Shown: in pieces, positions 1 to 64,000 of the stretch
Layout: the number at the start of each line of letters is the position of its first letter
Numbering within the stretch: position 1 is the first letter of the stretch
NCBI GenBank assembly: GCA_001799845.1
Contig: MGUG01000044.1
Span: forward strand, 64,020 to 128,019
Length of the DNA stretch: 64,000 bases
Source of the DNA: Elusimicrobia bacterium GWC2_64_44
GTDB taxonomy: Bacteria > Elusimicrobiota > Elusimicrobia > Elusimicrobiales > UBA9959
Direction of reading: 5' to 3'
The notes under the pieces: generated by a model
Told to the model about the DNA's origin: nothing
What the model saw: the letters and a program-made list of their open reading frames with translations, nothing else
Database searches by the model: none
Translations under genes and position numbers: made by a program

Positions 1-1745
<1,745 letters not shown>

Positions 1746-1757
1746 GGGCTTAAAACT

Positions 1758-2480
1758 ATGGACAGGATAGAGAACGAGCTGGCCCACGGCCGGAAAATCT
1801 CCGACAACCCGGAATTCTACTGGGGCTGGGCCGGCGTGGCCGGCAGGCTGCGCGCGGAGCGGCGCGCGGCCATGTACGTTTCCGAGGGCCGCCTGGCCCC
1901 TGGCAGGACGGCCCTGGAGATAGGCTGCGGCACTGGCATTTTCTCGGAGCTGCTGGCGCGCTCCGGCGCCGGGGTAACGGCAGTAGACCTCTCGCCCGAA
2001 CTGGCTGAGAAGGCCCGCGCGCGCACCAGCGCGCCCAACCTGAAATTCCTCGTGATGAACGTGGAGCGCCTGGAGTTCCCGGACAATTCCTTCGACTGCG
2101 TCTGCGGCAGCTCGGTGCTGCACCATCTCGACCTGGCGAAAGCGCTGCCCGAGATGCTGCGCGTGCTCAAGCCCGGCGGCGCCTTCGTCTTCACCGAGCC
2201 CAACATGCTCAATCCACAGATCCTCCTGCAGAAGAACATCCCGCCGCTGAAGGCGCTGCTGGGCGATTCACCCGACGAGACCGCCTTCTTCCGGTGGAAC
2301 ATCTCCGGCGCGCTGCGCCAGGCAGGCTTCGCGGCCCCGGCCGCCAGGCCCTTCGATTTCCTGCATCCCTGGATGCCCGGCGCCCTCGCCCCCGCGACCG
2401 ACAGGCTCGGAACGCTGCTGGAGCGCGTGCCGCTGCTGCGCGAAATAGCCGGCTCCCTGCTGATCACGGCGACAAAATGA
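1758..2480 (+). CDS. Class I SAM-dependent methyltransferase
   Basis: A 240-residue cytoplasmic methyltransferase of the UbiE/Methyltransf_11 type. Motif I is ALEIGCGTGIF at about residues 52-62, the acidic residue ending the second strand is in AVDLS, and the post-motif SSVLHHLD and LRVLKPGGAFVFTEP are standard for the family. It lies 12 bases after the fusion gene and its stop overlaps the next start (ATGA at 2477), which indicates one operon. In a glycan cluster such enzymes usually methylate sugars or the lipid carrier. The substrate is not evident. Confidence 0.85.
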   Translation: MDRIENELAHGRKISDNPEFYWGWAGVAGRLRAERRAAMYVSEGRLAPGRTALEIGCGTGIFSELLARSGAGVTAVDLSPELAEKARARTSAPNLKFLVMNVERLEFPDNSFDCVCGSSVLHHLDLAKALPEMLRVLKPGGAFVFTEPNMLNPQILLQKNIPPLKALLGDSPDETAFFRWNISGALRQAGFAAPAARPFDFLHPWMPGALAPATDRLGTLLERVPLLREIAGSLLITATK

Positions 2481-4282
2481 GACTCCCGCTGCACTGGGTC
2501 CTCTTCCTGCTGACCGCGGTTTCCTACGTTCTCTACCCGGTCTGGAACCTGCCTTTCCACCCGGCGGCGCAGTGGGTCCTGCTCAACCTTTTCATCCTCC
2601 TGGCGGCCGGCGCGCTCTACAGCCCGCTCAGCGAAGTTTCGCTGGACCTGGACACCACCGAACTTAAAGACCTCTGGCCGGCGCTGCTGCTGGGCGCAGC
2701 GGTCTGCCTGCCCTTCTGGCTTACACCCCTGCCCACCGGCTCCGACGACCAGTCGCACGCGGGACCTGCCGCCTGGGTGCTCGCCCGCGCCGCCGCGGCC
2801 GCCGGCCTGGATATCCGCCTGCTGCCCCTGCTGGGCCTGCCGGCGGCCGGCCTGCTGGCCTGGGGCGCCTGGCGTCTGATTAAGAAAGGCGTAGCCCTGC
2901 CCGACCGGGACACCGCCGTAGTCGCCCTCGCCGCTGCCGGCAACCTGTGGTTCCTCGCCGAGCGCTTCTTCGGCGCGGCCGGCGCCGTCGGACGCTGGGA
3001 GACCGTGCTGCGCTACCCGCCGCTCTCCAAGTTCCTCTACCTCGGCGCCTACCTGCTGCTCGGCGTCAACGAGGCCGCGCCGCGCGCGGTGCAGTTCCTG
3101 TTCCTGGCGCTCGCCGCCCTTTACCTGCTGCGCCTGCTGAAACTCTTCAAGGCCGAAGTCCCCGCCCGCCCGGCGCTGCTGCTGTTCCTGTTCTTCCCCA
3201 CATTCTTCAACCTGGCCGTCAGCGCGGAGCTGGAGGCCGGCACCGTCTTCTTCTTCACCGCGGCCATCTACCACTTTATCCGCGCCGCGAGGGACGGCGC
3301 GCGGGAGCAGTTCCTGAAATGCGCCTTCTGGACCGCGGCGGGCTTCTTCTACAAGCAGCTGCCGCTCGGCCTGCTGTTGTCCTTCGTGCCGGCGCTGGGC
3401 GCGCTCTGGCTGCTGCGCCCCGAACGCCGGCAGGCCTGGACCGACGGCCTGAAGGCGCTGCTGATACCGGCCGCGATAGGCCTGCCGTTCATCTTGCTCA
3501 GCGCCGCGCTGGGCGTACGGGACGCCGCGCTGCGGCTGGGCAACCTGCTCGACTTCCGCCTGGCCACGCTGAACCTGCTCAACATCTACCAGACCGCCGG
3601 CGCCGCCGTGACCGCCCTGCTGGCGGCCGCGACCGCCTGGGCGCTGCTGCGCCGCCGCTCGCAGGAGCTGTGGCTGCTGCTCTACCTCACCGGCGTCTAC
3701 TACGTCATGATCAGCGGCACCGGCGCCGCGGGCTACATCCGCCACTCCCAGCCGTTCTACCTGGCGCCGGTCTTCCTGCTGGCGCTCGCCGCCTGCGCCG
3801 CGCACGCCGCCGCCCCCCGCCTGCGCCTCCCGCTCTGGGGCGGGCTGCTGGGCCTGCTGCTCTACCAGGCCGCGCTGGCGCCTGCGCCCTACCAGCGCAA
3901 GACCGCCCGCAATTTCCGCGAGAACGCTTTCCCGTACGGCGAGGCCGCGCAATACTTGAAGGGCCTCGGCAGGCCCGGCCTGAAGATCTACGCCCCGATG
4001 GAAGTGGAGCCCAGCCATTTCTACCTGGCCAAGCACGGCCTGGCCGGCAAGCTGACCTGGGACAGGGGCCTGCCGCCGGAGTTCTCCGCCGCCGCGGCCG
4101 CGGAGCGCTTTAAGGCCGGCGGCTACGATTTCCTGCTGCTGCCCTGCAGCCCCTTCTCCGGCTTGAACACGGATTTTGCCGCCGTGGCGGAAGAGCTGAA
4201 GGGCAGGGGTTTCGCCGAGGAGAAGCTCTTCGACTACGGCGGCAACAGGCTGCTGCTGCTGAAACCCGGGAGGCCCGGCTGA
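2477..4282 (+). CDS. Multi-pass membrane protein, GT-C glycosyltransferase-like
   Basis: A 601-residue integral membrane protein with about 10-12 hydrophobic helices and a short C-terminal soluble part (roughly residues 500-601). The start at 2477 was chosen because it gives the hydrophobic N-terminus MRLPLHWVLFLL and an ATGA overlap with the upstream methyltransferase; a longer in-frame extension would lie inside that gene. Length, topology and position in a glycan cluster fit lipid-linked-sugar-dependent GT-C transferases, but no DD or ED catalytic signature in the first loop can be assigned with confidence. It could instead be a polymerase-like or uncharacterised membrane protein of the cluster. 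Confidence 0.6.
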   Translation: MRLPLHWVLFLLTAVSYVLYPVWNLPFHPAAQWVLLNLFILLAAGALYSPLSEVSLDLDTTELKDLWPALLLGAAVCLPFWLTPLPTGSDDQSHAGPAAWVLARAAAAAGLDIRLLPLLGLPAAGLLAWGAWRLIKKGVALPDRDTAVVALAAAGNLWFLAERFFGAAGAVGRWETVLRYPPLSKFLYLGAYLLLGVNEAAPRAVQFLFLALAALYLLRLLKLFKAEVPARPALLLFLFFPTFFNLAVSAELEAGTVFFFTAAIYHFIRAARDGAREQFLKCAFWTAAGFFYKQLPLGLLLSFVPALGALWLLRPERRQAWTDGLKALLIPAAIGLPFILLSAALGVRDAALRLGNLLDFRLATLNLLNIYQTAGAAVTALLAAATAWALLRRRSQELWLLLYLTGVYYVMISGTGAAGYIRHSQPFYLAPVFLLALAACAAHAAAPRLRLPLWGGLLGLLLYQAALAPAPYQRKTARNFRENAFPYGEAAQYLKGLGRPGLKIYAPMEVEPSHFYLAKHGLAGKLTWDRGLPPEFSAAAAAERFKAGGYDFLLLPCSPFSGLNTDFAAVAEELKGRGFAEEKLFDYGGNRLLLLKPGRPG

Positions 4283-4283
4283 T

Positions 4284-6146
4284 ATGTGCGGCATCCTGGG
4301 CAGAATAAATTACGCCTCTAAAAAGCCGGTCTCCGAAGCGGAGCTGAAGCGGCCGCTTTTCGAGATGTTCCACCGCGGCCCCGACGACGAAGGCCTGCTG
4401 GTGGACCGCCACTGCGGCCTCGGCATGCGCCGCCTCAAGATCATAGACCTGGAGGGCGGCCGCCAGCCCGTCTACAGCGAGGACGGCTCCCTCGCGGTCT
4501 TCCTCAACGGCGAGATCTACAATTACCGCGAGCTGCGCCGCGAACTGGAGCCGCGCCACAAGTTCAGGACCAATTCGGACACCGAGGTCATAGTGCACCT
4601 CTACGAGGAGCTCGGCGAGGCCTGCCTGGAGAAGCTCAACGGCATGTTCGCTCTGGCCGTCTGGGACGCGCGCAAAGAAGAACTCTTCCTGGCCCGCGAC
4701 CGCGCCGGGATAAAGCCGCTCTTCTACGCCGACCTCAACGGCTCCCTCTATTTCGCCTCGGAGCTGCGCTCGCTGCTGGCCTTTCCCGGCGTGCCCCGCG
4801 AGCTGGACCGCGAAGCGCTGACCGATTACCTCTCTTTCTACTACATCTCTTCCCCCCGCTCCATCTACAAGCACATCCGCCGCCTGCCGCAGGGGCATTG
4901 CCTCAAGGCGGGCGCGGGCAAGACCGAATTGCGCCGCTACTGGAACTATACCTTCAAGCCCTCGAAGATGAGCGCCGCCGACGCCGCCGCGCGCGTGGAA
5001 GACGCCCTGCTGAACTCGGTGCGGCGGCAGCTGGTCAGCGACGTGCCGCTCGGCGTCTTCCTCTCCAGCGGCCTCGATTCCACGGCCATCGTGGCCATGA
5101 TGGCCAAGCTCGGCGTGCGGGCCAAAACCTACACCGTCGGCTACGACGGCGGCGGCACCTTCAACGAGCTGGCCGGCGCGCGCCTGGTGGCGCAGAAATA
5201 CCGCACCGAGCACCACGACTGCCTGTTCGGACCCGCCGACGTGCGCAGCGACCTCCCGGCCGCGGTCTCGCGGTTCGCGGAGCCGCACGGAGACTGGACC
5301 TACCTCGCCATGGGGCGCCTCTCGGCGCAGTCCCGGCCGGACATCACCGTGGCGCTGACCGGCGCCGGCGGCGACGAGCTCTTCGGCGGCTACCCCACGC
5401 TGATAGCCGCCAGGTTCGGCAGGTATTACCGGTTCCTGCCGGGGCCGGTGAAGACCGCCCTGCGCGCGGCCGCCGACCGCCTGCCGGTCTCGACGGAGCG
5501 GCTCAGCCTGGATTTCAAACTCAAGTCCTTCACGCGCGGCGCCGCGTTCCAGCCGGAGCTCGCCCATCTGAAGTACAAGGAGATCCTCACGCCCGAGGAG
5601 ATCTCCGCCTTCCTGCCCGGCGGCCCTTCGGGCGACACCTTCGATGTCTTCGCGCAGCACCTGCCGCAAGTGGCGGGCCGCCCGCTGCTGGACCGGCTGC
5701 TCTACCTGGACCTGAACGTCTTCCTCCCCTACTGCTCCCTGCACGCCACCGACCTGGTCACGATGATGCACTCGCAGGAGGCCCGCGTGCCGCTGCTCGA
5801 CAACGAGATGATGGACCTTTCGGCCGAGGTGCCCATGGCGCTGAAGCTCAGCGGTTTCAGCACCAAGCACGTGATGCGCCTGGCCCTGCGCAAGTACCTG
5901 CCGGAAGAGATCGTCAAGATGCCCAAGAAGGGATTCGTCATGCCCACGGCTGCCTGGCTGAAGGGCGACCTGCGGACTTTCGCCCTGGACGCCATCAGCG
6001 CCGCGCGGGAAAAGTCCCCGGGCCTTTACAACTACGCTTTCGCGGAAAAACTGCTGGAGGACCACTGCGCCGGCCGCGCCGACAACGCGCGCAAGCTGGC
6101 CTGCCTGGTCTCCCTGTTCCTGTGGCAGGCCGAGTACGGCGCCTGA
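4284..6146 (+). CDS. asnB: Asparagine synthase (glutamine-hydrolysing) family amidotransferase
   Basis: A 620-residue protein of full AsnB length. Cys2 (MCGILGR) is the class II glutamine amidotransferase nucleophile, and residues 1 to about 210 form that domain with FLNGEIYNY and SDTEVI. The C-terminal synthetase domain has the pyrophosphatase loop SSGLDSTAI at about residue 260 and GAGGDELFGGY after it. The reaction is ATP-dependent transfer of glutamine nitrogen to aspartate or, in surface-polysaccharide clusters, to the carboxyl of a uronic acid. The gene follows the membrane GT by one base and is flanked by glycosyltransferases, so sugar amidation is a reasonable inference; plain asparagine synthesis cannot be excluded. 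Confidence 0.9.
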   Translation: MCGILGRINYASKKPVSEAELKRPLFEMFHRGPDDEGLLVDRHCGLGMRRLKIIDLEGGRQPVYSEDGSLAVFLNGEIYNYRELRRELEPRHKFRTNSDTEVIVHLYEELGEACLEKLNGMFALAVWDARKEELFLARDRAGIKPLFYADLNGSLYFASELRSLLAFPGVPRELDREALTDYLSFYYISSPRSIYKHIRRLPQGHCLKAGAGKTELRRYWNYTFKPSKMSAADAAARVEDALLNSVRRQLVSDVPLGVFLSSGLDSTAIVAMMAKLGVRAKTYTVGYDGGGTFNELAGARLVAQKYRTEHHDCLFGPADVRSDLPAAVSRFAEPHGDWTYLAMGRLSAQSRPDITVALTGAGGDELFGGYPTLIAARFGRYYRFLPGPVKTALRAAADRLPVSTERLSLDFKLKSFTRGAAFQPELAHLKYKEILTPEEISAFLPGGPSGDTFDVFAQHLPQVAGRPLLDRLLYLDLNVFLPYCSLHATDLVTMMHSQEARVPLLDNEMMDLSAEVPMALKLSGFSTKHVMRLALRKYLPEEIVKMPKKGFVMPTAAWLKGDLRTFALDAISAAREKSPGLYNYAFAEKLLEDHCAGRADNARKLACLVSLFLWQAEYGA

Positions 6147-6170
6147 GGCCCCGCGGGACGGAGTTTGTAG

Positions 6171-6198
6171 TATAATAGGCGTATATAAACGCGTTTAT
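6171..6198 (+). promoter_or_regulatory. Putative promoter -10 with downstream palindrome
   Basis: The 87-base gap before the next glycosyltransferase holds a consensus -10 hexamer TATAAT at 6171-6176. Eight bases on there is a perfect 14-bp palindrome ATAAACGCGTTTAT at 6185-6198, placed where an operator or initial-transcript site would sit. No convincing -35 was seen. This suggests a second transcription start inside the glycan cluster, possibly under repressor control. Confidence 0.4.
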
Positions 6199-6233
6199 CT
6201 GCGGCGGGCGGCCGCCGCGGCCTGGAAAAACCG

Positions 6234-7190
6234 ATGAAACTAGTGGTACAGATCCCCTGCTATAACGAGGAAGAGTTCCTCCCCTCCGCGCTCAACGACC
6301 TCCCCGAGCGCATCGAGGGCGTGGACGAAATAGCCGTCATCGTGATAGACGACGGCAGCGCCGACAGGACGGCCGAAGTGGCCAAGGCGCACCGCCGGGT
6401 GGCGAAAGTTGTGCGGCTGCCCTATCACCAGGGCCTGGCCGCGGCTTTCAGGGCCGGAGTGGAAGCCGCCCTGGCGCTGAAGGCCGACATCATAGTCAAC
6501 ACCGACGCGGACAACCAGTACCCCGGCCGGTTCATCCCCTCGCTGATAAAGCCCATCCTGGAGAACCGGGCCGACTTCGTGGTAGGTGCCCGGCAGATGG
6601 ACGAGATAAAGCATTTTTCCTACTGGAAGAAGGTGTTCCAGAAGGCCGGCAGCGGGGTGATCTCCTTCATCTGCGGCAGCGAGATACCAGACGCCACCTC
6701 GGGCTTCCGCGCCTTCAGCCGCGGCGCCGCGCTGTGGATAGACGTGATCGCCAGCAACTACACCTACACCCTGGAAACGCTGGTGCGCCTGTCCAGCCAC
6801 AAGGTGCGCATGGCGCACGTGCCCATATCGGTCAATCCTCCGACGCGCAGCTCCCGCCTGATGGGTACCACCGTGGAATACGTGCTCCGCTCAACCAGGG
6901 ATATCCTGACGCTGATCTATATCTACTCCCCGCTGCGCGTCTTCATCTGGCTGGCGGTGCTGTTCGGCATCCCGGGGCTGGTCCTGACCGGGCGCTTCCT
7001 TTACTATTATGTGACGCTGACCGTGCTGCGCAATATCCCCACAGGCTTCGAGCAGTCGCTCACCGTCGGCGTAGGGCTGCTGATCATCTCGTTCTTCACG
7101 CTGCTGATGGGCATCACCTCCAACCTCATCCACACCAACCGCAAACTTCTGGAGCGCCTCGTCATATTGCACTCCAAAGACAGGGAGTGA
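6234..7190 (+). CDS. Family 2 glycosyltransferase with C-terminal membrane helices
   Basis: A 318-residue GT2 enzyme. The N-terminal domain has VQIPCYNEEEFLP, VIDDGSADRT (near residues 40-50) and NTDADNQY, the aspartate motif for nucleotide-sugar and metal binding. The last ~100 residues contain two hydrophobic helices (FIWLAVLFGIPGLVL and LLIISFFTLLMGI), giving a membrane-tethered enzyme of the DPM1/GtrB type. It likely transfers a sugar from NDP-sugar to a polyprenyl phosphate or growing glycan at the inner membrane. It has its own upstream -10-like sequence and is followed by the GT39 fusion 16 bases later. Confidence 0.88.
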   Translation: MKLVVQIPCYNEEEFLPSALNDLPERIEGVDEIAVIVIDDGSADRTAEVAKAHRRVAKVVRLPYHQGLAAAFRAGVEAALALKADIIVNTDADNQYPGRFIPSLIKPILENRADFVVGARQMDEIKHFSYWKKVFQKAGSGVISFICGSEIPDATSGFRAFSRGAALWIDVIASNYTYTLETLVRLSSHKVRMAHVPISVNPPTRSSRLMGTTVEYVLRSTRDILTLIYIYSPLRVFIWLAVLFGIPGLVLTGRFLYYYVTLTVLRNIPTGFEQSLTVGVGLLIISFFTLLMGITSNLIHTNRKLLERLVILHSKDRE

Positions 7191-7206
7191 CGGGGCCCGG
7201 AACACC

Positions 7207-9180
7207 ATGAAAAACGGCGAGTCACAGAGCGGCAGCCCGGCGCTTGCGCCCGTTACGGCCGGCGCCCCGCGCGGCGCGGCGGCCAGGTTCCGCGCCTTCC
7301 TCGCCGGAGAAAAAGGGTTCGCGGCCGCAATTTTCCTCTTCGCGCTGATACTCAGGCTCGCCTACTCGCTCCCGCTGCCCCAGGACAAGCTGTCCCAGGA
7401 CGCCTTCGGCTGGATCAATACCGGCTGGGATATCGCCCGCGGGCTCGGGGTCGGCAACAGCTGGCGCCCGCCGGGCTATTCGTATTTCCTCGGCTTCCTG
7501 TTCGTCATCTTCGGCAAATCCGTGCTGGCCGTCAGGGCCGCCCAGGCCCTGCTCGGCGCGTTCACCTGCGTGCTGGTCTACAAGACGGGCAAGCGCCTGT
7601 TCTCCGACGGCACCGGCAAACTGGCGGCGGCCATGCTGAGCTTTTACCCCTATGCCGTCGCCTATTCCGGAGACGCGCTCAGCGAAACCTTCCTCATGTT
7701 CATGATAGTCTCCTCCGTTTTCTTCACGGTCAAGACCAGCCAGGAGCCGGGCTGGAAGAACATCGTCGCCACGGGCGTGCTGTACGGGCTGACCGGGCTC
7801 ACCAAATCCACGACGCTGCCTTTCTTCGTGCTGGCCTGCGCGTGGCTCTGGTGGAACACCAAAAGCTTCAGGGTCGGCTTCCTGGTGGGGCTGTGCACGC
7901 TGGGCGCTATCCTGCCCTGGAGCCTCAGGAACTATTTCCACTTCGAGCGTAGCTATGTCATGCCGGTCAACACGCCCTGGTGCCATCTCTACGGCTCGTC
8001 GTGCGACACCGCGTTCTGGTCCGAGAACATGGGCGAGCTCTCCACCCCGCAGAGCATAGAGCAGACCGAGCCGGCCATCCCCGAGGACTGGCGCTACCTT
8101 ATGACGCTGCCGCTGCCGGAGCGGGACAAGATCTGCAAGGAAAAGGCCATAGCCTGGATAAGCGAGAACCCGGATAAACAACTGGCCCTCTGCTGGCTGC
8201 GCTTCAAGCATTTCTGGCGGCTCTACCCGATGATGGCCTACCCCTGGCAGAAATACGCGGCGATGGCCACCTCGGGGCTCTACATTCCGCTGGCCTTCCT
8301 CGGCCTGCTCCTGTCCTGGCGGCAGTTCAAGAAGACCTCGCTGCTCGTCGCGCTGTTCGGCTCGTACACACTGGTGCACCTCTTTTTCGTCGTCGTGCTG
8401 CGCTACCGAGTGCCGATAGACCCCTTCCTGATGATACTGGCCGCCTACGCCGTTACCGCTATCTGGGAGCGGCTGAAGCCCACCGCGCAGGAGACCAACT
8501 CCGACTGGGACCACAAGTGGCAGGTGCATAAGACCTCCAAGGCCGAAGCCTGGATAGCGTCGCAGCGGGACAAGATCCTGGACGCATCCCTGGACAGCCT
8601 TCCCGGCGTCAAGAAAGTGCTGGAGGTGGGCTGCGGCTCGGGCATCAACCTCAAACGGCTCAAAGCCGCCAGGCCGGATGCGGAATGCTGGGCCCTCGAC
8701 AACAGCCCCGTAGCCGTAGAGCGGCTCAAGAAAGATTTTCCGCTGGCCGTCGTCGGGGACTGCCTGAAAACCCCTTTCGAAGACGGCCAGTTCGACCTGG
8801 TCTACAGCGCCGGGGTCTTGGAGCACCTGGGCGACGAGGCCGTTTTCTTCGCCGAGATGCGCCGCATCCTGAAGGACGGAGGGCTGCTGGTCACCTTCGT
8901 GCCGGCCAGGTACTCGCTGTGGCGGGTCTACCAGCTGCTGCTGCACTGGTTCGCCGGCAACGACTACGAGAGGTCCTACACCTACGCCGGCCTGGCCGCG
9001 CTCTCGGCGGCCGGCGGCTTCGAGGAAGCCGGCTTCTACGGGCTGGACCCGTTCAGCGCGCAGGGCGCGGTCATGAAATTGCTTAACGTCTCCTTTGACC
9101 CGCCGGTAAAGGCCACGCCGTTCAAGAGCGCCTATACCGAGATCTGCCTGGTAGGCAGGAAGGCGGGCCGGGCGGCATGA
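7207..9180 (+). CDS. GT39-like membrane glycosyltransferase fused to SAM methyltransferase
   Basis: A 657-residue two-part protein. Residues about 40-425 carry around ten hydrophobic helices and look like the ArnT/PMT (GT39) family: an acidic first periplasmic loop (DKLSQDAFGW), then RPPGYSYFLGF and ALSETF typical of these polyprenyl-phosphate-sugar transferases. Residues about 440-657 form a class I methyltransferase with VLEVGCGSGINL near 471-482 and AGVLEHL. No stop or frame change separates them. The N-terminal half would act at the periplasmic face and the methyltransferase half in the cytoplasm, which requires an odd number of net crossings. The product overlaps the next gene start by ATGA. 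Confidence 0.85.
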   Translation: MKNGESQSGSPALAPVTAGAPRGAAARFRAFLAGEKGFAAAIFLFALILRLAYSLPLPQDKLSQDAFGWINTGWDIARGLGVGNSWRPPGYSYFLGFLFVIFGKSVLAVRAAQALLGAFTCVLVYKTGKRLFSDGTGKLAAAMLSFYPYAVAYSGDALSETFLMFMIVSSVFFTVKTSQEPGWKNIVATGVLYGLTGLTKSTTLPFFVLACAWLWWNTKSFRVGFLVGLCTLGAILPWSLRNYFHFERSYVMPVNTPWCHLYGSSCDTAFWSENMGELSTPQSIEQTEPAIPEDWRYLMTLPLPERDKICKEKAIAWISENPDKQLALCWLRFKHFWRLYPMMAYPWQKYAAMATSGLYIPLAFLGLLLSWRQFKKTSLLVALFGSYTLVHLFFVVVLRYRVPIDPFLMILAAYAVTAIWERLKPTAQETNSDWDHKWQVHKTSKAEAWIASQRDKILDASLDSLPGVKKVLEVGCGSGINLKRLKAARPDAECWALDNSPVAVERLKKDFPLAVVGDCLKTPFEDGQFDLVYSAGVLEHLGDEAVFFAEMRRILKDGGLLVTFVPARYSLWRVYQLLLHWFAGNDYERSYTYAGLAALSAAGGFEEAGFYGLDPFSAQGAVMKLLNVSFDPPVKATPFKSAYTEICLVGRKAGRAA

Positions 9181-10247
9181 AGATACTTCTCATCTCGCTA
9201 AAGGGCCTCGGCGACACGGTCTACATGATACCGCTCATCAGACGCCTCCACGCGGAATACGGCGGCGCGGCGATGACGCTGGTGGTGCGCGACAGGAAAT
9301 GCGTGGAGCTGTTCGCCAACTGCCCGTACGTTAATCCGGTGCTGATAAATTATTCCAAGACCGACCCGGCGAGCCTCCTCGGCCACCTGAAGACCGTGCT
9401 CGCGCTGCGCCGCGAGAAGTTCGACGTCAGCGTCACCTCTTTCCCCTCCAACCGGCTGGCCTACAACCTCTTCGCCTTCTGCGCCGGCGCGAAGAAGCGG
9501 ATCACCCATTATTATAAATTCGCGGCCTGGCGCACCCTGCCCTTCCTGCAGGACATACGGATAGACTCCGACAGGCAAAAGCACCAGGTGGAGAAGAACC
9601 TGGACCTGCTGGCAGGCCTGGGCCTGGCCCCGGCTGCCCAAAAGCCGGACATGTCGGCCTGGCTGGCCCCCGGCGACGAGGCCTACGCGGCGGCCTTCCT
9701 GCGTGAAAGCGGCATCGCCGGGCAAGACCTGGTGATAGGCGTGCACCCCAGCATCAGCCGGGCCCAGGTGTATAAGAACTGGGACCAGGGCAACATCAGG
9801 GTTTTCGCGAAGCTGATAGACTGGCTGGCCGCGGACCGCGGCGCTAAGGTGCTGGTCTTCGCCGGGCCCGACGAGCAGGAAGCGGCGGACAGCATCATCG
9901 GGCTCGCGCAGCGCAAGCCGGTGCAGGTAGCGCGCGCGGAAACCAACAAGCTGGCCGCGCTGCTAAAGAGCTGCCGCCTTTTCATCAACACCGACGGCGG
10001 GCTGGGGCCGCTGGCGGCCTCGGTAGGGACGCCCTGCGTGACGGTACTGGGGCCCACCAGCCCGGCGGTGACGGCCCCCTACGGGGAGGGCAACACGGCG
10101 CTGACGCTGGGCCTGGATTGCGCGCCCTGCTATATGTACCCTTACGAAAGCACCTCCCCGAAGATAAAATGCGGATCGCCGGCCTGCATGGGGCTCATAG
10201 ACATCGATAAGCTGAAGCAGGCGGTACTCGGCCACCTGGAACGCTGA
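9177..10247 (+). CDS. Family 9 glycosyltransferase (heptosyltransferase-like)
   Basis: A 356-residue GT9 (GT-B fold) protein. It starts MKILLISLKGLGDTVYMIPLI, the usual N-terminal pattern of ADP-heptose:LPS heptosyltransferases, and has GVHPSIS in the middle and the conserved donor-site region NTDGGLGPLAASVGTPCV followed by LGPTSP near residues 275-305. It likely adds heptose or a related sugar to the inner core of lipopolysaccharide in the cytoplasm. It overlaps the upstream fusion gene by four bases. A cysteine-rich tail (CAPCYMYPYE, CGSPACMGLID) is seen in many GT9 members. Confidence 0.88.
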   Translation: MKILLISLKGLGDTVYMIPLIRRLHAEYGGAAMTLVVRDRKCVELFANCPYVNPVLINYSKTDPASLLGHLKTVLALRREKFDVSVTSFPSNRLAYNLFAFCAGAKKRITHYYKFAAWRTLPFLQDIRIDSDRQKHQVEKNLDLLAGLGLAPAAQKPDMSAWLAPGDEAYAAAFLRESGIAGQDLVIGVHPSISRAQVYKNWDQGNIRVFAKLIDWLAADRGAKVLVFAGPDEQEAADSIIGLAQRKPVQVARAETNKLAALLKSCRLFINTDGGLGPLAASVGTPCVTVLGPTSPAVTAPYGEGNTALTLGLDCAPCYMYPYESTSPKIKCGSPACMGLIDIDKLKQAVLGHLER

Positions 10248-10349
10248 ACGCGGCGCTGACGGCTGACAGTAAGCGGTTTTCTTTCGGGCGATAAATATCT
10301 ATCATATTGGTAACGCCGGGCGGAAGGGCGCGCGGCACAGGAGAACGGT
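10248..10349 (+). promoter_or_regulatory. Intergenic gap with AT-rich promoter-like stretch and strong RBS
   Basis: The 102-base gap is locally AT-rich (10291-10310, containing TATCAT at 10300-10305), unlike the surrounding GC-rich DNA, and so may hold a promoter for the last two cluster genes. A clear Shine-Dalgarno AGGAGA at 10339-10344 fixes the downstream start at 10350. No -35 consensus was recognised. Confidence 0.3.
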
Positions 10350-11615
10350 ATGCACTTAATTCACAGAAAAACCTGCAGGGTCTGCGGCTCCGCCGCGCTG
10401 ACTCCCGTAATAGACCTCGGCGACCAGCACCTGCAGGGCCTGTTCGTAAAGCCGGGCCGCGACCTGCCCCCCCAGCGCAAGATCCCCATGTCCCTGGTGC
10501 GCTGCGACCCGAAGCGCGACGAAAAGGCCTGCGGCCTGCTGCAGATGGAGCACTCCGTGCCCCCGGAGATCCTCTATTCCACCTACTGGTACCGCTCCGG
10601 CACCAATCTCACGATGAAGAACCACCTGAAGGGTATCGCCGAGGAAGCGGCGGCCCTGGTGAACAAGCCCGGCGCTACGATCCTCGATATCGGCTGCAAC
10701 GACGGCACCCTGTTCAACTACTACCCCGCCGGCTACAAGAAATTCGGCGTCGATCCCTCGGACGTGGCGCAGGGCATAGACAAGGCCGCGGCCACCGTCG
10801 TCAGGGACATCTTCCCGTCCGCCGAGCTGTCGGCCCGCATCGGCGCCGCCAAGTTCGACATCATTACCTCCATCGCCATGTTCTACGACCTGGAGGACCC
10901 GATCGCCTTCGCCAAGGGCATCAGCGCCGCGCTGGCGCCGGAGGGCGTCTGGATCTTCGAGATGTCCTACATGCCGACGATGCTCAGCATGAACTCCTAC
11001 GACACCATCTGCCATGAGCACCTGGAGTATTACAGCCTCGCCGTGATAGAGAACATCCTGCGGCAGGCCGGGCTGAAGATCTTCAACGTGACGCTCAACA
11101 ACATCAACGGCGGCAGCCTGCGCTGCAGCGCGACCCACGAGAACAACTTCAGGTTCAAGAGCGAGGTCTTCTCCAAAAACCTGCAGCGCATGCACCAGGA
11201 AGAGTTCGACCTGGAGCTCGACACCGACAAGCCCTACAAGAACTTCCAGGACCGCATCGCCCTGCACCGCGAGGAGCTGCAGACGCTGCTGCGCAAGCTG
11301 AAGAAAGAAGGCAAGAAGATCCATATCTACGGCGCCTCCACCAAGGGCAACACCATCCTGCAGTGGTGCGGCATAGACAACCGCATCGTGGACTACGCCG
11401 CCGAGCGCAACCCGGAGAAATACGGCGCGCACACCCTCGGCACGGATATCCCGATCATCAGCGAGGCCGAGTCGCGGGCCATGAAGCCGGACTATTACCT
11501 GGTCCTGCCCTGGCATTTCAAGGAAGAATTCGTGGAGCGGGAAAGGGAAACGCTGGAGCAAGGCATCGGCCTGATCTTCCCGCTGCCCGCCATCGAGATC
11601 GTAAAGAAGCCGTAA
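10350..11615 (+). CDS. Zinc-site SAM-dependent C-methyltransferase (NDP-sugar type)
   Basis: A 421-residue protein with the three-part layout of NDP-hexose C-methyltransferases. The N-terminal zinc-binding part has CRVC at 9-12 and further cysteines in RCDPKRDEKACG. The central SAM domain has ILDIGCNDGTLF near 111-122 and FEMSYM after it. The C-terminal domain has KIHIYGASTKGNTILQW, a Rossmann-like motif typical of Methyltransf_14. Members of this family add a branching methyl to deoxysugars in antibiotic or O-antigen synthesis. An AGGAGA site six bases upstream supports the start. Branched-sugar synthesis for the surface glycan is the best inference. Confidence 0.85.
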   Translation: MHLIHRKTCRVCGSAALTPVIDLGDQHLQGLFVKPGRDLPPQRKIPMSLVRCDPKRDEKACGLLQMEHSVPPEILYSTYWYRSGTNLTMKNHLKGIAEEAAALVNKPGATILDIGCNDGTLFNYYPAGYKKFGVDPSDVAQGIDKAAATVVRDIFPSAELSARIGAAKFDIITSIAMFYDLEDPIAFAKGISAALAPEGVWIFEMSYMPTMLSMNSYDTICHEHLEYYSLAVIENILRQAGLKIFNVTLNNINGGSLRCSATHENNFRFKSEVFSKNLQRMHQEEFDLELDTDKPYKNFQDRIALHREELQTLLRKLKKEGKKIHIYGASTKGNTILQWCGIDNRIVDYAAERNPEKYGAHTLGTDIPIISEAESRAMKPDYYLVLPWHFKEEFVERERETLEQGIGLIFPLPAIEIVKKP

Positions 11616-11619
11616 GCTC

Positions 11620-12921
11620 ATGCTCAAGACGGACGTACTGATCATCGGCGGGGGGCTGGCCGGCCTGGCGGCGGGCGCCGCGCTGGAAGGCAAAAATGAC
11701 TACCTGGCGGCCGAGCGCGAGCAGCGCGCCGGCGGCCTGGCGGCCACCCTCAGGAAGGGGGCGTTTTACTTCGACTATTCCGGCCATTTGCTGCACCTGC
11801 GCTGGCCCAGGACCTCCGAATTCATACTGAAAGCTTTGGGCGGCAACTGCGCCCGCATCCGGCGCGACGCGCGTATCTACGCGCACAAGAGCTGGACCCC
11901 GTACCCCTTCCAGGCCAACCTCTCCGGCATGCCGGACAAGGTGAAGGCCGAGTGCGTCAGCGGTTTCCTGAAGGCTTACAACGCCGCCAGGCCAGCGCCC
12001 GCAGGCCCGGAGGCCTTCTCCGGGTGGACGCGGCGCGTCTTCGGCGACGGCATCTCCGAGCATTTCATGCTGCCCTATAACGCAAAGCTGTGGCAGTACC
12101 CGCTGGGGCGGCTGACCACGGAATGGTGCGCCCCCTTCGTGCCCGTGCCCAAACCCGAAGAGGTGATAGAGGGCGCCTACGGCAAACGCTCGGAGGGGCT
12201 GGGCTACAACACGGTCTTCCATTACCCGAAGCGCGGCGGCATTGGTTCGCTGGCGAACGCCGTGGCGCGCAATTTAAGCGGGCTGCGCCTCGGCCTGCAG
12301 GTGGATAGCGTGAACCTGAAGAAAGGGGTGGCGCAGGTAAGGCATTTCGGCCCTGTCCATTTCCGCCGCCTGATAAACACCTCCCCCCTCGACGAGTTCA
12401 TCTCCTCCGCCGAGGACGCGCCGATAGCTGTGCGCCGCGCCGCAGGCTCGCTGCGCCACAACACCGTCTATGTGCTCAACCTGGGCGTGCGCGGGGCGAA
12501 GGCGGACATGCACTGGGGTTATTTCCCCGGCGCGGAGTTCCCGTTCTACCGCACCGGCGTCGCCACCAATTTCTCGAAGTCGCTCGCGCCGCGCGGCTGC
12601 GCCTCTTATTACGTGGAGATAGCCACGCCGGGCACGCCGCTGGACCTGGCCTCCGCCGAGGCGGCCATCCTCAAAGGCCTCAAGGCCTGCGGTCTTCTCA
12701 AGAGCTCTTCGCAGGTGGTGGAAAAGCTCTGGCTCAAGATCCCCTGCGCCTACGTGGTCTACAACCGCGAGCGGGCCGAGGCTCTGCCGGTAATTTTCGA
12801 CTGGCTCAAGGCCAGGAAGGTCCAGTCCATCGGCCGCTACGGCGCGTGGAAGTACTCTTTCATGGAAGAGAGCGTGAAGGAAGGCCTGGAAGCCGCGGAT
12901 AAATTCCTTAAGCGCTGGTAG
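11620..12921 (+). CDS. FAD-dependent amine-oxidase-like / UDP-galactopyranose-mutase-like protein
   Basis: A 433-residue flavoprotein. The N-terminus has the dinucleotide-binding motif DVLIIGGGLAGLAAG at residues 5-19 and the second FAD motif ERE..RAGGLAAT near 35-46. FDYSGHLLHLR resembles the histidine-loop region of UDP-galactopyranose mutases and protoporphyrinogen oxidases. MLPYNAKLWQYPLGRLTTEW and GGIGSLANAVAR are also shared with that superfamily. In a surface-glycan cluster, a sugar-ring mutase or sugar oxidoreductase is plausible. The exact reaction cannot be fixed from sequence. It follows the C-methyltransferase by four bases and is the last gene of the cluster. Confidence 0.75.
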   Translation: MLKTDVLIIGGGLAGLAAGAALEGKNDYLAAEREQRAGGLAATLRKGAFYFDYSGHLLHLRWPRTSEFILKALGGNCARIRRDARIYAHKSWTPYPFQANLSGMPDKVKAECVSGFLKAYNAARPAPAGPEAFSGWTRRVFGDGISEHFMLPYNAKLWQYPLGRLTTEWCAPFVPVPKPEEVIEGAYGKRSEGLGYNTVFHYPKRGGIGSLANAVARNLSGLRLGLQVDSVNLKKGVAQVRHFGPVHFRRLINTSPLDEFISSAEDAPIAVRRAAGSLRHNTVYVLNLGVRGAKADMHWGYFPGAEFPFYRTGVATNFSKSLAPRGCASYYVEIATPGTPLDLASAEAAILKGLKACGLLKSSSQVVEKLWLKIPCAYVVYNRERAEALPVIFDWLKARKVQSIGRYGAWKYSFMEESVKEGLEAADKFLKRW

Positions 12922-12965
12922 CGCAGCCGCAGGCGCTGGCGGGCCCGCAGTTAGCCAGCCTCGCA

Positions 12966-13158
12966 GGAACCGGAGGGCCCGCCGCTCGCTCATAAGCGGC
13001 CGTGGCGGAAGAGGGCCTGCGGTCCTCCGCCGGCAAAGAACTCGCTCGGCACACAGTGCCTCGCTCAAACATTCTTTGCCGCCGCCCTAATGATAGGCGG
13101 TCCGCTCCGGACCTTGGCCCTACGGCCTAAAATCGCTCACGGCGGGCCCTCCGGTTCC
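12966..13158. repeat. Structured inverted-repeat element A (19-bp closing stem)
   Basis: The gap between the glycan cluster and mtgA is bounded by a perfect 19-bp inverted repeat: 12966-12984 (starts GGAACCGGAGGG) pairs with 13140-13158. Inside there are further hairpins: GGCAAAGAA at 13032-13040 with TTCTTTGCC at 13072-13080, enclosing a small hairpin at 13049-13059 (GCACACAGTGC, reverse GCACTGTGTGC); GGTCCG-CTC-CGGACC at 13099-13113; and GGCC-CTAC-GGCC at 13116-13127. CTCGCTC-type words flank the inner hairpin. No open reading frame of interest is present. It may be a dispersed palindromic element or a structured leader RNA, since its 3' arm ends five bases before the first mtgA ATG. Confidence 0.7.
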
Positions 13159-13163
13159 GGCGC

Positions 13164-13994
13164 ATGAGAAACTCTACACCGATGAAAACAGACCACACCC
13201 CTAAAGTTTTAAGCTACCGCCTGCTCGGGGGAAAAGAGCTGGCGTGGCTGGCGTGGTTCTTCGGCGTGCTGGTCTTGCTGGGCGGGCTGTACCTGGTCTG
13301 GCTGCCCGACGTGGGGGAACTGAAGAAGAAAAACCCCAAAGAGACCTCCTTCATGCTCATCAAGGAGCGGCAGGCGCGCGCCCAGGGCAAAAAGCTGCCG
13401 CGCGTCATGATCTGGAAGAACCTCGGCGAGATCTCCGAGAACCTCCGCTACGCCGTCCTGGTGGCCGAGGACGACGGCTTCTACCGGCACAACGGCGTGG
13501 AATGGGAAAGCGTGAAGCGCGCCCTTGCCGAAGACTGGAAGCAGAAGCGCCTGGCCAAGGGCGGCAGCACCATCACGCAGCAGCTCGCCCGCAACCTCTA
13601 CCTCTCCCCCTCCAAGAACCCGCTGCGCAAGCTCAAAGAGCTGCTGATAGCCCGCCGCCTGGAGGGTGAACTGGGCAAACGCCGCATCCTCGAGCTTTAC
13701 CTCAACGTCGCCGAATGGGGCCGGGGGATCTACGGCGCCGAGGCCGCCGCGCGCGCCTACTTCGGCAAGAGCGCCGCCGAGCTCACGCCGGAGGAAGGCG
13801 CCGCGCTCGCGGCCGTCCTGCCCAGCCCGCGCAGGTACAGCCCCGTAAAAGGCACCCGCTTCATGGAGCGGCAGAAGAGCCGCATCGTGGCGCGCATGAG
13901 GGCCTCCGGCTACCTGCCGGAGGAAGAACTGGTCGAAGAGGAAGTGGTTATTTCAAGCGAAACCGCGGTCTGGGAGAGCACCGCTCCCTACTGA
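13164..13994 (+). CDS. mtgA: Monofunctional peptidoglycan glycosyltransferase
   Basis: A 276-residue GT51 enzyme that polymerises lipid II into glycan strands. One N-terminal helix (about residues 25-46) anchors it in the inner membrane and the catalytic domain is periplasmic. The catalytic glutamate lies in VAEDDGFYRHNGV (E102), and GGSTITQQLARNLYL (133-147) and LELYLNVAEWGRGIYGAEAA are diagnostic motifs. No transpeptidase domain follows, so it is MtgA-type. The start is uncertain: ATG at 13164 abuts the structured element, and ATG at 13182 (seventh codon) is an alternative; neither has a clear ribosome binding site. Its 3' end overlaps the convergent gene by seven bases. Confidence 0.92.
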   Translation: MRNSTPMKTDHTPKVLSYRLLGGKELAWLAWFFGVLVLLGGLYLVWLPDVGELKKKNPKETSFMLIKERQARAQGKKLPRVMIWKNLGEISENLRYAVLVAEDDGFYRHNGVEWESVKRALAEDWKQKRLAKGGSTITQQLARNLYLSPSKNPLRKLKELLIARRLEGELGKRRILELYLNVAEWGRGIYGAEAAARAYFGKSAAELTPEEGAALAAVLPSPRRYSPVKGTRFMERQKSRIVARMRASGYLPEEELVEEEVVISSETAVWESTAPY

Positions 13995-15574
13995 GCCAGC
14001 CCCGGGTAGGACAGCAGTTTCAGCGCTTCGCTATCACCCGTCACATCGTAAACCCAGATAGAATTCCCCGCGATCTTGTCGTGCGGCCGGCCGTCCAGCC
14101 AGCCGAAGAGGATCCGCGGCGTATAATAAACCCCGAGCCGGTTGGTGACCGAGACCGCCAGCAGCTGCCTGGCCTGCGCCGGCGGCGGCAGGCCGTCCCC
14201 GGGCAATTTCGCGCAGGCCGTCATCAGCACCGGCGCGTATTTGAGACCATAGGCGTGCGGGTCGCCGCAGCCGAAGTAGCTGAGATAGATATGCTCCGCG
14301 CCGCGCTCCCGCGCAAAAGCGCCCAACTCCTTCAGCCCCTGCCCCCAGTCCAAATTGGAATCCAGCAGATAACGGTGCCCCCCGCCGGCGCCGCCGGCCA
14401 GTTCGTTGAAATAGGAGAGGTGCCAGGGCGAGGCCGCCAGCGTGCCAGCCATCAGCCAGCCGAAAACGATTGTCAGCGCCCCGCGCAGGCCGTGCCTGCC
14501 GGTTTCCCATAGCCGCGCGGCGGCGAGGCCCGCCCAGACACAGAGCAACGGGTATACCGGCAGGATATGCCTTATCCCCACCTGTGTATTGGAAACTACG
14601 CCCAGCAGCAGCCAGGCTGCCGCCGGGACGGCCAGGTAGCGCAGCCGGTCGCGGGCTTCCGCAGAAAAGACTTTATACAAACCCGCAACGGCGAGCGGCA
14701 GCGCCGGCAGCGGCGTCTTAAGCAGCAGCGCCAGCGGGAAATAGTACCAGGTGCCCGATGAGGAAACCGCGCCCAGCAGGTAGGTCGGATGCCCGGCTTC
14801 CAGCTCGCGGGCGACCGCGACGGCGGTACGCAGCCACTCGAGCGGAGACAGCGGCAGACAGCCCAGAGCAAGTCCCAGCACCGCGGCCGCGCCCCAGGCG
14901 GCGGAATTTTTCAGCCGGTTCCCGCCCCACGAATACAGGTAGGCCGGGGCCATCAGCACCAGCAGCCCGGCGGTGTACTTGCCAGCGAGGGCGAGACCGC
15001 AGGCGAAGCCGGCGGCCGCGGCGGAGAGGGCTCCGGGCGCGCGCGAGCCGCGCCACAGCAGGAAGAGCGCGGCCGTGCAGAGCAGCGCGTTGCCGATATC
15101 CGCCGTGGCCAGGTGCGAATGCGCCAGCAGCGGCGGCATGAAGGCGAATACGATGAGGCTCATGAGACCCGCCTCCGGGCCGCCAAGGCGGAAAGCCCAC
15201 CAGCCGGTGAGCAGCAGCAGCAGTACGCCGAGCAGCAGGTTCGCGGCCCGCGCGCGCTCCAGCAGGACTTCCGGCGGGACCTTATTGGAATAGACGAAGT
15301 CCAGGCCGTAGCGGCGCGGGGCGGCGCGGTAAGCCGCGTCGTCGTGCGGCTTCAGCGCGCCGGGGGCGGGCAGCGGCCACGCCAGCCAGCGCAGCAGCAG
15401 CGGCGGATTGGGCTGGCCGGGCGGGCGCAGGCCCGTGCGGGCCAGCGTCCAACCGGAGACTATGTTGAAACTCTCGTCGAAGGTGGCGGACTCGCGCCGC
15501 GCGGCAGACCAGGAAAGCCAGGCGAAGCAGGCGGCCAGCAGGGCCGCCGCGGCCAGGAACCCGGCGCGGCGCAC
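13988..15574 (-). CDS. GT39/PMT-like membrane glycosyltransferase
   Basis: A 528-residue polytopic protein with about ten hydrophobic helices. The first periplasmic loop has the acidic pair FDESFN (near 34-39), as in dolichyl-phosphate-mannose protein mannosyltransferases, followed by NPPLLLRW. A C-terminal soluble part (about residues 400-528) includes LDSNLDWGQGLKEL, a pattern seen in many bacterial GT39 proteins. It probably transfers a sugar from a polyprenyl-phosphate donor outside the cytoplasmic membrane. The start is GTG at 15574, four bases after the dapA stop, so it is last in the dapF-dapA operon. The acceptor is unknown. Confidence 0.78.
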   Translation of the reverse strand: MRRAGFLAAAALLAACFAWLSWSAARRESATFDESFNIVSGWTLARTGLRPPGQPNPPLLLRWLAWPLPAPGALKPHDDAAYRAAPRRYGLDFVYSNKVPPEVLLERARAANLLLGVLLLLLTGWWAFRLGGPEAGLMSLIVFAFMPPLLAHSHLATADIGNALLCTAALFLLWRGSRAPGALSAAAAGFACGLALAGKYTAGLLVLMAPAYLYSWGGNRLKNSAAWGAAAVLGLALGCLPLSPLEWLRTAVAVARELEAGHPTYLLGAVSSSGTWYYFPLALLLKTPLPALPLAVAGLYKVFSAEARDRLRYLAVPAAAWLLLGVVSNTQVGIRHILPVYPLLCVWAGLAAARLWETGRHGLRGALTIVFGWLMAGTLAASPWHLSYFNELAGGAGGGHRYLLDSNLDWGQGLKELGAFARERGAEHIYLSYFGCGDPHAYGLKYAPVLMTACAKLPGDGLPPPAQARQLLAVSVTNRLGVYYTPRILFGWLDGRPHDKIAGNSIWVYDVTGDSEALKLLSYPGLAQ

Positions 15575-15577
15575 GCG

Positions 15578-16468
15578 CTAGCGCCCCCGGCTCACGCCGG
15601 CGGCGGCCAAAGCCTTCTTCAGGACCTCGCGGTTCTTTTCGGTCAGCGGGGTCAGCGGCAGGCGCGGCTCAGGGCGGCAGAGGCCCAGCAGCGAGGCCGC
15701 GTATTTGACCGGTATCGGGTTGGTCTCGGTGAACAGGGTCTTCACCAGCTGGAACAGCCGGTGGTGCAGGGCGGCCGCACCGGGCACGTCGCCATCCAGG
15801 AAAAGCGCGCACATCCTCACCACTTCGGCCGGCGCTATGTTGGACGCCACGGAGATGACGCCGCGCGCGCCCACCGACATCATCGGCAGCGTCAGCGAGT
15901 CGTCGCCGCTGAGCACCGCAAAGTCCTTGTCGGCCCCGTTTATGATCTCGCTCACCTGGTCCAGGCTGCCGGAGGCCTCCTTGATGCCGACGATATGAGA
16001 GAACTTCTTGCGCAGGCCGAGCGCCGTGGCCGGCAGCATGTTCACGCCGGTGCGGCCGGGGATGTTGTAGAGAATTATGGGCAGGCGAGTGGCCTTGGCC
16101 ATCTCCGAGAAGTGTATGGTCATGCCTTCCTGCGTGGGCTTGTTATAATAGGGCACGATGGCGAGCAGCCCGTCGGCGCCGAGGGCCGAGACCTTTTTTA
16201 CCATCGCGACGGATTTCTCCGTGGAGTTGGTGCCCACGCCCGGGATCACCGGCACCCGGCCTTTCGCGACGGCCACCACGGTCTTGATGACCTGCAGGTA
16301 TTCCTCAGGCGACAGCGTAGCGGCCTCTCCCGTGGAGCCGCAGGGGACTATACCGCTTACCCCGCCTTCCACCTGAAAGCGCACCACGCGCTTGAGCGCC
16401 TCGAGGTCCAGCTTCCCGTTCCTGAACGGGGTCACGATAGCGGTGTAACAGCCTTTGAGTTTCAGCAT
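15578..16468 (-). CDS. dapA: 4-hydroxy-tetrahydrodipicolinate synthase
   Basis: A 296-residue TIM-barrel aldolase of normal DapA length. It condenses pyruvate with aspartate semialdehyde in the lysine/diaminopimelate pathway. The Schiff-base lysine is K163 in HIVGIKEASGS, Tyr134 lies in LYNIPGRTG, and GSTGEAATLS (44-53) is the substrate carboxylate motif. A GGAGA ribosome site precedes the ATG at 16468. It overlaps the end of dapF by seven bases. The product feeds peptidoglycan cross-links, consistent with mtgA nearby. Confidence 0.95.
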   Translation of the reverse strand: MLKLKGCYTAIVTPFRNGKLDLEALKRVVRFQVEGGVSGIVPCGSTGEAATLSPEEYLQVIKTVVAVAKGRVPVIPGVGTNSTEKSVAMVKKVSALGADGLLAIVPYYNKPTQEGMTIHFSEMAKATRLPIILYNIPGRTGVNMLPATALGLRKKFSHIVGIKEASGSLDQVSEIINGADKDFAVLSGDDSLTLPMMSVGARGVISVASNIAPAEVVRMCALFLDGDVPGAAALHHRLFQLVKTLFTETNPIPVKYAASLLGLCRPEPRLPLTPLTEKNREVLKKALAAAGVSRGR

Positions 16469-17268
16469 TTTATTTCTCCTTCGAATACCGTCTTCGCCGG
16501 GCCCTGCAGCCGTATCTCCGCCGCGCCGGCGGGCGCGGGCTTGAGCCAGACCCGGAACTTGTCGCCGCTCCGCGCGGCCAGGGTCACCGGGGACTTCACA
16601 AGGCCGGCCAGCGCCAGCGCCACGGCCGAAGCCGTGAGGCCGGTGCCGCAGGCCAGAGTCTCACCCTCCACGCCGCGCTCGTAAGTGCGGACCTGCACCG
16701 TCGAGCCCGCCAGCCGCACGAAATTGACATTGGTCCCCGCCCGCCCGAAGGCCTTGTTGAAGCGCAGGGCGCGCCCCAGGGCCGCCACGTCGGTGCCTTT
16801 GAGGTCCCGGACCGGGACCACGGCGTGCGGGACGCCGGTATTCAAAAAATGCACTTGCTTGATACCGGCGGGGTAGTTCCCGGCAAAGTTCAGACAGGCG
16901 CCCTTCACGTCAGGCATGCGCATCCTCACCGTTTCAGCAGAGACTATCTCCGCGTCCAGGTCGCCGGCGGCGGTGCGCAGGGTGAACTCACTATCGCGGA
17001 TGAGCCCGGAGGACCAGGCCCGCCACGCGGCGCAGCGGGAACCGTTGCCGCAAAAAGCTTCGGAGCCGTCCGAATTGCAGTAGCGCACGGTCAGGAGGCG
17101 CGGCCCCGCCTTGGCTATGTGCAGCAGGCCGTCGGCGCCAACGCCGAGCCGCCGGTCGCAGAGCCGCACGGCCAGCTTTTTCAGCCTGGCGGAGGCGGGC
17201 GCCCCGCCCTGCAGCAGCACGAAGTCGTTGCCCGCGCCTGACATTTTCCAGAACTTTATTTTTTGCAC
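16462..17268 (-). CDS. dapF: Diaminopimelate epimerase
   Basis: A 268-residue enzyme that converts LL- to meso-diaminopimelate. Both catalytic cysteines are present: C73 in EAFCGNGSRC and C207 in GETLACGTGLT. The N-terminus has the family motif KMSGAGNDF. The start is GTG at 17268, supported by a strong GGAGGAA site just upstream. It overlaps the preceding TPR gene by 13 bases and dapA by seven, so translation is probably coupled. The lysine branch is therefore partly clustered here with envelope genes. Confidence 0.95.
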   Translation of the reverse strand: MQKIKFWKMSGAGNDFVLLQGGAPASARLKKLAVRLCDRRLGVGADGLLHIAKAGPRLLTVRYCNSDGSEAFCGNGSRCAAWRAWSSGLIRDSEFTLRTAAGDLDAEIVSAETVRMRMPDVKGACLNFAGNYPAGIKQVHFLNTGVPHAVVPVRDLKGTDVAALGRALRFNKAFGRAGTNVNFVRLAGSTVQVRTYERGVEGETLACGTGLTASAVALALAGLVKSPVTLAARSGDKFRVWLKPAPAGAAEIRLQGPAKTVFEGEIKC

Positions 17269-18233
17269 GCTTCCTCCGGACCGGGCGCGGCGCCGCCGAG
17301 AAAGGCCCCGGCGACCTTGGCCGTGAACGGCCCGCCCTTTAGCGCAGCGGCGAAATAGGGCGAGGCCTCGGCCTTGCTGCCCAGCGCATAGAGGGCCATG
17401 CCCTTCACCTGCGAGGCCAGCGCGTCCTGCGGGTCCAGCTTCAGCTCCGCCTCCGCGGCCTCTATGGCCCGGCGCGGCAGCCCGCCCAGCAGCAGGTAGA
17501 GGGCGCGCTCCAGACGGAATCGGCGGCTGGATTCGTAGCGGATGGCGGCGTCCATGGCTTCCACCGCCTTGAAATACTCGCCCTGACCGGCGCTGGCGCG
17601 CGCTTCGGTGATCGGCCAGGCGGCGGACCGGGGCGTCACCTCCCGCCCGCGGGCGGCCGCCACGGCGGCGCCGGCCCAGTCGCGCTTGCGCAGCAGGCAG
17701 CGCGCGTACTCGTCGAGGATAGCGGGATCCCGGTAGTTCTGAAGCTCGACCGCCTTGCCGTAGAACTCGGCCGCGCGGGCCAGGAAACCGAGTGCCGCGT
17801 AAGCCCTGGCCAGGCCCAGGTTGGCCTCCAGGTCGTCGGGCTTCAGGGCCAGCACCTTCAGGAAGAGGGGCGCGGCGTTCTCAGGGAAGCCGGCCGCGTT
17901 ATAGATCAGCGCCAGGCGGGAGGCGAACAGCTTGTTCTCAGGATGCAGGCCCAGGGACAGCTGGTAGAGGCTGATGGCTTTATCCGTGGAGCCGGAGGCC
18001 TCGTAACAGCGGCCCATGTAGCCGAAAGCTTCTTCGCGCATGGCGGCGGGCGGCTTGGCGCGCAGGAAAGTGTCGGCGGCGGCCAATACCGCCGCGCAGT
18101 CGCCTTTTTCAAAGGCCCCGCGCATCTCGCCCAGGCGCGCGCCGGCGGCCTTGTCGGCGGAACGGCCGAAGAGGAAAGCCCGGGCGGGCGCGGCCGGCAG
18201 CAGCAGGAGGAGGAAGAGCAGCACGGACCTCAT
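17256..18233 (-). CDS. Exported tetratricopeptide-repeat protein
   Basis: A 325-residue protein. The ATG at 18233 was chosen because it gives a clear signal peptide (MRSVLLFLLLLLPAAPARA) and an ATGA overlap with the patatin gene; upstream codons in frame have arginine-rich composition typical of antisense noise. From about residue 35 to 310 it has degenerate helical TPR units, for example YEASGSTDKAISLYQLSLGLHPEN and YNAAGFPENAAPLFLKVLALKP. It is likely a periplasmic scaffold; partners are not known. It sits between patatin and dapF in one operon. Confidence 0.75.
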   Translation of the reverse strand: MRSVLLFLLLLLPAAPARAFLFGRSADKAAGARLGEMRGAFEKGDCAAVLAAADTFLRAKPPAAMREEAFGYMGRCYEASGSTDKAISLYQLSLGLHPENKLFASRLALIYNAAGFPENAAPLFLKVLALKPDDLEANLGLARAYAALGFLARAAEFYGKAVELQNYRDPAILDEYARCLLRKRDWAGAAVAAARGREVTPRSAAWPITEARASAGQGEYFKAVEAMDAAIRYESSRRFRLERALYLLLGGLPRRAIEAAEAELKLDPQDALASQVKGMALYALGSKAEASPYFAAALKGGPFTAKVAGAFLGGAAPGPEEACKK

Positions 18234-19177
18234 AGTTTCTCCGCCAGCTTCGGCGCGGCGTAGATGAGCAGCGCCTCGCGCGCGGCGTCCATCCGGCGGG
18301 TGGCCTCCACCAGGCCGGTCTCGCCGGCCTCCTCGCACCTTTCAAAATCCGCCACGGAGATGTCGCCCACTTCGGGCTTGATGACGAAGCCCGCCTCTTT
18401 TTCGGCCGCCCCGGCCAGCAGCGAGCCCCGAATGTCGATGACCTGCAGCAGCGACATCAGCGCGTTCTCCGGCAGGCGCGTGGAAGCCCCGCTGGTGACG
18501 CTCGCGAGCACCCAGTCCGCGCCCAGGCGCTCGGCCGCGCCGATGGGGATGAAGTCCACCACGCCGCCGTCCACTAAATAGCGGTGCCGGTACTGCACCG
18601 GGGCGAAGATGCCCGGCAGGTTCACGCTCGCCCGCACGGCTATCGGCAGCGGCCCCTCCGTGAAGATTATTTTCTCGCCGGTGCGCAGGTCCATGGCGGA
18701 GCAGGCGAAGGGGATCTTGAGCTTGTCGAAGGTGAGGCCGCCCAGCCGGCCCTCTATGAAATCGTTTATGTGCGTAGGCGTTATCAGGCGGTCGGTGATC
18801 AGCAGGCTGATGAGCTTGATGCTCCTGAAGTCGCTGCCGATCTTGAGGTCCTTGGCCTCCCGGCCGAATTTCCAGATATCGGCGACCGGGATGCCGGCGG
18901 CGTAAAGCGAGCCTATCACGGAGCCCATCGAGGTGCCGGACACGTAGTCCACCGGGAAGCCGGCGTATTCCAGGGCCTCCAGCACCCCGGCGTGGGCGAA
19001 GCCGCGCGCTCCGCCGCCGGACAAAGCCAGGCCCACGGCCGGGCGCGCCGGCGGCTTCGAAGAGGCCAGCCGCGTCCACAGCGCGTCGCGCAGCACGGCG
19101 TCGTCGCTCTCCTGGGCGGAGAGCGCGGCGGGCCGGAGGAAGGCCGCGAGCAGGGAGAGGATAAGGATTAACCGCAT
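18230..19177 (-). CDS. Patatin-like phospholipase, exported
   Basis: A 315-residue serine hydrolase of the RssA/patatin family. The glycine-rich oxyanion motif is SGGGARGF (53-60), the nucleophile is Ser83 in GTSMG, and the dyad aspartate is in DGGVVDFIP. The start at 19177 gives the signal peptide MRLILILSLLAAFLRPAALSA and lies 18 bases past the TolC stop; a longer start would overlap that gene. Likely location is periplasm or outer membrane, acting on phospholipid or lipoprotein acyl groups. A C-terminal bacterial surface-antigen barrel, found in PlpD-type proteins, is absent. Confidence 0.88.
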   Translation of the reverse strand: MRLILILSLLAAFLRPAALSAQESDDAVLRDALWTRLASSKPPARPAVGLALSGGGARGFAHAGVLEALEYAGFPVDYVSGTSMGSVIGSLYAAGIPVADIWKFGREAKDLKIGSDFRSIKLISLLITDRLITPTHINDFIEGRLGGLTFDKLKIPFACSAMDLRTGEKIIFTEGPLPIAVRASVNLPGIFAPVQYRHRYLVDGGVVDFIPIGAAERLGADWVLASVTSGASTRLPENALMSLLQVIDIRGSLLAGAAEKEAGFVIKPEVGDISVADFERCEEAGETGLVEATRRMDAAREALLIYAAPKLAEKL

Positions 19178-19194
19178 ATTAAAATCGTGGCGGG

Positions 19195-20478
19195 TCAGCG
19201 GTCGAAGTCGCGCCCCTGCGCCCACTCCAGCTTCACGCGGGCCAGCAGCTGCGAGTAGACCGCGGCCAGCTGCCGCTGCTCCAGGTCGGCGAGGGCGCAG
19301 AGCGCCCGCAGGGCCGACATGGAGGGGCGCGCCTTCCGCGCCGCCTCGTCGTAAGCCGCCTTCATGGCGGCCAGCTCGTCGCCCAGTTGGGCGGCTTCGC
19401 GCCGGCGTGCGTCGGCCTCTTTGTGGGCGGCGACGATCTCGAAGCGGATGCCATCCTGCCGCTCGGAGCGTTTCAGCTCGCCCTGGCGCTGCTGGGCCCG
19501 GCGCTGCTGCACCTGCGTCCAGATATCGTAAGAAAGCGGGAAATGGATGGCGATCGAAGCCAGCCAGCTGCCCGAGCGTTCGGAGGAGTCGGCCAGCGAG
19601 GAGAACTTGTAGGCGTTCAGGTCGTAGCTGGCCCCGAGGTAGATTGTGGGGTAGCGCTTGACCATGGCCATGTTGACCGCGATGTCGTCCATCTGCGCTT
19701 TGTAGAGTTCGCTCTTGAGCTCCGGGCGGGACTCCATCGCCGTGACCAGGCTGCGGCTGACGTCGGAGTCCACCGGCAGGACTTCGAAGCGGCCTTCCGG
19801 CTCGGCGGCGTAGCCGGGCTCGCGGTTCATGGCCTTCAGGAGTCCCGTGCGCGCTGTCTCCAGCTCCCCCTCCGCGTGCCGCGCCTTGTCGGCAAGGCCG
19901 GAGAGGAGCACGGAGGCCTCGAGCTGCTCGAAAGCGTCCCCGGGCAGGGCCGAGGCCAGGCCGCGGGCGCGGGCCTGCCAGTAGGAGGCCGCCTCCAGCG
20001 CGCGGCCCCGGTACAGCAGGGCGTAAAAGGATTTTTTGGCGGCCAGCGCGGCGTCGGCCCGGGCGGCCTCGAAGTTCACCTTGGCCTGGTTGTGCGCGGT
20101 CTTGGCCAGCTTGAGCGTATTGGTATTCTTGCCGCCGGTGTAGAGCGGCTGCAGCGCCTGCGCGCGCAGGCTGTAGAAGGCGTCGCCGGCGGCTGGGTCC
20201 ACGTAGCGGTCGCCCAGTTCGGCGCCGAGGATGGCGGGATACTCCAGGCTGAGGCGGCTGAGCGTGCCCGAGAGGCTGAGCTGGGGCAGCGCCATGAAGC
20301 GGGCCTCGTGCACGCGCTGCCGGGCGATGATGATGTCCTGCTCGGCGGCGAGGGCGGCCGGGCTGTTCTTCACGGCCGCCGCCACGGCGGAGGCCAGCGT
20401 TACGGGGTCCCCGTTCTTTTGTGCCGCGGCCGGCCCGGCCAGGAAGGCCAGGGCCAGCGCGGCGGCGGTCAGGTTCAT
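19195..20478 (-). CDS. TolC-family outer-membrane channel protein
   Basis: A 427-residue protein with signal peptide (MNLTAAALALAFLAGPAAA) and two long alanine/leucine-rich coiled-coil repeats, as in TolC/OEP proteins. The pattern AVAAAVKNSPAALAAEQDIIIARQ at the N-terminus and LQPLYTGGKNTNTLKLAKTA are typical of the family. It would form trimeric tunnels for export or efflux. No membrane-fusion protein or RND/ABC pump is beside it; the next genes are a HAMP protein upstream and patatin downstream. Its partner must be elsewhere. Confidence 0.85.
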   Translation of the reverse strand: MNLTAAALALAFLAGPAAAQKNGDPVTLASAVAAAVKNSPAALAAEQDIIIARQRVHEARFMALPQLSLSGTLSRLSLEYPAILGAELGDRYVDPAAGDAFYSLRAQALQPLYTGGKNTNTLKLAKTAHNQAKVNFEAARADAALAAKKSFYALLYRGRALEAASYWQARARGLASALPGDAFEQLEASVLLSGLADKARHAEGELETARTGLLKAMNREPGYAAEPEGRFEVLPVDSDVSRSLVTAMESRPELKSELYKAQMDDIAVNMAMVKRYPTIYLGASYDLNAYKFSSLADSSERSGSWLASIAIHFPLSYDIWTQVQQRRAQQRQGELKRSERQDGIRFEIVAAHKEADARRREAAQLGDELAAMKAAYDEAARKARPSMSALRALCALADLEQRQLAAVYSQLLARVKLEWAQGRDFDR

Positions 20479-21020
20479 AGCTTGAACTTGGGCATTATCT
20501 CCGCTATCTTCGCCTTGAGCGCGGCGGCCTTGTCGGCCAGCGCGCCGCTTTCGGCTTCGGCGCGGAACTTCTCGTACTCCTTGACGACCTCGTTGACCGC
20601 GCCGGTCATGTTGTTGAAGTGGTCCTGCAGGTCGGTCAGCTGGTCGCCCTGGCGCAGGTAGACGCGGTGCGTCAGGTCCCCGTCGGCCACCGTCGAGCAG
20701 CTCTTCTCGAACTTGAAGATGGGGCCCGCCATCCGGTGGGAGATGACCACCGAGACCAGCAGCACCAGGATCATGTAGATCGTGACCTTGAGGCCGTAGA
20801 AGGGCAGCATCGCGAAGATCTCGTCGAGCATCGGCTGCATCATCGGGTGCTCGTTGACCACCTTGGAGACCGTCCAGAGGATGTCGAGCCCGCCGATGAT
20901 GAAGCCCACCAGCACGCTGATGAAGATCAGCGACATATAGCGGTACTGCAGGTGCTTCTTGATCAGCAGGGTCTTGCGCTGGAACTGCGCCGGAGCGGCG
21001 CCTGGCGTGTTTTCAGTCAT
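20475..21020 (-). CDS. Two-helix HAMP-domain membrane protein without output domain
   Basis: A 181-residue protein. Two transmembrane helices (about residues 29-51 and 72-94) enclose a short ~20-residue periplasmic loop, and a HAMP domain follows (SHRMAGPIFKFEKSCSTVADGDL, LRQGDQLTDLQDHFNNM). The protein ends with a short helical tail; there is no histidine kinase, GGDEF or chemotaxis signalling domain. A ribosome site AGGGGA precedes the ATG. It overlaps tolC by four bases. It may act as a membrane adaptor or dimerisation partner; function is not assignable. Confidence 0.75.
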   Translation of the reverse strand: MTENTPGAAPAQFQRKTLLIKKHLQYRYMSLIFISVLVGFIIGGLDILWTVSKVVNEHPMMQPMLDEIFAMLPFYGLKVTIYMILVLLVSVVISHRMAGPIFKFEKSCSTVADGDLTHRVYLRQGDQLTDLQDHFNNMTGAVNEVVKEYEKFRAEAESGALADKAAALKAKIAEIMPKFKL

Positions 21021-21029
21021 AGTTCCCCT

Positions 21030-22073
21030 TTAGAACAGCACTTCCATCATGTCGAACCATTCCTTCGACACGGTCTTGAGCTCGCCGGTTGCGTCCGCGA
21101 GCGGCACGCCCACGATCTTGTTGCCCACCAGGGCGCTCATCTTGCCGAAGTCCCGGTCGCGCACCAGTTCGGCGGCCTTGATGCCCACGCGGGTGCCGAG
21201 GATGCGGTCGAACAGCGTGGGGGCCCCGCCGCGCTGCATGTGACCGATGACGGCAGAGCGGGTCTCGAAGCCGGTGTTCTTCTCGATGAAGTCGGCTATG
21301 CGCTCGCCCATGCCGCGGTCCTTGAGGATGTGGTGGCCGAACTGGTCGAGCTCGTGCTTGGTCGCGTCGGCCTTCTCGGCAGGCAGCACGGCGGCTTCGC
21401 TCGTGACCACCAGCGCGAAGCGCTTGCGGGCGTAGGAGGCCTTGATCTTCGCTATCAGCTCTATCGTGTTGATCTTGCGCTCGGGCAGGCAGACATAGTC
21501 GGCGGCGGAGGCGATGCCGGTGAACAGCGCCACCCAGCCGGCGTGGCGGCCCATCACTTCCATCACCATCACACGGCGGTGGCTGCGGCCGGTGTCCATC
21601 AGCGCCTCGGCGGCTTCCATGGCCTTGGTCACGGAGGTGTCGAAGCCGAAGGTATAGTCGGTGGCGCTGAGATCATTGTCCATGGTCTTGGGCACGCCGA
21701 CGACGTTGAGTTTGTGCTCGCCGTAGAGGCGCGTGGCCACGCCCAGCGTGTCCTCGCCGCCCATTGCCACCAGCGCGTGCAGGCCGAGCTTCTTGAAATT
21801 GGCCAGGCACTTCCTGACGTTAGCCTCTTCCTTGAAAGGGTTGGTGCGGGAGGTGCCGAGCATCGTGCCGCCCTTCATGATGGCGTATTCCACGGTCTCG
21901 CGGTCGAGCGGCATCGTGACGCCGTTCACCAGGCCCTTCCAGCCGTCCTGCAGGCCCACGCACTGGTAGCCGAACTTCTCCGCCGCGTAGACGCAGCCGC
22001 GGATGGCGGGGTTCAGGCCGGGGCAATCGCCGCCGCCGGTCAAAATTCCTATCTTTTTCTTGGCAGTTTTCAT
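21030..22073 (-). CDS. pfkA: 6-phosphofructokinase, likely pyrophosphate-dependent
   Basis: A 347-residue PfkA-family enzyme that phosphorylates fructose 6-phosphate in glycolysis. N-terminal GGGDCPGLN (13-21), GGEDT (105-109), VPKTMDND (127-134) and MEVMGRHAG are the phosphodonor, catalytic and substrate motifs. The position equivalent to E. coli Gly104 is Asp108 and that of Gly124 is Lys129; these two residues are established markers of pyrophosphate rather than ATP use, and the reaction would be reversible. The start follows an AAGGAG site. Ten bases separate it from the HAMP gene. Confidence 0.92.
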   Translation of the reverse strand: MKTAKKKIGILTGGGDCPGLNPAIRGCVYAAEKFGYQCVGLQDGWKGLVNGVTMPLDRETVEYAIMKGGTMLGTSRTNPFKEEANVRKCLANFKKLGLHALVAMGGEDTLGVATRLYGEHKLNVVGVPKTMDNDLSATDYTFGFDTSVTKAMEAAEALMDTGRSHRRVMVMEVMGRHAGWVALFTGIASAADYVCLPERKINTIELIAKIKASYARKRFALVVTSEAAVLPAEKADATKHELDQFGHHILKDRGMGERIADFIEKNTGFETRSAVIGHMQRGGAPTLFDRILGTRVGIKAAELVRDRDFGKMSALVGNKIVGVPLADATGELKTVSKEWFDMMEVLF

Positions 22074-22101
22074 GGTTTATCTCCTTTTTTGAAGCTTACG
22101 C

Positions 22102-22848
22102 TCAGAAGCTGGTGGTATAGCGCATCTGCACGATGCGCTCGGTCTTGCGCGGCCACCCGTTGCTGAAATCCTTGTCGGCGCCTATCTCGCGCGCGGCCAT
22201 ATCCAGCTGGAAGTACGGCGTCACGTAGAAGCGGATGCCCGCGTTGAGGCGCTTGGGGTCGTCCTCGTGGAACATGTTGTCGTATTCCACCATGAAGGCG
22301 ACCTTGTCTTCCAGGGTGTAGTTGAGCCCGAGGAAGGAGAATAGGTAGTTCTTGTCGAAGTCCGACACGCTGAGGCCGCCGTGCAGCGCGAGCCCCGGCA
22401 CGCCGATCTCTTTGGAGCCCACGAGGTAGAGGCCGCGGCCCTTCTCGAGGTACTTCTTGGCGTCCGGGTTGTAGTAGTAGCCCTGGCCGTCGTAGCCCAG
22501 CGCCATGGCCGGGATATAATAGCCGCCGTCGTAAAAGCGGAACTTGACGTGGATCTCGGGGCGGCGCATCTTGATGCCGGGGTCCGAGCCGATGAACTTG
22601 TCGACGGCCATAGAGGCGCCCAGGTTGAGGCGCTCCTGCACGCCGAAGTTCAGCGCGCCGATCACGCCGCCGCCGGAATAGGCGCGGGTCTTGACCGTGA
22701 AGCCGTAGTAGTCCAGGATGCCCGCGGTCGGCACGTCGATCATCTCCACGTCGGGAATGACCACGGCCTCCCCGGCGTCTTTGTCCTTGCCGGCGGCCAG
22801 GGCCGGGACCAGGAGCAGCAGCGCTAGCACAGCGTTAAGTTTTTTCAT
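22102..22848 (-). CDS. Outer-membrane protein, YjbH-like barrel
   Basis: A 248-residue protein with a signal peptide (MKKLNAVLALLLLVPALAAG) and AGGAAGGA before the ATG at 22848. The mature part alternates polar and aromatic residues in about ten strands: DIVxPTAGILDYY-like start, GVQERLNLGAS, KFRFYDGGYYIPAMALGYD, GLALHGGLSV, and a C-terminal phenylalanine (YTTSF), as outer-membrane barrels have. The pattern resembles YjbH-type proteins of polysaccharide export and similar uncharacterised barrels in candidate phyla. Function is unproven. It sits between the response regulator and the phosphofructokinase. Confidence 0.65.
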   Translation of the reverse strand: MKKLNAVLALLLLVPALAAGKDKDAGEAVVIPDVEMIDVPTAGILDYYGFTVKTRAYSGGGVIGALNFGVQERLNLGASMAVDKFIGSDPGIKMRRPEIHVKFRFYDGGYYIPAMALGYDGQGYYYNPDAKKYLEKGRGLYLVGSKEIGVPGLALHGGLSVSDFDKNYLFSFLGLNYTLEDKVAFMVEYDNMFHEDDPKRLNAGIRFYVTPYFQLDMAAREIGADKDFSNGWPRKTERIVQMRYTTSF

Positions 22849-22881
22849 CGTTCCTTCCTTAGTAGTCGTTGACCGCAAAGT

Positions 22882-23256
22882 TCAATTCCCCAGCACGGCC
22901 TTCACCTTGGACTCGATGTCCTCCAGCGAGAACGGCTTCTGCACCACCTCGTTGGCGCCGCTCAGCATGGCGATGCCCTTCTCGCTGGCGGTGTCGCGCG
23001 AGGTCATGATAATGATCTTGGGGGCTTCCGTGCCCAGGCGGGAGGAGATCTCGCTCGCGACGTGGTAGCCGTCGATATAGGGCATCATCACGTCCAGCAG
23101 CACCAGGTCGAACTTGCCTTCCTCGGCCGCCTGCAGCGCGTCCTTGCCGTTGACCTTGGCCGTGACGGCGTAGCCCTGCCCCGTGAAGAAGGACTCCAGC
23201 AGGTCTATCAGGTCCGGGTCGTCGTCGGCTATAAGGATACGCTTTCCACTTTCCAT
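22882..23256 (-). CDS. Single-domain response regulator (CheY-like receiver)
   Basis: A 124-residue receiver domain. Acidic pocket residues are in LIADDDPD (about 8-14), the phospho-acceptor is Asp55 in LVLLDVMMP, the Thr/Ser switch is in IIIMTSRD and the lysine is in VVQKPFS. There is no DNA-binding or enzyme domain. The start at 23256, with GGGAGA upstream, lies inside the last 28 bases of dnaE, so it is probably translated from the dnaE transcript. No histidine kinase is adjacent. Confidence 0.92.
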   Translation of the reverse strand: MESGKRILIADDDPDLIDLLESFFTGQGYAVTAKVNGKDALQAAEEGKFDLVLLDVMMPYIDGYHVASEISSRLGTEAPKIIIMTSRDTASEKGIAMLSGANEVVQKPFSLEDIESKVKAVLGN

Positions 23257-26200
23257 GTCTTGTCTCCCAGCAGCTTCTCAATGTCGCGCAGGAGCTGGTC
23301 GGTCAGGCCGACGCGCTCGGTGGTCTCTATCATGTAGGTGCCGCGCCCCTTGGCGTCCACCTGGAAGAAGACCGGGCACATGCCGTGGCTTTTTCCGAGC
23401 GCCGTCTTCAGCTCGTGCAGCTGCTTCTCGTCGAAAAGGATGCCCTCGGGCAGGTTCACCAGCAGGGCCCTGCCCCATTTGTTCAGGCCGTCGAAGAGCC
23501 CATAGGCTTCCTCCGCGATCAGCTCGTACTGGTCGTCGAAATCGGATTTCTGCACCTTGCCGGCCACCACCACGACGCGGTTGAGGCCCAGGTTGGAGCC
23601 GTAAAGCTTGTACTTCTTCGGGAACAGGCAGACGCCCAGGTTGCCGCTCAGGTCCTCCACCTCGAACTTGGCCATCGGCTCGCCGGTCTTCTTGGTCGTG
23701 ATGTTCTTGAACTGGGACACGATGCCCGCCACGCGCACCATCGCCCCCTCGGCGAAGCCGCCCGCGAGCACCTTGTCCACGGAGGCCGTGGCGACCATGC
23801 TCAGGTGGCGGCGGAAGCTGTTGAGCGGGTGGCCGGAGAAATAGAAGCCCAGCACCTCGCGCTCGTTCTTGAGCAGCACGTGCTCGCTCATGACGGGGGC
23901 TTCCTTCTTCTCCTCGGTGAACAGCATGCTCTGGTTGCAGTCGGCCTGCTTGCCGCCGCAGAACATCTCCACCGCCTCGGTCGCCTTGGTGCGGGAGATC
24001 TCCGGCTTGGCCGCCGGGTAGAAGATGTCGAAGCAGCCGCCCTTGGCCATGGACTCCACCACGCGCTTGTTGAGCTGCTTGGAATCAACGCGCAGCGTGA
24101 ACTCCTCGAAGGAGCGGAACGGCCCGTTCTTGACCCGCTCGGCCACGATGGCTTCCACTACGCCCTCGCCCACGTTCTTCACCGCGGTCAGCGCGAAGCG
24201 GATGGCCAGCTTGCCGTCCTGCTCTTCGATGGAAAATTTCTTCTGCGAGCCGTTCACGCTGGGCCCGGCTATCGGGATCTCCATGTCCTGGGCCTCGCCG
24301 ATATAGGTGGCCAGCTTGTTCTCCTTGTCCTCGGAGTTCACCGCGCTCTTGCCGATCTCGCTGGTGAGCAGGGCGGCCATGAACTCCACGGGGTAGTTGG
24401 CCTTCAGCCAAGCCGTGTGGTAGGCCACCAGGGCGTAGGCGACGGAATGGGACTTGTTGAAGCCGTACTCGGCGAACTGCGCCATCTGGTCGAAGATCTT
24501 GGTGGAGAGCTTGTTGGAGATGTCGTGGTGGTCTTTGGCCTGCTTCACGAACTTGTCGCGCATCTTCTCCATGACGTCGAGCTTCTTCTTGCCCATCGCC
24601 TTGCGGAAGTCGTCGGCCTCGCTCGGCGTGAACTTGGCCAGGCTCTTGGCGATCTCCATGACCTGTTCCTGATACACCATCGTGCCGTAGGTGTCCTTCA
24701 GGATGGGCTCGAGCAGAGGGTGGTCGTAGGTGATGCGCTTGCGGCCGTGCTTGCGCTCCACGAAGGTCTCGAGCATGCCGCTGTTGATGGGGCCCGGGCG
24801 GTACAGCGCGACGAGGGCCGCGATGTCGCTGAAGACGGTAGGCTTGAGGCCCTTCACCAGCTTCTTCATGCCCTCGCTTTCCAGCTGGAATACGCCGGTG
24901 GTCTGGCCCGCGCACAGGAGCTCGAAGGTCTTGGCGTCGTCCATCGGGACGGAGTAGATGTCGAAATCTTTCCTGTCGGGCAGCCTGCGGAGGAACTCGG
25001 AGGCGGTCTCGATGATGGTCAGCGTGCGCAGGCCGAGGAAGTCCACCTTGAGCATGCCGAGGCTGCCCAGCATGTTGCCGTCGTACTGCGTGGTGATGAC
25101 TTCCTTGTTGTTGCGGTTGGCGAGCGGCACGTAGTCGGTGACGTCGTCCTTGGAGATGACCACGCCCGCCGCGTGCACGCCCACCTGGCGGCGCAGGCCT
25201 TCCACCTTCAGCGCGATGTCGAACATCTTCTTGATCTTGGGGTCGCGGGCGAATTCCTTGAGCTCGCTGACCTCGCTCAGGGCCTTGAAGAGGGTGGCCT
25301 TGGGGTCGGCCGGCACCAGCTTGGCCATCGCGTTCACGTCCGCCAGCGGGATGCCCATCACGCGGCCCACGTCGCGCACGGCGCTCTTGGCCTTGATGGT
25401 GCCGTAGGTGATGATGTTGGCCACGCGCGAGGCGCCGTACTTTTCGCGCACGTACTGGATCACCTTTTCGCGGCCGTCGTCGGAGAAGTCTATGTCCAGG
25501 TCCGGCATGCTCTTGCGGCCCGGGTTCAGGAAGCGCTCGAACAGCAGGCTGAAGGGCAGCGGGTCCACGCGGGTGATGTCCAGCGTGTAGGCCACCAGCG
25601 CGCCGGCGCCGGAGCCGCGGCCCGGCCCCACCGGCACGCCTATGCTGCGGCCGTGCTTTATAAAATCCATCACGATCAGGAAGTAGCTGGAGAAGCCCAT
25701 CTTCTTGATGGTGTCCAGCTCGAACTCCAGGCGCTTGCGGTATTCGTCGCCGGCGCCGGGGACTTTCTTTTTCAGGCCTTCATCGCAGAGGTCCTTCAGG
25801 TAATAATAGTCGCCGTCGCCCTCTTTATGCTCGTCCTTGTAGCGCTGCGGGATGTCGAAGGCGGGCAGGTGCAGCTTGCTGGTGTCCACCGAAACGTTGC
25901 ACATGTCGGCGATGACGAGGGTGTTCTTGACGGACTCCGGCGTGTGGGAAAAGAGCTTGATCATCTCGGCCGGGCTCTTGTAGTAGAGCTCGTGGGTGGT
26001 CATGCGCATGCGCGAGGGGTCGTCCATCAGCGAGCCTGTGGAAATGCAGATATGGGCGTCGTGCGCTTCCCAGTCCTCTTTCTTCTGGTAGTGGCAGTCG
26101 TTGGTGGCCACGAGCGGCAGGCCGGTGCGCTTGGCCACCTCGAGGAGGCCCGCCATCGCGGCGGACTCCTCGGGGATGTTGTGGTCCATCAGCTCGAGGT

Positions 26201-26741
26201 AAAAATTGCCCTTGCCGAGAATGTCGCTGTACTGCATCGCGATCTTTACGGCGTCGTCTATCTTGCCCTCGGCGCAGTTGCGGGCGATGTGCGACTTGAG
26301 GCAGCCGGACAGGCAGATCAGGCCCTCGGAATGCCTGGCTAGGGTCTCGAAATCTATGCGCGGGTCGTGGTAGAAGCCCTCCAGGAAGGCGTTTGAGACC
26401 AGCTTCATTAAATTGCGGTAGCCGGCGTCGTTCTTGGCGAGGACGGTCATGTGGCCGTTGTCGCGGCGGCTGCCGCCCTTTTCCTTGTCCAGGCGGGAAC
26501 CTTTGGCCACATAGCATTCGCAGCCGATGATGGGCTTGAGGCCCACGGCCTTGGCCATGAAATAGAACTCCATGGCGCCGTACATGTTGCCGTGGTCCGT
26601 GATGGCCAGCGCGTTGCCCTTCTGCGCTCCCAGCTCTTTCAGAAATTCGGAGGGGTGCCCGTGCCCGTCGGAAAGGCGCAGCATGCCGTCGAGCAGCGAG
26701 TACTCGGAATGGTTATGCAGATGTATGAAGTCAGGCGACAT
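23229..26741 (-). CDS. dnaE: DNA polymerase III alpha subunit
   Basis: A 1170-residue replicative polymerase, close to the E. coli length of 1160. Order: PHP domain (HLHNHSEYSLLDG at the N-terminus, ITDHGNMYGAMEF; metal-type histidines and aspartate retained), palm with the catalytic PDLDIDF near residue 413, VGPGRGSGAGALVAY, fingers, helix-hairpin-helix, and an OB-fold with VRVAGIVSQFKNITTKKTG near 1000. The ATG at 26741 was chosen over a start nine codons earlier because the earlier codons fall in a terminator-like hairpin. It overlaps the response regulator by 28 bases. Confidence 0.96.
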   Translation of the reverse strand: MSPDFIHLHNHSEYSLLDGMLRLSDGHGHPSEFLKELGAQKGNALAITDHGNMYGAMEFYFMAKAVGLKPIIGCECYVAKGSRLDKEKGGSRRDNGHMTVLAKNDAGYRNLMKLVSNAFLEGFYHDPRIDFETLARHSEGLICLSGCLKSHIARNCAEGKIDDAVKIAMQYSDILGKGNFYLELMDHNIPEESAAMAGLLEVAKRTGLPLVATNDCHYQKKEDWEAHDAHICISTGSLMDDPSRMRMTTHELYYKSPAEMIKLFSHTPESVKNTLVIADMCNVSVDTSKLHLPAFDIPQRYKDEHKEGDGDYYYLKDLCDEGLKKKVPGAGDEYRKRLEFELDTIKKMGFSSYFLIVMDFIKHGRSIGVPVGPGRGSGAGALVAYTLDITRVDPLPFSLLFERFLNPGRKSMPDLDIDFSDDGREKVIQYVREKYGASRVANIITYGTIKAKSAVRDVGRVMGIPLADVNAMAKLVPADPKATLFKALSEVSELKEFARDPKIKKMFDIALKVEGLRRQVGVHAAGVVISKDDVTDYVPLANRNNKEVITTQYDGNMLGSLGMLKVDFLGLRTLTIIETASEFLRRLPDRKDFDIYSVPMDDAKTFELLCAGQTTGVFQLESEGMKKLVKGLKPTVFSDIAALVALYRPGPINSGMLETFVERKHGRKRITYDHPLLEPILKDTYGTMVYQEQVMEIAKSLAKFTPSEADDFRKAMGKKKLDVMEKMRDKFVKQAKDHHDISNKLSTKIFDQMAQFAEYGFNKSHSVAYALVAYHTAWLKANYPVEFMAALLTSEIGKSAVNSEDKENKLATYIGEAQDMEIPIAGPSVNGSQKKFSIEEQDGKLAIRFALTAVKNVGEGVVEAIVAERVKNGPFRSFEEFTLRVDSKQLNKRVVESMAKGGCFDIFYPAAKPEISRTKATEAVEMFCGGKQADCNQSMLFTEEKKEAPVMSEHVLLKNEREVLGFYFSGHPLNSFRRHLSMVATASVDKVLAGGFAEGAMVRVAGIVSQFKNITTKKTGEPMAKFEVEDLSGNLGVCLFPKKYKLYGSNLGLNRVVVVAGKVQKSDFDDQYELIAEEAYGLFDGLNKWGRALLVNLPEGILFDEKQLHELKTALGKSHGMCPVFFQVDAKGRGTYMIETTERVGLTDQLLRDIEKLLGDKTWKVESVSL

Positions 26742-26748
26742 GTAATAA

Positions 26749-26786
26749 AAAAGCCCCGCGGCCGGCAACCCGCAGGCTTAATTATA
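26749..26786 (-). terminator. Terminator-like hairpin overlapped by a -10 for dnaE
   Basis: On the minus strand AAGCC (26779-26775) pairs with GGCTT (26755-26751), with an inner GCGG/CCGC pair and an 8-base loop, followed by TTTTTT and then ATTAC-ATG of dnaE. It fits an intrinsic terminator for the upstream esterase gene. A minus-strand TATAAT lies at 26786-26781, so a transcript begun there would start near 26774, inside the 5' arm, and would lack the full hairpin. Confidence 0.5.
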
Positions 26787-26894
26787 TAAATTAAATAGCA
26801 CCTTAAGGAAACCGCTGCCGGAAAGCGCGCTTCCGCCTTCCAAGCCGGCACGGGGCTGTCGCGGGAAAAAGCAGGTTTCCCCGCCCCCCGGGGC

Positions 26895-28121
26895 TCAGGA
26901 CCCGCCCTGCAGCAGGAACCTGAACAGCGCCGGCACCTGACCGGCCCAGTATTTTTCGCTGTGGCGGGCGCCCTGGTCCTCCACATAGACCAGGTCCTTG
27001 TTCTCCGCGAAGCCTTTGCCCAGGAGGACGCTGCGCAGTTTGCGCGCGGACTCCAGCGCCGCGGTTTTTTCGGCGCCCTCGCCTTCGTCGGTGCCCATGC
27101 TGAGCCAGATCTTCATTTTCCCCGCGGCGGCTTTTTTTCCGGCCAGCCCGGGCAGGGCGCTGTCCGCCCAGTAGAGCGACGGGGACAGCACCCCCGCCCC
27201 GGAGAACACTCCGGGATATTCGAGGAGCAGATACAGGGAGATCAGGCCGCCCAGCGAGGAGCCGGCCACCGAAGTGTGGCGCCTGCCCGGGAGGGTGCGG
27301 TAAGCGGCGTCGATGAAGGGCTTGACCTCTTTCACCAGGAACCGGGCATAGTCCCGTCCCTTCCCGCCGCCGCGCGCGGCGTCGCGGTGGGGCGTATACT
27401 CGGCGTTCCGCTCGCCGGTGTTATAGACGCCGACGATGATGGCCTCCAGGGCCGGGGCTTGCGCCGCCAGGGCCGCGGCGGCTTCGTCTGCCCCCCATTC
27501 CTCGCCGATGAACGCCGTGGCCTTGTCGAAGAGATTCTGCCCGTCGTGCATGTAGATCACGGGATAGCGTTTATCCCCGGGGCGTTCATAGGATGGCGGC
27601 AGCCAGACCGCCAGGGTCCGCGCGTTACCGAGGGCCCTGGACCGGAAGTCCCGGTGATATTTCACCGCGCCGGTCACCGTGGCCTTCTCGGGCAGGTATG
27701 GTTTCTTGTCCGCCCACTTCTGTATCGTATCGGTCACCCCGGCCGGGGCCAGGGGCGTGAAGCGCCGGTTCTCCAATTCAGAAAAATCCGAGCCCTTTTC
27801 CACCGTATCCCAGGTGCCGCGGGTGTATTTGTACTCCAGCGGCGCGCCGGCTTTGACCTCAACGTCCAGGACGTAGGCGCCGTCTTTTTTAACCAGGCTC
27901 ACCAGGCCGGGGTTCCAGTTCCCGAGCTCCGGGCAGTTGCCGGAGACGAACAGGACGTCGTACTGCGGGGTATCGGCAGGGGCGTACGCTTTAAAGCGCA
28001 GTTTTACCCGCTCCGCCGCGCTCGCCGGAGTTCCCGCGAAAAACAGGAGGCACGCCGCCAGGCCCGCCAGTACGGCCCCGCGCCCGCGCACTCCCGAACG
28101 GCCCTTGAAAATAGCGGTCAT
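26895..28121 (-). CDS. Secreted esterase with N-terminal starch-binding-like domain
   Basis: A 408-residue protein. A signal peptide spans about 1-36. Residues 37-135 resemble a CBM20 domain (SGNCPELGNWNPG, LEYKYTRGTWDTVEKG). Residues 150-400 form an alpha/beta-hydrolase of the esterase D/Fes (enterochelin esterase) family: VIYMHDGQNLFD, the nucleophile Ser289 in GSSLGG, LSPSLYWAD, and a late histidine in DQGARHSEKYW. GGGGAGA precedes the ATG. It may cleave ester groups on polysaccharides or siderophore-like compounds outside the inner membrane. The CBM suggests an alpha-glucan partner; the window also has a GH13 enzyme, but the link is inferred. Confidence 0.82.
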   Translation of the reverse strand: MTAIFKGRSGVRGRGAVLAGLAACLLFFAGTPASAAERVKLRFKAYAPADTPQYDVLFVSGNCPELGNWNPGLVSLVKKDGAYVLDVEVKAGAPLEYKYTRGTWDTVEKGSDFSELENRRFTPLAPAGVTDTIQKWADKKPYLPEKATVTGAVKYHRDFRSRALGNARTLAVWLPPSYERPGDKRYPVIYMHDGQNLFDKATAFIGEEWGADEAAAALAAQAPALEAIIVGVYNTGERNAEYTPHRDAARGGGKGRDYARFLVKEVKPFIDAAYRTLPGRRHTSVAGSSLGGLISLYLLLEYPGVFSGAGVLSPSLYWADSALPGLAGKKAAAGKMKIWLSMGTDEGEGAEKTAALESARKLRSVLLGKGFAENKDLVYVEDQGARHSEKYWAGQVPALFRFLLQGGS

Positions 28122-28159
28122 ATAGTCTCCCCTGTAAAGGCATTAAGCCACGCAAGCCG

Positions 28160-28179
28160 CCTAAATTATATAATTTAGG
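28160..28179. promoter_or_regulatory. Perfect 20-bp AT-rich palindrome at NUDIX start
   Basis: CCTAAATTATATAATTTAGG is a perfect 20-bp palindrome ending one base before the NUDIX ATG at 28181. It contains TATAAT on each strand (plus strand 28169-28174). If used as a -10, plus-strand transcription would begin at or next to the ATG, giving a leaderless message; on the minus strand it would face the esterase gene 40 bases away. It could be a divergent promoter core and/or an operator. Confidence 0.5.
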
Positions 28180-28180
28180 A

Positions 28181-28741
28181 ATGGGTAAACACGCCGCGCA
28201 TCCTTACACGGAGAAACAGCATAAGCGGCGGCTCGTCTTTTCCGGGACGGTCAAGTTCCGCGCGGATACGATCACCTTGCCCAACGGCAAGAGATCCGTC
28301 AGGGAGTTCGTGGACCATCCCGGGGCGGTGGCCGTGCTGCCGGTGCTGCCGGACGGGAAGATAGTTTTTGTGCGCCAGTTCCGCTACCCCGTAGGCCAGG
28401 CCACGCTGGAGATACCGGCCGGCAAGCTGAACTCGGCCTCGGACAGCCCGCTGAAGCGCGCGAAGGCCGAGCTGAAGGAAGAGACCGGCTACACGGCGAG
28501 GAAGCTCTCCAAGGTGCTTTCCTACTGGCCCACCCCGGCCTTCTCCACGGAAGTGCTGCATATTTACACCGCCACCGGCCTGCGTGGCGGCAGCCCCGAA
28601 CCCGACGAGGACGAGTTCCTCACGCTCGAGAGCATCCCTTTTAAAAAAGCCTGGCGCATGGTGGAGACCGGAGAGATCAGGGATTCCAAGACGGTCATAG
28701 CCCTGCAGGCCTGGAAAATCAAACTGCTGGAGAAAAAATGA
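28181..28741 (+). CDS. NUDIX hydrolase, ADP-ribose pyrophosphatase type
   Basis: A 186-residue NUDIX protein. The fold opens with AVAVLPVLPDGKIVFVRQFRYPVG, and the NUDIX box runs from GKLNSASD to AKAELKEETGY (about residues 85-109); the usual Arg-Glu is Ala-Glu here, while the metal-binding EExG is kept. The spacing and LEIPAGK resemble ADP-sugar pyrophosphatases. It would hydrolyse nucleoside diphosphate sugars such as ADP-ribose in the cytoplasm. No standard ribosome site precedes the ATG; a palindrome abuts it. It overlaps the transketolase gene by ATGA. Confidence 0.9.
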   Translation: MGKHAAHPYTEKQHKRRLVFSGTVKFRADTITLPNGKRSVREFVDHPGAVAVLPVLPDGKIVFVRQFRYPVGQATLEIPAGKLNSASDSPLKRAKAELKEETGYTARKLSKVLSYWPTPAFSTEVLHIYTATGLRGGSPEPDEDEFLTLESIPFKKAWRMVETGEIRDSKTVIALQAWKIKLLEKK

Positions 28742-30702
28742 AATTCGACAATACCGACAAGCTGTGCGTGGACACCCTCAGGGGCCTTTCGATAGACATG
28801 GTGGGCAAGGCCGACAGCGGCCACCCCGGACTGCCGCTCGGCGCGGCGCCGCTGGCCTACGCCATCTGGGCCGGACACTTGAAATTCTCGCCCGCAGATC
28901 CGGCGTGGTTCGACCGGGACCGCTTCGTGCTGTCGGCCGGCCACGGCTCCGCCCTGCTCTATTCACTGCTGCACATGTACGGCTACGGCCTCAAGATCGA
29001 CGACCTGAAAGCCTTCCGACAGCTCGACAGCCTCACGCCGGGCCACCCGGAATACGGCCACACGAAGGGCGTGGAAATGACCACCGGCCCGCTGGGCCAG
29101 GGCTTCGCTTCGGCGGTAGGGATGGCCCTCGCCGAGAAGCTGATGGGCGAGAAACTCAACACCCCTGACTTCCAGCTGGTGGACCACCACACCTATATCC
29201 TCTGCGGCGACGGCGACCTGATGGAAGGCGTCTCGTACGAGGCCGCCTCCCTCGCCGGCACCTGGAAGCTGGGCAAGCTGATCTGCCTCTACGATTCCAA
29301 CGACATCACGATAGAAGGCCCGACCAGCCTGGCCTTCACCGAGGACGTCAGGAAGCGCTTCCTCGCCCAGGACTGGCAGGTCATAGAAGTGGCCGACGGC
29401 AACGACCTGGCCGAGCTCGACGGAGCGCTCAAGAAAGCGAAGCGCGAAACCGAAAAGCCCTCCATCATCATCGCCAAGACCCACATCGGCTTCGGCAGCC
29501 CCAAGCAGGACAAGAGCTCCGTGCACGGCGAGCCGCTCAAGCCGGATGAGATCGCCGCCACCAAGAAGGCCCTGGGCTGCGACCCCGCGGAGTCGTTCTG
29601 CGTGCCCGGGGAGACCGCCGCCCGCTTCGCCGAGCAAGCCGCCGCCGGCGAGCGCGACCGCAAGCGCTGGCTGAAGCTGTGGAAGAACTATTCCGAGGCC
29701 CTGCCCGAAAAAGCCGAGCTCGCCAAGGCAATGCTGGGCCGCGAGATCCCCGACGGGCTGTTCGAACCCGACGCCGCCTTCTTCGACAAGCCGCTCGCCA
29801 CCCGCGAGGCTTCCGGCAAAGTCATCAACCTGATGGCGGAGCGGCTGCCCGGCCTCGCCGGCGGCGCGGCGGACCTCGGCCCGTCCACCAAGACGGATTT
29901 CACCAAAGAGCCGGCGCGCACGCTGCATTTCGGCATCCGCGAACACGTGATGGGCTCCATCCTCAACGGCATGGCGCTGCACGGCGGGCTGATCCCCTTC
30001 GGCGCCACCTTCCTGGTGTTCTCGGACTACATGCGCCCGGCCATCCGCCTGGCCGCGCTGATGCAGATACCGTCCATCTTCGTCTTCACGCACGACAGCA
30101 TCGGCGTGGGCGAGGACGGCCCCACCCACCAGCCGGTAGAGCATCTGATGAGCCTGCGCCTGATCCCCGGCCTGTTGACGCTGCGCCCCGCCGACGCCTG
30201 GGAGACCCTCTACGCCTGGGAAGTCGCGGTGCGCAGCAAGCGCCCGGCCTGCCTGGCGCTGTCGCGCCAGAAGCTGCCGCTGATGACCGCCTACCGCGAA
30301 AAGATCGCAGCCGGCCTCAAGCGCGGCGCCTACCTGCTGCGCGGCCCGTCCATCGTCCCGTCGGTGGAACTTGTCGCTTCGGGCTCCGAGGTCTCGCTGC
30401 TCTTCGAGGCCGCCGCCCTGCTTGAGAAGGAAAACATCGGCGCGCGCATAATCTCCGCGCCCTCCTTCGAACTGTTCCGCGAGCAGGACAAGGCCTACCG
30501 CGACTCGGTCTTCATCCCCGAGCTGCCCAAGGTGGCCGTGGAAGCCGGCCGCGGCACCGGCTGGAAGGAATTCGTCGGCGGCGACGTGGAGGTGCTGGGC
30601 GTGGAGACCTTCGGCAAGTCGGCCCCGGCAGGCCAGGTCTACGCCGCGCTGGGCCTCACCGCCGCGAGGATCGCCGAGACGGCGAAGAAGATGCTCAAGT
30701 GA
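28738..30702 (+). CDS. tkt: Transketolase
   Basis: A 654-residue full-length transketolase. The N-terminal TPP domain has ADSGHPGLPLG, GPLGQGFASAVG and CGDGDLMEGVSYEAASLAG (about 160-178), the GDG...N motif for thiamine diphosphate and metal. The pyrimidine domain has FGIREHVMGSILNGMALHGG and HDSIGVGEDGPTHQPVEHL, and the C-terminal domain follows. It moves two-carbon units in the pentose phosphate pathway in the cytoplasm. It is co-transcribed with the NUDIX gene and ends in a strong intrinsic terminator. Confidence 0.96.
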   Translation: MKFDNTDKLCVDTLRGLSIDMVGKADSGHPGLPLGAAPLAYAIWAGHLKFSPADPAWFDRDRFVLSAGHGSALLYSLLHMYGYGLKIDDLKAFRQLDSLTPGHPEYGHTKGVEMTTGPLGQGFASAVGMALAEKLMGEKLNTPDFQLVDHHTYILCGDGDLMEGVSYEAASLAGTWKLGKLICLYDSNDITIEGPTSLAFTEDVRKRFLAQDWQVIEVADGNDLAELDGALKKAKRETEKPSIIIAKTHIGFGSPKQDKSSVHGEPLKPDEIAATKKALGCDPAESFCVPGETAARFAEQAAAGERDRKRWLKLWKNYSEALPEKAELAKAMLGREIPDGLFEPDAAFFDKPLATREASGKVINLMAERLPGLAGGAADLGPSTKTDFTKEPARTLHFGIREHVMGSILNGMALHGGLIPFGATFLVFSDYMRPAIRLAALMQIPSIFVFTHDSIGVGEDGPTHQPVEHLMSLRLIPGLLTLRPADAWETLYAWEVAVRSKRPACLALSRQKLPLMTAYREKIAAGLKRGAYLLRGPSIVPSVELVASGSEVSLLFEAAALLEKENIGARIISAPSFELFREQDKAYRDSVFIPELPKVAVEAGRGTGWKEFVGGDVEVLGVETFGKSAPAGQVYAALGLTAARIAETAKKMLK

Positions 30703-30719
30703 CGGAGCGCGGCTGAAAT

Positions 30720-30748
30720 AAAAACCCCCGCCTGGAGCGGGGGTTTTT
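30720..30748. terminator. Bidirectional intrinsic terminator
   Basis: A 12-bp stem (AAAAACCCCCGC at 30720-30731 with GCGGGGGTTTTT at 30737-30748) with a 5-base loop is flanked by T-runs on both strands. It lies between the convergent tkt and lptG genes and should stop both transcripts. Confidence 0.92.
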
Positions 30749-30766
30749 ATTTTGCCGCAAAAAAGT

Positions 30767-31852
30767 TCAGACCGCCCGCGCGCGGCGCAGGCCCCAGAGA
30801 GCGGCGCCGCCGAACAGCAGCACAGGTCCTAGGCCGGCGGCCAGCGGGGAGACCAGCTCGGCGGTTCCCGCCGCCTGACCCATGATCAGCGTCGACCAGA
30901 AGACGAAGCCGGCCCCGATGGCGAAGCCTACGCTGAAGAGGCGGTTGCCGCCGCGCATCAGCATCGCCAGGGCCGCCCCTATAAGGGCCATGACCGGGTT
31001 CGCGAGGGGGGCGAAGAGCTTTACCCAGAGCAGGGTGCGCTCCCCGCTGGCGGGGGCGCCCACGGACTCCAGCAGCCGCAGCCGCGTGCGCACCTCCGCG
31101 ATCGAGACGCCATCGGGCACGAGGCGCTCCAGCACCAGGTTCCCTGGGGGCACCATCACCCCGGAGCGGCGCTCCGTGAAGCGTTTTATCCGCGGCGCGC
31201 CTCCCCCCCGGTGCAGCGTCTCCACCCCGTCAGAGAAGATCCACCCGGCGGCCGGGTCCCAGCGGGCGGAGCGGGCGGTCAGCTCCAGGCGCAGCCTGTT
31301 CCCCTCGTAGGAGCCGAGCGCCACCTCGCCCATCGTCTTTTTCCGGCCGTCGAAAGTCCCGGCGGAAACGAACGTATCCCCGCCGGCGGAGAATGAGACG
31401 TTCTTCTTCACGAGCCGCTGCCAGTCGTCCTTGCCGCGCATCTTCTCGAAGTAGAGGTGAGTCGAGCGCAGGTAGAGGCCCGGCGCCACGGTCTCCTGCA
31501 GCAGGAACTGGCCCGCGGCCGCCAGCAGTGAACAGGCCAGCAGCGGCTTCACCATGTCGAACGGCTTCCAGCCGCCGGCAAGCCCGGCCTTCCACTCCCC
31601 GCGGGACATCAGCCCCCCGATGGAGAAAAGCACCGCCAGCAGAGTAGCGATGGGCGTCATCTTGACTACGAAGTAGGGCGTCTGGTAGAAGACGTAACGG
31701 AAGAAGACCCCGGCGCCGGCGCCGCTGCGGATGAAGAAGTTAAGGCTGTCGAAGAGGCTGCCCGCCAGCAGCAGCAGGCAGAAGACCCCGAGCCCGAACC
31801 CGAACGGGGCCCAGAATGTGGAGGCGATATAGCGGAAGAAGATGCGGTTCAT
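30767..31852 (-). CDS. lptG: LptG-type lipopolysaccharide export permease
   Basis: A 361-residue inner-membrane protein of the LptF/LptG (YjgP/YjgQ) family. It has three N-terminal helices (about 15-105), a periplasmic beta-jellyroll region (about 130-270), and three C-terminal helices (about 275-360). The start MNRIFFRYIASTFW at 31852 forms an ATGA overlap with the upstream paralogue; a longer start would run back into it. With LptF and the LptB ATPase it extracts lipopolysaccharide from the inner membrane. LptB, LptC and LptA are not in the window. Assignment as G rather than F rests on gene order only. Confidence 0.85.
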   Translation of the reverse strand: MNRIFFRYIASTFWAPFGFGLGVFCLLLLAGSLFDSLNFFIRSGAGAGVFFRYVFYQTPYFVVKMTPIATLLAVLFSIGGLMSRGEWKAGLAGGWKPFDMVKPLLACSLLAAAGQFLLQETVAPGLYLRSTHLYFEKMRGKDDWQRLVKKNVSFSAGGDTFVSAGTFDGRKKTMGEVALGSYEGNRLRLELTARSARWDPAAGWIFSDGVETLHRGGGAPRIKRFTERRSGVMVPPGNLVLERLVPDGVSIAEVRTRLRLLESVGAPASGERTLLWVKLFAPLANPVMALIGAALAMLMRGGNRLFSVGFAIGAGFVFWSTLIMGQAAGTAELVSPLAAGLGPVLLFGGAALWGLRRARAV

Positions 31853-32958
31853 CGGGCGTAGAGCTTCCTCTTCCAGAGAAGTACCCCGGCGGAGGCCGTA
31901 AGCGCGGCCGGAACGAAGATAGCCCACGGGTAAAGCGCGCCGTGCTTCCGGCTCAGCACCATCGCCGCTATCGTGAGCCCGTAGTAGAGCAGGATGACCG
32001 GCAGCGTCAGCGCGAAGCCGGCGGAGCGGCCGCGCTTGTCGAGGCCGACCCCGAGCGGAGCCCCCACCAGGAAGAAGGCCAGCGGCGCGAGCGCCATCGC
32101 GAAGCGCGACATAGCCTCCACCCGGTACCGCGCGGCCTGGTCGGAGTCCTCGGCGGCCGCGGCGCGGGAAAAAAGTTCCGGAGTGACCAGCTCCTTCGGG
32201 CTCAGCCGCCGCTTCGCGCCGGACTCGGCGAAGAAAGGCAGCAGGGTGGAATAAGCCGAAAAGCTCCCGTACAGCGCCGTCTCAGGCCGTCCCAGGTCGG
32301 TCTGGCTCAATTGCCCGTCGAACAGGGCCAGCTCCAGGCCGCGGCCCAGCGTCACGGCGTAGCGCCCCTTGTCGGCGCCGATCTTGTTGATGATGGCCGG
32401 GGCGGCTTTCTTGTCGATGCGCCGCTCCAGCTTCACCCCGCGCATCTCCCCGGTAAGCGAATTCACGGAGTCGGCGTAGAGCGTCCAGTCGGACAGTTTC
32501 TGGAAAGTGCGGGGTTTGAGGTCGATCTTGGTCACCCGCGTCAGCATCGTCTCGGTGAAGTCGCCGGAGATCTTCTGGCCAGCCGGGCCGATCCAGTGGT
32601 TTACCGCCGCCAGGAGCAGCGAGCAGATAGCCGCGGCCCAGAACACCCAGGAGAAGATCTCAAAGAAGGAGAACCCGGCGGCGCGCAGCGCCAGCACCTC
32701 GCCGTCCTGCGACATCTGGCCCAGGCTCAGCAGCGTGGCGAGCAGGAAGGCCAGCGGCAGCGACATCGCTACGATGGTAGGCAGCAGGTAGAAGATGCTG
32801 GCTGCGAAGAAATAGAGGGAGAAACCGGCCAGTACGCCGCGGTTGACTATGCCTATGAAGTTCAGCATGACCAGCAGCGAGACGAAGATGAAGATGGACA
32901 GCCCGAAGTACTTCGAGAAGATTTTCAGTATGTAGCTCTTCGCTATAGGCACGGCCAT
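31849..32958 (-). CDS. lptF: LptF-type lipopolysaccharide export permease
   Basis: A 369-residue paralogue of the next gene with the same 3-helix, jellyroll, 3-helix plan. The characteristic region PTIVAMSLPLAFLLATLL and GQMSQDGEVLALRAAG (about 62-95) is the coupling segment for the LptB ATPase, well kept in LptF/LptG. It is first in a two-gene operon and carries an AT-rich promoter-like upstream region. It shows that the organism builds an LPS-type outer membrane, in line with the glycan cluster at the start of the window. Confidence 0.88.
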   Translation of the reverse strand: MAVPIAKSYILKIFSKYFGLSIFIFVSLLVMLNFIGIVNRGVLAGFSLYFFAASIFYLLPTIVAMSLPLAFLLATLLSLGQMSQDGEVLALRAAGFSFFEIFSWVFWAAAICSLLLAAVNHWIGPAGQKISGDFTETMLTRVTKIDLKPRTFQKLSDWTLYADSVNSLTGEMRGVKLERRIDKKAAPAIINKIGADKGRYAVTLGRGLELALFDGQLSQTDLGRPETALYGSFSAYSTLLPFFAESGAKRRLSPKELVTPELFSRAAAAEDSDQAARYRVEAMSRFAMALAPLAFFLVGAPLGVGLDKRGRSAGFALTLPVILLYYGLTIAAMVLSRKHGALYPWAIFVPAALTASAGVLLWKRKLYAR

Positions 32959-32969
32959 TTATTTATTCT

Positions 32970-32975
32970 ATTATA
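32970..32975 (-). promoter_or_regulatory. -10 hexamer upstream of lptF
   Basis: Minus-strand TATAAT lies 12 bases upstream of the lptF ATG, in a short AT-rich island. A TTGTTC about 15 bases further upstream is a weak -35 candidate. The transcript leader would be only a few bases long. Confidence 0.4.
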
Positions 32976-33089
32976 TATTGCGGCCCCGCGGAACAAGGAC
33001 GGGGCGGAGCCCGAATCGCCGGCAGTTTCAGGCGAAGTCGGGCAGTTTTTGCTTGCCCTGGCGAGTGCCGGCGAGGCTTTTTGTTATTG

Positions 33090-36000
33090 ATGACCTTAAA
33101 AGCGACCCCGCTTAAACTCCTGCTGCTCCTGGCCTGCGCCCGGGGCGCCTTCGCGGCCGATTTCGCGGCGCCCGCGCCCGCCGGCGGGCGCTTCCTGCTG
33201 CTGGACCGGCAGGACCCCTCCAGGGTGCTGTCCGCCGCGGAAGTCTCCACGGCGGCCGCCAGCGGGACCCAGGACGGGCTATCGGGCGATATGCCTTTTC
33301 AGTACAGCGGCGACGCCTGGAACGAGGCGCGCGAGGCGGTGGAGACCGGCCGCTTCAGGCGCGAGGAACTGGTCCCGCCGGCCCGGGTGGAGGTCTCCAC
33401 CGAGGCCCCCGCCGCCCCGGAGCCGCAGGTGGAGTTCCGCGAGTCCGGCACCACCCTCTCCGTCACCGGCCGCAAGGTGATCGCCCTCAACTACAGCGGC
33501 AAAAAATTCATAAACGAGCAGACCTCCGTCACGCGCGCCCGCTCGCTTAGCCTCTTCGAGATCACGCAGCAGATGCAGGTGCGCATGCAGGGCAAGGTGG
33601 GCCAGAAAATAACCGTCAACGTAGACTACGACGACACCAAGCAGGACAAGCAGGACATCTCGGTGGTCTACACCGGCGACCCCAACGAGGTGGTGCAGAA
33701 CGTGTCGTTCGGCGACATCGACCTGTCGCTGCCGGCCACCGAGTTCGTTTCCTACAACAAGCAGCTCTTCGGCATCAGGGCGGACCTGAAGACGCAGCGC
33801 CTGAAGTTCACGTTCGTCGGCTCGCGCACCAAGGGCCAGACCAAGACGCGCCAGTTCACCGGCAACACGCAATTCCAGGGCGCGGACATCCTGGACATCA
33901 ACTACCTGCGCCGCAAGTATTACGACGTCACCTTCGGCAACGTGTCGCGCCTGCCCATAAAGTCCGGCACGGAGCGTATCTACATAGACCAGCAGACCCT
34001 GGCGCAGGTGGACAATGTCACCGTCTTCGAGCTGGTAGCCAAAGACATGGCGGTGCAGACCTCCACCTACACCGGCCGCTTCCAGCTGCTGAGCCCCGGC
34101 ATAGACTACGTGATGGATTACTCCAAGGGCCTCGTGACCTTCAACCGCACGCTGAACCCGCAGGACGTGGTGATCATCGACTTCCAGAACTTCGGCGGGA
34201 CCAACCTCTCCCAGAACAATTCCACTGATACGCTGACGGGGCTTAATACCCTGGCGGCCCTCGTCGCCCCGGCCATCATCAAGACGCCCAGCGACATAGC
34301 CCTTTCCTCCGTCGCCGCCACCATAGCAGCCCTGGACTCCCACCGCCACGAACTCAAGACCTATTATTCCATCGGCCAGACCAACCTGGTCCGGGACAAC
34401 GGCAACGGCAACTTCATACTCAGGGTCCAGGACCTCAACCGCACCGAGGTCTCGGTGGCCGGCTACAACCCCGCGGACTCCAACCCGCCGGTCAAATACC
34501 CCGACACCATAGAGGTGGATTTCGAGCAGGGCATCTTCCGCCTCAAGAACCCCTTCCTCGACCCCGACACCTCCTCCCCCAGGCCCGACGACCAGGTCTA
34601 CTCGGCCGCGCCGGCGTCCAAGCGCGTCCTCCGGGTGGAGTATTCCTTCCGCTTCAAGACCTTCCTGCTCGAGCCCAACATCGTGCTGCAGTCCGAAGTC
34701 GTGCGCGTGGACGGCAAGAAGCTGGGCCGCAACGAGGAATACTTCATCGACTACGACTCCGGCTTCATCACGTTCTACTACCCGGAGCGCGTCGGGCAGG
34801 ACTCCAAGATAGAGATAGTCTACGAGGTCTCGCCGTTCGGCGGGGTGGGCAACCAGTCGCTGGTCGGCGGGCGCATCTCCTACGACTTCGGCAGCCACTT
34901 CTCGCTGGGCTCCACGATGCTCTACCAGGGCGGCATCAAGTCCAACACGGTGCCCAACGTCACAGACCTGACCAACAGCATGCTGGTCTACGAAGGCGAC
35001 GCGCAATTGAAGGGCCTGAATATCTTCGGCCTCAAGACCAGCCTGGGCGCCGAGGCCGCGCAGAGCCGCCTGAACCCCAACCTAAACGATTACGCGCTGA
35101 TAGACAACATGGAAGGCGTAAAGCAGGAAGATTCGCCGTCGATGGACAAGAATTACTGGTTTATAGCGGCCAACCCCGTGCAGGCCCCGGCCGACCCGCT
35201 GGCGCTGGACTGGTACAACGAGAACATCAAAGCCCGCGACATCAACCCCGCGGCCAGCTCCGAAGGGACCCAGCAGGTGCTGTCCTTCCATTACGATTTC
35301 ACCGTCTCGCCCGAGGTCTCGATCGTTTACCCCCTCTCCCCCACCGGCCTGGACTTCTCCCAGAAGAACGTGCTGGAACTGGTGGTTTACGGCGACAACT
35401 CCCTGGCCGCGCCCGGTCCGCGCTTCAACATCCACCTGGGCCAGATAACCGAGGACGCGGACAATTCCGGCGGGCAGAACTTCTCCTGCGCCTCGGGCCT
35501 GGTCATACCCAACGCGCCCAAGAGCGAGGACCTCAACTGCGACGAGCAGGTGGCCGCCGCCGAGGACATAGGCTGGCTCTACGATCCCGGCACCGCCAAC
35601 ACCAAACGCTACGGCGCGGCCAACGGGCGGCTGGACTCCGAGGACCTCAACAAGAACGGGCGCCTTGACGTGCAGGACTTCACCGGCGGCAGCCTGGGCT
35701 ACGTCAACGGCGCGCTGTTCACCGATACCTCCGACAACACGGCCAAGAACACCGTGGACTTCAGCGGCTGGCGCACGCTCTACCTGCCGCTGGGCATCAC
35801 CTCCACCGACACCTACAAGTGGAACGCCATCAAGCAGGTGCGCATCTCGCTGAAGCAGGCCGCTGGCGCCGGCGCGGCGACTTCCGGCACCATCAAGTTC
35901 GCGCGCATCTCAGCCGTGGGCAACACCTGGACCGTGCAGTCCTCCACCGCCGGTTCCATGCAGGCCATCGGCGTCAACAACCACGACAACCCAGGCTACG

Positions 36001-38465
36001 CGCCCATCTACGAAGCCGGCGGAGAAGCTACGATAGTTTTCAACAACCTCTACGGCTCCGTGTCGGAACAGAAGCAGAAGAACAACTCCGCCTCGGTCAC
36101 CGAGCAGACCCTGGCCCTGGACTACGCCGCCATTTACTCCACCTCCACGGTCTACGTCTACCGCAAGTTCTCCACCGCGCTGGACGTCTCGCAGCACGAG
36201 AAGCTGCGCTTCCTGGTCAAGAGCGAGGGTGGCCCGCAGGCCGGCGCCGCCTTCTACCTGAAAGCCGGCGACGTGAACAACCATTTCAAGGCCTCGGTCC
36301 CGCTGGACTTCACCGGCTGGCGCCTGATCACGGTGCGCCAGGTGGATATCACCGGCGACAAGATCCCCGACGTCTGGGCCCCCGAAACCTCCGGCGTCAC
36401 GGTCTCCTCGGTCGGCACCCCCAGCCTGCAGCAGGTGCCGCAGTTCCTGGCCGGCGTAGAGGCCACGGACGCCGGCGGCCACAGCGGCACGGTCTATTTC
36501 AACGAGCTGCACCTCTCCGAGCCCCTGATGCGCGTCGGCAACGCCCGCAAGGTGGAGGGCGCCTTCGAGATACCCGGCTGGATGAGCTTCGGCGGCAAGC
36601 ACCGCTTCGTGGACCGCAGTTTCCAGACCCCGGTGACGGCCATCGCCAACCAGGACAACGAATCGCAGTCGGGGTACCTCAACATCACGCGCCTCGCGTT
36701 CTTCCCGGTCAACGTCACGGCCGCACGCCAGATCACGGTCACGCCCAATACGCTGGCTACCGGCGCCAACAACCTGGTCAACTCGCTGCAGCAGGGCCGC
36801 GTAAAGAAGTTCGACGGCACGGCCTCGGGCACCCTCGGCATCGGCGCGCTGCCCAAGGTGGGGCTTAACTACACCAAGGGCCTGACGGACTACAGCCTGC
36901 TCAGCCGCAAGGACGACCGGAACCTCTACGCCGCCAACATGACCTACTCGGTGCCGGGCACGCTGCCCGTGCTGCCGCGCTCGCTGAACCTGAACTACTC
37001 GCTCGGCAGCAGCAAGGTGGCCTACGACCCCTCGCGGCTGACCGCCGCCGGGCAGGCCGGGCTCTACGACACCAAGGAGCGCACGGACGCCTACGGGGCC
37101 AAGCTGACCTTCATCCCGTGGAACGGGTCCTCGTTCAACCCGGGCTACTCGCTTCAGACCGCCCGCGAGGAGCGCGCGCCGGTGGCGGACCCCCTGCGCT
37201 CGGAACGCTACAACAAGTCGCTGCAGCAGACGGTGGACTTCAACTCCAACCTGCTCTTCGCCCGCTGGTTCAATCCGTCGTTCAGCTACTCCGTCACCAC
37301 GCTGGAAAGCAACAACCTCAACACCACCACTGTCACGGTGGCGCAGTCCTCGCAGGTGTTCACGGCCGGCCAGATCAAGACGGTTAACCGCACGGCGCAG
37401 GGCGGCGTTTCGCTGACCATCAACGTCAACGATCTGGCGCCGCGAAACAAGCTGCTGCGCTCCATGGTGCTGTCCTCCAATTACCAGATCCAGGACGGCG
37501 ACGCGTGGGCCAACGTGGAGAAGGACTACAACACGCGCAACAAGCTCTGGCTCAGGGACTCCATGGACCCCGCCAGCCGCTTCGCGCAGCGCAACTCCGT
37601 GACGCTGCGCGACACCTTCAGCTCCTCGCAGCGCTGGCAGCCGTTCGAGGGCTTCGGCTTCAAGGGCAACGCGGCGCCGCTGGGCACGCTGTCGCTGACA
37701 AACAATTTCTCCAACTCGGTGCAGCGCTCCGAGGTGACCGGCACTATCTCCAAGAGCGTCAACCGCACCTTCCCCGACATGATCCTGTCGATGTCGCAGC
37801 TGGAGGGGCTGCTGCGCGCGCGCCGCTGGGCGCAGGCGGCCACGATCAACCTCAAGTACTCGCGCAACACCAACGAGGCCAAGACGGTCTCGCTCGACAC
37901 GTCCGGCACCTACGGCATGGACCTGCGCTTCAAGCTGCTGAACCTCGTGGACACGGCCTTCAGCTACAACCTGCGCCTTACGGACAAGAAGGACCTGCGC
38001 GTCAACCAGGTCACGCAGCGCACGCGGCACGACGACGCCACGCTGCAGGGCACCTTCGACGTGCGCAAGTTCCGCCTCACTCCCAAGGCCGACTACTCCT
38101 CGGACAAGACACGCGGCGCGCTGGGCGTGATGACCGCCAACACCCGCACTATAACCCCCAGCCTGCTGATCAAGTCAGACTTCCAGCTGCCCAAGGGCCT
38201 TAAGCTGCCGTTCATGAAGCAGGCCATCGTCTTCACGAACCGCATCGTCTGGACCACGACGCTCAGCTACGCGCTCAAGTCCTCGCCGATCACCATAGCG
38301 GAGAACAGCCGCCTGTTCTCGCTGAACTCCAGCGCGGACTACGAGGCCGCCAAGAACCTGCGCCTGACCTTTAACGGCGGGCTGCAGCGCTACTGGCACA
38401 AGTACCTCAAGCAGGAAGAGTACCTGTCCTACCAGGCAGGCAGCACGCTGACGTTCCAGTTCTAG
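33090..38465 (+). CDS. sprA: SprA-like giant outer-membrane translocon protein (type IX secretion)
   Basis: A 1791-residue protein with a signal peptide (MTLKATPLKLLLLLACARGAFA); the ATG at 33090 is preferred to a TTG three codons earlier. Its features match the SprA/Sov family: an N-terminal region with FEITQQMQVRMQGKVGQKI and FGDIDLSLP (about 155-260), LFGIRADLKTQRLKFTF, repeats of the form YVMDYSKGLVTFN (near 338) and YFIDYDSGFITFYYP (near 549), and ALIDNMEG (near 668), comparable to the IDDFEG block of Bacteroidota SprA. Many beta-strands follow and the chain ends in phenylalanine. SprA is the 36-strand outer-membrane conduit of type IX secretion. At 1791 residues it is shorter than typical SprA (about 2400). 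Confidence 0.8.
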   Translation: MTLKATPLKLLLLLACARGAFAADFAAPAPAGGRFLLLDRQDPSRVLSAAEVSTAAASGTQDGLSGDMPFQYSGDAWNEAREAVETGRFRREELVPPARVEVSTEAPAAPEPQVEFRESGTTLSVTGRKVIALNYSGKKFINEQTSVTRARSLSLFEITQQMQVRMQGKVGQKITVNVDYDDTKQDKQDISVVYTGDPNEVVQNVSFGDIDLSLPATEFVSYNKQLFGIRADLKTQRLKFTFVGSRTKGQTKTRQFTGNTQFQGADILDINYLRRKYYDVTFGNVSRLPIKSGTERIYIDQQTLAQVDNVTVFELVAKDMAVQTSTYTGRFQLLSPGIDYVMDYSKGLVTFNRTLNPQDVVIIDFQNFGGTNLSQNNSTDTLTGLNTLAALVAPAIIKTPSDIALSSVAATIAALDSHRHELKTYYSIGQTNLVRDNGNGNFILRVQDLNRTEVSVAGYNPADSNPPVKYPDTIEVDFEQGIFRLKNPFLDPDTSSPRPDDQVYSAAPASKRVLRVEYSFRFKTFLLEPNIVLQSEVVRVDGKKLGRNEEYFIDYDSGFITFYYPERVGQDSKIEIVYEVSPFGGVGNQSLVGGRISYDFGSHFSLGSTMLYQGGIKSNTVPNVTDLTNSMLVYEGDAQLKGLNIFGLKTSLGAEAAQSRLNPNLNDYALIDNMEGVKQEDSPSMDKNYWFIAANPVQAPADPLALDWYNENIKARDINPAASSEGTQQVLSFHYDFTVSPEVSIVYPLSPTGLDFSQKNVLELVVYGDNSLAAPGPRFNIHLGQITEDADNSGGQNFSCASGLVIPNAPKSEDLNCDEQVAAAEDIGWLYDPGTANTKRYGAANGRLDSEDLNKNGRLDVQDFTGGSLGYVNGALFTDTSDNTAKNTVDFSGWRTLYLPLGITSTDTYKWNAIKQVRISLKQAAGAGAATSGTIKFARISAVGNTWTVQSSTAGSMQAIGVNNHDNPGYAPIYEAGGEATIVFNNLYGSVSEQKQKNNSASVTEQTLALDYAAIYSTSTVYVYRKFSTALDVSQHEKLRFLVKSEGGPQAGAAFYLKAGDVNNHFKASVPLDFTGWRLITVRQVDITGDKIPDVWAPETSGVTVSSVGTPSLQQVPQFLAGVEATDAGGHSGTVYFNELHLSEPLMRVGNARKVEGAFEIPGWMSFGGKHRFVDRSFQTPVTAIANQDNESQSGYLNITRLAFFPVNVTAARQITVTPNTLATGANNLVNSLQQGRVKKFDGTASGTLGIGALPKVGLNYTKGLTDYSLLSRKDDRNLYAANMTYSVPGTLPVLPRSLNLNYSLGSSKVAYDPSRLTAAGQAGLYDTKERTDAYGAKLTFIPWNGSSFNPGYSLQTAREERAPVADPLRSERYNKSLQQTVDFNSNLLFARWFNPSFSYSVTTLESNNLNTTTVTVAQSSQVFTAGQIKTVNRTAQGGVSLTINVNDLAPRNKLLRSMVLSSNYQIQDGDAWANVEKDYNTRNKLWLRDSMDPASRFAQRNSVTLRDTFSSSQRWQPFEGFGFKGNAAPLGTLSLTNNFSNSVQRSEVTGTISKSVNRTFPDMILSMSQLEGLLRARRWAQAATINLKYSRNTNEAKTVSLDTSGTYGMDLRFKLLNLVDTAFSYNLRLTDKKDLRVNQVTQRTRHDDATLQGTFDVRKFRLTPKADYSSDKTRGALGVMTANTRTITPSLLIKSDFQLPKGLKLPFMKQAIVFTNRIVWTTTLSYALKSSPITIAENSRLFSLNSSADYEAAKNLRLTFNGGLQRYWHKYLKQEEYLSYQAGSTLTFQF

Positions 38466-38480
38466 TTCTTTCGGGGGGAT

Positions 38481-39209
38481 ATGAAACCTGGATTGCTCAA
38501 GGCCGGGAAATGGCTGCTCAACGCGCTGCTGCCGCGCACCTGCGCGCATTGCGGCCTGGACCTGCATTATCTGGACGCCGCCCCGCTCTGCCCCGGGTGC
38601 CGCGCGCGGCTGGAGCCGCTGCCGGCTCTGCATTGCCGGGCCTGCGGGCTGCCGCTGCCCGACGGGGGCGCCGCCTGCCGCGACTGCCGCGGCGTCGCTC
38701 CCCGCGCGCTGGCGCTGGCCCGTTCGGCCTTCGTCTTCAACCCGGAACTGCGCTCGGTGGTGCACGCGTTCAAGTACAAGGGCCGCGACGACCTGGCGGC
38801 CCCGCTGGCGGCGGAGATGGCCGCCGCGCTGGACCGCTTCCCGGAGCTCTCCTCCTACACTTTCTCCGCCGCGGTGCCGCTGCACCCGGCCAAGCGCCGC
38901 GAGCGCGGCTTCAACCAGGCCGAGCTGCTATCGGCGGCGCTTGCCGCGCGGCGCAACCTGTTCCACCTGGCAGGCGCCTGCGAGCGGGTGCGCAACACCC
39001 CCAGCCAGACCGCGCTCTCCAAGGCTGACCGCAAGGCCAACATGGCCGGCGCCTTCCGCGCCTCCAGGCCGGAGCTGGTCAAAGGCCGCAATATCCTCCT
39101 CATCGACGACGTCGCCACCACCCTCGCCACCCTCGACGAGCTCGCCGCCGAGTTCAAGCGCGCCGGCGCCGCCTCCGTCGCCGCCTACACCCTCGCCCGC
39201 GAACCTTAA
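38481..39209 (+). CDS. comF: ComF-family phosphoribosyltransferase-like protein
   Basis: A 242-residue ComF/GntX-type protein. The N-terminal zinc-ribbon-like region has CAHCG, LCPGCRARL, CRACGLPLP and CRDCRG (about residues 15-70). The C-terminal type I PRTase domain has the PRPP loop ILLIDDVATTLATLDEL near 200-216, with the usual TTGxT loop changed to TTLAT. KRRERGFNQAELL is a further family motif. Homologues aid DNA uptake in naturally competent bacteria. It is 15 bases downstream of sprA with a GGGGG-rich leader and is probably co-transcribed. Confidence 0.9.
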   Translation: MKPGLLKAGKWLLNALLPRTCAHCGLDLHYLDAAPLCPGCRARLEPLPALHCRACGLPLPDGGAACRDCRGVAPRALALARSAFVFNPELRSVVHAFKYKGRDDLAAPLAAEMAAALDRFPELSSYTFSAAVPLHPAKRRERGFNQAELLSAALAARRNLFHLAGACERVRNTPSQTALSKADRKANMAGAFRASRPELVKGRNILLIDDVATTLATLDELAAEFKRAGAASVAAYTLAREP

Positions 39210-39240
39210 CCTAACCCAAAGAACCGCGAGATGCCCAGTC

Positions 39241-39372
39241 GGGGGCCGGCCGGGGAGGGGCCCCGTGCTCCTGGCAGAGGGAAACCGTTGCGCGGTTTCC
39301 CCCGCCCTTGGGAAATTATGGGCGGGACCCCCTTCCCCAAAGTCGCACGGAACCCCTCCCCGGCCGTCCCCT
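39241..39372. repeat. Structured inverted-repeat element C (about 28-nt arms)
   Basis: Arms 39241-39268 and 39345-39372 pair at 25 of 28 positions (one a G-T wobble). The closed interior holds two strong hairpins: a perfect 9-bp stem GGGAAACCG/CGGTTTCCC (39279-39287 with 39293-39301, loop TTGCG) and a 7-bp stem CCCGCCC/GGGCGGG (39301-39307 with 39320-39326). The result is a multi-branched fold. Its 3' flank CCCTCCGGTTC (39370-39379) recalls the 3' arm of element A. Confidence 0.65.
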
Positions 39373-39420
39373 CCGGTTCATTCGCACGATAAAGCAATTA
39401 ACGGACAGAGGCCGGCGGAG

Positions 39421-39566
39421 AGCGCAGGGATGGGTCCCGAAAAAGCATGTCGGAGGCCGAGGCTTGCGTAGCGCCGAGGCCGAGACGGGCAGCGGCGAGC
39501 ACTGTGTGCGTGTGGAGCGAAGCGACAATGCACCGACCGCGGTTTTTCGGGGCCCGTCCCTGCGCT
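39421..39566 (+). repeat. Structured inverted-repeat element B (24-bp stem with G-U pairs)
   Basis: Positions 39421-39444 pair with 39543-39566 over 24 consecutive positions if read as plus-strand RNA; 22 are Watson-Crick and two are U-G wobbles (39431 with 39556; 39435 with 39552). A further 5-bp outer stem (39414-39418 with 39570-39574) follows a small internal loop. The interior contains the hairpin GCACTGTGTGC at 39499-39509 and GAGCGA at 39515-39520, both also found (reverse complemented) in element A. The wobbles favour function as plus-strand RNA. No coding capacity was seen. Confidence 0.65.
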
Positions 39567-39652
39567 AGGCCGCCAAATACAAGCGCGTTTTGCGGTCCTG
39601 CCCCTGCGGTAGGCCGCCTCATTCGGCGCAACTCTTTCTTGAATTAAAAATA

Positions 39653-39680
39653 AAAGGCCGGCGGGTTAGCGCCGGCCTTT
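39653..39680 (-). terminator. Intrinsic terminator of the amylase gene
   Basis: An 11-bp stem (AAAGGCCGGCG at 39653-39663 with CGCCGGCCTTT at 39670-39680), loop of six, is followed on the minus strand by TTTTATTTTTAATTC. It lies 18 bases past the amylase stop. On the plus strand the T-run is only three bases, so it is best as a minus-strand terminator. Confidence 0.88.
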
Positions 39681-39697
39681 CAGGGTGCCGCGGTGGG

Positions 39698-41194
39698 CTA
39701 GAACTGCACGTCGAAGATGTAGGCGGAGTAGGGGGACATCTCCTGCAGCCGCAGACCGCCGGCGAGGTCCCCGGACTTGAACGAGAAGAACCTGTCGGAC
39801 AGCTCCTCGAAGATGGCCGTCGTCTCGCCCTCGCTCTTGATGGAGGCGTTCACTATGCCGCAGGAAGGCTCACCGGAGTAGTTCACCACCACTATCTTCA
39901 GCGTACGCCGCTGCGCCCAGGACCAGGCCAGGATATTATTGTTGGTCCGGTTCTCCTTGTCGCACTGCTTCACGTCGAGCAGCGCCCATTCGCCGCCGTG
40001 GAACGCGGGGTGGTCGGTGATCTTGAGCAGCTTGGCGTAGAACTTCTTTATCTCCAGGTCCGGCACGCGGTCGTAGAGCTCCTTGAGCTGCAGCGGCGGG
40101 CGCACCTTCACGCCGTCCACCTGGTTGTCGTTGTAGAAGCGCAGGCCCTTTATGGTGGAGACCACCACGCCGGCGGCCAGCGCCTTCTGGCGCCCGAAGG
40201 CGGCCAGCGAGGGCTGCTCGTCGTGGTTGTCTATGAAGCGCGCGGAGCGCTTCTGGTAAAGCTTCTCGGCGCGCAGGTGGCCGCGCACCTCCTGCGCCCC
40301 CTGGAAGCGCAGCCGGTCGTAAGTGCCCTTGTCGTAGGTGTAATCGAAGCCGATTTGCTGCACGCGCCACTCGAGGCCCCAGTAAACCTCGGCCAGGAAG
40401 GTGAACTGCGGGTGCTTTTCCTTAACGGCCTTTATGGCGCTCTCCCAGAATTCTTCCTGCGGGCGCTTGTAGCCGCCGCGGTTGAGCAGCCAGCCCCAGG
40501 TGCCCTCGTGGATCTCGTTCAAGGTCAGCATCACCATGTCGCAGCGCACGCCGTCGGCCATGTCCGCGATACGCAGCAGGACGGACAGCATCCGGTCGCG
40601 CGTGGCGGCGTTGAAATAGTTCAGCTGCGCGCTGTCGGACCACGCCGGAAAGTTGGGGTCGCGGCCGTAGGCGATGTAGCGCTTGATCTCGCCCTCTGGC
40701 AGCTCGAAGAACCAGTCGGGATGGGCGCGGTAATCTTCCTCGGAGCCGTTGATGAAGCAGTCCGGGCATTCCTTGATGTAGGGGTTGTCCTTGGCCGTAT
40801 GGTTGGAGACCAGGTCGACCATCAGCTTCATCCCCATCGAATTGAGCTTTTCCTTGAGCGCCTTCAGCTCCCACTCGAAGCCGAGCTCGGCGTTCAGGCG
40901 GTACCAGTGCACCGAGTAGGGCGAAGAGCCGACGGCTTCCGGGCCGAAGCCGGGCGGGATGGTCTTCAGTTCCTCGGCCAGCGCCCTGTCCTCGCGGGCT
41001 ATGCGCTCGGACTCGGGGCTGGGCTCCCAGACGCCGACCAGCCAGACTATGTCGAAGCCCAGGTGGCGCAGCTCCTGCCATTCGTCGTCCGGCACGGAGG
41101 AAAGTGTCATCTCGGGCAAGGAATACTTCGCCCGCAGCTGCTTTAGCCACAGCCTGGTATTGATTTCAATCAAATGAGGATTCGAACGAAGCAC
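39698..41194 (-). CDS. GH13 alpha-amylase-family glycosidase
   Basis: A 498-residue GH13 enzyme without a signal peptide, so cytoplasmic. Catalytic regions: DLVSNHT (127-133, region I), GVRCDMVML with the nucleophile Asp219, AEVYWG with the acid/base Glu269, and FIDNHDE with Asp325 as the stabiliser. It acts on alpha-1,4-glucans or related oligosaccharides. The N-terminal domain starts with IEINTRLWLKQL, a pattern seen in a subgroup of bacterial amylases. The GTG start at 41194 has GGGAGG just upstream. The gene is alone, with its own -10 and terminator. Fine specificity is unknown. Confidence 0.9.
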   Translation of the reverse strand: MLRSNPHLIEINTRLWLKQLRAKYSLPEMTLSSVPDDEWQELRHLGFDIVWLVGVWEPSPESERIAREDRALAEELKTIPPGFGPEAVGSSPYSVHWYRLNAELGFEWELKALKEKLNSMGMKLMVDLVSNHTAKDNPYIKECPDCFINGSEEDYRAHPDWFFELPEGEIKRYIAYGRDPNFPAWSDSAQLNYFNAATRDRMLSVLLRIADMADGVRCDMVMLTLNEIHEGTWGWLLNRGGYKRPQEEFWESAIKAVKEKHPQFTFLAEVYWGLEWRVQQIGFDYTYDKGTYDRLRFQGAQEVRGHLRAEKLYQKRSARFIDNHDEQPSLAAFGRQKALAAGVVVSTIKGLRFYNDNQVDGVKVRPPLQLKELYDRVPDLEIKKFYAKLLKITDHPAFHGGEWALLDVKQCDKENRTNNNILAWSWAQRRTLKIVVVNYSGEPSCGIVNASIKSEGETTAIFEELSDRFFSFKSGDLAGGLRLQEMSPYSAYIFDVQF

Positions 41195-41252
41195 TTTCCC
41201 TCCCTGCTTTTCCTAAACGATTTTAGTGAAGGTCCCCCGGATGCTGGACTCT

Positions 41253-41258
41253 ATTATA
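41253..41258 (-). promoter_or_regulatory. -10 hexamer for the amylase gene
   Basis: Minus-strand TATAAT about 58 bases upstream of the GTG start of the amylase gene, within an otherwise GC-rich gap. No -35 consensus was recognised. Confidence 0.4.
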
Positions 41259-41301
41259 GCAAATCCGGCCGTGCTAAGGCGCTGCTGCCGGAAAACAAAA
41301 A

Positions 41302-41325
41302 GCCCCCCCGGTCTGCCCGGGGGGC
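41302..41325 (-). terminator. Intrinsic terminator of the Cache-protein gene
   Basis: On the minus strand GCCCCCC pairs with GGGGGGC (41325-41319 with 41308-41302), extended by two more pairs with one bulge, around a short loop, then TTTTTGTTTT. It lies 16 bases past the stop of the gene ending at 41341. Confidence 0.88.
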
Positions 41326-41340
41326 CCAAAGCGCGGCTAA

Positions 41341-42285
41341 CTACTGCGGGGCGGCCTCGCCTTCCGGCGCCTTCAGCCAGTAAACCGCCAGTTTGTAAGC
41401 CACTATGGAGAAGAGCAGGATCAGCAGCACGCCGGAGGCCACCACGCGCCAGGCCCAGGAGGAGGTCCTGCGCGCCGGCGCGTCGCCCGCGTCCATGATC
41501 TCGTAGACCCACCATTTGGTGCCCGAAACGTTGGAGACGGAGACCAGCAGCGTGCGCCCGCGGAACTGGACCGGGCTGGTGAGGTCGGCGGCTTCGCGCT
41601 CGGAGGCCAGGGCCAGCAGTTTAAGGACCTCGGCGGGGGCCTTGAGCCCGGGCTCGACTATGGACCGGCTCATCGAATCCGCGATGACCTGGCCCCCCAT
41701 GTCCACCAGGCCGAAGCTGCCGTAGGAGTTGCGGCCCATCATCCGCACCACCTCGCCCAGGTAGGCCAGGCTGAGGCGGCCGGCCAGGTAATACGCCGGG
41801 GAGCCGCCCTTCAGCAGCGGCTCGGCCAGCACCAGCGCGGGCGGGGTATACTCCCCGTATTCCACGGCACCGGCGGGGGCCAGGGAGGCTTTGGCTTCGG
41901 AGAAGACCGGGCTCCTGGCGTAGTCCAGCCGCGGCTTGGCGCCGGCGGCGGGGTAGCGCGCCAGCTCGGCGCCGGAGGGCCCGAGCAGGGCCAGCTCGGA
42001 ATAGATGAAGGGATTTTCCTGCGCGCGGGCGGCGAGGTCCTGCTTCAGCGCGGCCTGGCCGCCGGAGAGGCGGGCCCCGGCCACGCGGGCCAGGTTGTAG
42101 TTCAGGTTCAGCACGTCGGAGATGATGCCGGCGCCGGTCGAGGTGCGCAGCCCCAGGTAGCGCAGCGTGTCGTTCTTCTGCAGCTCGCCCTCGCCGTAGA
42201 TGAAGTGCCGGCTCAGCAGCAGGAAGGGCAGGAGGAACAGCCCGGCCACCGCGGCGGCGAATTTGTATTTATTGATCCCGTTCAT
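41341..42285 (-). CDS. Membrane protein with periplasmic Cache-like sensor domain, no output domain
   Basis: A 314-residue protein with an N-terminal helix (about 8-26), a periplasmic region of about 240 residues, and a C-terminal helix (about 278-300) with a short cytoplasmic tail. The periplasmic part has the double-Cache pattern of chemoreceptors and kinases: long first helix LNYNLARVAGARL, FIYSELALLGPSGAELARYP, AEPLLKGGSPAYYLAGRLSLAYLGEVV, YGSFGLVDMGGQVIADS. No kinase, HAMP or methyl-accepting domain follows. It may be a stand-alone ligand-binding subunit. It is co-transcribed with the gene upstream. Confidence 0.7.
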   Translation of the reverse strand: MNGINKYKFAAAVAGLFLLPFLLLSRHFIYGEGELQKNDTLRYLGLRTSTGAGIISDVLNLNYNLARVAGARLSGGQAALKQDLAARAQENPFIYSELALLGPSGAELARYPAAGAKPRLDYARSPVFSEAKASLAPAGAVEYGEYTPPALVLAEPLLKGGSPAYYLAGRLSLAYLGEVVRMMGRNSYGSFGLVDMGGQVIADSMSRSIVEPGLKAPAEVLKLLALASEREAADLTSPVQFRGRTLLVSVSNVSGTKWWVYEIMDAGDAPARRTSSWAWRVVASGVLLILLFSIVAYKLAVYWLKAPEGEAAPQ

Positions 42286-42301
42286 AGGCGAACCATCCTG
42301 T

Positions 42302-43477
42302 TCATTTTTTCCCGGCGCGGGCTCCCGCCCGCAGGGCTTTCTGCAGCGCCCACCCGGCTACGCTCTTCTCGAACCAGCTTATCAGTTCCTGCAGGCCGTA
42401 ACCCGCCAGCGCGCAGAGCGCCCACAGCGCGGGCAGGTAATACCGCAGCTCTATGCCGCCGGTGGCCGGCACCTGCTTCACGGCCGCCAGCGGCAGCAGC
42501 GGCAGCAGCGCCGCCGCCAGGAAGACCAGCAGCCGCTCTTTCCTGAAAACGAAAGCCGCGTAGGCGCCGAGGAAGACGAAGACCATCAGGAACTTGTGGT
42601 ACAGGACGCGCGGCAGTTCGTAGGCCAGGGCCCGGCCCAGTCCGGAGAAGGCGCCGGCCAGCGCGCCGCCGGGGCCGTCGCGCAGCAGGAAGGCCGCGGG
42701 CCCGAGCGGCCCCTGCGGCACGGGCTCGGCCGGCCGGTAACCGTAGCGGTCGATGTTGGCCCAGCGGCGCAGGCTGAGCTCCTGCGCGTAAAAAGCGCCG
42801 CCGTAATGCGCCCGCTGCCAGGCCAGGTAGGGCAGCGCCAGCAGCGCGGCCAGCCCGAGCGAGAGCCCGGCTTCCTTCAGCCGGAACTCCCGGCGGCGCA
42901 GCGCCCAGGAAAGCCCCGCCATGACCAGCAGCGCCCAGGCGGCGTCGAGGCGGCTCAGGCAGGCCAGGCCGCCGGCGAGGCCGGCAAGCAACGCGGAGCG
43001 CCGGCCCCCCTCCGCGTCGAAATAATGCCAGAACAGCAGCAGGAAGAGCAGCGCGAAAAGGTTGGAAGAGCCCTGCATGGCGTAGTAGCCCATGTAGGGA
43101 TTGGCCGCCAGGAACAGCACAGCCATGGGGGCGGCCAGGCCGCCCAGCCCGTTGAGCGCCAGCAGCGTCGCCGCCGCCACCAGCACGTAGACCGCCACGC
43201 CCTGCGCGCGCACGGCCTTGTCGGGGTCGGCCCCGGCGGCCATGGCCAGCTTCAGGGCCGCCACCGGCAGCGGCTCCGCCAGGCCGGAGGCGTAGAACCA
43301 GGAGGACCCGGCGGCCATCAGGGAGCGGGAGGCCGCGTCGCGCAGCGGCTCCGCCTTGTAGACCTTCCAGCAGGCGGCTATGTTCATAGCGAGCGCGAGC
43401 CCGGCGAAAGCGAAGACCGCGGCGCGGAGATACTTCTCCAGGTCGGCTTTCCGCAGCAAATTTTGAAAGTCTGTCAT
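42302..43477 (-). CDS. Polytopic membrane protein, GT39/GT-C-like
   Basis: A 391-residue integral membrane protein with eight or more hydrophobic helices. ATG at 43477 (MTDFQNLL) is preferred over a TTG six codons earlier. An early extracytoplasmic loop (SRSLMAAGSSWFYASGLAEPLPVAALK) and ANPYMGYYAMQGSSNLFALLFLLL followed by LSRLDAAWALL are reminiscent of bacterial GT-C enzymes and mannosyltransferase-like proteins, yet no acidic catalytic pair is clear. It ends in a basic tail. Sixteen bases separate it from the Cache gene, hence one operon. Substrate unknown. Confidence 0.6.
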   Translation of the reverse strand: MTDFQNLLRKADLEKYLRAAVFAFAGLALAMNIAACWKVYKAEPLRDAASRSLMAAGSSWFYASGLAEPLPVAALKLAMAAGADPDKAVRAQGVAVYVLVAAATLLALNGLGGLAAPMAVLFLAANPYMGYYAMQGSSNLFALLFLLLFWHYFDAEGGRRSALLAGLAGGLACLSRLDAAWALLVMAGLSWALRRREFRLKEAGLSLGLAALLALPYLAWQRAHYGGAFYAQELSLRRWANIDRYGYRPAEPVPQGPLGPAAFLLRDGPGGALAGAFSGLGRALAYELPRVLYHKFLMVFVFLGAYAAFVFRKERLLVFLAAALLPLLPLAAVKQVPATGGIELRYYLPALWALCALAGYGLQELISWFEKSVAGWALQKALRAGARAGKK

Positions 43478-43499
43478 TGTGAGGCGTCCCCTCAAGATT

Positions 43500-43521
43500 G
43501 TAGTATATTAAAAAATACTAC
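43500..43521. promoter_or_regulatory. Inverted repeat in a divergent promoter region
   Basis: The 65-base gap between two divergently read genes contains GTAGTAT (43500-43506), eight bases, and ATACTAC (43515-43521). The spacer is AT-only, and TATATT at 43504-43509 could be a plus-strand -10. The arrangement fits an operator in a shared promoter. A TATAAA at 43534-43539 is too close to the ATG to serve that gene. Confidence 0.4.
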
Positions 43522-43542
43522 GCGGGATAAGGCTATAAATAT

Positions 43543-44823
43543 ATGAGAGAGTTAACGCTGGAATTCAAAAAGATAGTTGGAGAAGGCAAGGCGCTGGGCC
43601 GCAGCGAGGGCAAAGTGGTGTTCTGCTACGGCGTGCTGCCGGATGAAACGGCCAGGGTCAGGATCACTTTCGAGAAGAAGAATTTCGCCGAGGCGGAGCT
43701 GCTGGAAATAATCACCCCCTCCCCGAAGCGCGTCGCCGCGCGGGAGGACCATTACCTCAGCTGCTCGCCCTGGCAGGTCATGGACTACGGCTTCCAGTGC
43801 GAGACCAAGAAGGAGCTGATCGAGGACCTGCTCTACCAGACCACCAAGGAAACCATCCGCCTGGACAAGTTCTACGGCGCGAAGGAGATCTTCGGCTACC
43901 GCACGAAGATAGAGTACAGTTTCACCGGCGAGCCCGGCGCGCTCTCCTTCGCCTTCCACAAGCGCGGCAACTACCGCGAGAAGTACCTGCTGCCGCAGGG
44001 CTGCGCCCTGATCAGCCCGGCGACCAACGCCGCCGCCGTGGCGGTGCTGGCGAAGTTAAACGAGCTCAAGCTCTCCACGGCCGACCTCAAGACGCTGATC
44101 ATCCGCGAAGCCAAGACCCCCGGCTCGCGCGTGGCCGCGCTGTTCCTGAAGCGCCAGGACATCGAGCTGCCCGACATGAAGGTGCCCGGCCTCAACGGCT
44201 TCCTCGCGATCTACTCCAACCCCGTCAGCTCGGTCAGCCAGGTGGACGGCATCCTGAGCTCCTGGGGCGACGACTTCGTCACCGAGGAGATCCTGGGCGG
44301 AAAATTCTCCTACGGTTTCGACTGCTTCTTCCAGAACAACATAGAGCTGTTCGCCGAGGCGCTCAAAGAGATACGCGGCGCCGCCTTCAAATGCGGCAAA
44401 CTGGTGGACCTCTACTCAGGCGTAGGCGTGATCGGCCTGTCGCTGCGCGACCTGGCGGACAAGGTATACGCGGTGGAGTCCTCGGAAAGCTCGGTAAAGT
44501 ACGCCGCGCTGAACGCCGAGGCCAACGGCGCGAAGAATTTCCAGATAGCCTGCTCGCTGTCGGAGAAGACCGCCGGGGACCTGTTCGACGGCACGGATAT
44601 CCTGGTCGTGGACCCGCCCCGCGCGGGCCTGCACACCAAGGTCATAAAACGGATCATGGAGATCCTGCCGAAGCGCGTGATCTACCTGTCCTGCAACCCC
44701 ATCACGCAGGGGCGCGACGCGGCGTTCTTCCTGGAGAAGTACAAGATAGTCCGCTCGGCGGGCTTCGACTTCTACCCCAACACCCCCCACGCCGAGACCC
44801 TGCTGGTCTTCGAGCGGCCCTGA
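43543..44823 (+). CDS. 23S rRNA/tRNA uracil-5 methyltransferase (RlmD/TrmA-like)
   Basis: A 426-residue class I methyltransferase of the RumA/TrmA family. It has an N-terminal TRAM-like region (about 1-55), a central substrate domain, and a C-terminal SAM domain with LVDLYSGVGVIGLSL, VDPPRAGLHTKV and the nucleophilic cysteine in YLSCNP (about 385). It methylates C5 of a uridine in rRNA or tRNA. The four cysteines that hold the 4Fe-4S cluster in E. coli RlmD are not present as CxxxxxCxxC; only LSCSPWQ remains. The gene ends in a strong terminator. Whether rRNA or tRNA is the target is not clear. Confidence 0.88.
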   Translation: MRELTLEFKKIVGEGKALGRSEGKVVFCYGVLPDETARVRITFEKKNFAEAELLEIITPSPKRVAAREDHYLSCSPWQVMDYGFQCETKKELIEDLLYQTTKETIRLDKFYGAKEIFGYRTKIEYSFTGEPGALSFAFHKRGNYREKYLLPQGCALISPATNAAAVAVLAKLNELKLSTADLKTLIIREAKTPGSRVAALFLKRQDIELPDMKVPGLNGFLAIYSNPVSSVSQVDGILSSWGDDFVTEEILGGKFSYGFDCFFQNNIELFAEALKEIRGAAFKCGKLVDLYSGVGVIGLSLRDLADKVYAVESSESSVKYAALNAEANGAKNFQIACSLSEKTAGDLFDGTDILVVDPPRAGLHTKVIKRIMEILPKRVIYLSCNPITQGRDAAFFLEKYKIVRSAGFDFYPNTPHAETLLVFERP

Positions 44824-44838
44824 GCCGGGCGGGCAATA

Positions 44839-44868
44839 AAAAAGGCCGCGGCTGCCCGCGGCCTTTTT
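44839..44868. terminator. Bidirectional intrinsic terminator
   Basis: A 13-bp stem (44839-44851 with 44856-44868, core GGCCGCGG/CCGCGGCC) with a 4-base loop CTGC and A/T tracts on both sides. It separates two convergent genes and should serve both. Confidence 0.92.
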
Positions 44869-44882
44869 CATTTCCCCGCGCC

Positions 44883-47800
44883 CTACTTGAAAACGCCTCC
44901 GACGGCGTCGGAGAAATTGCCAGCCGCCGTGCCGGTGGACACCACTATCTTCTTGGGCGAGCAGTTGGAGCAGTAATACGCTTCGCCTTCGACTAGCGGC
45001 ACCAGCGCCTGCAGCTGGAGCAGGGTCCTTGAAGGCAGGCGCAGCTTCCCGGCCATCACCGTGCCTTCGAACTCGTTTATGGAATTGACGCCCCTGGACA
45101 CTATGTTGCGGGACGTCCCGGCCCCTGAAACGCTCTGGTCCGCGATGTACAGGGCCGTGTTCGTCTGTATGGTGCCGCCGGTGAAGGCGGGCGTATCTAT
45201 GTACACACCGTAATTGTTCTTGACTATCCCGGCGCTCTGGGTATTCTGCACGAAAACGCCATAGGAGGAATTAATAGTACCGGGGCCCTGCGCCAGCGCC
45301 GTAGCCCGCACGCCCAGCACCTTCGGGAAATTCAGGGCTGCCGGAGTAGTGCCGGCTATGAAATCGCCGCCTATGACCATTTCAACTCCGCTCCTGTTCG
45401 TCTCCGGGTTCACAAGGACCAGCACCCCCACGCCCTCGTTAGGGAAGTCAGTGGCTATGTCCTGGTTCTCCACCATGTGCATCACCATCGAGACCACATT
45501 CGGAGAAGGCCCGGCCATGCTGCCCGCCGCGATGCGAGAGCTGACCGCCACGGTATTGACGTTGGTGATCCCGAAGTCGCCCATGTCGAAATCCTCCAGG
45601 GCCGGGTTGGACACGCTGCCTACCGCGGCCGAGATGCCGGTCAGCTGGGAGCCGTCGCCGAAGAACTTTTCGGCGTGGATCTCGCCGCCGCTGTTCATGG
45701 TTATCAGGTTGACGAAACCCGTAGACACGACCACCATGTTGCCGGCGTACCCGGCACCTGACGAGACATGGAGGACGCCCAGCGGCAGTTCCGTGCCCAC
45801 CAGCAGCGGGCCCTGCCTGAACATGCCCGCGCCCGCCGACAGCACGCTGCCTCCCACGTAGAGCGTGGTGGAGAAGGCTATGCCCGGCTCGCCCGGCGCC
45901 GCGGTAATGGTGGAAGCGTTGATCAGCTTGAAATCCGCCAGGTTGAAGTCCTGCGTAGCCGTATGCGGGAAGTTCCTGAGCTGGGAGCCGTCGGCGTAAA
46001 GCACGCCGGCCACGGTCATGGAGGCCTGTACCACCCCGATCTCGTCGCGCCAGAGCTGCACGGCCGGGTCGCCCAGGGAAGCCTGCACGTCCAGGGCCGC
46101 CTCGCCGGCTACCAGCCCGATGGCCGCGCTGCTGAGGTTGTGGAGGTACCTCCCCCCGGCGTCGGGGCCGGCGGCCAGCGTTGCCGCCAGTGTATCAACA
46201 ACGTTGCCGCTGCCGCCGCCGCGCAGGCCGGAGGACTCGGCGTAGATCACGCCGGCCGCCGTCATAGAGGCCTGTATCACTCCGGCGGAGTTGCGCCAGA
46301 TCTGCACGAAGCTGTCCCCGGTCACTCCCCGCATGTCCAGCGCGGCTTCGCCCGCTGCCTGGCCGAAAGCGGCGCTGCTGAGGTTATTGATATAGGTTCC
46401 GCCCGCGTCATGCCCTGCGGTCAGGGTGTCCGCCAGGGTATCGATAACGTTGCCGGAGGGCAGGTTGCGCAGCTGAGCGGCGTCGGCGTAAAGCTCGCCG
46501 GCCGCGGTCATGGAGGCCTGCACCACCCCGAAAGCGTCGCGCCAGATCTGCACCACCGGGGCGCCGAACTGGGGTTTGGCGTCCAGGGCGGCCTCGCCGG
46601 CCACGTGACCTATGGCCGCGCTACTGAGGTTGGTGATATAGTTGTTGCCCGCGTCGCTCCCGGCGGCCAGCGTGGCCGCCAGCGTGTCGATCACGTTGCC
46701 GGAAGGCAGGTTGCGCAGCTGCGAGGCGTCGGCATAGAGTTCGCCGGTCACGCTCATGGAAGCCACGATCGTGCCGCCGGAGTTGCGCCAGAACTGCGAG
46801 TAGTTCCCCGCGCCGGCCTGCACGTCCAGCCGCGTGCCCGGGGTGCCGTGGCCTATGGCCACGTCGCCCAGGTTGACGATGCCCGAGGTCGCGGCGTTGT
46901 TGCCGGCGCCGAGGGTCTCGGAAAGGGTATCGATGAGGTTGCCGGTGCCGCTGCCGGTCTGGTCCGCGGTGCACAGCAGATTGCCGCTCACGTCGACAGT
47001 AAGCTTGTCGAAGCCCGAACAGGCGAAGTTGGTGAACTTCATGCCGCTGGTCAGGGTGCTGGCGTCCGCGTCGTTGACCTCCAGCCGCGCCGTAGCCGGG
47101 TTGATCCCGACGCCTACCCCGCCGGTGGCGTTGAGGGAAATGCCGGAATTGCCGCCGTCGTTGGACAGCCAGTACGAGCCGACCGTCAAATTGTCCTCCA
47201 TGATATGGGTGCCGAGGCTGTCGGCGCCGGAGGGCGGCAGGTTGCGCAGCCCGGAAGCGTCGCCGTAAAGCACGCCGGTCGCGCTCATCGAGGCCACGAT
47301 AGTGCCGCCTGAATTGCGCCAGAACTGCGTATAACTCCCGGCGCCAGCCTGCACGTCGAGGCTGGTGCCCGCGGAAGCCCGTCTAACGGCCACGTCGCCG
47401 AGGTTCAGCACACCGAGTCCCCCGGCGTTATTGCCTGCGCCGAGCGTCTCCGAGAGGCTGTCGATGAGGTTGCCGGTGCCGCTGCCCAGCTGGTCGGCCG
47501 AGCAGACCAGGTTGCCGCTCACGTCCACGGTGAGCTTCTGCGTGCTCAAGCAGGTAAAATTAGTGAAGCGCATGCCGCTGGTGTTCACATCGGCGTCGCT
47601 GTCGTTGACTTCCAGCCTGGCCGTGGCCGGGTTGACGCCGATCCCCACGCCGCCGGAGGGGTTCACCGAGACGCCCTCGCTATTGCCGTCGCTGGAGAGA
47701 TAGTAATTCCCGAGGCGCACGTTCTGCCCGGCGGTATGGTTGCCCAGGTTGTCGGAAGCGGGCAAGTTGCGTATGCCGGCCGCGTCGGCGTAAAGCTCGC

Positions 47801-50800
47801 CGGTCACGCTCATGGACGCCACTATGGCGCCGCCCGAGTTGCGCCAGAGCTGCACATAGGGAGCCGCGCCGGCCTGAACGTCCAGCCTGGCGCCTGCTGC
47901 GCCCAGGCCCAAAGCCACGTCTCCCAGGTTGACCATGCCAGCGGCGCCGGCGTTATTGCCGGCGCTGAGGGTCTCAGAAAGAGTATCTATGAGGTTGCCG
48001 GTGCCGCTTCCGGTCTGGTCCGCCGAGCACAACAGGTTGCCGCTCACGTCGACCGTAAGTTTCTCAAAGCCCGAGCAGGCGAAGTTGGTGAACTTCATGC
48101 CGCTCGTGCCGGAATTAGCGTCGGCGTCGTTAACCTCGAAGCGCGCCGTAGCCGGGTTCACCCCGACGCCCACGCCGCCGCCGGAGTTGACGGAAACGCC
48201 TTCGGCGTCGCCGTCGCCGGACAGGTAGAACGCCCCGAGGCGCAGGCGCTGGGAGGCGTTGTGATCGCCCAGGTTATCAGCCGCGGGCAAGCCGCGCATG
48301 CCGGCCGCGCTGGCGTAAAGCACGCCGGTCGCGCTCATGGACGCCACCACCGTGCCGCCGGAGTCGCGCCAGAACTGGGAGTAGCCGCCCGCGCCGGTCT
48401 GCACGTCCAGCCGCGTTTCGGCCAGCCCCAGGCCTATGGCCACGTTGCCCAGGTTCACCATGCCCGCGGCGCCCGCGTTATTGCCGGCCCCGAGGGTCTC
48501 GGACAGGCTGTCGATAATGTTCCCCGTGCCGCTGCCGGTCTGGTCGGACGAGCAGACCAAATTGCCGCTCACGTCGGCGGTAAGCTTCTCGGTGCCGGAG
48601 CAGGCGAAATTGGCGAACTTGATGCCGCTGGTGTTGACGTCGGCGTCGCTGTCGTCCACTTCAAGCCGCGCAGTGGGCGGGTTGACGCCTATGCCCACGT
48701 CGCCGGCAGCACTGACGGAAATGCCGGCGTTGCCGCCGTCGCCTGACAGCCAGTAGGGCCCGACGGAGAGGTTCTGCCCCATTACGTGGCTGCCCAGGTT
48801 ATCCGCCGTGGGCAGACCGCGCAGGCCCGCCGCGTTGGCGTAAAGCACGCCGGTCACGCTCATCGAAGCCACGATGGTGCCGCCGGAATTGCGCCAGAAC
48901 TGAGCGTAGTTACCGGCGCCGGCCTGCACGTCCAGCCGCGTGCCGGCGGTACCCAGGCCCAGGGCCAGGTCGCCCAGGTTCACCATGCCTACGGCCCCGG
49001 CGTTATTTCCGGCCCCCAGGGTTTCGGATAGATCGTCGATGATGTTGCCGGTGCCGCTGCCGGTCTGGTCCGCAGAGCAGAGGATGTTGCCGCTGACGTC
49101 GACGGTCAGTTTCTGCGTGCCGGTGCAGGCGAAGTTAGTGAACTTCATGCCGCTGGTGACGGTATTAGCGTCGGCGTCGTTGACTTCCAGCCTGGCCGTG
49201 GCCGGGTAAACGCCCACGCCCACGCCGCCGTCCGAGTTCACGGAAACGCCTTCGGCGCCGCCGTCGCCTGACAGATAGAAAGTCCCTAGCCGCAGGTTCT
49301 GGCCCGCGGTATGGTTGCCGAAGTTATCCGCGGCGGGGAGGCCGCGCATTCCGGAGGCGTCGGCGTAAAGCACGCCGGTGGCGCTCATGGACGCCACCAC
49401 CGTGCCGCCGGAGCTGCGCCAGAACTGCGAGTAACTGCCCGCGCCAGCCTGCACGTCCAGCCGCGTGCCGGCCGCGCCCAGGCCTATGGCCACGTTGCCC
49501 AGGTTCACCATGCCTACGGCGCCGGCGTTATTGCCTACGCCCAGGGTTTCGGAGAGGCTGTCGATGATATTGCCGGAACCGCTGCCGGTCTGGTCCGCAG
49601 AGCAGACCAGGTTGCCGCTCAGGTCCGCGGTCAGCTTCTGCGTGCCGGTGCAGGCGAAATTAGTAAATCGCACGCCGCTGGTATTGGCGTCGGCGTCGTC
49701 GTCGTTGACTTCCAGGCGCGCGCCGGGAGGATTGACGCCGATGCCGACCTGGCCCGCGGAGTTCACGGACAAGCCGGAGGGCCCGCCGTCGCTGGACAGC
49801 CAGTTGGAACCGGCGGCCAGGTTCTGCGTCAGCACATGGTCGCCCATGTTGTCGGAGGCGGGCAGGCCGCGGATGCCGGCCGCGTCGGCGTAAAGAACGC
49901 CGGTCGCGCTCATGGAGGCCACCACCGTACCGCCCGAGTCGCGCCAGAACTGGGAGTAGCCGCCGCCGTTGGCCTGCACGTCCAGCCTGGTGCCGGCCGC
50001 GCCTATGCCTATGGCCACGCCGCCCAGGTTCACCATCGACGCGCCCCCTGCGTTATTGCCGGCGCCGAGCGTTTCGGTAAGGGTGTCGATAAGGTTGCCG
50101 GTGCCGCTGCCGGTCTGGTCCGCAGAGCAGACCAGGTTGCCGCTCACGTCGACCGTGAGCTTGTCGAAGCCCGCGCAGACGAAATCAGTGAATTTCATAC
50201 CGCTGGTGGCGGTGTCGGCGTCTCCGTCGTTGACCTCGAACCGTGCCGTGGCGGGGTAAACCCCGACGCCTACGCCGCCGGTGGCGTTCACCGAAACGCC
50301 TTCGCTGCCGCCGTCGCCGGAAAGGTAATAGGTCCCGAGGCGCAGGTTCTGCCCCGCAGTATGGTTGCCAAAATTATCCGCGGCAGGGAGGCCGCGCAGG
50401 CCGGCAGCGTCGGCGTAAAGCACGCCCGTGACGCTCATGGAGGCGACCAGGGTGCCCCCCGAGTTGCGCCAGAACTGCGCGTAGCTGCCGGCGCCCGCCT
50501 GCACGTCCAACCGCGTGCCGGCCGCGCCCAGGCCTATGGCCACGTTCCCCAGGTTCACCATCCCGGCGGTGCCGGCGTTGCTGCCGGCGCCCAGCGTGGC
50601 GGCCAAGGTGTCCACCACGTTGCTCGTCACCCCGCTGAGGGCGGAGCCGTCGCCGTAATACCTGGCCCCGGCAGGCAGGAAGACGTTGGAGGAGATATAA
50701 ACTCCGCCGTACGAGGACGGCCCCGTGGAGGAGATCTCCACTCCGGGCCGCAGCTGCACGCGCCCGGCGCCCAGGCCAAGGGCGCCGGCCACCGTGGCGC

Positions 50801-51617
50801 TGGAATAGGTAGTGAGCGCCCCGTTGGCGGTTATGGCCCCGGCGTTAGCCACCGGAAAACCTGCCATCTGCAGCGTGGTGGTGGCCACGTGGTTGCCCAG
50901 ATGGTCGGCGCCGGGAGGGATATTGCGGATGCCGGCAGCGTCGGCGTAGAGCACGCCGGAGGCCGTCATCGAGGCGACCACCGTGCCGGACTCGTTGCGC
51001 CAGAACTGGGAATAGGTGGCGTCCGCGGCCTGCACGTCGAGCTTCGTCTGCGGGGAAACGACGCCCAGGCCGGCGCTGCCGGCGAAGGTCGTGTGAGCCG
51101 GGTTAGACATCACGGCCCAGCCGGACGCGTAATACTGCGCCGTGCCGTCGGGGAAGACCAGGCCGTCGCTGCCGGGGGCGCCTATCAGGCGCAGGTCCCC
51201 GCCGTTAACGGTAAAGGTGCCGGTGGAGCTTTCGGCCGTGACCGCGTGCAGCGAATAGACCGAGGAAAAGAAGGGCTCCGGGGGCAGCCAGAGGCCGTCC
51301 ACGCGCATCTGCACGAAGGGGGTGATATCCTTCCAGTTGAGGGCGGCGAACTGGGCGTCGTTCGGCGTGCCCAGCGGATAGCGGAAGAGGCCGGTGGAAA
51401 CCACCACGTCGGTGGAACCGGAGTTCCAGTATTCCACGGAGGCGTCGGCGTTGATCAGGCGGAACTCCATGGAGGCCGTGCCGCTGAAGAGCCGCCCGTC
51501 CTTGCGGAGCGTGCCCTGGTAGCTGACCCGCCCTGGCGAAGCCGCGAAAGCGCAGTGCGCCGCCGCCAGCATGATTGTAAGCGCGGCTAACGCCGCGCGG
51601 CCGTATCTTAGGTTCAC
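44883..51617 (-). CDS. Giant modular repeat protein, secreted (2244 residues)
   Basis: The GTG start at 51617 follows AGGTGA. A signal peptide (about 1-25, ending HCAFA) leads to a ~110-residue N-terminal domain (RVSYQGTLRKDGRLF, SVEYWNSGS, TGLFRYPLGTP). The bulk is tandem modules: seven of about 175 residues marked by NLVCSADQTGSG and GTRLDVQAG, then three shorter units of about 80 residues (NVIDTLAATL...QLRNLPS). Sequence resembles phage tail-fibre-type beta-helical stalks. The ~90-residue C-terminus (KLRLPSRTLLQLQALVP, YYCSNCSPKKIVVSTG) is distinct and lacks an obvious membrane anchor or type IX sorting signal. It is the last gene of the operon that starts with the sorting-domain protein and PorV. 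It is likely a surface-displayed adhesin or fibre. Confidence 0.72.
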   Translation of the reverse strand: MNLRYGRAALAALTIMLAAAHCAFAASPGRVSYQGTLRKDGRLFSGTASMEFRLINADASVEYWNSGSTDVVVSTGLFRYPLGTPNDAQFAALNWKDITPFVQMRVDGLWLPPEPFFSSVYSLHAVTAESSTGTFTVNGGDLRLIGAPGSDGLVFPDGTAQYYASGWAVMSNPAHTTFAGSAGLGVVSPQTKLDVQAADATYSQFWRNESGTVVASMTASGVLYADAAGIRNIPPGADHLGNHVATTTLQMAGFPVANAGAITANGALTTYSSATVAGALGLGAGRVQLRPGVEISSTGPSSYGGVYISSNVFLPAGARYYGDGSALSGVTSNVVDTLAATLGAGSNAGTAGMVNLGNVAIGLGAAGTRLDVQAGAGSYAQFWRNSGGTLVASMSVTGVLYADAAGLRGLPAADNFGNHTAGQNLRLGTYYLSGDGGSEGVSVNATGGVGVGVYPATARFEVNDGDADTATSGMKFTDFVCAGFDKLTVDVSGNLVCSADQTGSGTGNLIDTLTETLGAGNNAGGASMVNLGGVAIGIGAAGTRLDVQANGGGYSQFWRDSGGTVVASMSATGVLYADAAGIRGLPASDNMGDHVLTQNLAAGSNWLSSDGGPSGLSVNSAGQVGIGVNPPGARLEVNDDDADANTSGVRFTNFACTGTQKLTADLSGNLVCSADQTGSGSGNIIDSLSETLGVGNNAGAVGMVNLGNVAIGLGAAGTRLDVQAGAGSYSQFWRSSGGTVVASMSATGVLYADASGMRGLPAADNFGNHTAGQNLRLGTFYLSGDGGAEGVSVNSDGGVGVGVYPATARLEVNDADANTVTSGMKFTNFACTGTQKLTVDVSGNILCSADQTGSGTGNIIDDLSETLGAGNNAGAVGMVNLGDLALGLGTAGTRLDVQAGAGNYAQFWRNSGGTIVASMSVTGVLYANAAGLRGLPTADNLGSHVMGQNLSVGPYWLSGDGGNAGISVSAAGDVGIGVNPPTARLEVDDSDADVNTSGIKFANFACSGTEKLTADVSGNLVCSSDQTGSGTGNIIDSLSETLGAGNNAGAAGMVNLGNVAIGLGLAETRLDVQTGAGGYSQFWRDSGGTVVASMSATGVLYASAAGMRGLPAADNLGDHNASQRLRLGAFYLSGDGDAEGVSVNSGGGVGVGVNPATARFEVNDADANSGTSGMKFTNFACSGFEKLTVDVSGNLLCSADQTGSGTGNLIDTLSETLSAGNNAGAAGMVNLGDVALGLGAAGARLDVQAGAAPYVQLWRNSGGAIVASMSVTGELYADAAGIRNLPASDNLGNHTAGQNVRLGNYYLSSDGNSEGVSVNPSGGVGIGVNPATARLEVNDSDADVNTSGMRFTNFTCLSTQKLTVDVSGNLVCSADQLGSGTGNLIDSLSETLGAGNNAGGLGVLNLGDVAVRRASAGTSLDVQAGAGSYTQFWRNSGGTIVASMSATGVLYGDASGLRNLPPSGADSLGTHIMEDNLTVGSYWLSNDGGNSGISLNATGGVGVGINPATARLEVNDADASTLTSGMKFTNFACSGFDKLTVDVSGNLLCTADQTGSGTGNLIDTLSETLGAGNNAATSGIVNLGDVAIGHGTPGTRLDVQAGAGNYSQFWRNSGGTIVASMSVTGELYADASQLRNLPSGNVIDTLAATLAAGSDAGNNYITNLSSAAIGHVAGEAALDAKPQFGAPVVQIWRDAFGVVQASMTAAGELYADAAQLRNLPSGNVIDTLADTLTAGHDAGGTYINNLSSAAFGQAAGEAALDMRGVTGDSFVQIWRNSAGVIQASMTAAGVIYAESSGLRGGGSGNVVDTLAATLAAGPDAGGRYLHNLSSAAIGLVAGEAALDVQASLGDPAVQLWRDEIGVVQASMTVAGVLYADGSQLRNFPHTATQDFNLADFKLINASTITAAPGEPGIAFSTTLYVGGSVLSAGAGMFRQGPLLVGTELPLGVLHVSSGAGYAGNMVVVSTGFVNLITMNSGGEIHAEKFFGDGSQLTGISAAVGSVSNPALEDFDMGDFGITNVNTVAVSSRIAAGSMAGPSPNVVSMVMHMVENQDIATDFPNEGVGVLVLVNPETNRSGVEMVIGGDFIAGTTPAALNFPKVLGVRATALAQGPGTINSSYGVFVQNTQSAGIVKNNYGVYIDTPAFTGGTIQTNTALYIADQSVSGAGTSRNIVSRGVNSINEFEGTVMAGKLRLPSRTLLQLQALVPLVEGEAYYCSNCSPKKIVVSTGTAAGNFSDAVGGVFK
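46960..50116 (-). repeat. Tandem 525-bp coding repeats in the giant protein gene
   Basis: The word TGGTC before the conserved cysteine codon recurs at 46960, 47491, 48016, 48541, 49066, 49591 and 50116: intervals of 531 and then five of exactly 525 bases (175 codons). The copies are highly similar at the DNA level, while loops between them vary. Coordinates give the anchor positions; each unit extends about 525 bases around its anchor. Three shorter units of about 240 bases precede them at 46190-46900. Confidence 0.9.
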
Positions 51618-51621
51618 AAGC

Positions 51622-52443
51622 TCACCTCGTCTCGCTCTCGGCGGCCGCCCTGCCGCGGGCCAGGCCTTTGTAGTAAAGCGCTTCTTCGTTCGCCTTGTCG
51701 AAGGCGAGTACCGCGTCGAAATTCTTCCCGGCTTCCGCCCAGCGGCGCCGCCTGAAAAGCGCCAGGCCCGCCGCCATGTTCTCCTGCTGCCTGGTCACTT
51801 CTTCCTCGAGCCGCTTCAGCTTGTCAGCCCGCCGCAGCTCCCGCTCTGCCACCCGGCTCATGGTGCCGCCGCCGGTTGCGGACTGCTGGGCGGCCGACCG
51901 GGCGAACTGCAGCGAGGCCAGCATCCTGGAATCCGCCGTGGTGCGGCCCTCGGCCAGGTAGGGGTAGGCCTTCTTGATCGTCGCGTAAAAAATGCCCCGT
52001 ATCTTCTCGCCGGACTTCCGCAGCAGCTCGCCGGTATCGGAATAGACCGGAAAATCGGACAGCAGCCGCTCGTACTCGTCCACCGCGCGCCTCACGGTGG
52101 CGGCGCCGGAGGCCAGGGAGCAGGCCCTGGAAAAGTCGTCCTCCCATTCGTTCACCCGTTCGGCCTTGGCCGCCCTCAGCGCGGCCAGTTTGGCGTAGTC
52201 CTTTTCGGCCGCGGCCATGAGTTTCGCCCGCTCGGCCTCGGCGTCGGCCTTCTCCGCCGCCGCCGCGCGGCCTACGGAAGACTCCAGCGCCACCTTGGCC
52301 GCGTCACTGGCGGGGTTGGCCAGGACCCGGTCTATCTGCCGCACCAGTTCGGCCCGCTCCGCCGCCGCGCCTGCCTCGGCCGACAGCGCGGCCGGCGCCA
52401 GGAGCAGCGCCGACAGCGCCGCGGCGTGAGCGGCGCCGCGCAT
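51622..52443 (-). CDS. Exported coiled-coil / TPR-like protein
   Basis: A 273-residue protein with a signal peptide (MRGAAHAAALSALLLAPAALS). Residues about 25-130 are alanine/glutamate-rich and predicted helical coiled coil; a helical middle follows (SGEKIRGIFYATIKKAYPYL), and the last ~60 residues match a TPR unit (AAGLALFRRRRWAEAGKNFDAVLAFDKANEEALYYKGLA). It starts within the stop of PorV (TAATG) and lies four bases from the giant protein. A periplasmic accessory role in export or display of that protein is inferred from position only. Confidence 0.68.
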   Translation of the reverse strand: MRGAAHAAALSALLLAPAALSAEAGAAAERAELVRQIDRVLANPASDAAKVALESSVGRAAAAEKADAEAERAKLMAAAEKDYAKLAALRAAKAERVNEWEDDFSRACSLASGAATVRRAVDEYERLLSDFPVYSDTGELLRKSGEKIRGIFYATIKKAYPYLAEGRTTADSRMLASLQFARSAAQQSATGGGTMSRVAERELRRADKLKRLEEEVTRQQENMAAGLALFRRRRWAEAGKNFDAVLAFDKANEEALYYKGLARGRAAAESETR

Positions 52444-53579
52444 TATCTGGAATCTCCCACCAGGGCCCGGGCCTTGCGCAGCAGGTCCAGCGCTTCCCGG
52501 CTGCCGGGGTCCAGCTGCAGCGCTCCGTTAAGTTCCAGCACCGCCTCGTAATAGCGGCTTTCCTTCATCAGCGTGCGCGCGAACTCCGTCTTCTGGCGCG
52601 CCTGCTCCTGCTCCAGCGACAGGTGCTGCGTTACCGCCACCGGCTTGTCGAATTTGTAGGAGAGGCTGAACCGGTGCGCCGGGCCGAACTTGCCGTAGGA
52701 AGAAAGCGAATAGTCGAACTGCAGCAGTTTCAGCGCCACGCCGCCGCCCAGCCTGAAGCCGCCGCCCAGGTCCTGCCCGGACAGGTAGCCGGCCCGCACC
52801 GACAGCATGCGCCAGACCTGGTATTCCGCGCCGGCGCCCCATGCCGAAGCCGAGTACTCCGGCTTCTTCACGTCCGCGGTAAGGGTTATCGGGTCGCCGG
52901 CCACGACGAAGATGAAAGAAGCTCCGGCCCGGTAGACCGACGGGGCCGGGTCCGTCTCTGTATCGAACTTGAAGCCGCCGCCCACCGACTGCGCCGACAG
53001 GCCGAGCGCCAGCGTGCCGAGGCTGTTGCGCTGTATCCAGAGCGCGCCGGCGTCGGCGAGCGCCGCGCCAGCGGCCACCCCGTCGAGCCTTTCGCGGGCG
53101 TATTTGAGGGTGGCCCCGGCGAAGAGGCCGGAGCGCGCGTCCTGCCACGGTCCGGTCACGCGGGCCGCGTAGCTGAGGCCGGCCGCCAGGTCCCCGGCGT
53201 CCACCTGCCCCGCGGCGGCGCCGGAATTGTTATAGCCGTCTATCGAGGGCACGCTCAGCACCAGCAGCGAGGCGGCCGCGACGCCGTATTTCAGCGGGTG
53301 CGCGTAGGCGGCCTGCTGGGAGGCTATCCCCTCGAGCCAGGAATTGTAGGTGAAGGCCGCTTCCTTGTAGGGGGTGCGGGCCAGCGCGGCCGGGTTCAGC
53401 GAGAGAGCGCCGAGCAGGTCGCCGTAAGCGCCCGCTCCGGTCTCGCCCATGGCTACCGCCCTCGGGCTCTGCAGGATGCGGAGGAACTCCCCGCCGGCCT
53501 TGCCGGCGCCGGAGGCCGCGGCGGCCGGCAGCGGCCGCAGGGCGAATAAGAGCAGGAGCAGGCCGGTGGTCCTCGTCAT
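52443..53579 (-). CDS. porV: PorV/PorQ-family outer-membrane barrel with C-terminal TPR unit
   Basis: A 378-residue protein with signal peptide (MTRTTGLLLLLFALRPLPAAAA). The barrel starts with FLRILQSPRAVAMGETGAGAYGD, followed by SLNPAALAR, AFTYNSWLEGIASQQAAYAHP and LAAGLSYAARVTG, the signature of the PorV/UPF0164 family, a FadL-like barrel. In type IX secretion PorV binds SprA and shuttles cargo to the surface attachment complex. The last ~55 residues (FARTLMKESRYYEAVLELNGALQLDPGS) form a TPR unit absent from standard PorV. It overlaps the upstream gene by ATGA and the downstream gene by one base. PorV-like paralogues with other roles exist, so the system assignment is inferred. Confidence 0.82.
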   Translation of the reverse strand: MTRTTGLLLLLFALRPLPAAAASGAGKAGGEFLRILQSPRAVAMGETGAGAYGDLLGALSLNPAALARTPYKEAAFTYNSWLEGIASQQAAYAHPLKYGVAAASLLVLSVPSIDGYNNSGAAAGQVDAGDLAAGLSYAARVTGPWQDARSGLFAGATLKYARERLDGVAAGAALADAGALWIQRNSLGTLALGLSAQSVGGGFKFDTETDPAPSVYRAGASFIFVVAGDPITLTADVKKPEYSASAWGAGAEYQVWRMLSVRAGYLSGQDLGGGFRLGGGVALKLLQFDYSLSSYGKFGPAHRFSLSYKFDKPVAVTQHLSLEQEQARQKTEFARTLMKESRYYEAVLELNGALQLDPGSREALDLLRKARALVGDSR

Positions 53580-54928
53580 TTTATCACCACCAGCTTGCCG
53601 GTCTTGCGGGCCTTATCGGCGGCTATCTCCCACAGGTAGACGCCGCTGGCCACGGTCTGGCCGTTGGAATTCTTCAGGTCCCATTTAAGCGACGGAGGAA
53701 CCACAGCGAGTTCCCGCACCAGGTCGCCGGCCACGGTGTAGATGCGGATGCGCCCGTAGGCCGGCAGGTTCGTGAAGGTGATGCCCTGCGCCCAGGTGCC
53801 GTACCGGGCCGGGTCCCCGCCGCCGGGCCGGAACGGCACCGGGTAGGCGTAGACAGGGGTCAGGTCGGCGTCGCTGACGGCCAGCAGCGCGTAGTTGGAA
53901 AAATGCGTGACCGTCTGGGAAACGGTCCGTGCCCCGGCGTTGAGCTGCGAGCCCGCCTGCTTATCCCAGAGCCCGCGCGCCTCGTCGAGGTGCCAGACGG
54001 AGAGGCCGGAGACTTTCTGCCTGGAGAGCGAGCCGTCGATGATCCCGTCCCCGTCCTCGTCCGGGTAGGGCAGCGTCACCACGCAGGCGGCGCCGGGCTG
54101 CACCAGGTTGCCGGCCGAGTCGTAGGGCTTCACGCTGACCGTGTTTACGAATTCCGGAGCTCCGGGCTGCCCCCGCATCCGGGTATTCGCGGCCGACACG
54201 GCGGGCAGCGCGGCGTCCGTGGAAAGCTTGACGTAGAAATCCTGCGCGTAGGCGTTGGCCGGGATGGAGACCCGCACGCGCCGGTCGGAGACGGCCAGGG
54301 CCGTGTTGTCCGCCGCATGGTCCATGATCACGGAGAAATACACCGTTGCCGCCGGGGAGACCGGCGAGCCGTTGACGTCTACCAGCGAAGAAGAGAACGC
54401 GACGGAGAACACGCTGCCCTTGGGCCAGGAGGAGTCCGGGACCACCACCAGCTTCTGCCCGGAATAGCTGACGGTCACGGCCCAGGTGGAGTTGACGAGC
54501 GCCCCGGTATTGTCGTAGAGCTGCGTCACGCCGACCGCGGGATTGGAGAGGGCCGGAGAAAGCTCCTCGCCGAAAACCAGGTTCACGTTCTCGCCAGGGG
54601 TCATGCCCACCAGCGTGCCTTCCATGGACGCCGCCGCCGTGGAGGTGAAGGCGGCGAGGCCCGGGTTCACCACCTCAGCCGGCACGAGCGAGAGGTAGCC
54701 GGACCAGACGCCGGAGGGAGCGTTGGCTAGCTCGGCCGGGCTGGCGCAGTCGTCGCCGACGGTGTAGGAGAGCTCGTAGGCGCCGGTGGAGGCGCGCACC
54801 ACGGCCAGCGGGGCGCCTGAATCGCGGATCTTTTCCCAGGCGCAGCGGGCGGGCTGCGGCAGCAGGGCGGCGGCCGCGGCCGCGAGCAACAGGGCTTTTT
54901 TCAGGCGTATAAGTGTGGTAAAGGGCAT
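53576..54928 (-). CDS. Exported protein with type IX-like C-terminal sorting domain
   Basis: A 450-residue protein. The ATG at 54928 gives a signal peptide (MPFTTLIRLKKALLLAAAAAALL) and lies downstream of a TATAAT that overlaps earlier in-frame codons. The middle has bacterial Ig-like segments (VNLVFGEELSPALSNPAV, SYSGQKLVVVPDSSWPKG). The last 90 residues run YPVPFRPG, ITFTNLPAYGRIRIYTVAGDLVREL, SGVYLWEI and end GKLVVIK, the pattern of type A sorting domains and of the related FlgD-type Ig fold. The protein is first in the operon with PorV, so it may be its cargo. A FlgD-like structural role cannot be excluded. Confidence 0.75.
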   Translation of the reverse strand: MPFTTLIRLKKALLLAAAAAALLPQPARCAWEKIRDSGAPLAVVRASTGAYELSYTVGDDCASPAELANAPSGVWSGYLSLVPAEVVNPGLAAFTSTAAASMEGTLVGMTPGENVNLVFGEELSPALSNPAVGVTQLYDNTGALVNSTWAVTVSYSGQKLVVVPDSSWPKGSVFSVAFSSSLVDVNGSPVSPAATVYFSVIMDHAADNTALAVSDRRVRVSIPANAYAQDFYVKLSTDAALPAVSAANTRMRGQPGAPEFVNTVSVKPYDSAGNLVQPGAACVVTLPYPDEDGDGIIDGSLSRQKVSGLSVWHLDEARGLWDKQAGSQLNAGARTVSQTVTHFSNYALLAVSDADLTPVYAYPVPFRPGGGDPARYGTWAQGITFTNLPAYGRIRIYTVAGDLVRELAVVPPSLKWDLKNSNGQTVASGVYLWEIAADKARKTGKLVVIK

Positions 54929-54964
54929 AGCGGGGCGGGCGCGCACGCGGCCTGCCATCATTGT

Positions 54965-54970
54965 ATTATA
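54965..54970 (-). promoter_or_regulatory. -10 hexamer for the PorV operon
   Basis: Minus-strand TATAAT, 36 bases upstream of the chosen ATG at 54928, in a short AT-rich island between the lipoprotein gene and the sorting-domain gene. It suggests that the operon 54928 to 44883 has its own start. No -35 match was seen. Confidence 0.45.
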
Positions 54971-55030
54971 TAACACGCAAAGGTAAACGGGTAGGTTATA
55001 TCGGATACACTTACCACATGTTACAGCGGC

Positions 55031-56518
55031 TCATTTAGCGGCCGCCGGCAGGTTTTCGGCCGCCTGCCGTGAGAAGACCCCGGCCTCGTAGGCCAGCGGC
55101 TTGTTCCTGACGCGCTCCACCAGGCCTTTGGCCAGCTGCCCGGCCAGCCCCCCGAGCAGGCTCTTGGGCGTCTTTACCCGCACCACGCTTTCGCCGAAAG
55201 AGAGCTCTTTTTCTCCCGGAGCCCAGACGCGAAAACCGCCCTTCACCATGCGCCGGTTATACACGCCGGCCATGATCTCGCCGTAATCGGTGATCTCGCC
55301 GAAAACCAGCCGGCCTGCGCCCAGCCAGCTTGCGAGGTCCTCGGGCCTGGCCGCGCCGAGCTGCCCGCCGTCGCCGAAGCCGCGCCGCCGCAGGCGCTCG
55401 TCGGTCTCTTCGAGCGGCAGCAGGGAGTAGCCGGCCTCCTTCAACTGCGCGAAGACCAGCTGCCGCGCGAGGACGGGGCCGTCGATGCTGGTCGTATCGT
55501 CGGAGAAGGGCAGCAGGGCCGTCTTCACCTCGAACCAGCTAAAGTCGCATTTGCGCTCCTCCGGCAGGGCGCGCGCCCTTTCCAGGTCCCTGTAGATCTC
55601 CTCCCAGCGCACGGGCTTGGCCGCCTTGTCGCCGGCTGCCAGCGCCTGCGCCCGCCGGTAGGCCTCTTCGGCGGCGGCGTAATCCCTGCCCACCTCGGCG
55701 GCCACCGCGAGTCCCAGCTGGTCGCGCCAGCCGCCCTCAGGCAGGCGGGCCCGCCACACGGCGGAGGCCTCCTCCCAGCGCCCGTTCCAGGCCAGGTCCG
55801 CGGCTTTCTCAGACTCCTCGTCTTTTTTTACCGCGAAGACAGGGCGCAACCGTTCCACTACGCGCCCGGCATACCGGTCGGCGAGCCGCTCGGCCACCTT
55901 GGCAAAGATCTTCTCCTCGTTATCCGCGTACCAGTCGGGCTCCTCTTTGGACTTGTCAAAACGGTCCTCCGAAACGGTGAAAACCTCGGCCCAGGAATCC
56001 AGCACGGCCTCTCCGGGCCAGGCCAGCAAATGCACCTGGGCCGGCAGCGCGGCGCTGTACGCCCAGACCTTGCTCTTGACGGTCTGCTTCTGCTTCTTCC
56101 TGTCGTACTGCACCGCCGAGCGCTCCTCCATCTTACGAGAGACGGCGGGCGAGCCCAGGGTCAGCACCAGCAGGCCGGAAGGGTTGAGCCGGTCCGCGAA
56201 ATCCGAGGGCCCGCCCGCGCCTTTCTCGACGCGCCATGCGCAGAGCCTGGAGCCCGGCTGCCTGAGCGCCTTGGCGGCGCGGCGCGCCAGCGCCTGGAAA
56301 TTCATGTCCGGCCCGTTACGCCCCAGCAGCGCGCCGGCCAGCGACGAGAGTTCCCCCTCCTCCGCCCGCGGCGGCGGCTTTATCACCAGGTACAGCGCGC
56401 CCAGCGCCGGCCGCGAAGCGGCCTGCGCGGCGGGCAGCCGGTGCTTGACTCTGACGGAGGTGTATCCGCCGCAGCCGGCCAGCGCGGCCAGCGGCAGCAG
56501 CAGGAAGAGTTTTTTCAT
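55031..56518 (-). CDS. Lipoprotein with GNA1162/DUF799-like C-terminal domain
   Basis: A 495-residue lipoprotein: signal peptide with lipobox LAALAGC, lipidated Cys16. Residues 30-240 are not recognised. A helical TPR-like part follows (AADLAWNGRWEEASAVWRARLP, EEAYRRAQALAAGDK). The C-terminal ~150 residues (LLPFSDDTTSIDGPVLARQL, GFGDGGQLGAARPEDLASWL, GRLVFGEITDYGE) match the GNA1162/DUF799 fold related to the TolB/CsgG-N periplasmic group. It is likely in the inner leaflet of the outer membrane and may assist assembly or secretion. It overlaps the gene upstream by ATGA. Confidence 0.75.
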   Translation of the reverse strand: MKKLFLLLPLAALAGCGGYTSVRVKHRLPAAQAASRPALGALYLVIKPPPRAEEGELSSLAGALLGRNGPDMNFQALARRAAKALRQPGSRLCAWRVEKGAGGPSDFADRLNPSGLLVLTLGSPAVSRKMEERSAVQYDRKKQKQTVKSKVWAYSAALPAQVHLLAWPGEAVLDSWAEVFTVSEDRFDKSKEEPDWYADNEEKIFAKVAERLADRYAGRVVERLRPVFAVKKDEESEKAADLAWNGRWEEASAVWRARLPEGGWRDQLGLAVAAEVGRDYAAAEEAYRRAQALAAGDKAAKPVRWEEIYRDLERARALPEERKCDFSWFEVKTALLPFSDDTTSIDGPVLARQLVFAQLKEAGYSLLPLEETDERLRRRGFGDGGQLGAARPEDLASWLGAGRLVFGEITDYGEIMAGVYNRRMVKGGFRVWAPGEKELSFGESVVRVKTPKSLLGGLAGQLAKGLVERVRNKPLAYEAGVFSRQAAENLPAAAK

Positions 56519-57480
56519 TTTTCCAGCCAGGCGGCGGAGCGCGTTCCTTTGAACTTGCCGGCCCCCGTCAAGCCTTCGACATGGGCGTTATAGCGGGTCT
56601 GCACCGGCTTGTCCTTGCCCAGCCCGCCGGCGGCGGTGGCGCTCTCCACGAAGGCCTGCGCCACCGGGAAAGCCGTGACCAGGTAAGCCTGGCGGAGCGC
56701 GGAATCGTAGACGGAATAGACCAGCAAGTGAGTATTGCCTCCGGCGCTCCGCGTGAAGGGCACGAAATCCGTGCGCAGCGCTACCTTGCGGCCGCCGGGC
56801 AGCGCCACCTCCTCGGTCAGGCGCGTGCGTTTAACGCCGGAGAAAGAGATCTTTTTAACCGCCGGAGAGCAGCCGCCGGCGGCGCGGCCGAGCAGGGCCC
56901 AGGCGGCCGGGTCGTCCTTCAGCGCTATGCCCCCGGCGAGACAAGTGACGTTGGCCAGCAGCGTGCCCTCCGGCGGGTTCGGCCCTGCCGAACCGCGCGG
57001 CAGGCCCAGCCCGTCCTCTATGTCGGGGCGCACCCACCGGGCGCGCTTGAAGCCGAACTTGGTGGGCAGCAGGCTGAACAGGTAGCCATAGGTGTGCTCG
57101 GCCCCGGCGTGCATCAGGCGGCCGCGCGGCGCCGGCGCGCCCAGCCGGCCGGAGAGGAAGGCCAGCAGGCCGGGGTCTACTATCTCCCCGTTGGCGAGCT
57201 CGTCGTAATTTATGCTCTCGCCCCACAGCTTGAGCAGGGCCGGGTTGGCGCGGTCGGCGTCCAGCTGCTGCAGGAGTCCGGGCGCGTAGGCGGCCAGGAC
57301 GCGCTCGGTCTCGGCCGGGGATTTAGCGGGCAGCAGGCGCGCGGCGCCTGCCCACGGGCAGTCCTCTGGCCTCTCCTGGGAGCCCTTCTGCGGGCATTCG
57401 AAGGCGGCGGCGGCGGCGGGCAGCAGCAGCGCCGCGACGGTAAGCCTTAGCCCGTGGGCCAGGATTTTTTTTATTATCAT
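56515..57480 (-). CDS. Exported protein of unknown function
   Basis: A 321-residue protein. The ATG at 57480 has GGAGA seven bases upstream and gives a signal peptide (MIIKKILAHGLRLTVAALLL, cut near AAAAAF); codons farther up are arginine-rich antisense noise. The mature part begins with two cysteines (FECPQ, EDCPW) and has GLLAFLSGRLGAP, GAEHTYGYLFSLLPTKFGFK and two further cysteines in the middle (VTCLAGG, GGCSP). No known domain was recognised. It precedes the GNA1162-like lipoprotein by ATGA overlap, so the two are likely used together at the envelope. Confidence 0.6.
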   Translation of the reverse strand: MIIKKILAHGLRLTVAALLLPAAAAAFECPQKGSQERPEDCPWAGAARLLPAKSPAETERVLAAYAPGLLQQLDADRANPALLKLWGESINYDELANGEIVDPGLLAFLSGRLGAPAPRGRLMHAGAEHTYGYLFSLLPTKFGFKRARWVRPDIEDGLGLPRGSAGPNPPEGTLLANVTCLAGGIALKDDPAAWALLGRAAGGCSPAVKKISFSGVKRTRLTEEVALPGGRKVALRTDFVPFTRSAGGNTHLLVYSVYDSALRQAYLVTAFPVAQAFVESATAAGGLGKDKPVQTRYNAHVEGLTGAGKFKGTRSAAWLEK

Positions 57481-57512
57481 AGGGTTCTCCAGATCTCCGG
57501 TCGCAATACTCT

Positions 57513-59216
57513 TCACCGGCGCGGCAGTACGGTTATCCTGCCGGTGGCCAGGTCCACCCGCAGCCTGTCGCCGGTGCGTATCCTGTTTATGTTTTCCGTC
57601 TCTACCAGCAGCGGCACTCCGAACTCGGCGCAGATGGCGGCGGCGTGGGAGCCGACGGCGCCGCGGCTGATGGCCACGGCGGCGACGCGCCCGATGCGGC
57701 TGAGAAAGCTGGGCTCGAAGTCGTGGGCGGCGTAGATGAAGCGCCCGCGCCCGGCCCGCAGGATATCGCGCCCGGCCACGGCCGGGCCCTCCACCACCCT
57801 GTCCTCGCGCCTGGCGGGCACGCCCTTTATCGCGGCCTTTCGCGCGCCCCGGGTCGGGACCGCGGCCGCCGCCCGCTGCCTGCCCAGTTGGGCCAGCTGC
57901 GCCGGCAGCGCCGCGCACAGCCAGCGGCCGTAGGCCGACCTGTCTGCGGCGCGCAGCTTTTTGAGCACCGCTCCCAGCAAGTCGAGCTCCCTCTCCAGGC
58001 GTTCGCGCATGGCCGAGGCTCCCTCCGCCGTGAGGCGGCGGCGGATGAAGGCGGCCTCATTGGCCGACAAACTGGAAAGCACGAAGGTAAAAGGCAGGCT
58101 GCCGCCGCCCGGAAGGGGGAGGCGCTTGACGCGGCATGCCGCCGGAGCTTCGCGGAAAATGAAGAGCAGCCCTCGCTTGGCGAGCGCCGAGAGTTCGCGC
58201 TGCGCGCGCCGGTCGTTCCCGGGCGGGAACAGCGTGGGTTCTCCCTGGTGGCGCACGATGAGCCACCGCTGGCGGCGCGCCCTGGCCAGGCCGCCAGGCC
58301 GTAGCGTCACCACGAAATGTTCCAGGGTTTCGCTGGCCGGGCGGCTCAGGCCCAGGTAATTCTGCGCCAGCAGGGCCGGTGTCTCGCTGAGCGCCCACTC
58401 TCCAGGCGCGAAGCCGAGCCCGCGCATGAGCGCCTCTACCTCGGCGTAGATGGCGGTGAAATCAAGGAGGGCGGCGCAGCCGACGGCGCCGAAAACCCTG
58501 GCCTGCAGCAGCACCGGCCGCCCGGAGGGCAGCGCCATCTCCACCGAGATATTGGAGGAAGGATAGAGGGCCCGCTGCACGCGCAGAGCCGCGGCGGCCG
58601 CGGCTTTGGCCGCCCGCAGCGGGAAGCCGGGGCCGGTCTTTTTCCGCAATTTCCCGTCGGGAGAGAAGACCGCCCGCCAGCGAGCGCCGGCGCCGGAAGT
58701 GATCGGGGCCGCGCCGCCGCGCGCCAGCTCCACCACCAGCTCCTGCCGGTGATATAGGGTGCAGACGGCGCCCAGCTCGGCCTCCACGAAAGGCTGCAGC
58801 AGCAGGGCCATGCCCCTGCTGAGGACGGAACCCTTGGCCTTCGCGTACTCCCTGGCGGCCGGGCCGGCGGCGGCTGCGGCGCACCTGGCCGCCGCGGCTG
58901 CCAGCCCGAACAGGTCTTTCGCCAGCTCGGAGCGGTACACGCCCGGCGCGGCCGCGCCGGGGAGGTCTTCCAGAGAAGAAGAACTGCGCACCATCACCGG
59001 GAAGCGGCCCTTCAGCGTCCTGGCCGCCTCGGCCAGCAGCGGCGCGGCGGCCAGGGGCGAGGCCCCCCGGCCGAAAAATTCAGCTACGGCCGCTGGCGGC
59101 AGCACCCAGGAACTCGGCACACGGAAGCCCGCGGCGGCCAGGGCCGCCGTGCCGGCCGCCTTGGCCCCGGCTCCCTCGGGCAGAGGCCCGGCAATTATGT
59201 CCCGCAGGTGTGGCAT
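57513..59216 (-). CDS. PEP synthase/pyruvate-phosphate-dikinase-like protein
   Basis: A 567-residue protein with the N-terminal ATP-grasp half of PEP synthase (KAAGTAALAAAGFRVPSSWVLP, VMVRSSSSLEDLPGAAAPGVYRS near 75-95, ALLLQPFVEAELGAVC) and a C-terminal phosphohistidine swivel domain (FEPSFL, AISRGAVGSHAAAICAEFGVPLL; the histidine is near residue 525). The large PEP/pyruvate TIM-barrel domain is missing, so the protein cannot perform the complete PEP synthase reaction alone. Such short forms phosphorylate other substrates or act on antibiotics or teichoic-like precursors. A TAGAAT lies about seven bases from the ATG and no ribosome site is visible, so the message may be leaderless. Confidence 0.75.
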   Translation of the reverse strand: MPHLRDIIAGPLPEGAGAKAAGTAALAAAGFRVPSSWVLPPAAVAEFFGRGASPLAAAPLLAEAARTLKGRFPVMVRSSSSLEDLPGAAAPGVYRSELAKDLFGLAAAAARCAAAAAGPAAREYAKAKGSVLSRGMALLLQPFVEAELGAVCTLYHRQELVVELARGGAAPITSGAGARWRAVFSPDGKLRKKTGPGFPLRAAKAAAAAALRVQRALYPSSNISVEMALPSGRPVLLQARVFGAVGCAALLDFTAIYAEVEALMRGLGFAPGEWALSETPALLAQNYLGLSRPASETLEHFVVTLRPGGLARARRQRWLIVRHQGEPTLFPPGNDRRAQRELSALAKRGLLFIFREAPAACRVKRLPLPGGGSLPFTFVLSSLSANEAAFIRRRLTAEGASAMRERLERELDLLGAVLKKLRAADRSAYGRWLCAALPAQLAQLGRQRAAAAVPTRGARKAAIKGVPARREDRVVEGPAVAGRDILRAGRGRFIYAAHDFEPSFLSRIGRVAAVAISRGAVGSHAAAICAEFGVPLLVETENINRIRTGDRLRVDLATGRITVLPRR

Positions 59217-59359
59217 AGGTGATATTCTAGCAAACCCCGCCCCAAAAGGCGCCCCGCCAACATCTTTCTGGACCGCGCCTTAAGGAAATCAGTATAATTG
59301 ATACTGGCTCTTATCCGATAGACGCCTTTAATTATATTATCCGAATTACGGAGACCTGC
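59217..59359. promoter_or_regulatory. Divergent promoter region before pfaD
   Basis: The 143-base gap between divergent genes has several AT-rich boxes in a GC-rich genome: TATAAT at 59293-59298 within AGTATAATTGATACT, ATTATATTAT at 59331-59340 (plus strand, about 20 bases before the pfaD start), and on the minus strand TAGAAT at 59229-59224. GGAG at 59350-59353 is the pfaD ribosome site. It is likely a two-way promoter region. Confidence 0.4.
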
Positions 59360-60931
59360 TTGACTTCTACCGCGCAGCGCACGGACAAGATCTTTTTTCT
59401 GTCTTATTCCCCCGAGGCGGCCGCCCGCCTGCGGGAGCTCGGTAGCCCTTTCTCCCTTAATTCCGGCGGCGGCCCGGTTTTCACCCCCGGCTTCGCCGCC
59501 GGCGCGCCGGCCGTCCCGCCCTGCCTGCCCTGCAACCTCGGCGATCCCGCCTTCCTCGCCGCGCACGGCCTGAAATACGCCTATGTGGGCGGCTCCATGG
59601 CCAACGGCATCAGCTCGACGCAGCTGGCCGAGGACTTCGGCAAGGCCGGGATGCTCGGTTTTTATGGCGCCGCCGGCCAGCACCTCGGGGAAGTCGAGAA
59701 GGCGATAGACCGCCTGGAGGCCGCCGGGGAGTTCCCCCGCGGCTTCAACCTGATCCACAGCCCTTCCGACCCGGCCCTCGAGGCGGACCTCGTGAACCTC
59801 TACCTGCGCCGCGGCGTCAGGCTGATAGAGGCCTCAGCCTTCATCGGGCTAACCCTGCCGCTGATCCGCTTCCGCACCCATGGCATCCGGCGCGGCGAGA
59901 ACGGCGCGATAGAGACCCCGAACCGCGTGATAGGCAAGATCTCCCGCGTCGAGGTGGCCGAGCGCTTCTTCTCCCCGCCCGAAGACAAATTCCTCAAAGA
60001 ACTGGTGGCCCGCGGAGAACTCACCCCCGGGCAGGCGGAACTGGCGTCCCAGGTCCCCGTGGCCGAAGACGTCACCGCCGAGGGCGATTCCGGCGGACAC
60101 ACGGACAACCGCCCCCTCGTGAACCTGCTGCCCACGATAATAGCCCTGCGCGACCGGGTACAGGCGCAGCGCGCCTACGCCGCGGCCCCCCGCGTGGGAG
60201 CCGGCGGCGGCATAGCCACCCCGGAAGCCGCCGCGGCCGCCTTCATGATGGGCGCGGCCTACGTGGTCACCGGCACCGTCAACCAGGCCTGCGCGGGCTC
60301 CGGCACCACGGACCTGGTGCGCAGGCTGCTCGCCGGCGCCGGCCAGGCCGACGTGGCCATGGCCGCGGCCGCCGACATGTTCGAGATGGGCGTGAAGGTG
60401 CAGATCCTCAAGCGCGGCACCATGTTCGCCATGCGCGCCAACAAGCTTTACGACTACTACCGCGCCTACAACAGCTTCGAGGAGATCCCCGCCGACATCA
60501 GGGCGACGCTGGAGCGGGACTATTTCCGCGCCTCCTTCGCCGAGATCTGGAACGGCACCCGCGAATTTTTCCTGCGCCGCGACCCGGCCCAGGCCGAGCG
60601 CGCCGAGCGCGACCCCAAGCACAAGCTGGCGCTGGTCTTCCGCTGGTACCTCAGCCAGAGCTCGCGCTGGCCGCTGGCCGGAGACGAGAGCCGCAAGCTG
60701 GACTACCAGGTCTGGTGCGGCCCTGCGATGGGCGCCTTCAACGAATGGGCCAAGGGCTCGTTCCTCGAGGCGCCGGAGAACCGCGACGCCGTCACGGTAG
60801 CCTACAACCTGCTCGCCGGAGCGGCGGCGCTGACCCGCCTGCACGCGCTGCGCTGCCAGGGCGTGGCTACCGACCCGCGCCTCGCGCGGCAGGAGCCCAG
60901 GACGAAGGAAGACCTGGCCAAGTTTTTTTAA
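59360..60931 (+). CDS. pfaD: PfaD-family enoyl reductase of polyunsaturated fatty acid synthase
   Basis: A 523-residue flavin TIM-barrel protein, the normal length of PfaD. The start is TTG at 59360 with GGAG seven bases upstream. Landmarks: AYVGGSMANGISSTQLAEDF (near 75-94), GRVSxIRFRTHG-like LIRFRTHGI, GDSGGHTDNRPLVNLLP (about 242-258), GAGGGIATPEAAAAAFMMGA, VNQACAGSGTTD and MFEMGVKVQILKRGTMFA, all typical of the family. It is the trans-acting NAD(P)H/FMN enoyl reductase of Pfa-type synthases. The next gene starts 80 bases downstream and encodes the synthase, so the pair fits a Pfa locus. Confidence 0.92.
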   Translation: MTSTAQRTDKIFFLSYSPEAAARLRELGSPFSLNSGGGPVFTPGFAAGAPAVPPCLPCNLGDPAFLAAHGLKYAYVGGSMANGISSTQLAEDFGKAGMLGFYGAAGQHLGEVEKAIDRLEAAGEFPRGFNLIHSPSDPALEADLVNLYLRRGVRLIEASAFIGLTLPLIRFRTHGIRRGENGAIETPNRVIGKISRVEVAERFFSPPEDKFLKELVARGELTPGQAELASQVPVAEDVTAEGDSGGHTDNRPLVNLLPTIIALRDRVQAQRAYAAAPRVGAGGGIATPEAAAAAFMMGAAYVVTGTVNQACAGSGTTDLVRRLLAGAGQADVAMAAAADMFEMGVKVQILKRGTMFAMRANKLYDYYRAYNSFEEIPADIRATLERDYFRASFAEIWNGTREFFLRRDPAQAERAERDPKHKLALVFRWYLSQSSRWPLAGDESRKLDYQVWCGPAMGAFNEWAKGSFLEAPENRDAVTVAYNLLAGAAALTRLHALRCQGVATDPRLARQEPRTKEDLAKFF

Positions 60932-61000
60932 CCGGCCGCGGGGCCGGCAGCATATACTCCGTAACGGGCAAGGCCCGGGGCGCGCCAGGGGGCTTGCCCG
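60932..61000 (+). other. Two hairpins between pfaD and the synthase gene
   Basis: CCGGCC-GCGG-GGCCGG (60932-60947) directly follows the pfaD stop, and CGGGCAAG (60965-60972) pairs with CTTGCCCG (60993-61000) around a 20-base GC-rich loop. Neither has a U-tract, so they are not intrinsic terminators. They may protect the upstream message or tune the relative expression of the two genes. Confidence 0.45.
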
Positions 61001-61011
61001 ACGAGGACTAA

Positions 61012-64000
61012 ATGAGCGCTAAAAAAGAAACCGCACAATCCCCGATCGCCATAGTGGGCATAGGCTGCCTTTTTCCCAAGGCCGACAACGCCCGCCGCTT
61101 CTGGGCTAATATCAAGAACGGGGTAGACGCCATAGGCGATATCCCCGCCTCCCACTGGCTGCCCGAAGAGCACTTCGACCAGAACCCCAAGCGCCCGGAC
61201 ATGACCTACGCCCGCCGCGGCGGCTTCATCCTCCCCGTGGATTTCGACCCGTCCGAGTTCGGCCTGGCGCCGAACGCCCTGGAGGCCACCGACAGCGCCC
61301 AGTTGCTGGGCCTGCTGACCGCCAAGATGGCCCTCGAGGACGCGGGCTACGGCCCCGGCCGCGATTTCGACCGCGGCCGCGTCAGCGTGATACTCGGCGT
61401 CACCGGCGCGCTGGAGCTGGTCATCCCCCTCGGCGCCCGCCTGGGCCACCCGAAGTGGCGCAAGGCCCTGGGCGAGTTCGGCATTACCGGCGCAGACGCC
61501 GAAGCCATAATTTCCCGCATGCAGGAGGACTATGTCCCGTGGCAGGAGAGCTCCTTCCCCGGCCTGCTGGGCAACGTGGTCAGCGGCCGCATAGCCAACC
61601 GTTTCAACCTCGGCGGCACCAACTGCGTGGTGGACGCGGCTTGCGGCAGCTCGCTGGGCGCCGTGCACATGGCCACGCTGGAACTGGCGGCCGGCCGCTC
61701 TTCCATGGTGGTCACCGGCGGCGTGGACTGCTTCAACGACATCTTCATGTACATGTGCTTCAGCAAGACGCCGGCGCTGTCCGCCTCCGGCGACGCGAAG
61801 TCCTTCGACGCCTCCGCCGACGGCACCGCCCTGGGCGAGGGCCTGGGCATGATGGTGATGAAGCGCCTCGAGGACGCCGTTAAGGACGGCGACCGGATCT
61901 ACGCCGTGCTCAAGGGCGTGGGCTCCTCTTCCGACGGCAAGGGCAAGTCCATTTACGCTCCCAGCTCCGAGGGCCAGGCCCGCGCGCTGCGCAGCGCCTA
62001 CGCCGCGGCAGGCGTGGAGCCCTCCACCGTGGAACTCGCCGAGGCGCACGGCACCGGCACCACCGTGGGCGACGGCGTGGAACTGGACGCCCTCACCGCG
62101 GTTTACCGCGACAGCAGGAAGGACGGCACCTGGTGCGCCCTTGGCTCGGTAAAGTCGATGATAGGCCACACCAAGGCCGCCGCCGGTTCGGCCGGCCTCA
62201 TCAAGGCCGCCCTCTCGCTCTACAACAAGACCCTGCCCCCGACCATAAAGGTCAACGCACCGCTGAAGGCGCTGGCCGACGGCAGCACCCCTTTCTACCT
62301 CAACGCCGAGCTGCGCCCCTGGATCAAGAAGGACCACCCGCGCCGCGCCGGCGTCTCCGCCCTGGGCTTCGGCGGCTCCAATTTCCACGCCATACTGGAA
62401 GAACATACCCCGGACAAGGCGCGGCCCGACTGGGACGGAGACGCGCAGCTCGCCGTCTTCTCCGGCAATAATGCCGGCGAGATCAGGCAGGCCCTGGCCG
62501 CCTGGCAGGGCCTGGACTGGGACGGTTTGCGCCTGGCCGCCGTGAGCGCCCGCGCCGCCTTCAAGCCCTCGGCCCCTGCGCGCCTGGGCTTCGTGCTCGA
62601 GCGCGACGCCGACTGGCGCAAGACCATAGCCGCCGCCCTCTCCAACCTGGACTCGCAGAAAGCCGCCGCCTGGACCACGCCCGACGGCGTCTGTTTCTCC
62701 TCCGCCGCTCCCGAAAAACTGGCCGTGCTGTTCCCCGGCCAGGGCGCGCAGTATCCCGGCATGCAGCGCGACCTCGCCTGCCGCTTCCCGGAAACCCTCG
62801 CCGTCCTGACCGCGGCCGACAAGGCCTTCGGCGGCGGCAAGCCGCTCTCCGACTACCTCTACCCGCGCTCGGCTTTCACGCCCGAGGCGAAGCAGCGCCA
62901 GGCCGAGGACCTCAAGGACACCCGCGTGGCCCAGCCCGCCCTCGGCGCGGCCGAGCTAGGCGCCTGGCGCGCTCTCGCCGCTTTCGGCGTGAAGCCCGCC
63001 GCTTTCGCCGGCCACAGCTACGGCGAGCTGCCCGCCCTCTGCGCCGCCGGTGTTTACGGCGACGCAGAACTGTTCTCCTTGTCGAAGCTGCGCGGAGAGC
63101 TGATGGCCGCCGGCTCCGGCGACCGCGGCAGCATGCTGGCCGTGCAGGCGCCGCTCGCCGACATAGAGAAGGCCGTGAAGGAAGAGAAGCTCGACCTCAT
63201 CATAGCCAACAAGAATACGCCGGCGCAGTTCGTGCTGTCCGGCCGCACCGAAGAGATAAAGCGCGCCGCCGAGCGTCTGACCGCGCGCGGCCTCAAGAAC
63301 ACCGTCCTCCAGGTCTCGGCCGCCTTCCACAGCCCGCTCGTCGCGGGCGCGCAGAAAGACTTCGCCGCCGCCCTCGGCAAGGTGAAGTTCGCCAAGCCTT
63401 CGGTCTCCGTCTACGCCAACAAGACCGCCTCCGCCTACCCCGAGTCCGCGGACAAGGCCCGCGATATACTGGCCTCGCAGCTGGCCTCCCCGGTGGAGTT
63501 CACCGCCATGGTGGAGAAGATGTACGCCGACGGCGTCAGGATCTTCCTGGAAGCGGGCCCCGGCGCCCGCCTGACCGGCATGGCCTCGGCCATCCTGGCC
63601 GGCAAGGAACATACGGCCTTCGCCCTCGACGCTTCTTCCGGCAAGAAGAACGGCGTGGCCGACCTGGCCCGGGCGCTCGCGCGCCTCGCCGCCCTCGGCT
63701 GCAGCCTCGACCTGGCCGCCTGGGAAGGCGGCGCCGACGGCGCAAAGGACGCCGACAAGAAGATCTCCAAACTGGCCGTGAAGCTGACCGGCGCGAATTA
63801 CCGTTCCCCCCGCCCGGCCGCTCAGGCGCCGAAACGGCAGCTCACGCTGGCCCCGGCCGCGCAGCAGGCGCAGTACGCGCCAGCCGCCCCGGCGGTGCAA
63901 GGCTATGCCTCGGAGGCCCTCCGCATCACCCAGGAGAGCATGGCCGCCCTGCAGAAACTGCAGGAGCAGACCGCCCTGCTGCACGCCCGCTTTCTCGAAG
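61012..64000 (+). CDS. pfaA: PfaA-like type I synthase, KS-AT part (cut by window end)
   Basis: ATG at 61012 with GAGGA upstream; 996 codons are visible with no stop. A ketosynthase domain covers about residues 8-460: catalytic Cys211 in DAACGSSL, His346 in EAHGTGT, His386 in MIGHTKAA. An acyltransferase domain follows from about 565 to 870 with LFPGQGAQYPGM and nucleophile Ser669 in AGHSYGE. The end (about 935-996) is a Pro/Ala linker and a helical QESMAALQKLQEQTALLHA segment, which in PfaA proteins precedes the tandem ACP domains. It would build long-chain polyunsaturated or related acyl chains with PfaD. A related secondary-lipid or polyketide synthase is the main alternative. Confidence 0.88.
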   Translation, partial: MSAKKETAQSPIAIVGIGCLFPKADNARRFWANIKNGVDAIGDIPASHWLPEEHFDQNPKRPDMTYARRGGFILPVDFDPSEFGLAPNALEATDSAQLLGLLTAKMALEDAGYGPGRDFDRGRVSVILGVTGALELVIPLGARLGHPKWRKALGEFGITGADAEAIISRMQEDYVPWQESSFPGLLGNVVSGRIANRFNLGGTNCVVDAACGSSLGAVHMATLELAAGRSSMVVTGGVDCFNDIFMYMCFSKTPALSASGDAKSFDASADGTALGEGLGMMVMKRLEDAVKDGDRIYAVLKGVGSSSDGKGKSIYAPSSEGQARALRSAYAAAGVEPSTVELAEAHGTGTTVGDGVELDALTAVYRDSRKDGTWCALGSVKSMIGHTKAAAGSAGLIKAALSLYNKTLPPTIKVNAPLKALADGSTPFYLNAELRPWIKKDHPRRAGVSALGFGGSNFHAILEEHTPDKARPDWDGDAQLAVFSGNNAGEIRQALAAWQGLDWDGLRLAAVSARAAFKPSAPARLGFVLERDADWRKTIAAALSNLDSQKAAAWTTPDGVCFSSAAPEKLAVLFPGQGAQYPGMQRDLACRFPETLAVLTAADKAFGGGKPLSDYLYPRSAFTPEAKQRQAEDLKDTRVAQPALGAAELGAWRALAAFGVKPAAFAGHSYGELPALCAAGVYGDAELFSLSKLRGELMAAGSGDRGSMLAVQAPLADIEKAVKEEKLDLIIANKNTPAQFVLSGRTEEIKRAAERLTARGLKNTVLQVSAAFHSPLVAGAQKDFAAALGKVKFAKPSVSVYANKTASAYPESADKARDILASQLASPVEFTAMVEKMYADGVRIFLEAGPGARLTGMASAILAGKEHTAFALDASSGKKNGVADLARALARLAALGCSLDLAAWEGGADGAKDADKKISKLAVKLTGANYRSPRPAAQAPKRQLTLAPAAQQAQYAPAAPAVQGYASEALRITQESMAALQKLQEQTALLHARFLE

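Follow-up and report, generated by a model that had tools for sequence, protein, structure and literature searches.

In Flavobacterium johnsoniae, all type-A substrates of the type IX secretion system (T9SS) share a single PorV (PMC12618676). Substrates with a type-B C-terminal sorting domain (CTD) need an SprF barrel encoded directly downstream, and a type-B substrate is thought to remain attached to its SprF barrel; such cognate substrate/shuttle pairs of type-B CTDs and SprF are experimentally established (PMC12618676, PMC9143113). A 2024 paper describes T9SS genes as restricted to the FCB superphylum (PMC11285876). Our literature search found no paper with T9SS in Elusimicrobiota as its topic, and none using "multiple PorV" or "lack a CTD" in a T9SS context. 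Here, we analyzed a window of 64,000 nt on contig C44 of an uncultured Elusimicrobiales species (genome of 3.09 Mb in 60 contigs), in which a block of four genes suggests that fibres are placed on the cell surface by a new T9SS variant.

On the minus strand of the window, four genes follow each other in the order sorting-domain protein, PorV/PorQ-family barrel, coiled-coil protein, and fibre, with junctions of a 4-nt overlap, a 1-nt overlap, and a 4-nt gap; the ORF coordinates thus confirm the initial annotation, which had described the genes as overlapping or nearly touching. The sorting-domain protein, with signal peptide, beta domains, and CTD, is encoded at 53576..54928 (ATG start, 450 aa) or up to 54976 (GTG start, 466 aa). 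It is followed by a 378-aa outer-membrane barrel with a TPR-like C-terminal extension (52443..53579), a secreted coiled-coil/TPR-like protein of 273 aa (51622..52443), and a giant fibre-like protein of 2244 aa without a CTD of its own (44883..51617). Signal-peptide-like N-termini were read from the sequence on all four proteins. A consensus scan together with the sequence predicts a promoter-like site ahead of the operon (54960..54987, minus strand), which, with its TATAAT, overlaps the GTG at 54976; because this upstream GTG sits within the promoter-like stretch, the ATG at 54928, which is also where the initial annotation ended its interval, is the likelier start of the sorting protein gene. 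Upstream of the cassette lie two overlapping genes (55031-57480), encoding a 495-aa GNA1162-like lipoprotein and a 321-aa secreted-type protein, which we consider neighbours and not members because they are retained in two genomes where the cassette is missing (G013 and G014).

The four genes belong together as one cassette. Eight of 15 congeneric genomes have them in the same order and with near-zero spacing (G003, G005, G006, G007, G009, G010, G012, and G015), and a scan of one genome per species revealed the cassette order in six further species, one of which reaches a contig end before the fibre, so that the order is conserved in 14 other species overall. In G013 and G014, which keep the two upstream genes, nothing of the cassette is left between the lipoprotein gene and rlmD, and G001, G008, and G011 lack the two upstream genes as well as the cassette; G002 and G004, with a contig end on the relevant side of SprA, were not counted as absences. 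No partial cassette was seen in these 15 genomes. The conserved order and the presence or absence as a block indicate that the four genes are a real unit, as the reading of the locus as a single operon had proposed, and the synteny survey shows more conservation than expected by chance. Nearly all close matches of the cassette come from Elusimicrobia MAGs, and its closest named relative is "Elusimicrobiales bacterium STC_50", with 91% identity in the sorting protein.

An SprA-like translocon gene is located on the plus strand at 33090..38465, separated from the fibre gene by 6.4 kb that contain conserved unrelated genes, in agreement with the distance of about 6 kb reported at first. Its product matches TIGR04189 with 128 bits (E 1.4e-37), below the cut-off of 200. 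Compared with the reference family model, it is shorter by about 500 residues, yet still significantly related; it gave no sequence match in the PDB, even by profile. The gene occurs once per genome in 26 of 26 genomes, including ten of the sister family that have no fibre N-terminal domain, and seven orthologues are 71-85% identical to the protein of the window. As SprA stays in place where the cassette is missing, its proximity to the cassette is synteny, and SprA is a shared translocon, not an operon member. We therefore rejected SprA as an operon partner, SprA being universal and the cassette not, and the initial idea of one compact system including SprA is not supported. Among type IX components, we recognized the SprA/Sov translocon gene (below cut-off), PorV-family shuttles, and substrates with signal peptide and CTD. 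GldM_1st gave no match in this 90%-complete genome, in a search that ran without a T9SS-bearing control genome, and PorU C25 gave none either, but the control genomes also gave none, which leaves its absence unproven. No genome was found that keeps the giant protein and lacks both PorV and SprA, the observation that the initial annotation had named as contradicting it.

The sorting protein consists of a signal peptide, Big_5-like and other beta domains, and a C-terminal domain of T9SS type (YPVPF...GKLVVIK; 53579..53863, minus strand). This C-terminus shows weak matches of the FlgD_ig, TIGR04183 (Por_Secre_tail-like), and PorZ types: FlgD_ig is the best Pfam match, under its cut-off, and TIGR04183 scores 19.8 bits without reaching the cut-off of 23. 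A profile built from nine orthologues matched no PDB protein other than PorZ, where the match lies in the C-terminal domain (5m11, E 7.6e-6). AlphaFold models were made for window proteins and for proteins of related loci; the model of the sorting protein has a mean pLDDT of 75, rising to about 90 across the last 100 residues, and when it was compared with the PDB, PorZ ranked first and PorU fourth, although full-length TM-scores were low and only the ranking and the profile match were used. Together with its position at the extreme C-terminus and the adjoining PorV-family genes, the PorZ match supports the original assignment of a T9SS-type CTD. Orthologues of the sorting protein are 57-73% identical, and their end RKTGKLVVIK is invariant in all nine aligned proteins.

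The 378-aa barrel, first annotated as PorV, reached 114 bits with the NCBIfam model PorV_fam NF033709 (cut-off 90) and stayed far under the equivalog cut-offs for PorV (44 of 250) and PorQ (72 of 220). PorV/PorQ family is therefore the correct name: membership of the family stands, whereas PorV proper does not. Against the PDB, the barrel profile found F. johnsoniae PorV in its SprA-bound form (6h3i, E 5.9e-7), and, at the barrel C-terminus, a designed TPR protein. No Pfam or NCBIfam family matches the 273-aa protein, leaving its TPR label unconfirmed by this route; its orthologue is present in every cassette of the close group, with 40-51% identity.

The giant protein has a modular architecture on the minus strand: a conserved N-terminal domain (YQGxLR; 51138..51548, alignments A1 and A9), the proposed base; a shaft of eight repeats of 175-177 aa, recognized by the spacing of anchor motifs (46800..51011), continued by shorter repeats of 82 aa (45816..46799); and a C-terminal tip (YYCSNC...VVSTGTA...GGxF; 44886..45170) that is replaced in orthologues. 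The first 130 residues or so are 61-94% identical within the close group. Copies of the N-terminal domain number 5-11 in each of the 16 genomes of the genus and zero in the ten sister-family genomes, and no PDB structure matched its beta-rich model with confidence (best E 0.05). The tips of 14 giants fall into YYC-C-VSTGT (7), FGE-sulfatase-like (5; PF03781 in the three tested, the other two assigned by similarity), and CLxC (2) types. Between L165 and L166, identity is 93% for the sorting protein, 94% for the barrel, and 89% for the coiled-coil protein, and the fibre ends are unrelated. Pfam and NCBIfam searches detected no CTD or known export domain in the giant, consistent with the early remark that it has no obvious sorting domain. 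Matches of the giant to NCBIfam PRK15267 and Pfam Chlorovi_GP_rpt lie in its repeats and score far below or barely at the cut-off; they were set aside.

Since orthologues carry unrelated ends, L165/L166 included, the end of the giant is not a common export signal. The initial annotation had left two options, a new signal at the C-terminus of the giant or the small sorting-domain protein as the anchor. Unrelated domains stand in place of the supposed signal in orthologues, and we reject this option; with its constant RKTGKLVVIK end set against the unrelated ends of the giants, the sorting protein is favoured, but not proven, as the better candidate for carrier or anchor. A second arrangement was observed on contig C54 (L051:8280-13124, G000:C54), where the gene of a 177-aa CTD protein is followed after 9 nt by that of a 1433-aa fibre, whose YYCSNC-type tip is shared with the giant of the window; this pair has no adjacent PorV, and such pairs recur in several congeners.

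The locus is not one of a kind; it is part of a genome-wide pattern. Six-frame profile searches, on which all genome counts rest, detected about 24 PorV-family genes and about 26 CTD ORFs in the genome, mostly paired; PorV-family matches number 19-42 in congeners and 2-6 in the sister family. A CTD gene lies directly upstream of 17 of the 24 PorV genes, and for 18 of 27 CTD matches a PorV match starts less than 1.5 kb downstream on the same strand. The CTD profile (A3) was built mostly from PorV-adjacent CTDs and is partly circular; Pfam FlgD_ig served as the independent check, with a downstream PorV match for 10 of its 15 matches (chance below 1e-18), three of the 15 sitting at contig starts. 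All seven fibre genes of the genome adjoin a CTD gene or, for C57:35592, share a cluster with one. Of 74 fibre genes in 11 genomes, 61 are preceded by a same-strand CTD gene at a distance of up to 4.5 kb (chance about 2%), which shrinks to 210 nt or less in about half of the cases, and two more have CTD and PorV genes downstream instead. Most of the remaining fibre genes are cut by contig ends; no CTD neighbour was found in L120, L138, and L151, despite their assembled neighbourhoods. Pairs of a CTD gene and, directly after it, a PorV-family gene, with no fibre, were also observed in other Elusimicrobia (L168 and L169), in an Opitutaceae MAG (L170), and in a Hydrogenedentota MAG (L172); barring MAG contamination, the CTD-PorV pair may thus be wider than the phylum. 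In addition, CTD matches at G000:C35:22432 and G000:C31:21838 lie in open frames of 13,463 and 8,440 codons, hinting at extremely large exported proteins.

We propose, as a reading that is somewhat better than an even bet, that the cassette is a self-contained module that displays a surface fibre and belongs to a type-IX-like secretion pathway. The module was observed to have a defined gene content and a conserved order, to be present or absent as a whole, to show CTD and PorV homologies, and to exchange its fibre tip; from this we infer the following steps. All four proteins would reach the periplasm by Sec. The sorting protein would then exit via the shared SprA translocon by means of its CTD, and its own PorV-family barrel would collect and hold it, by analogy with SprF and type-B cargo, the TPR-like tail of the barrel and the 273-aa protein possibly forming a periplasmic foot. 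Finally, the CTD-less fibre would be exported or anchored in partnership with the sorting protein, with the N-terminal domain as base, the 175-aa and 82-aa repeats as shaft, and the C-terminal domain as exposed binding tip. That a CTD protein carries or anchors the fibre is suggested by the linkage of the genes and by a fibre whose base is conserved and whose tip varies. Counting against the proposal are the missing GldM match, the SprA and CTD scores under curated cut-offs, the fibre/CTD pairs that have no PorV beside them, as on C54, and the three fibre genes L120, L138, and L151 for which no CTD neighbour was found.

The main alternative accepts the CTD protein and PorV as a real export pair and places the fibre elsewhere, in the periplasm or on another outer-membrane route, with its gene co-located for co-expression. 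The fibre's want of a CTD or known export domain and the occurrence of CTD-PorV pairs without any fibre, including the distant L168, L169, L170, and L172, would fit such an arrangement, which is nevertheless rather unlikely in our view, given that several fibre classes repeatedly adjoin a CTD gene (upstream of 61 of 74) and that tips differing between close relatives suit an exposed surface. The same tips bear on the idea that the giant itself is the cargo and its C-terminus a new T9SS-type signal. No other protein of the operon is as large as the giant, and a second fibre of the genome carries the YYC-NC end as well; however, orthologues in the same cassette end in FGE-sulfatase-like or CLxC domains, and the ends are completely different in a close pair whose CTD and PorV proteins are 93-94% identical, making this reading highly improbable.

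Two further explanations were considered. The idea that the CTD is merely an Ig fold of FlgD type, without T9SS-like export, is favoured by FlgD_ig as best Pfam match, and by the scores of both this match and SprA, which are below cut-off; only the Ig-like C-terminus resembles FlgD, however, in a context of PorV and fibre genes and not of a flagellar hook, PorZ is the only PDB profile match, the domain sits at the extreme C-terminus of large secreted-type proteins beside PorV-family genes, and an SprA relative is present in all 26 genomes. We judge this improbable. Modular repeats and swapped tips also recall the tail fibres of a phage or tailocin, caught here beside a secretion operon, and the tip of one orthologue matches a tail protein, PHROG 11262. 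The fibre nevertheless has a Sec-type signal peptide, no phage genes were recognized around it, and its N-domain has no relative in phage records or viral contigs; a phage origin, the least probable of these readings, was rejected for want of viral or phage relatives of the N-domain.

Beyond the preferred reading of a display module, a PorV-family gene was observed within a few genes of a FliG_C protein at five loci of this genome, L036:2019-7466 (G000:C7), L041:4762-11170 (C5), L050:4661-10738 (C54), L053:3371-10904 (C35), and L057:9414-14663 (C30). These FliG_C proteins usually also contain FliG_M and FliF C-terminal domains, a MotA_ExbB gene is present at four of the five loci, and OmpA/MotB genes were confirmed at two. 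Every one of the 16 genomes of the genus has FliG_C, whereas the ten genomes of the sister family have none. Possibly, a flagellar-type motor serves surface proteins. A broader and distinctly speculative idea is a two-partner type IX branch, in which CTD carriers with their own PorV-family shuttles display CTD-less fibres, powered by FliG/MotA-type motors and not by GldLM.

In summary, a repertoire of SprA, PorV, and CTD proteins is present throughout a genus of Elusimicrobiota, mostly with a PorV-family gene beside each sorting-domain gene and not with one PorV for all. If this pairing reflects dedicated shuttles, the cognate-shuttle principle known for SprF also applies to the PorV family; if the fibre travels in trans, proteins that have no CTD can be exported by this pathway, and the prediction of its substrates would change.

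Compared with known systems, the locus resembles the type-B CTD/SprF arrangement (SprB-SprF), in which the CTD gene is directly followed by a FadL-like barrel gene, with many cognate pairs per genome; some type-B operons also contain an extra periplasmic anchor gene (PorE-like), to which the 273-aa protein may correspond. Unlike type-B, the barrel partner is of the PorV/PorQ and not of the PorP/SprF family, no PorP/SprF model being listed among its matches, the giant adhesin-like protein carries no CTD and is a polypeptide of its own, and the host, unlike Flavobacterium, is outside the FCB superphylum. With the type-A system of Porphyromonas gingivalis and F. johnsoniae (Sov/SprA, PorV, PorU, and PorZ), it shares an SprA relative, a PorV relative, and a PorZ-related CTD, but it differs by about 24 PorV paralogues, mostly beside individual CTD genes. 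The fibre is built like phage tail fibres and modular repeat adhesins, with conserved base, repetitive shaft, and exchangeable receptor-like tip, and differs from phage tail fibres in its signal peptide, its chromosomal secretion cassette, and its lack of phage relatives. What is new here is the combination of PorV-family partners with a CTD-less fibre, which would be exported in trans, in a genome-wide pairing.
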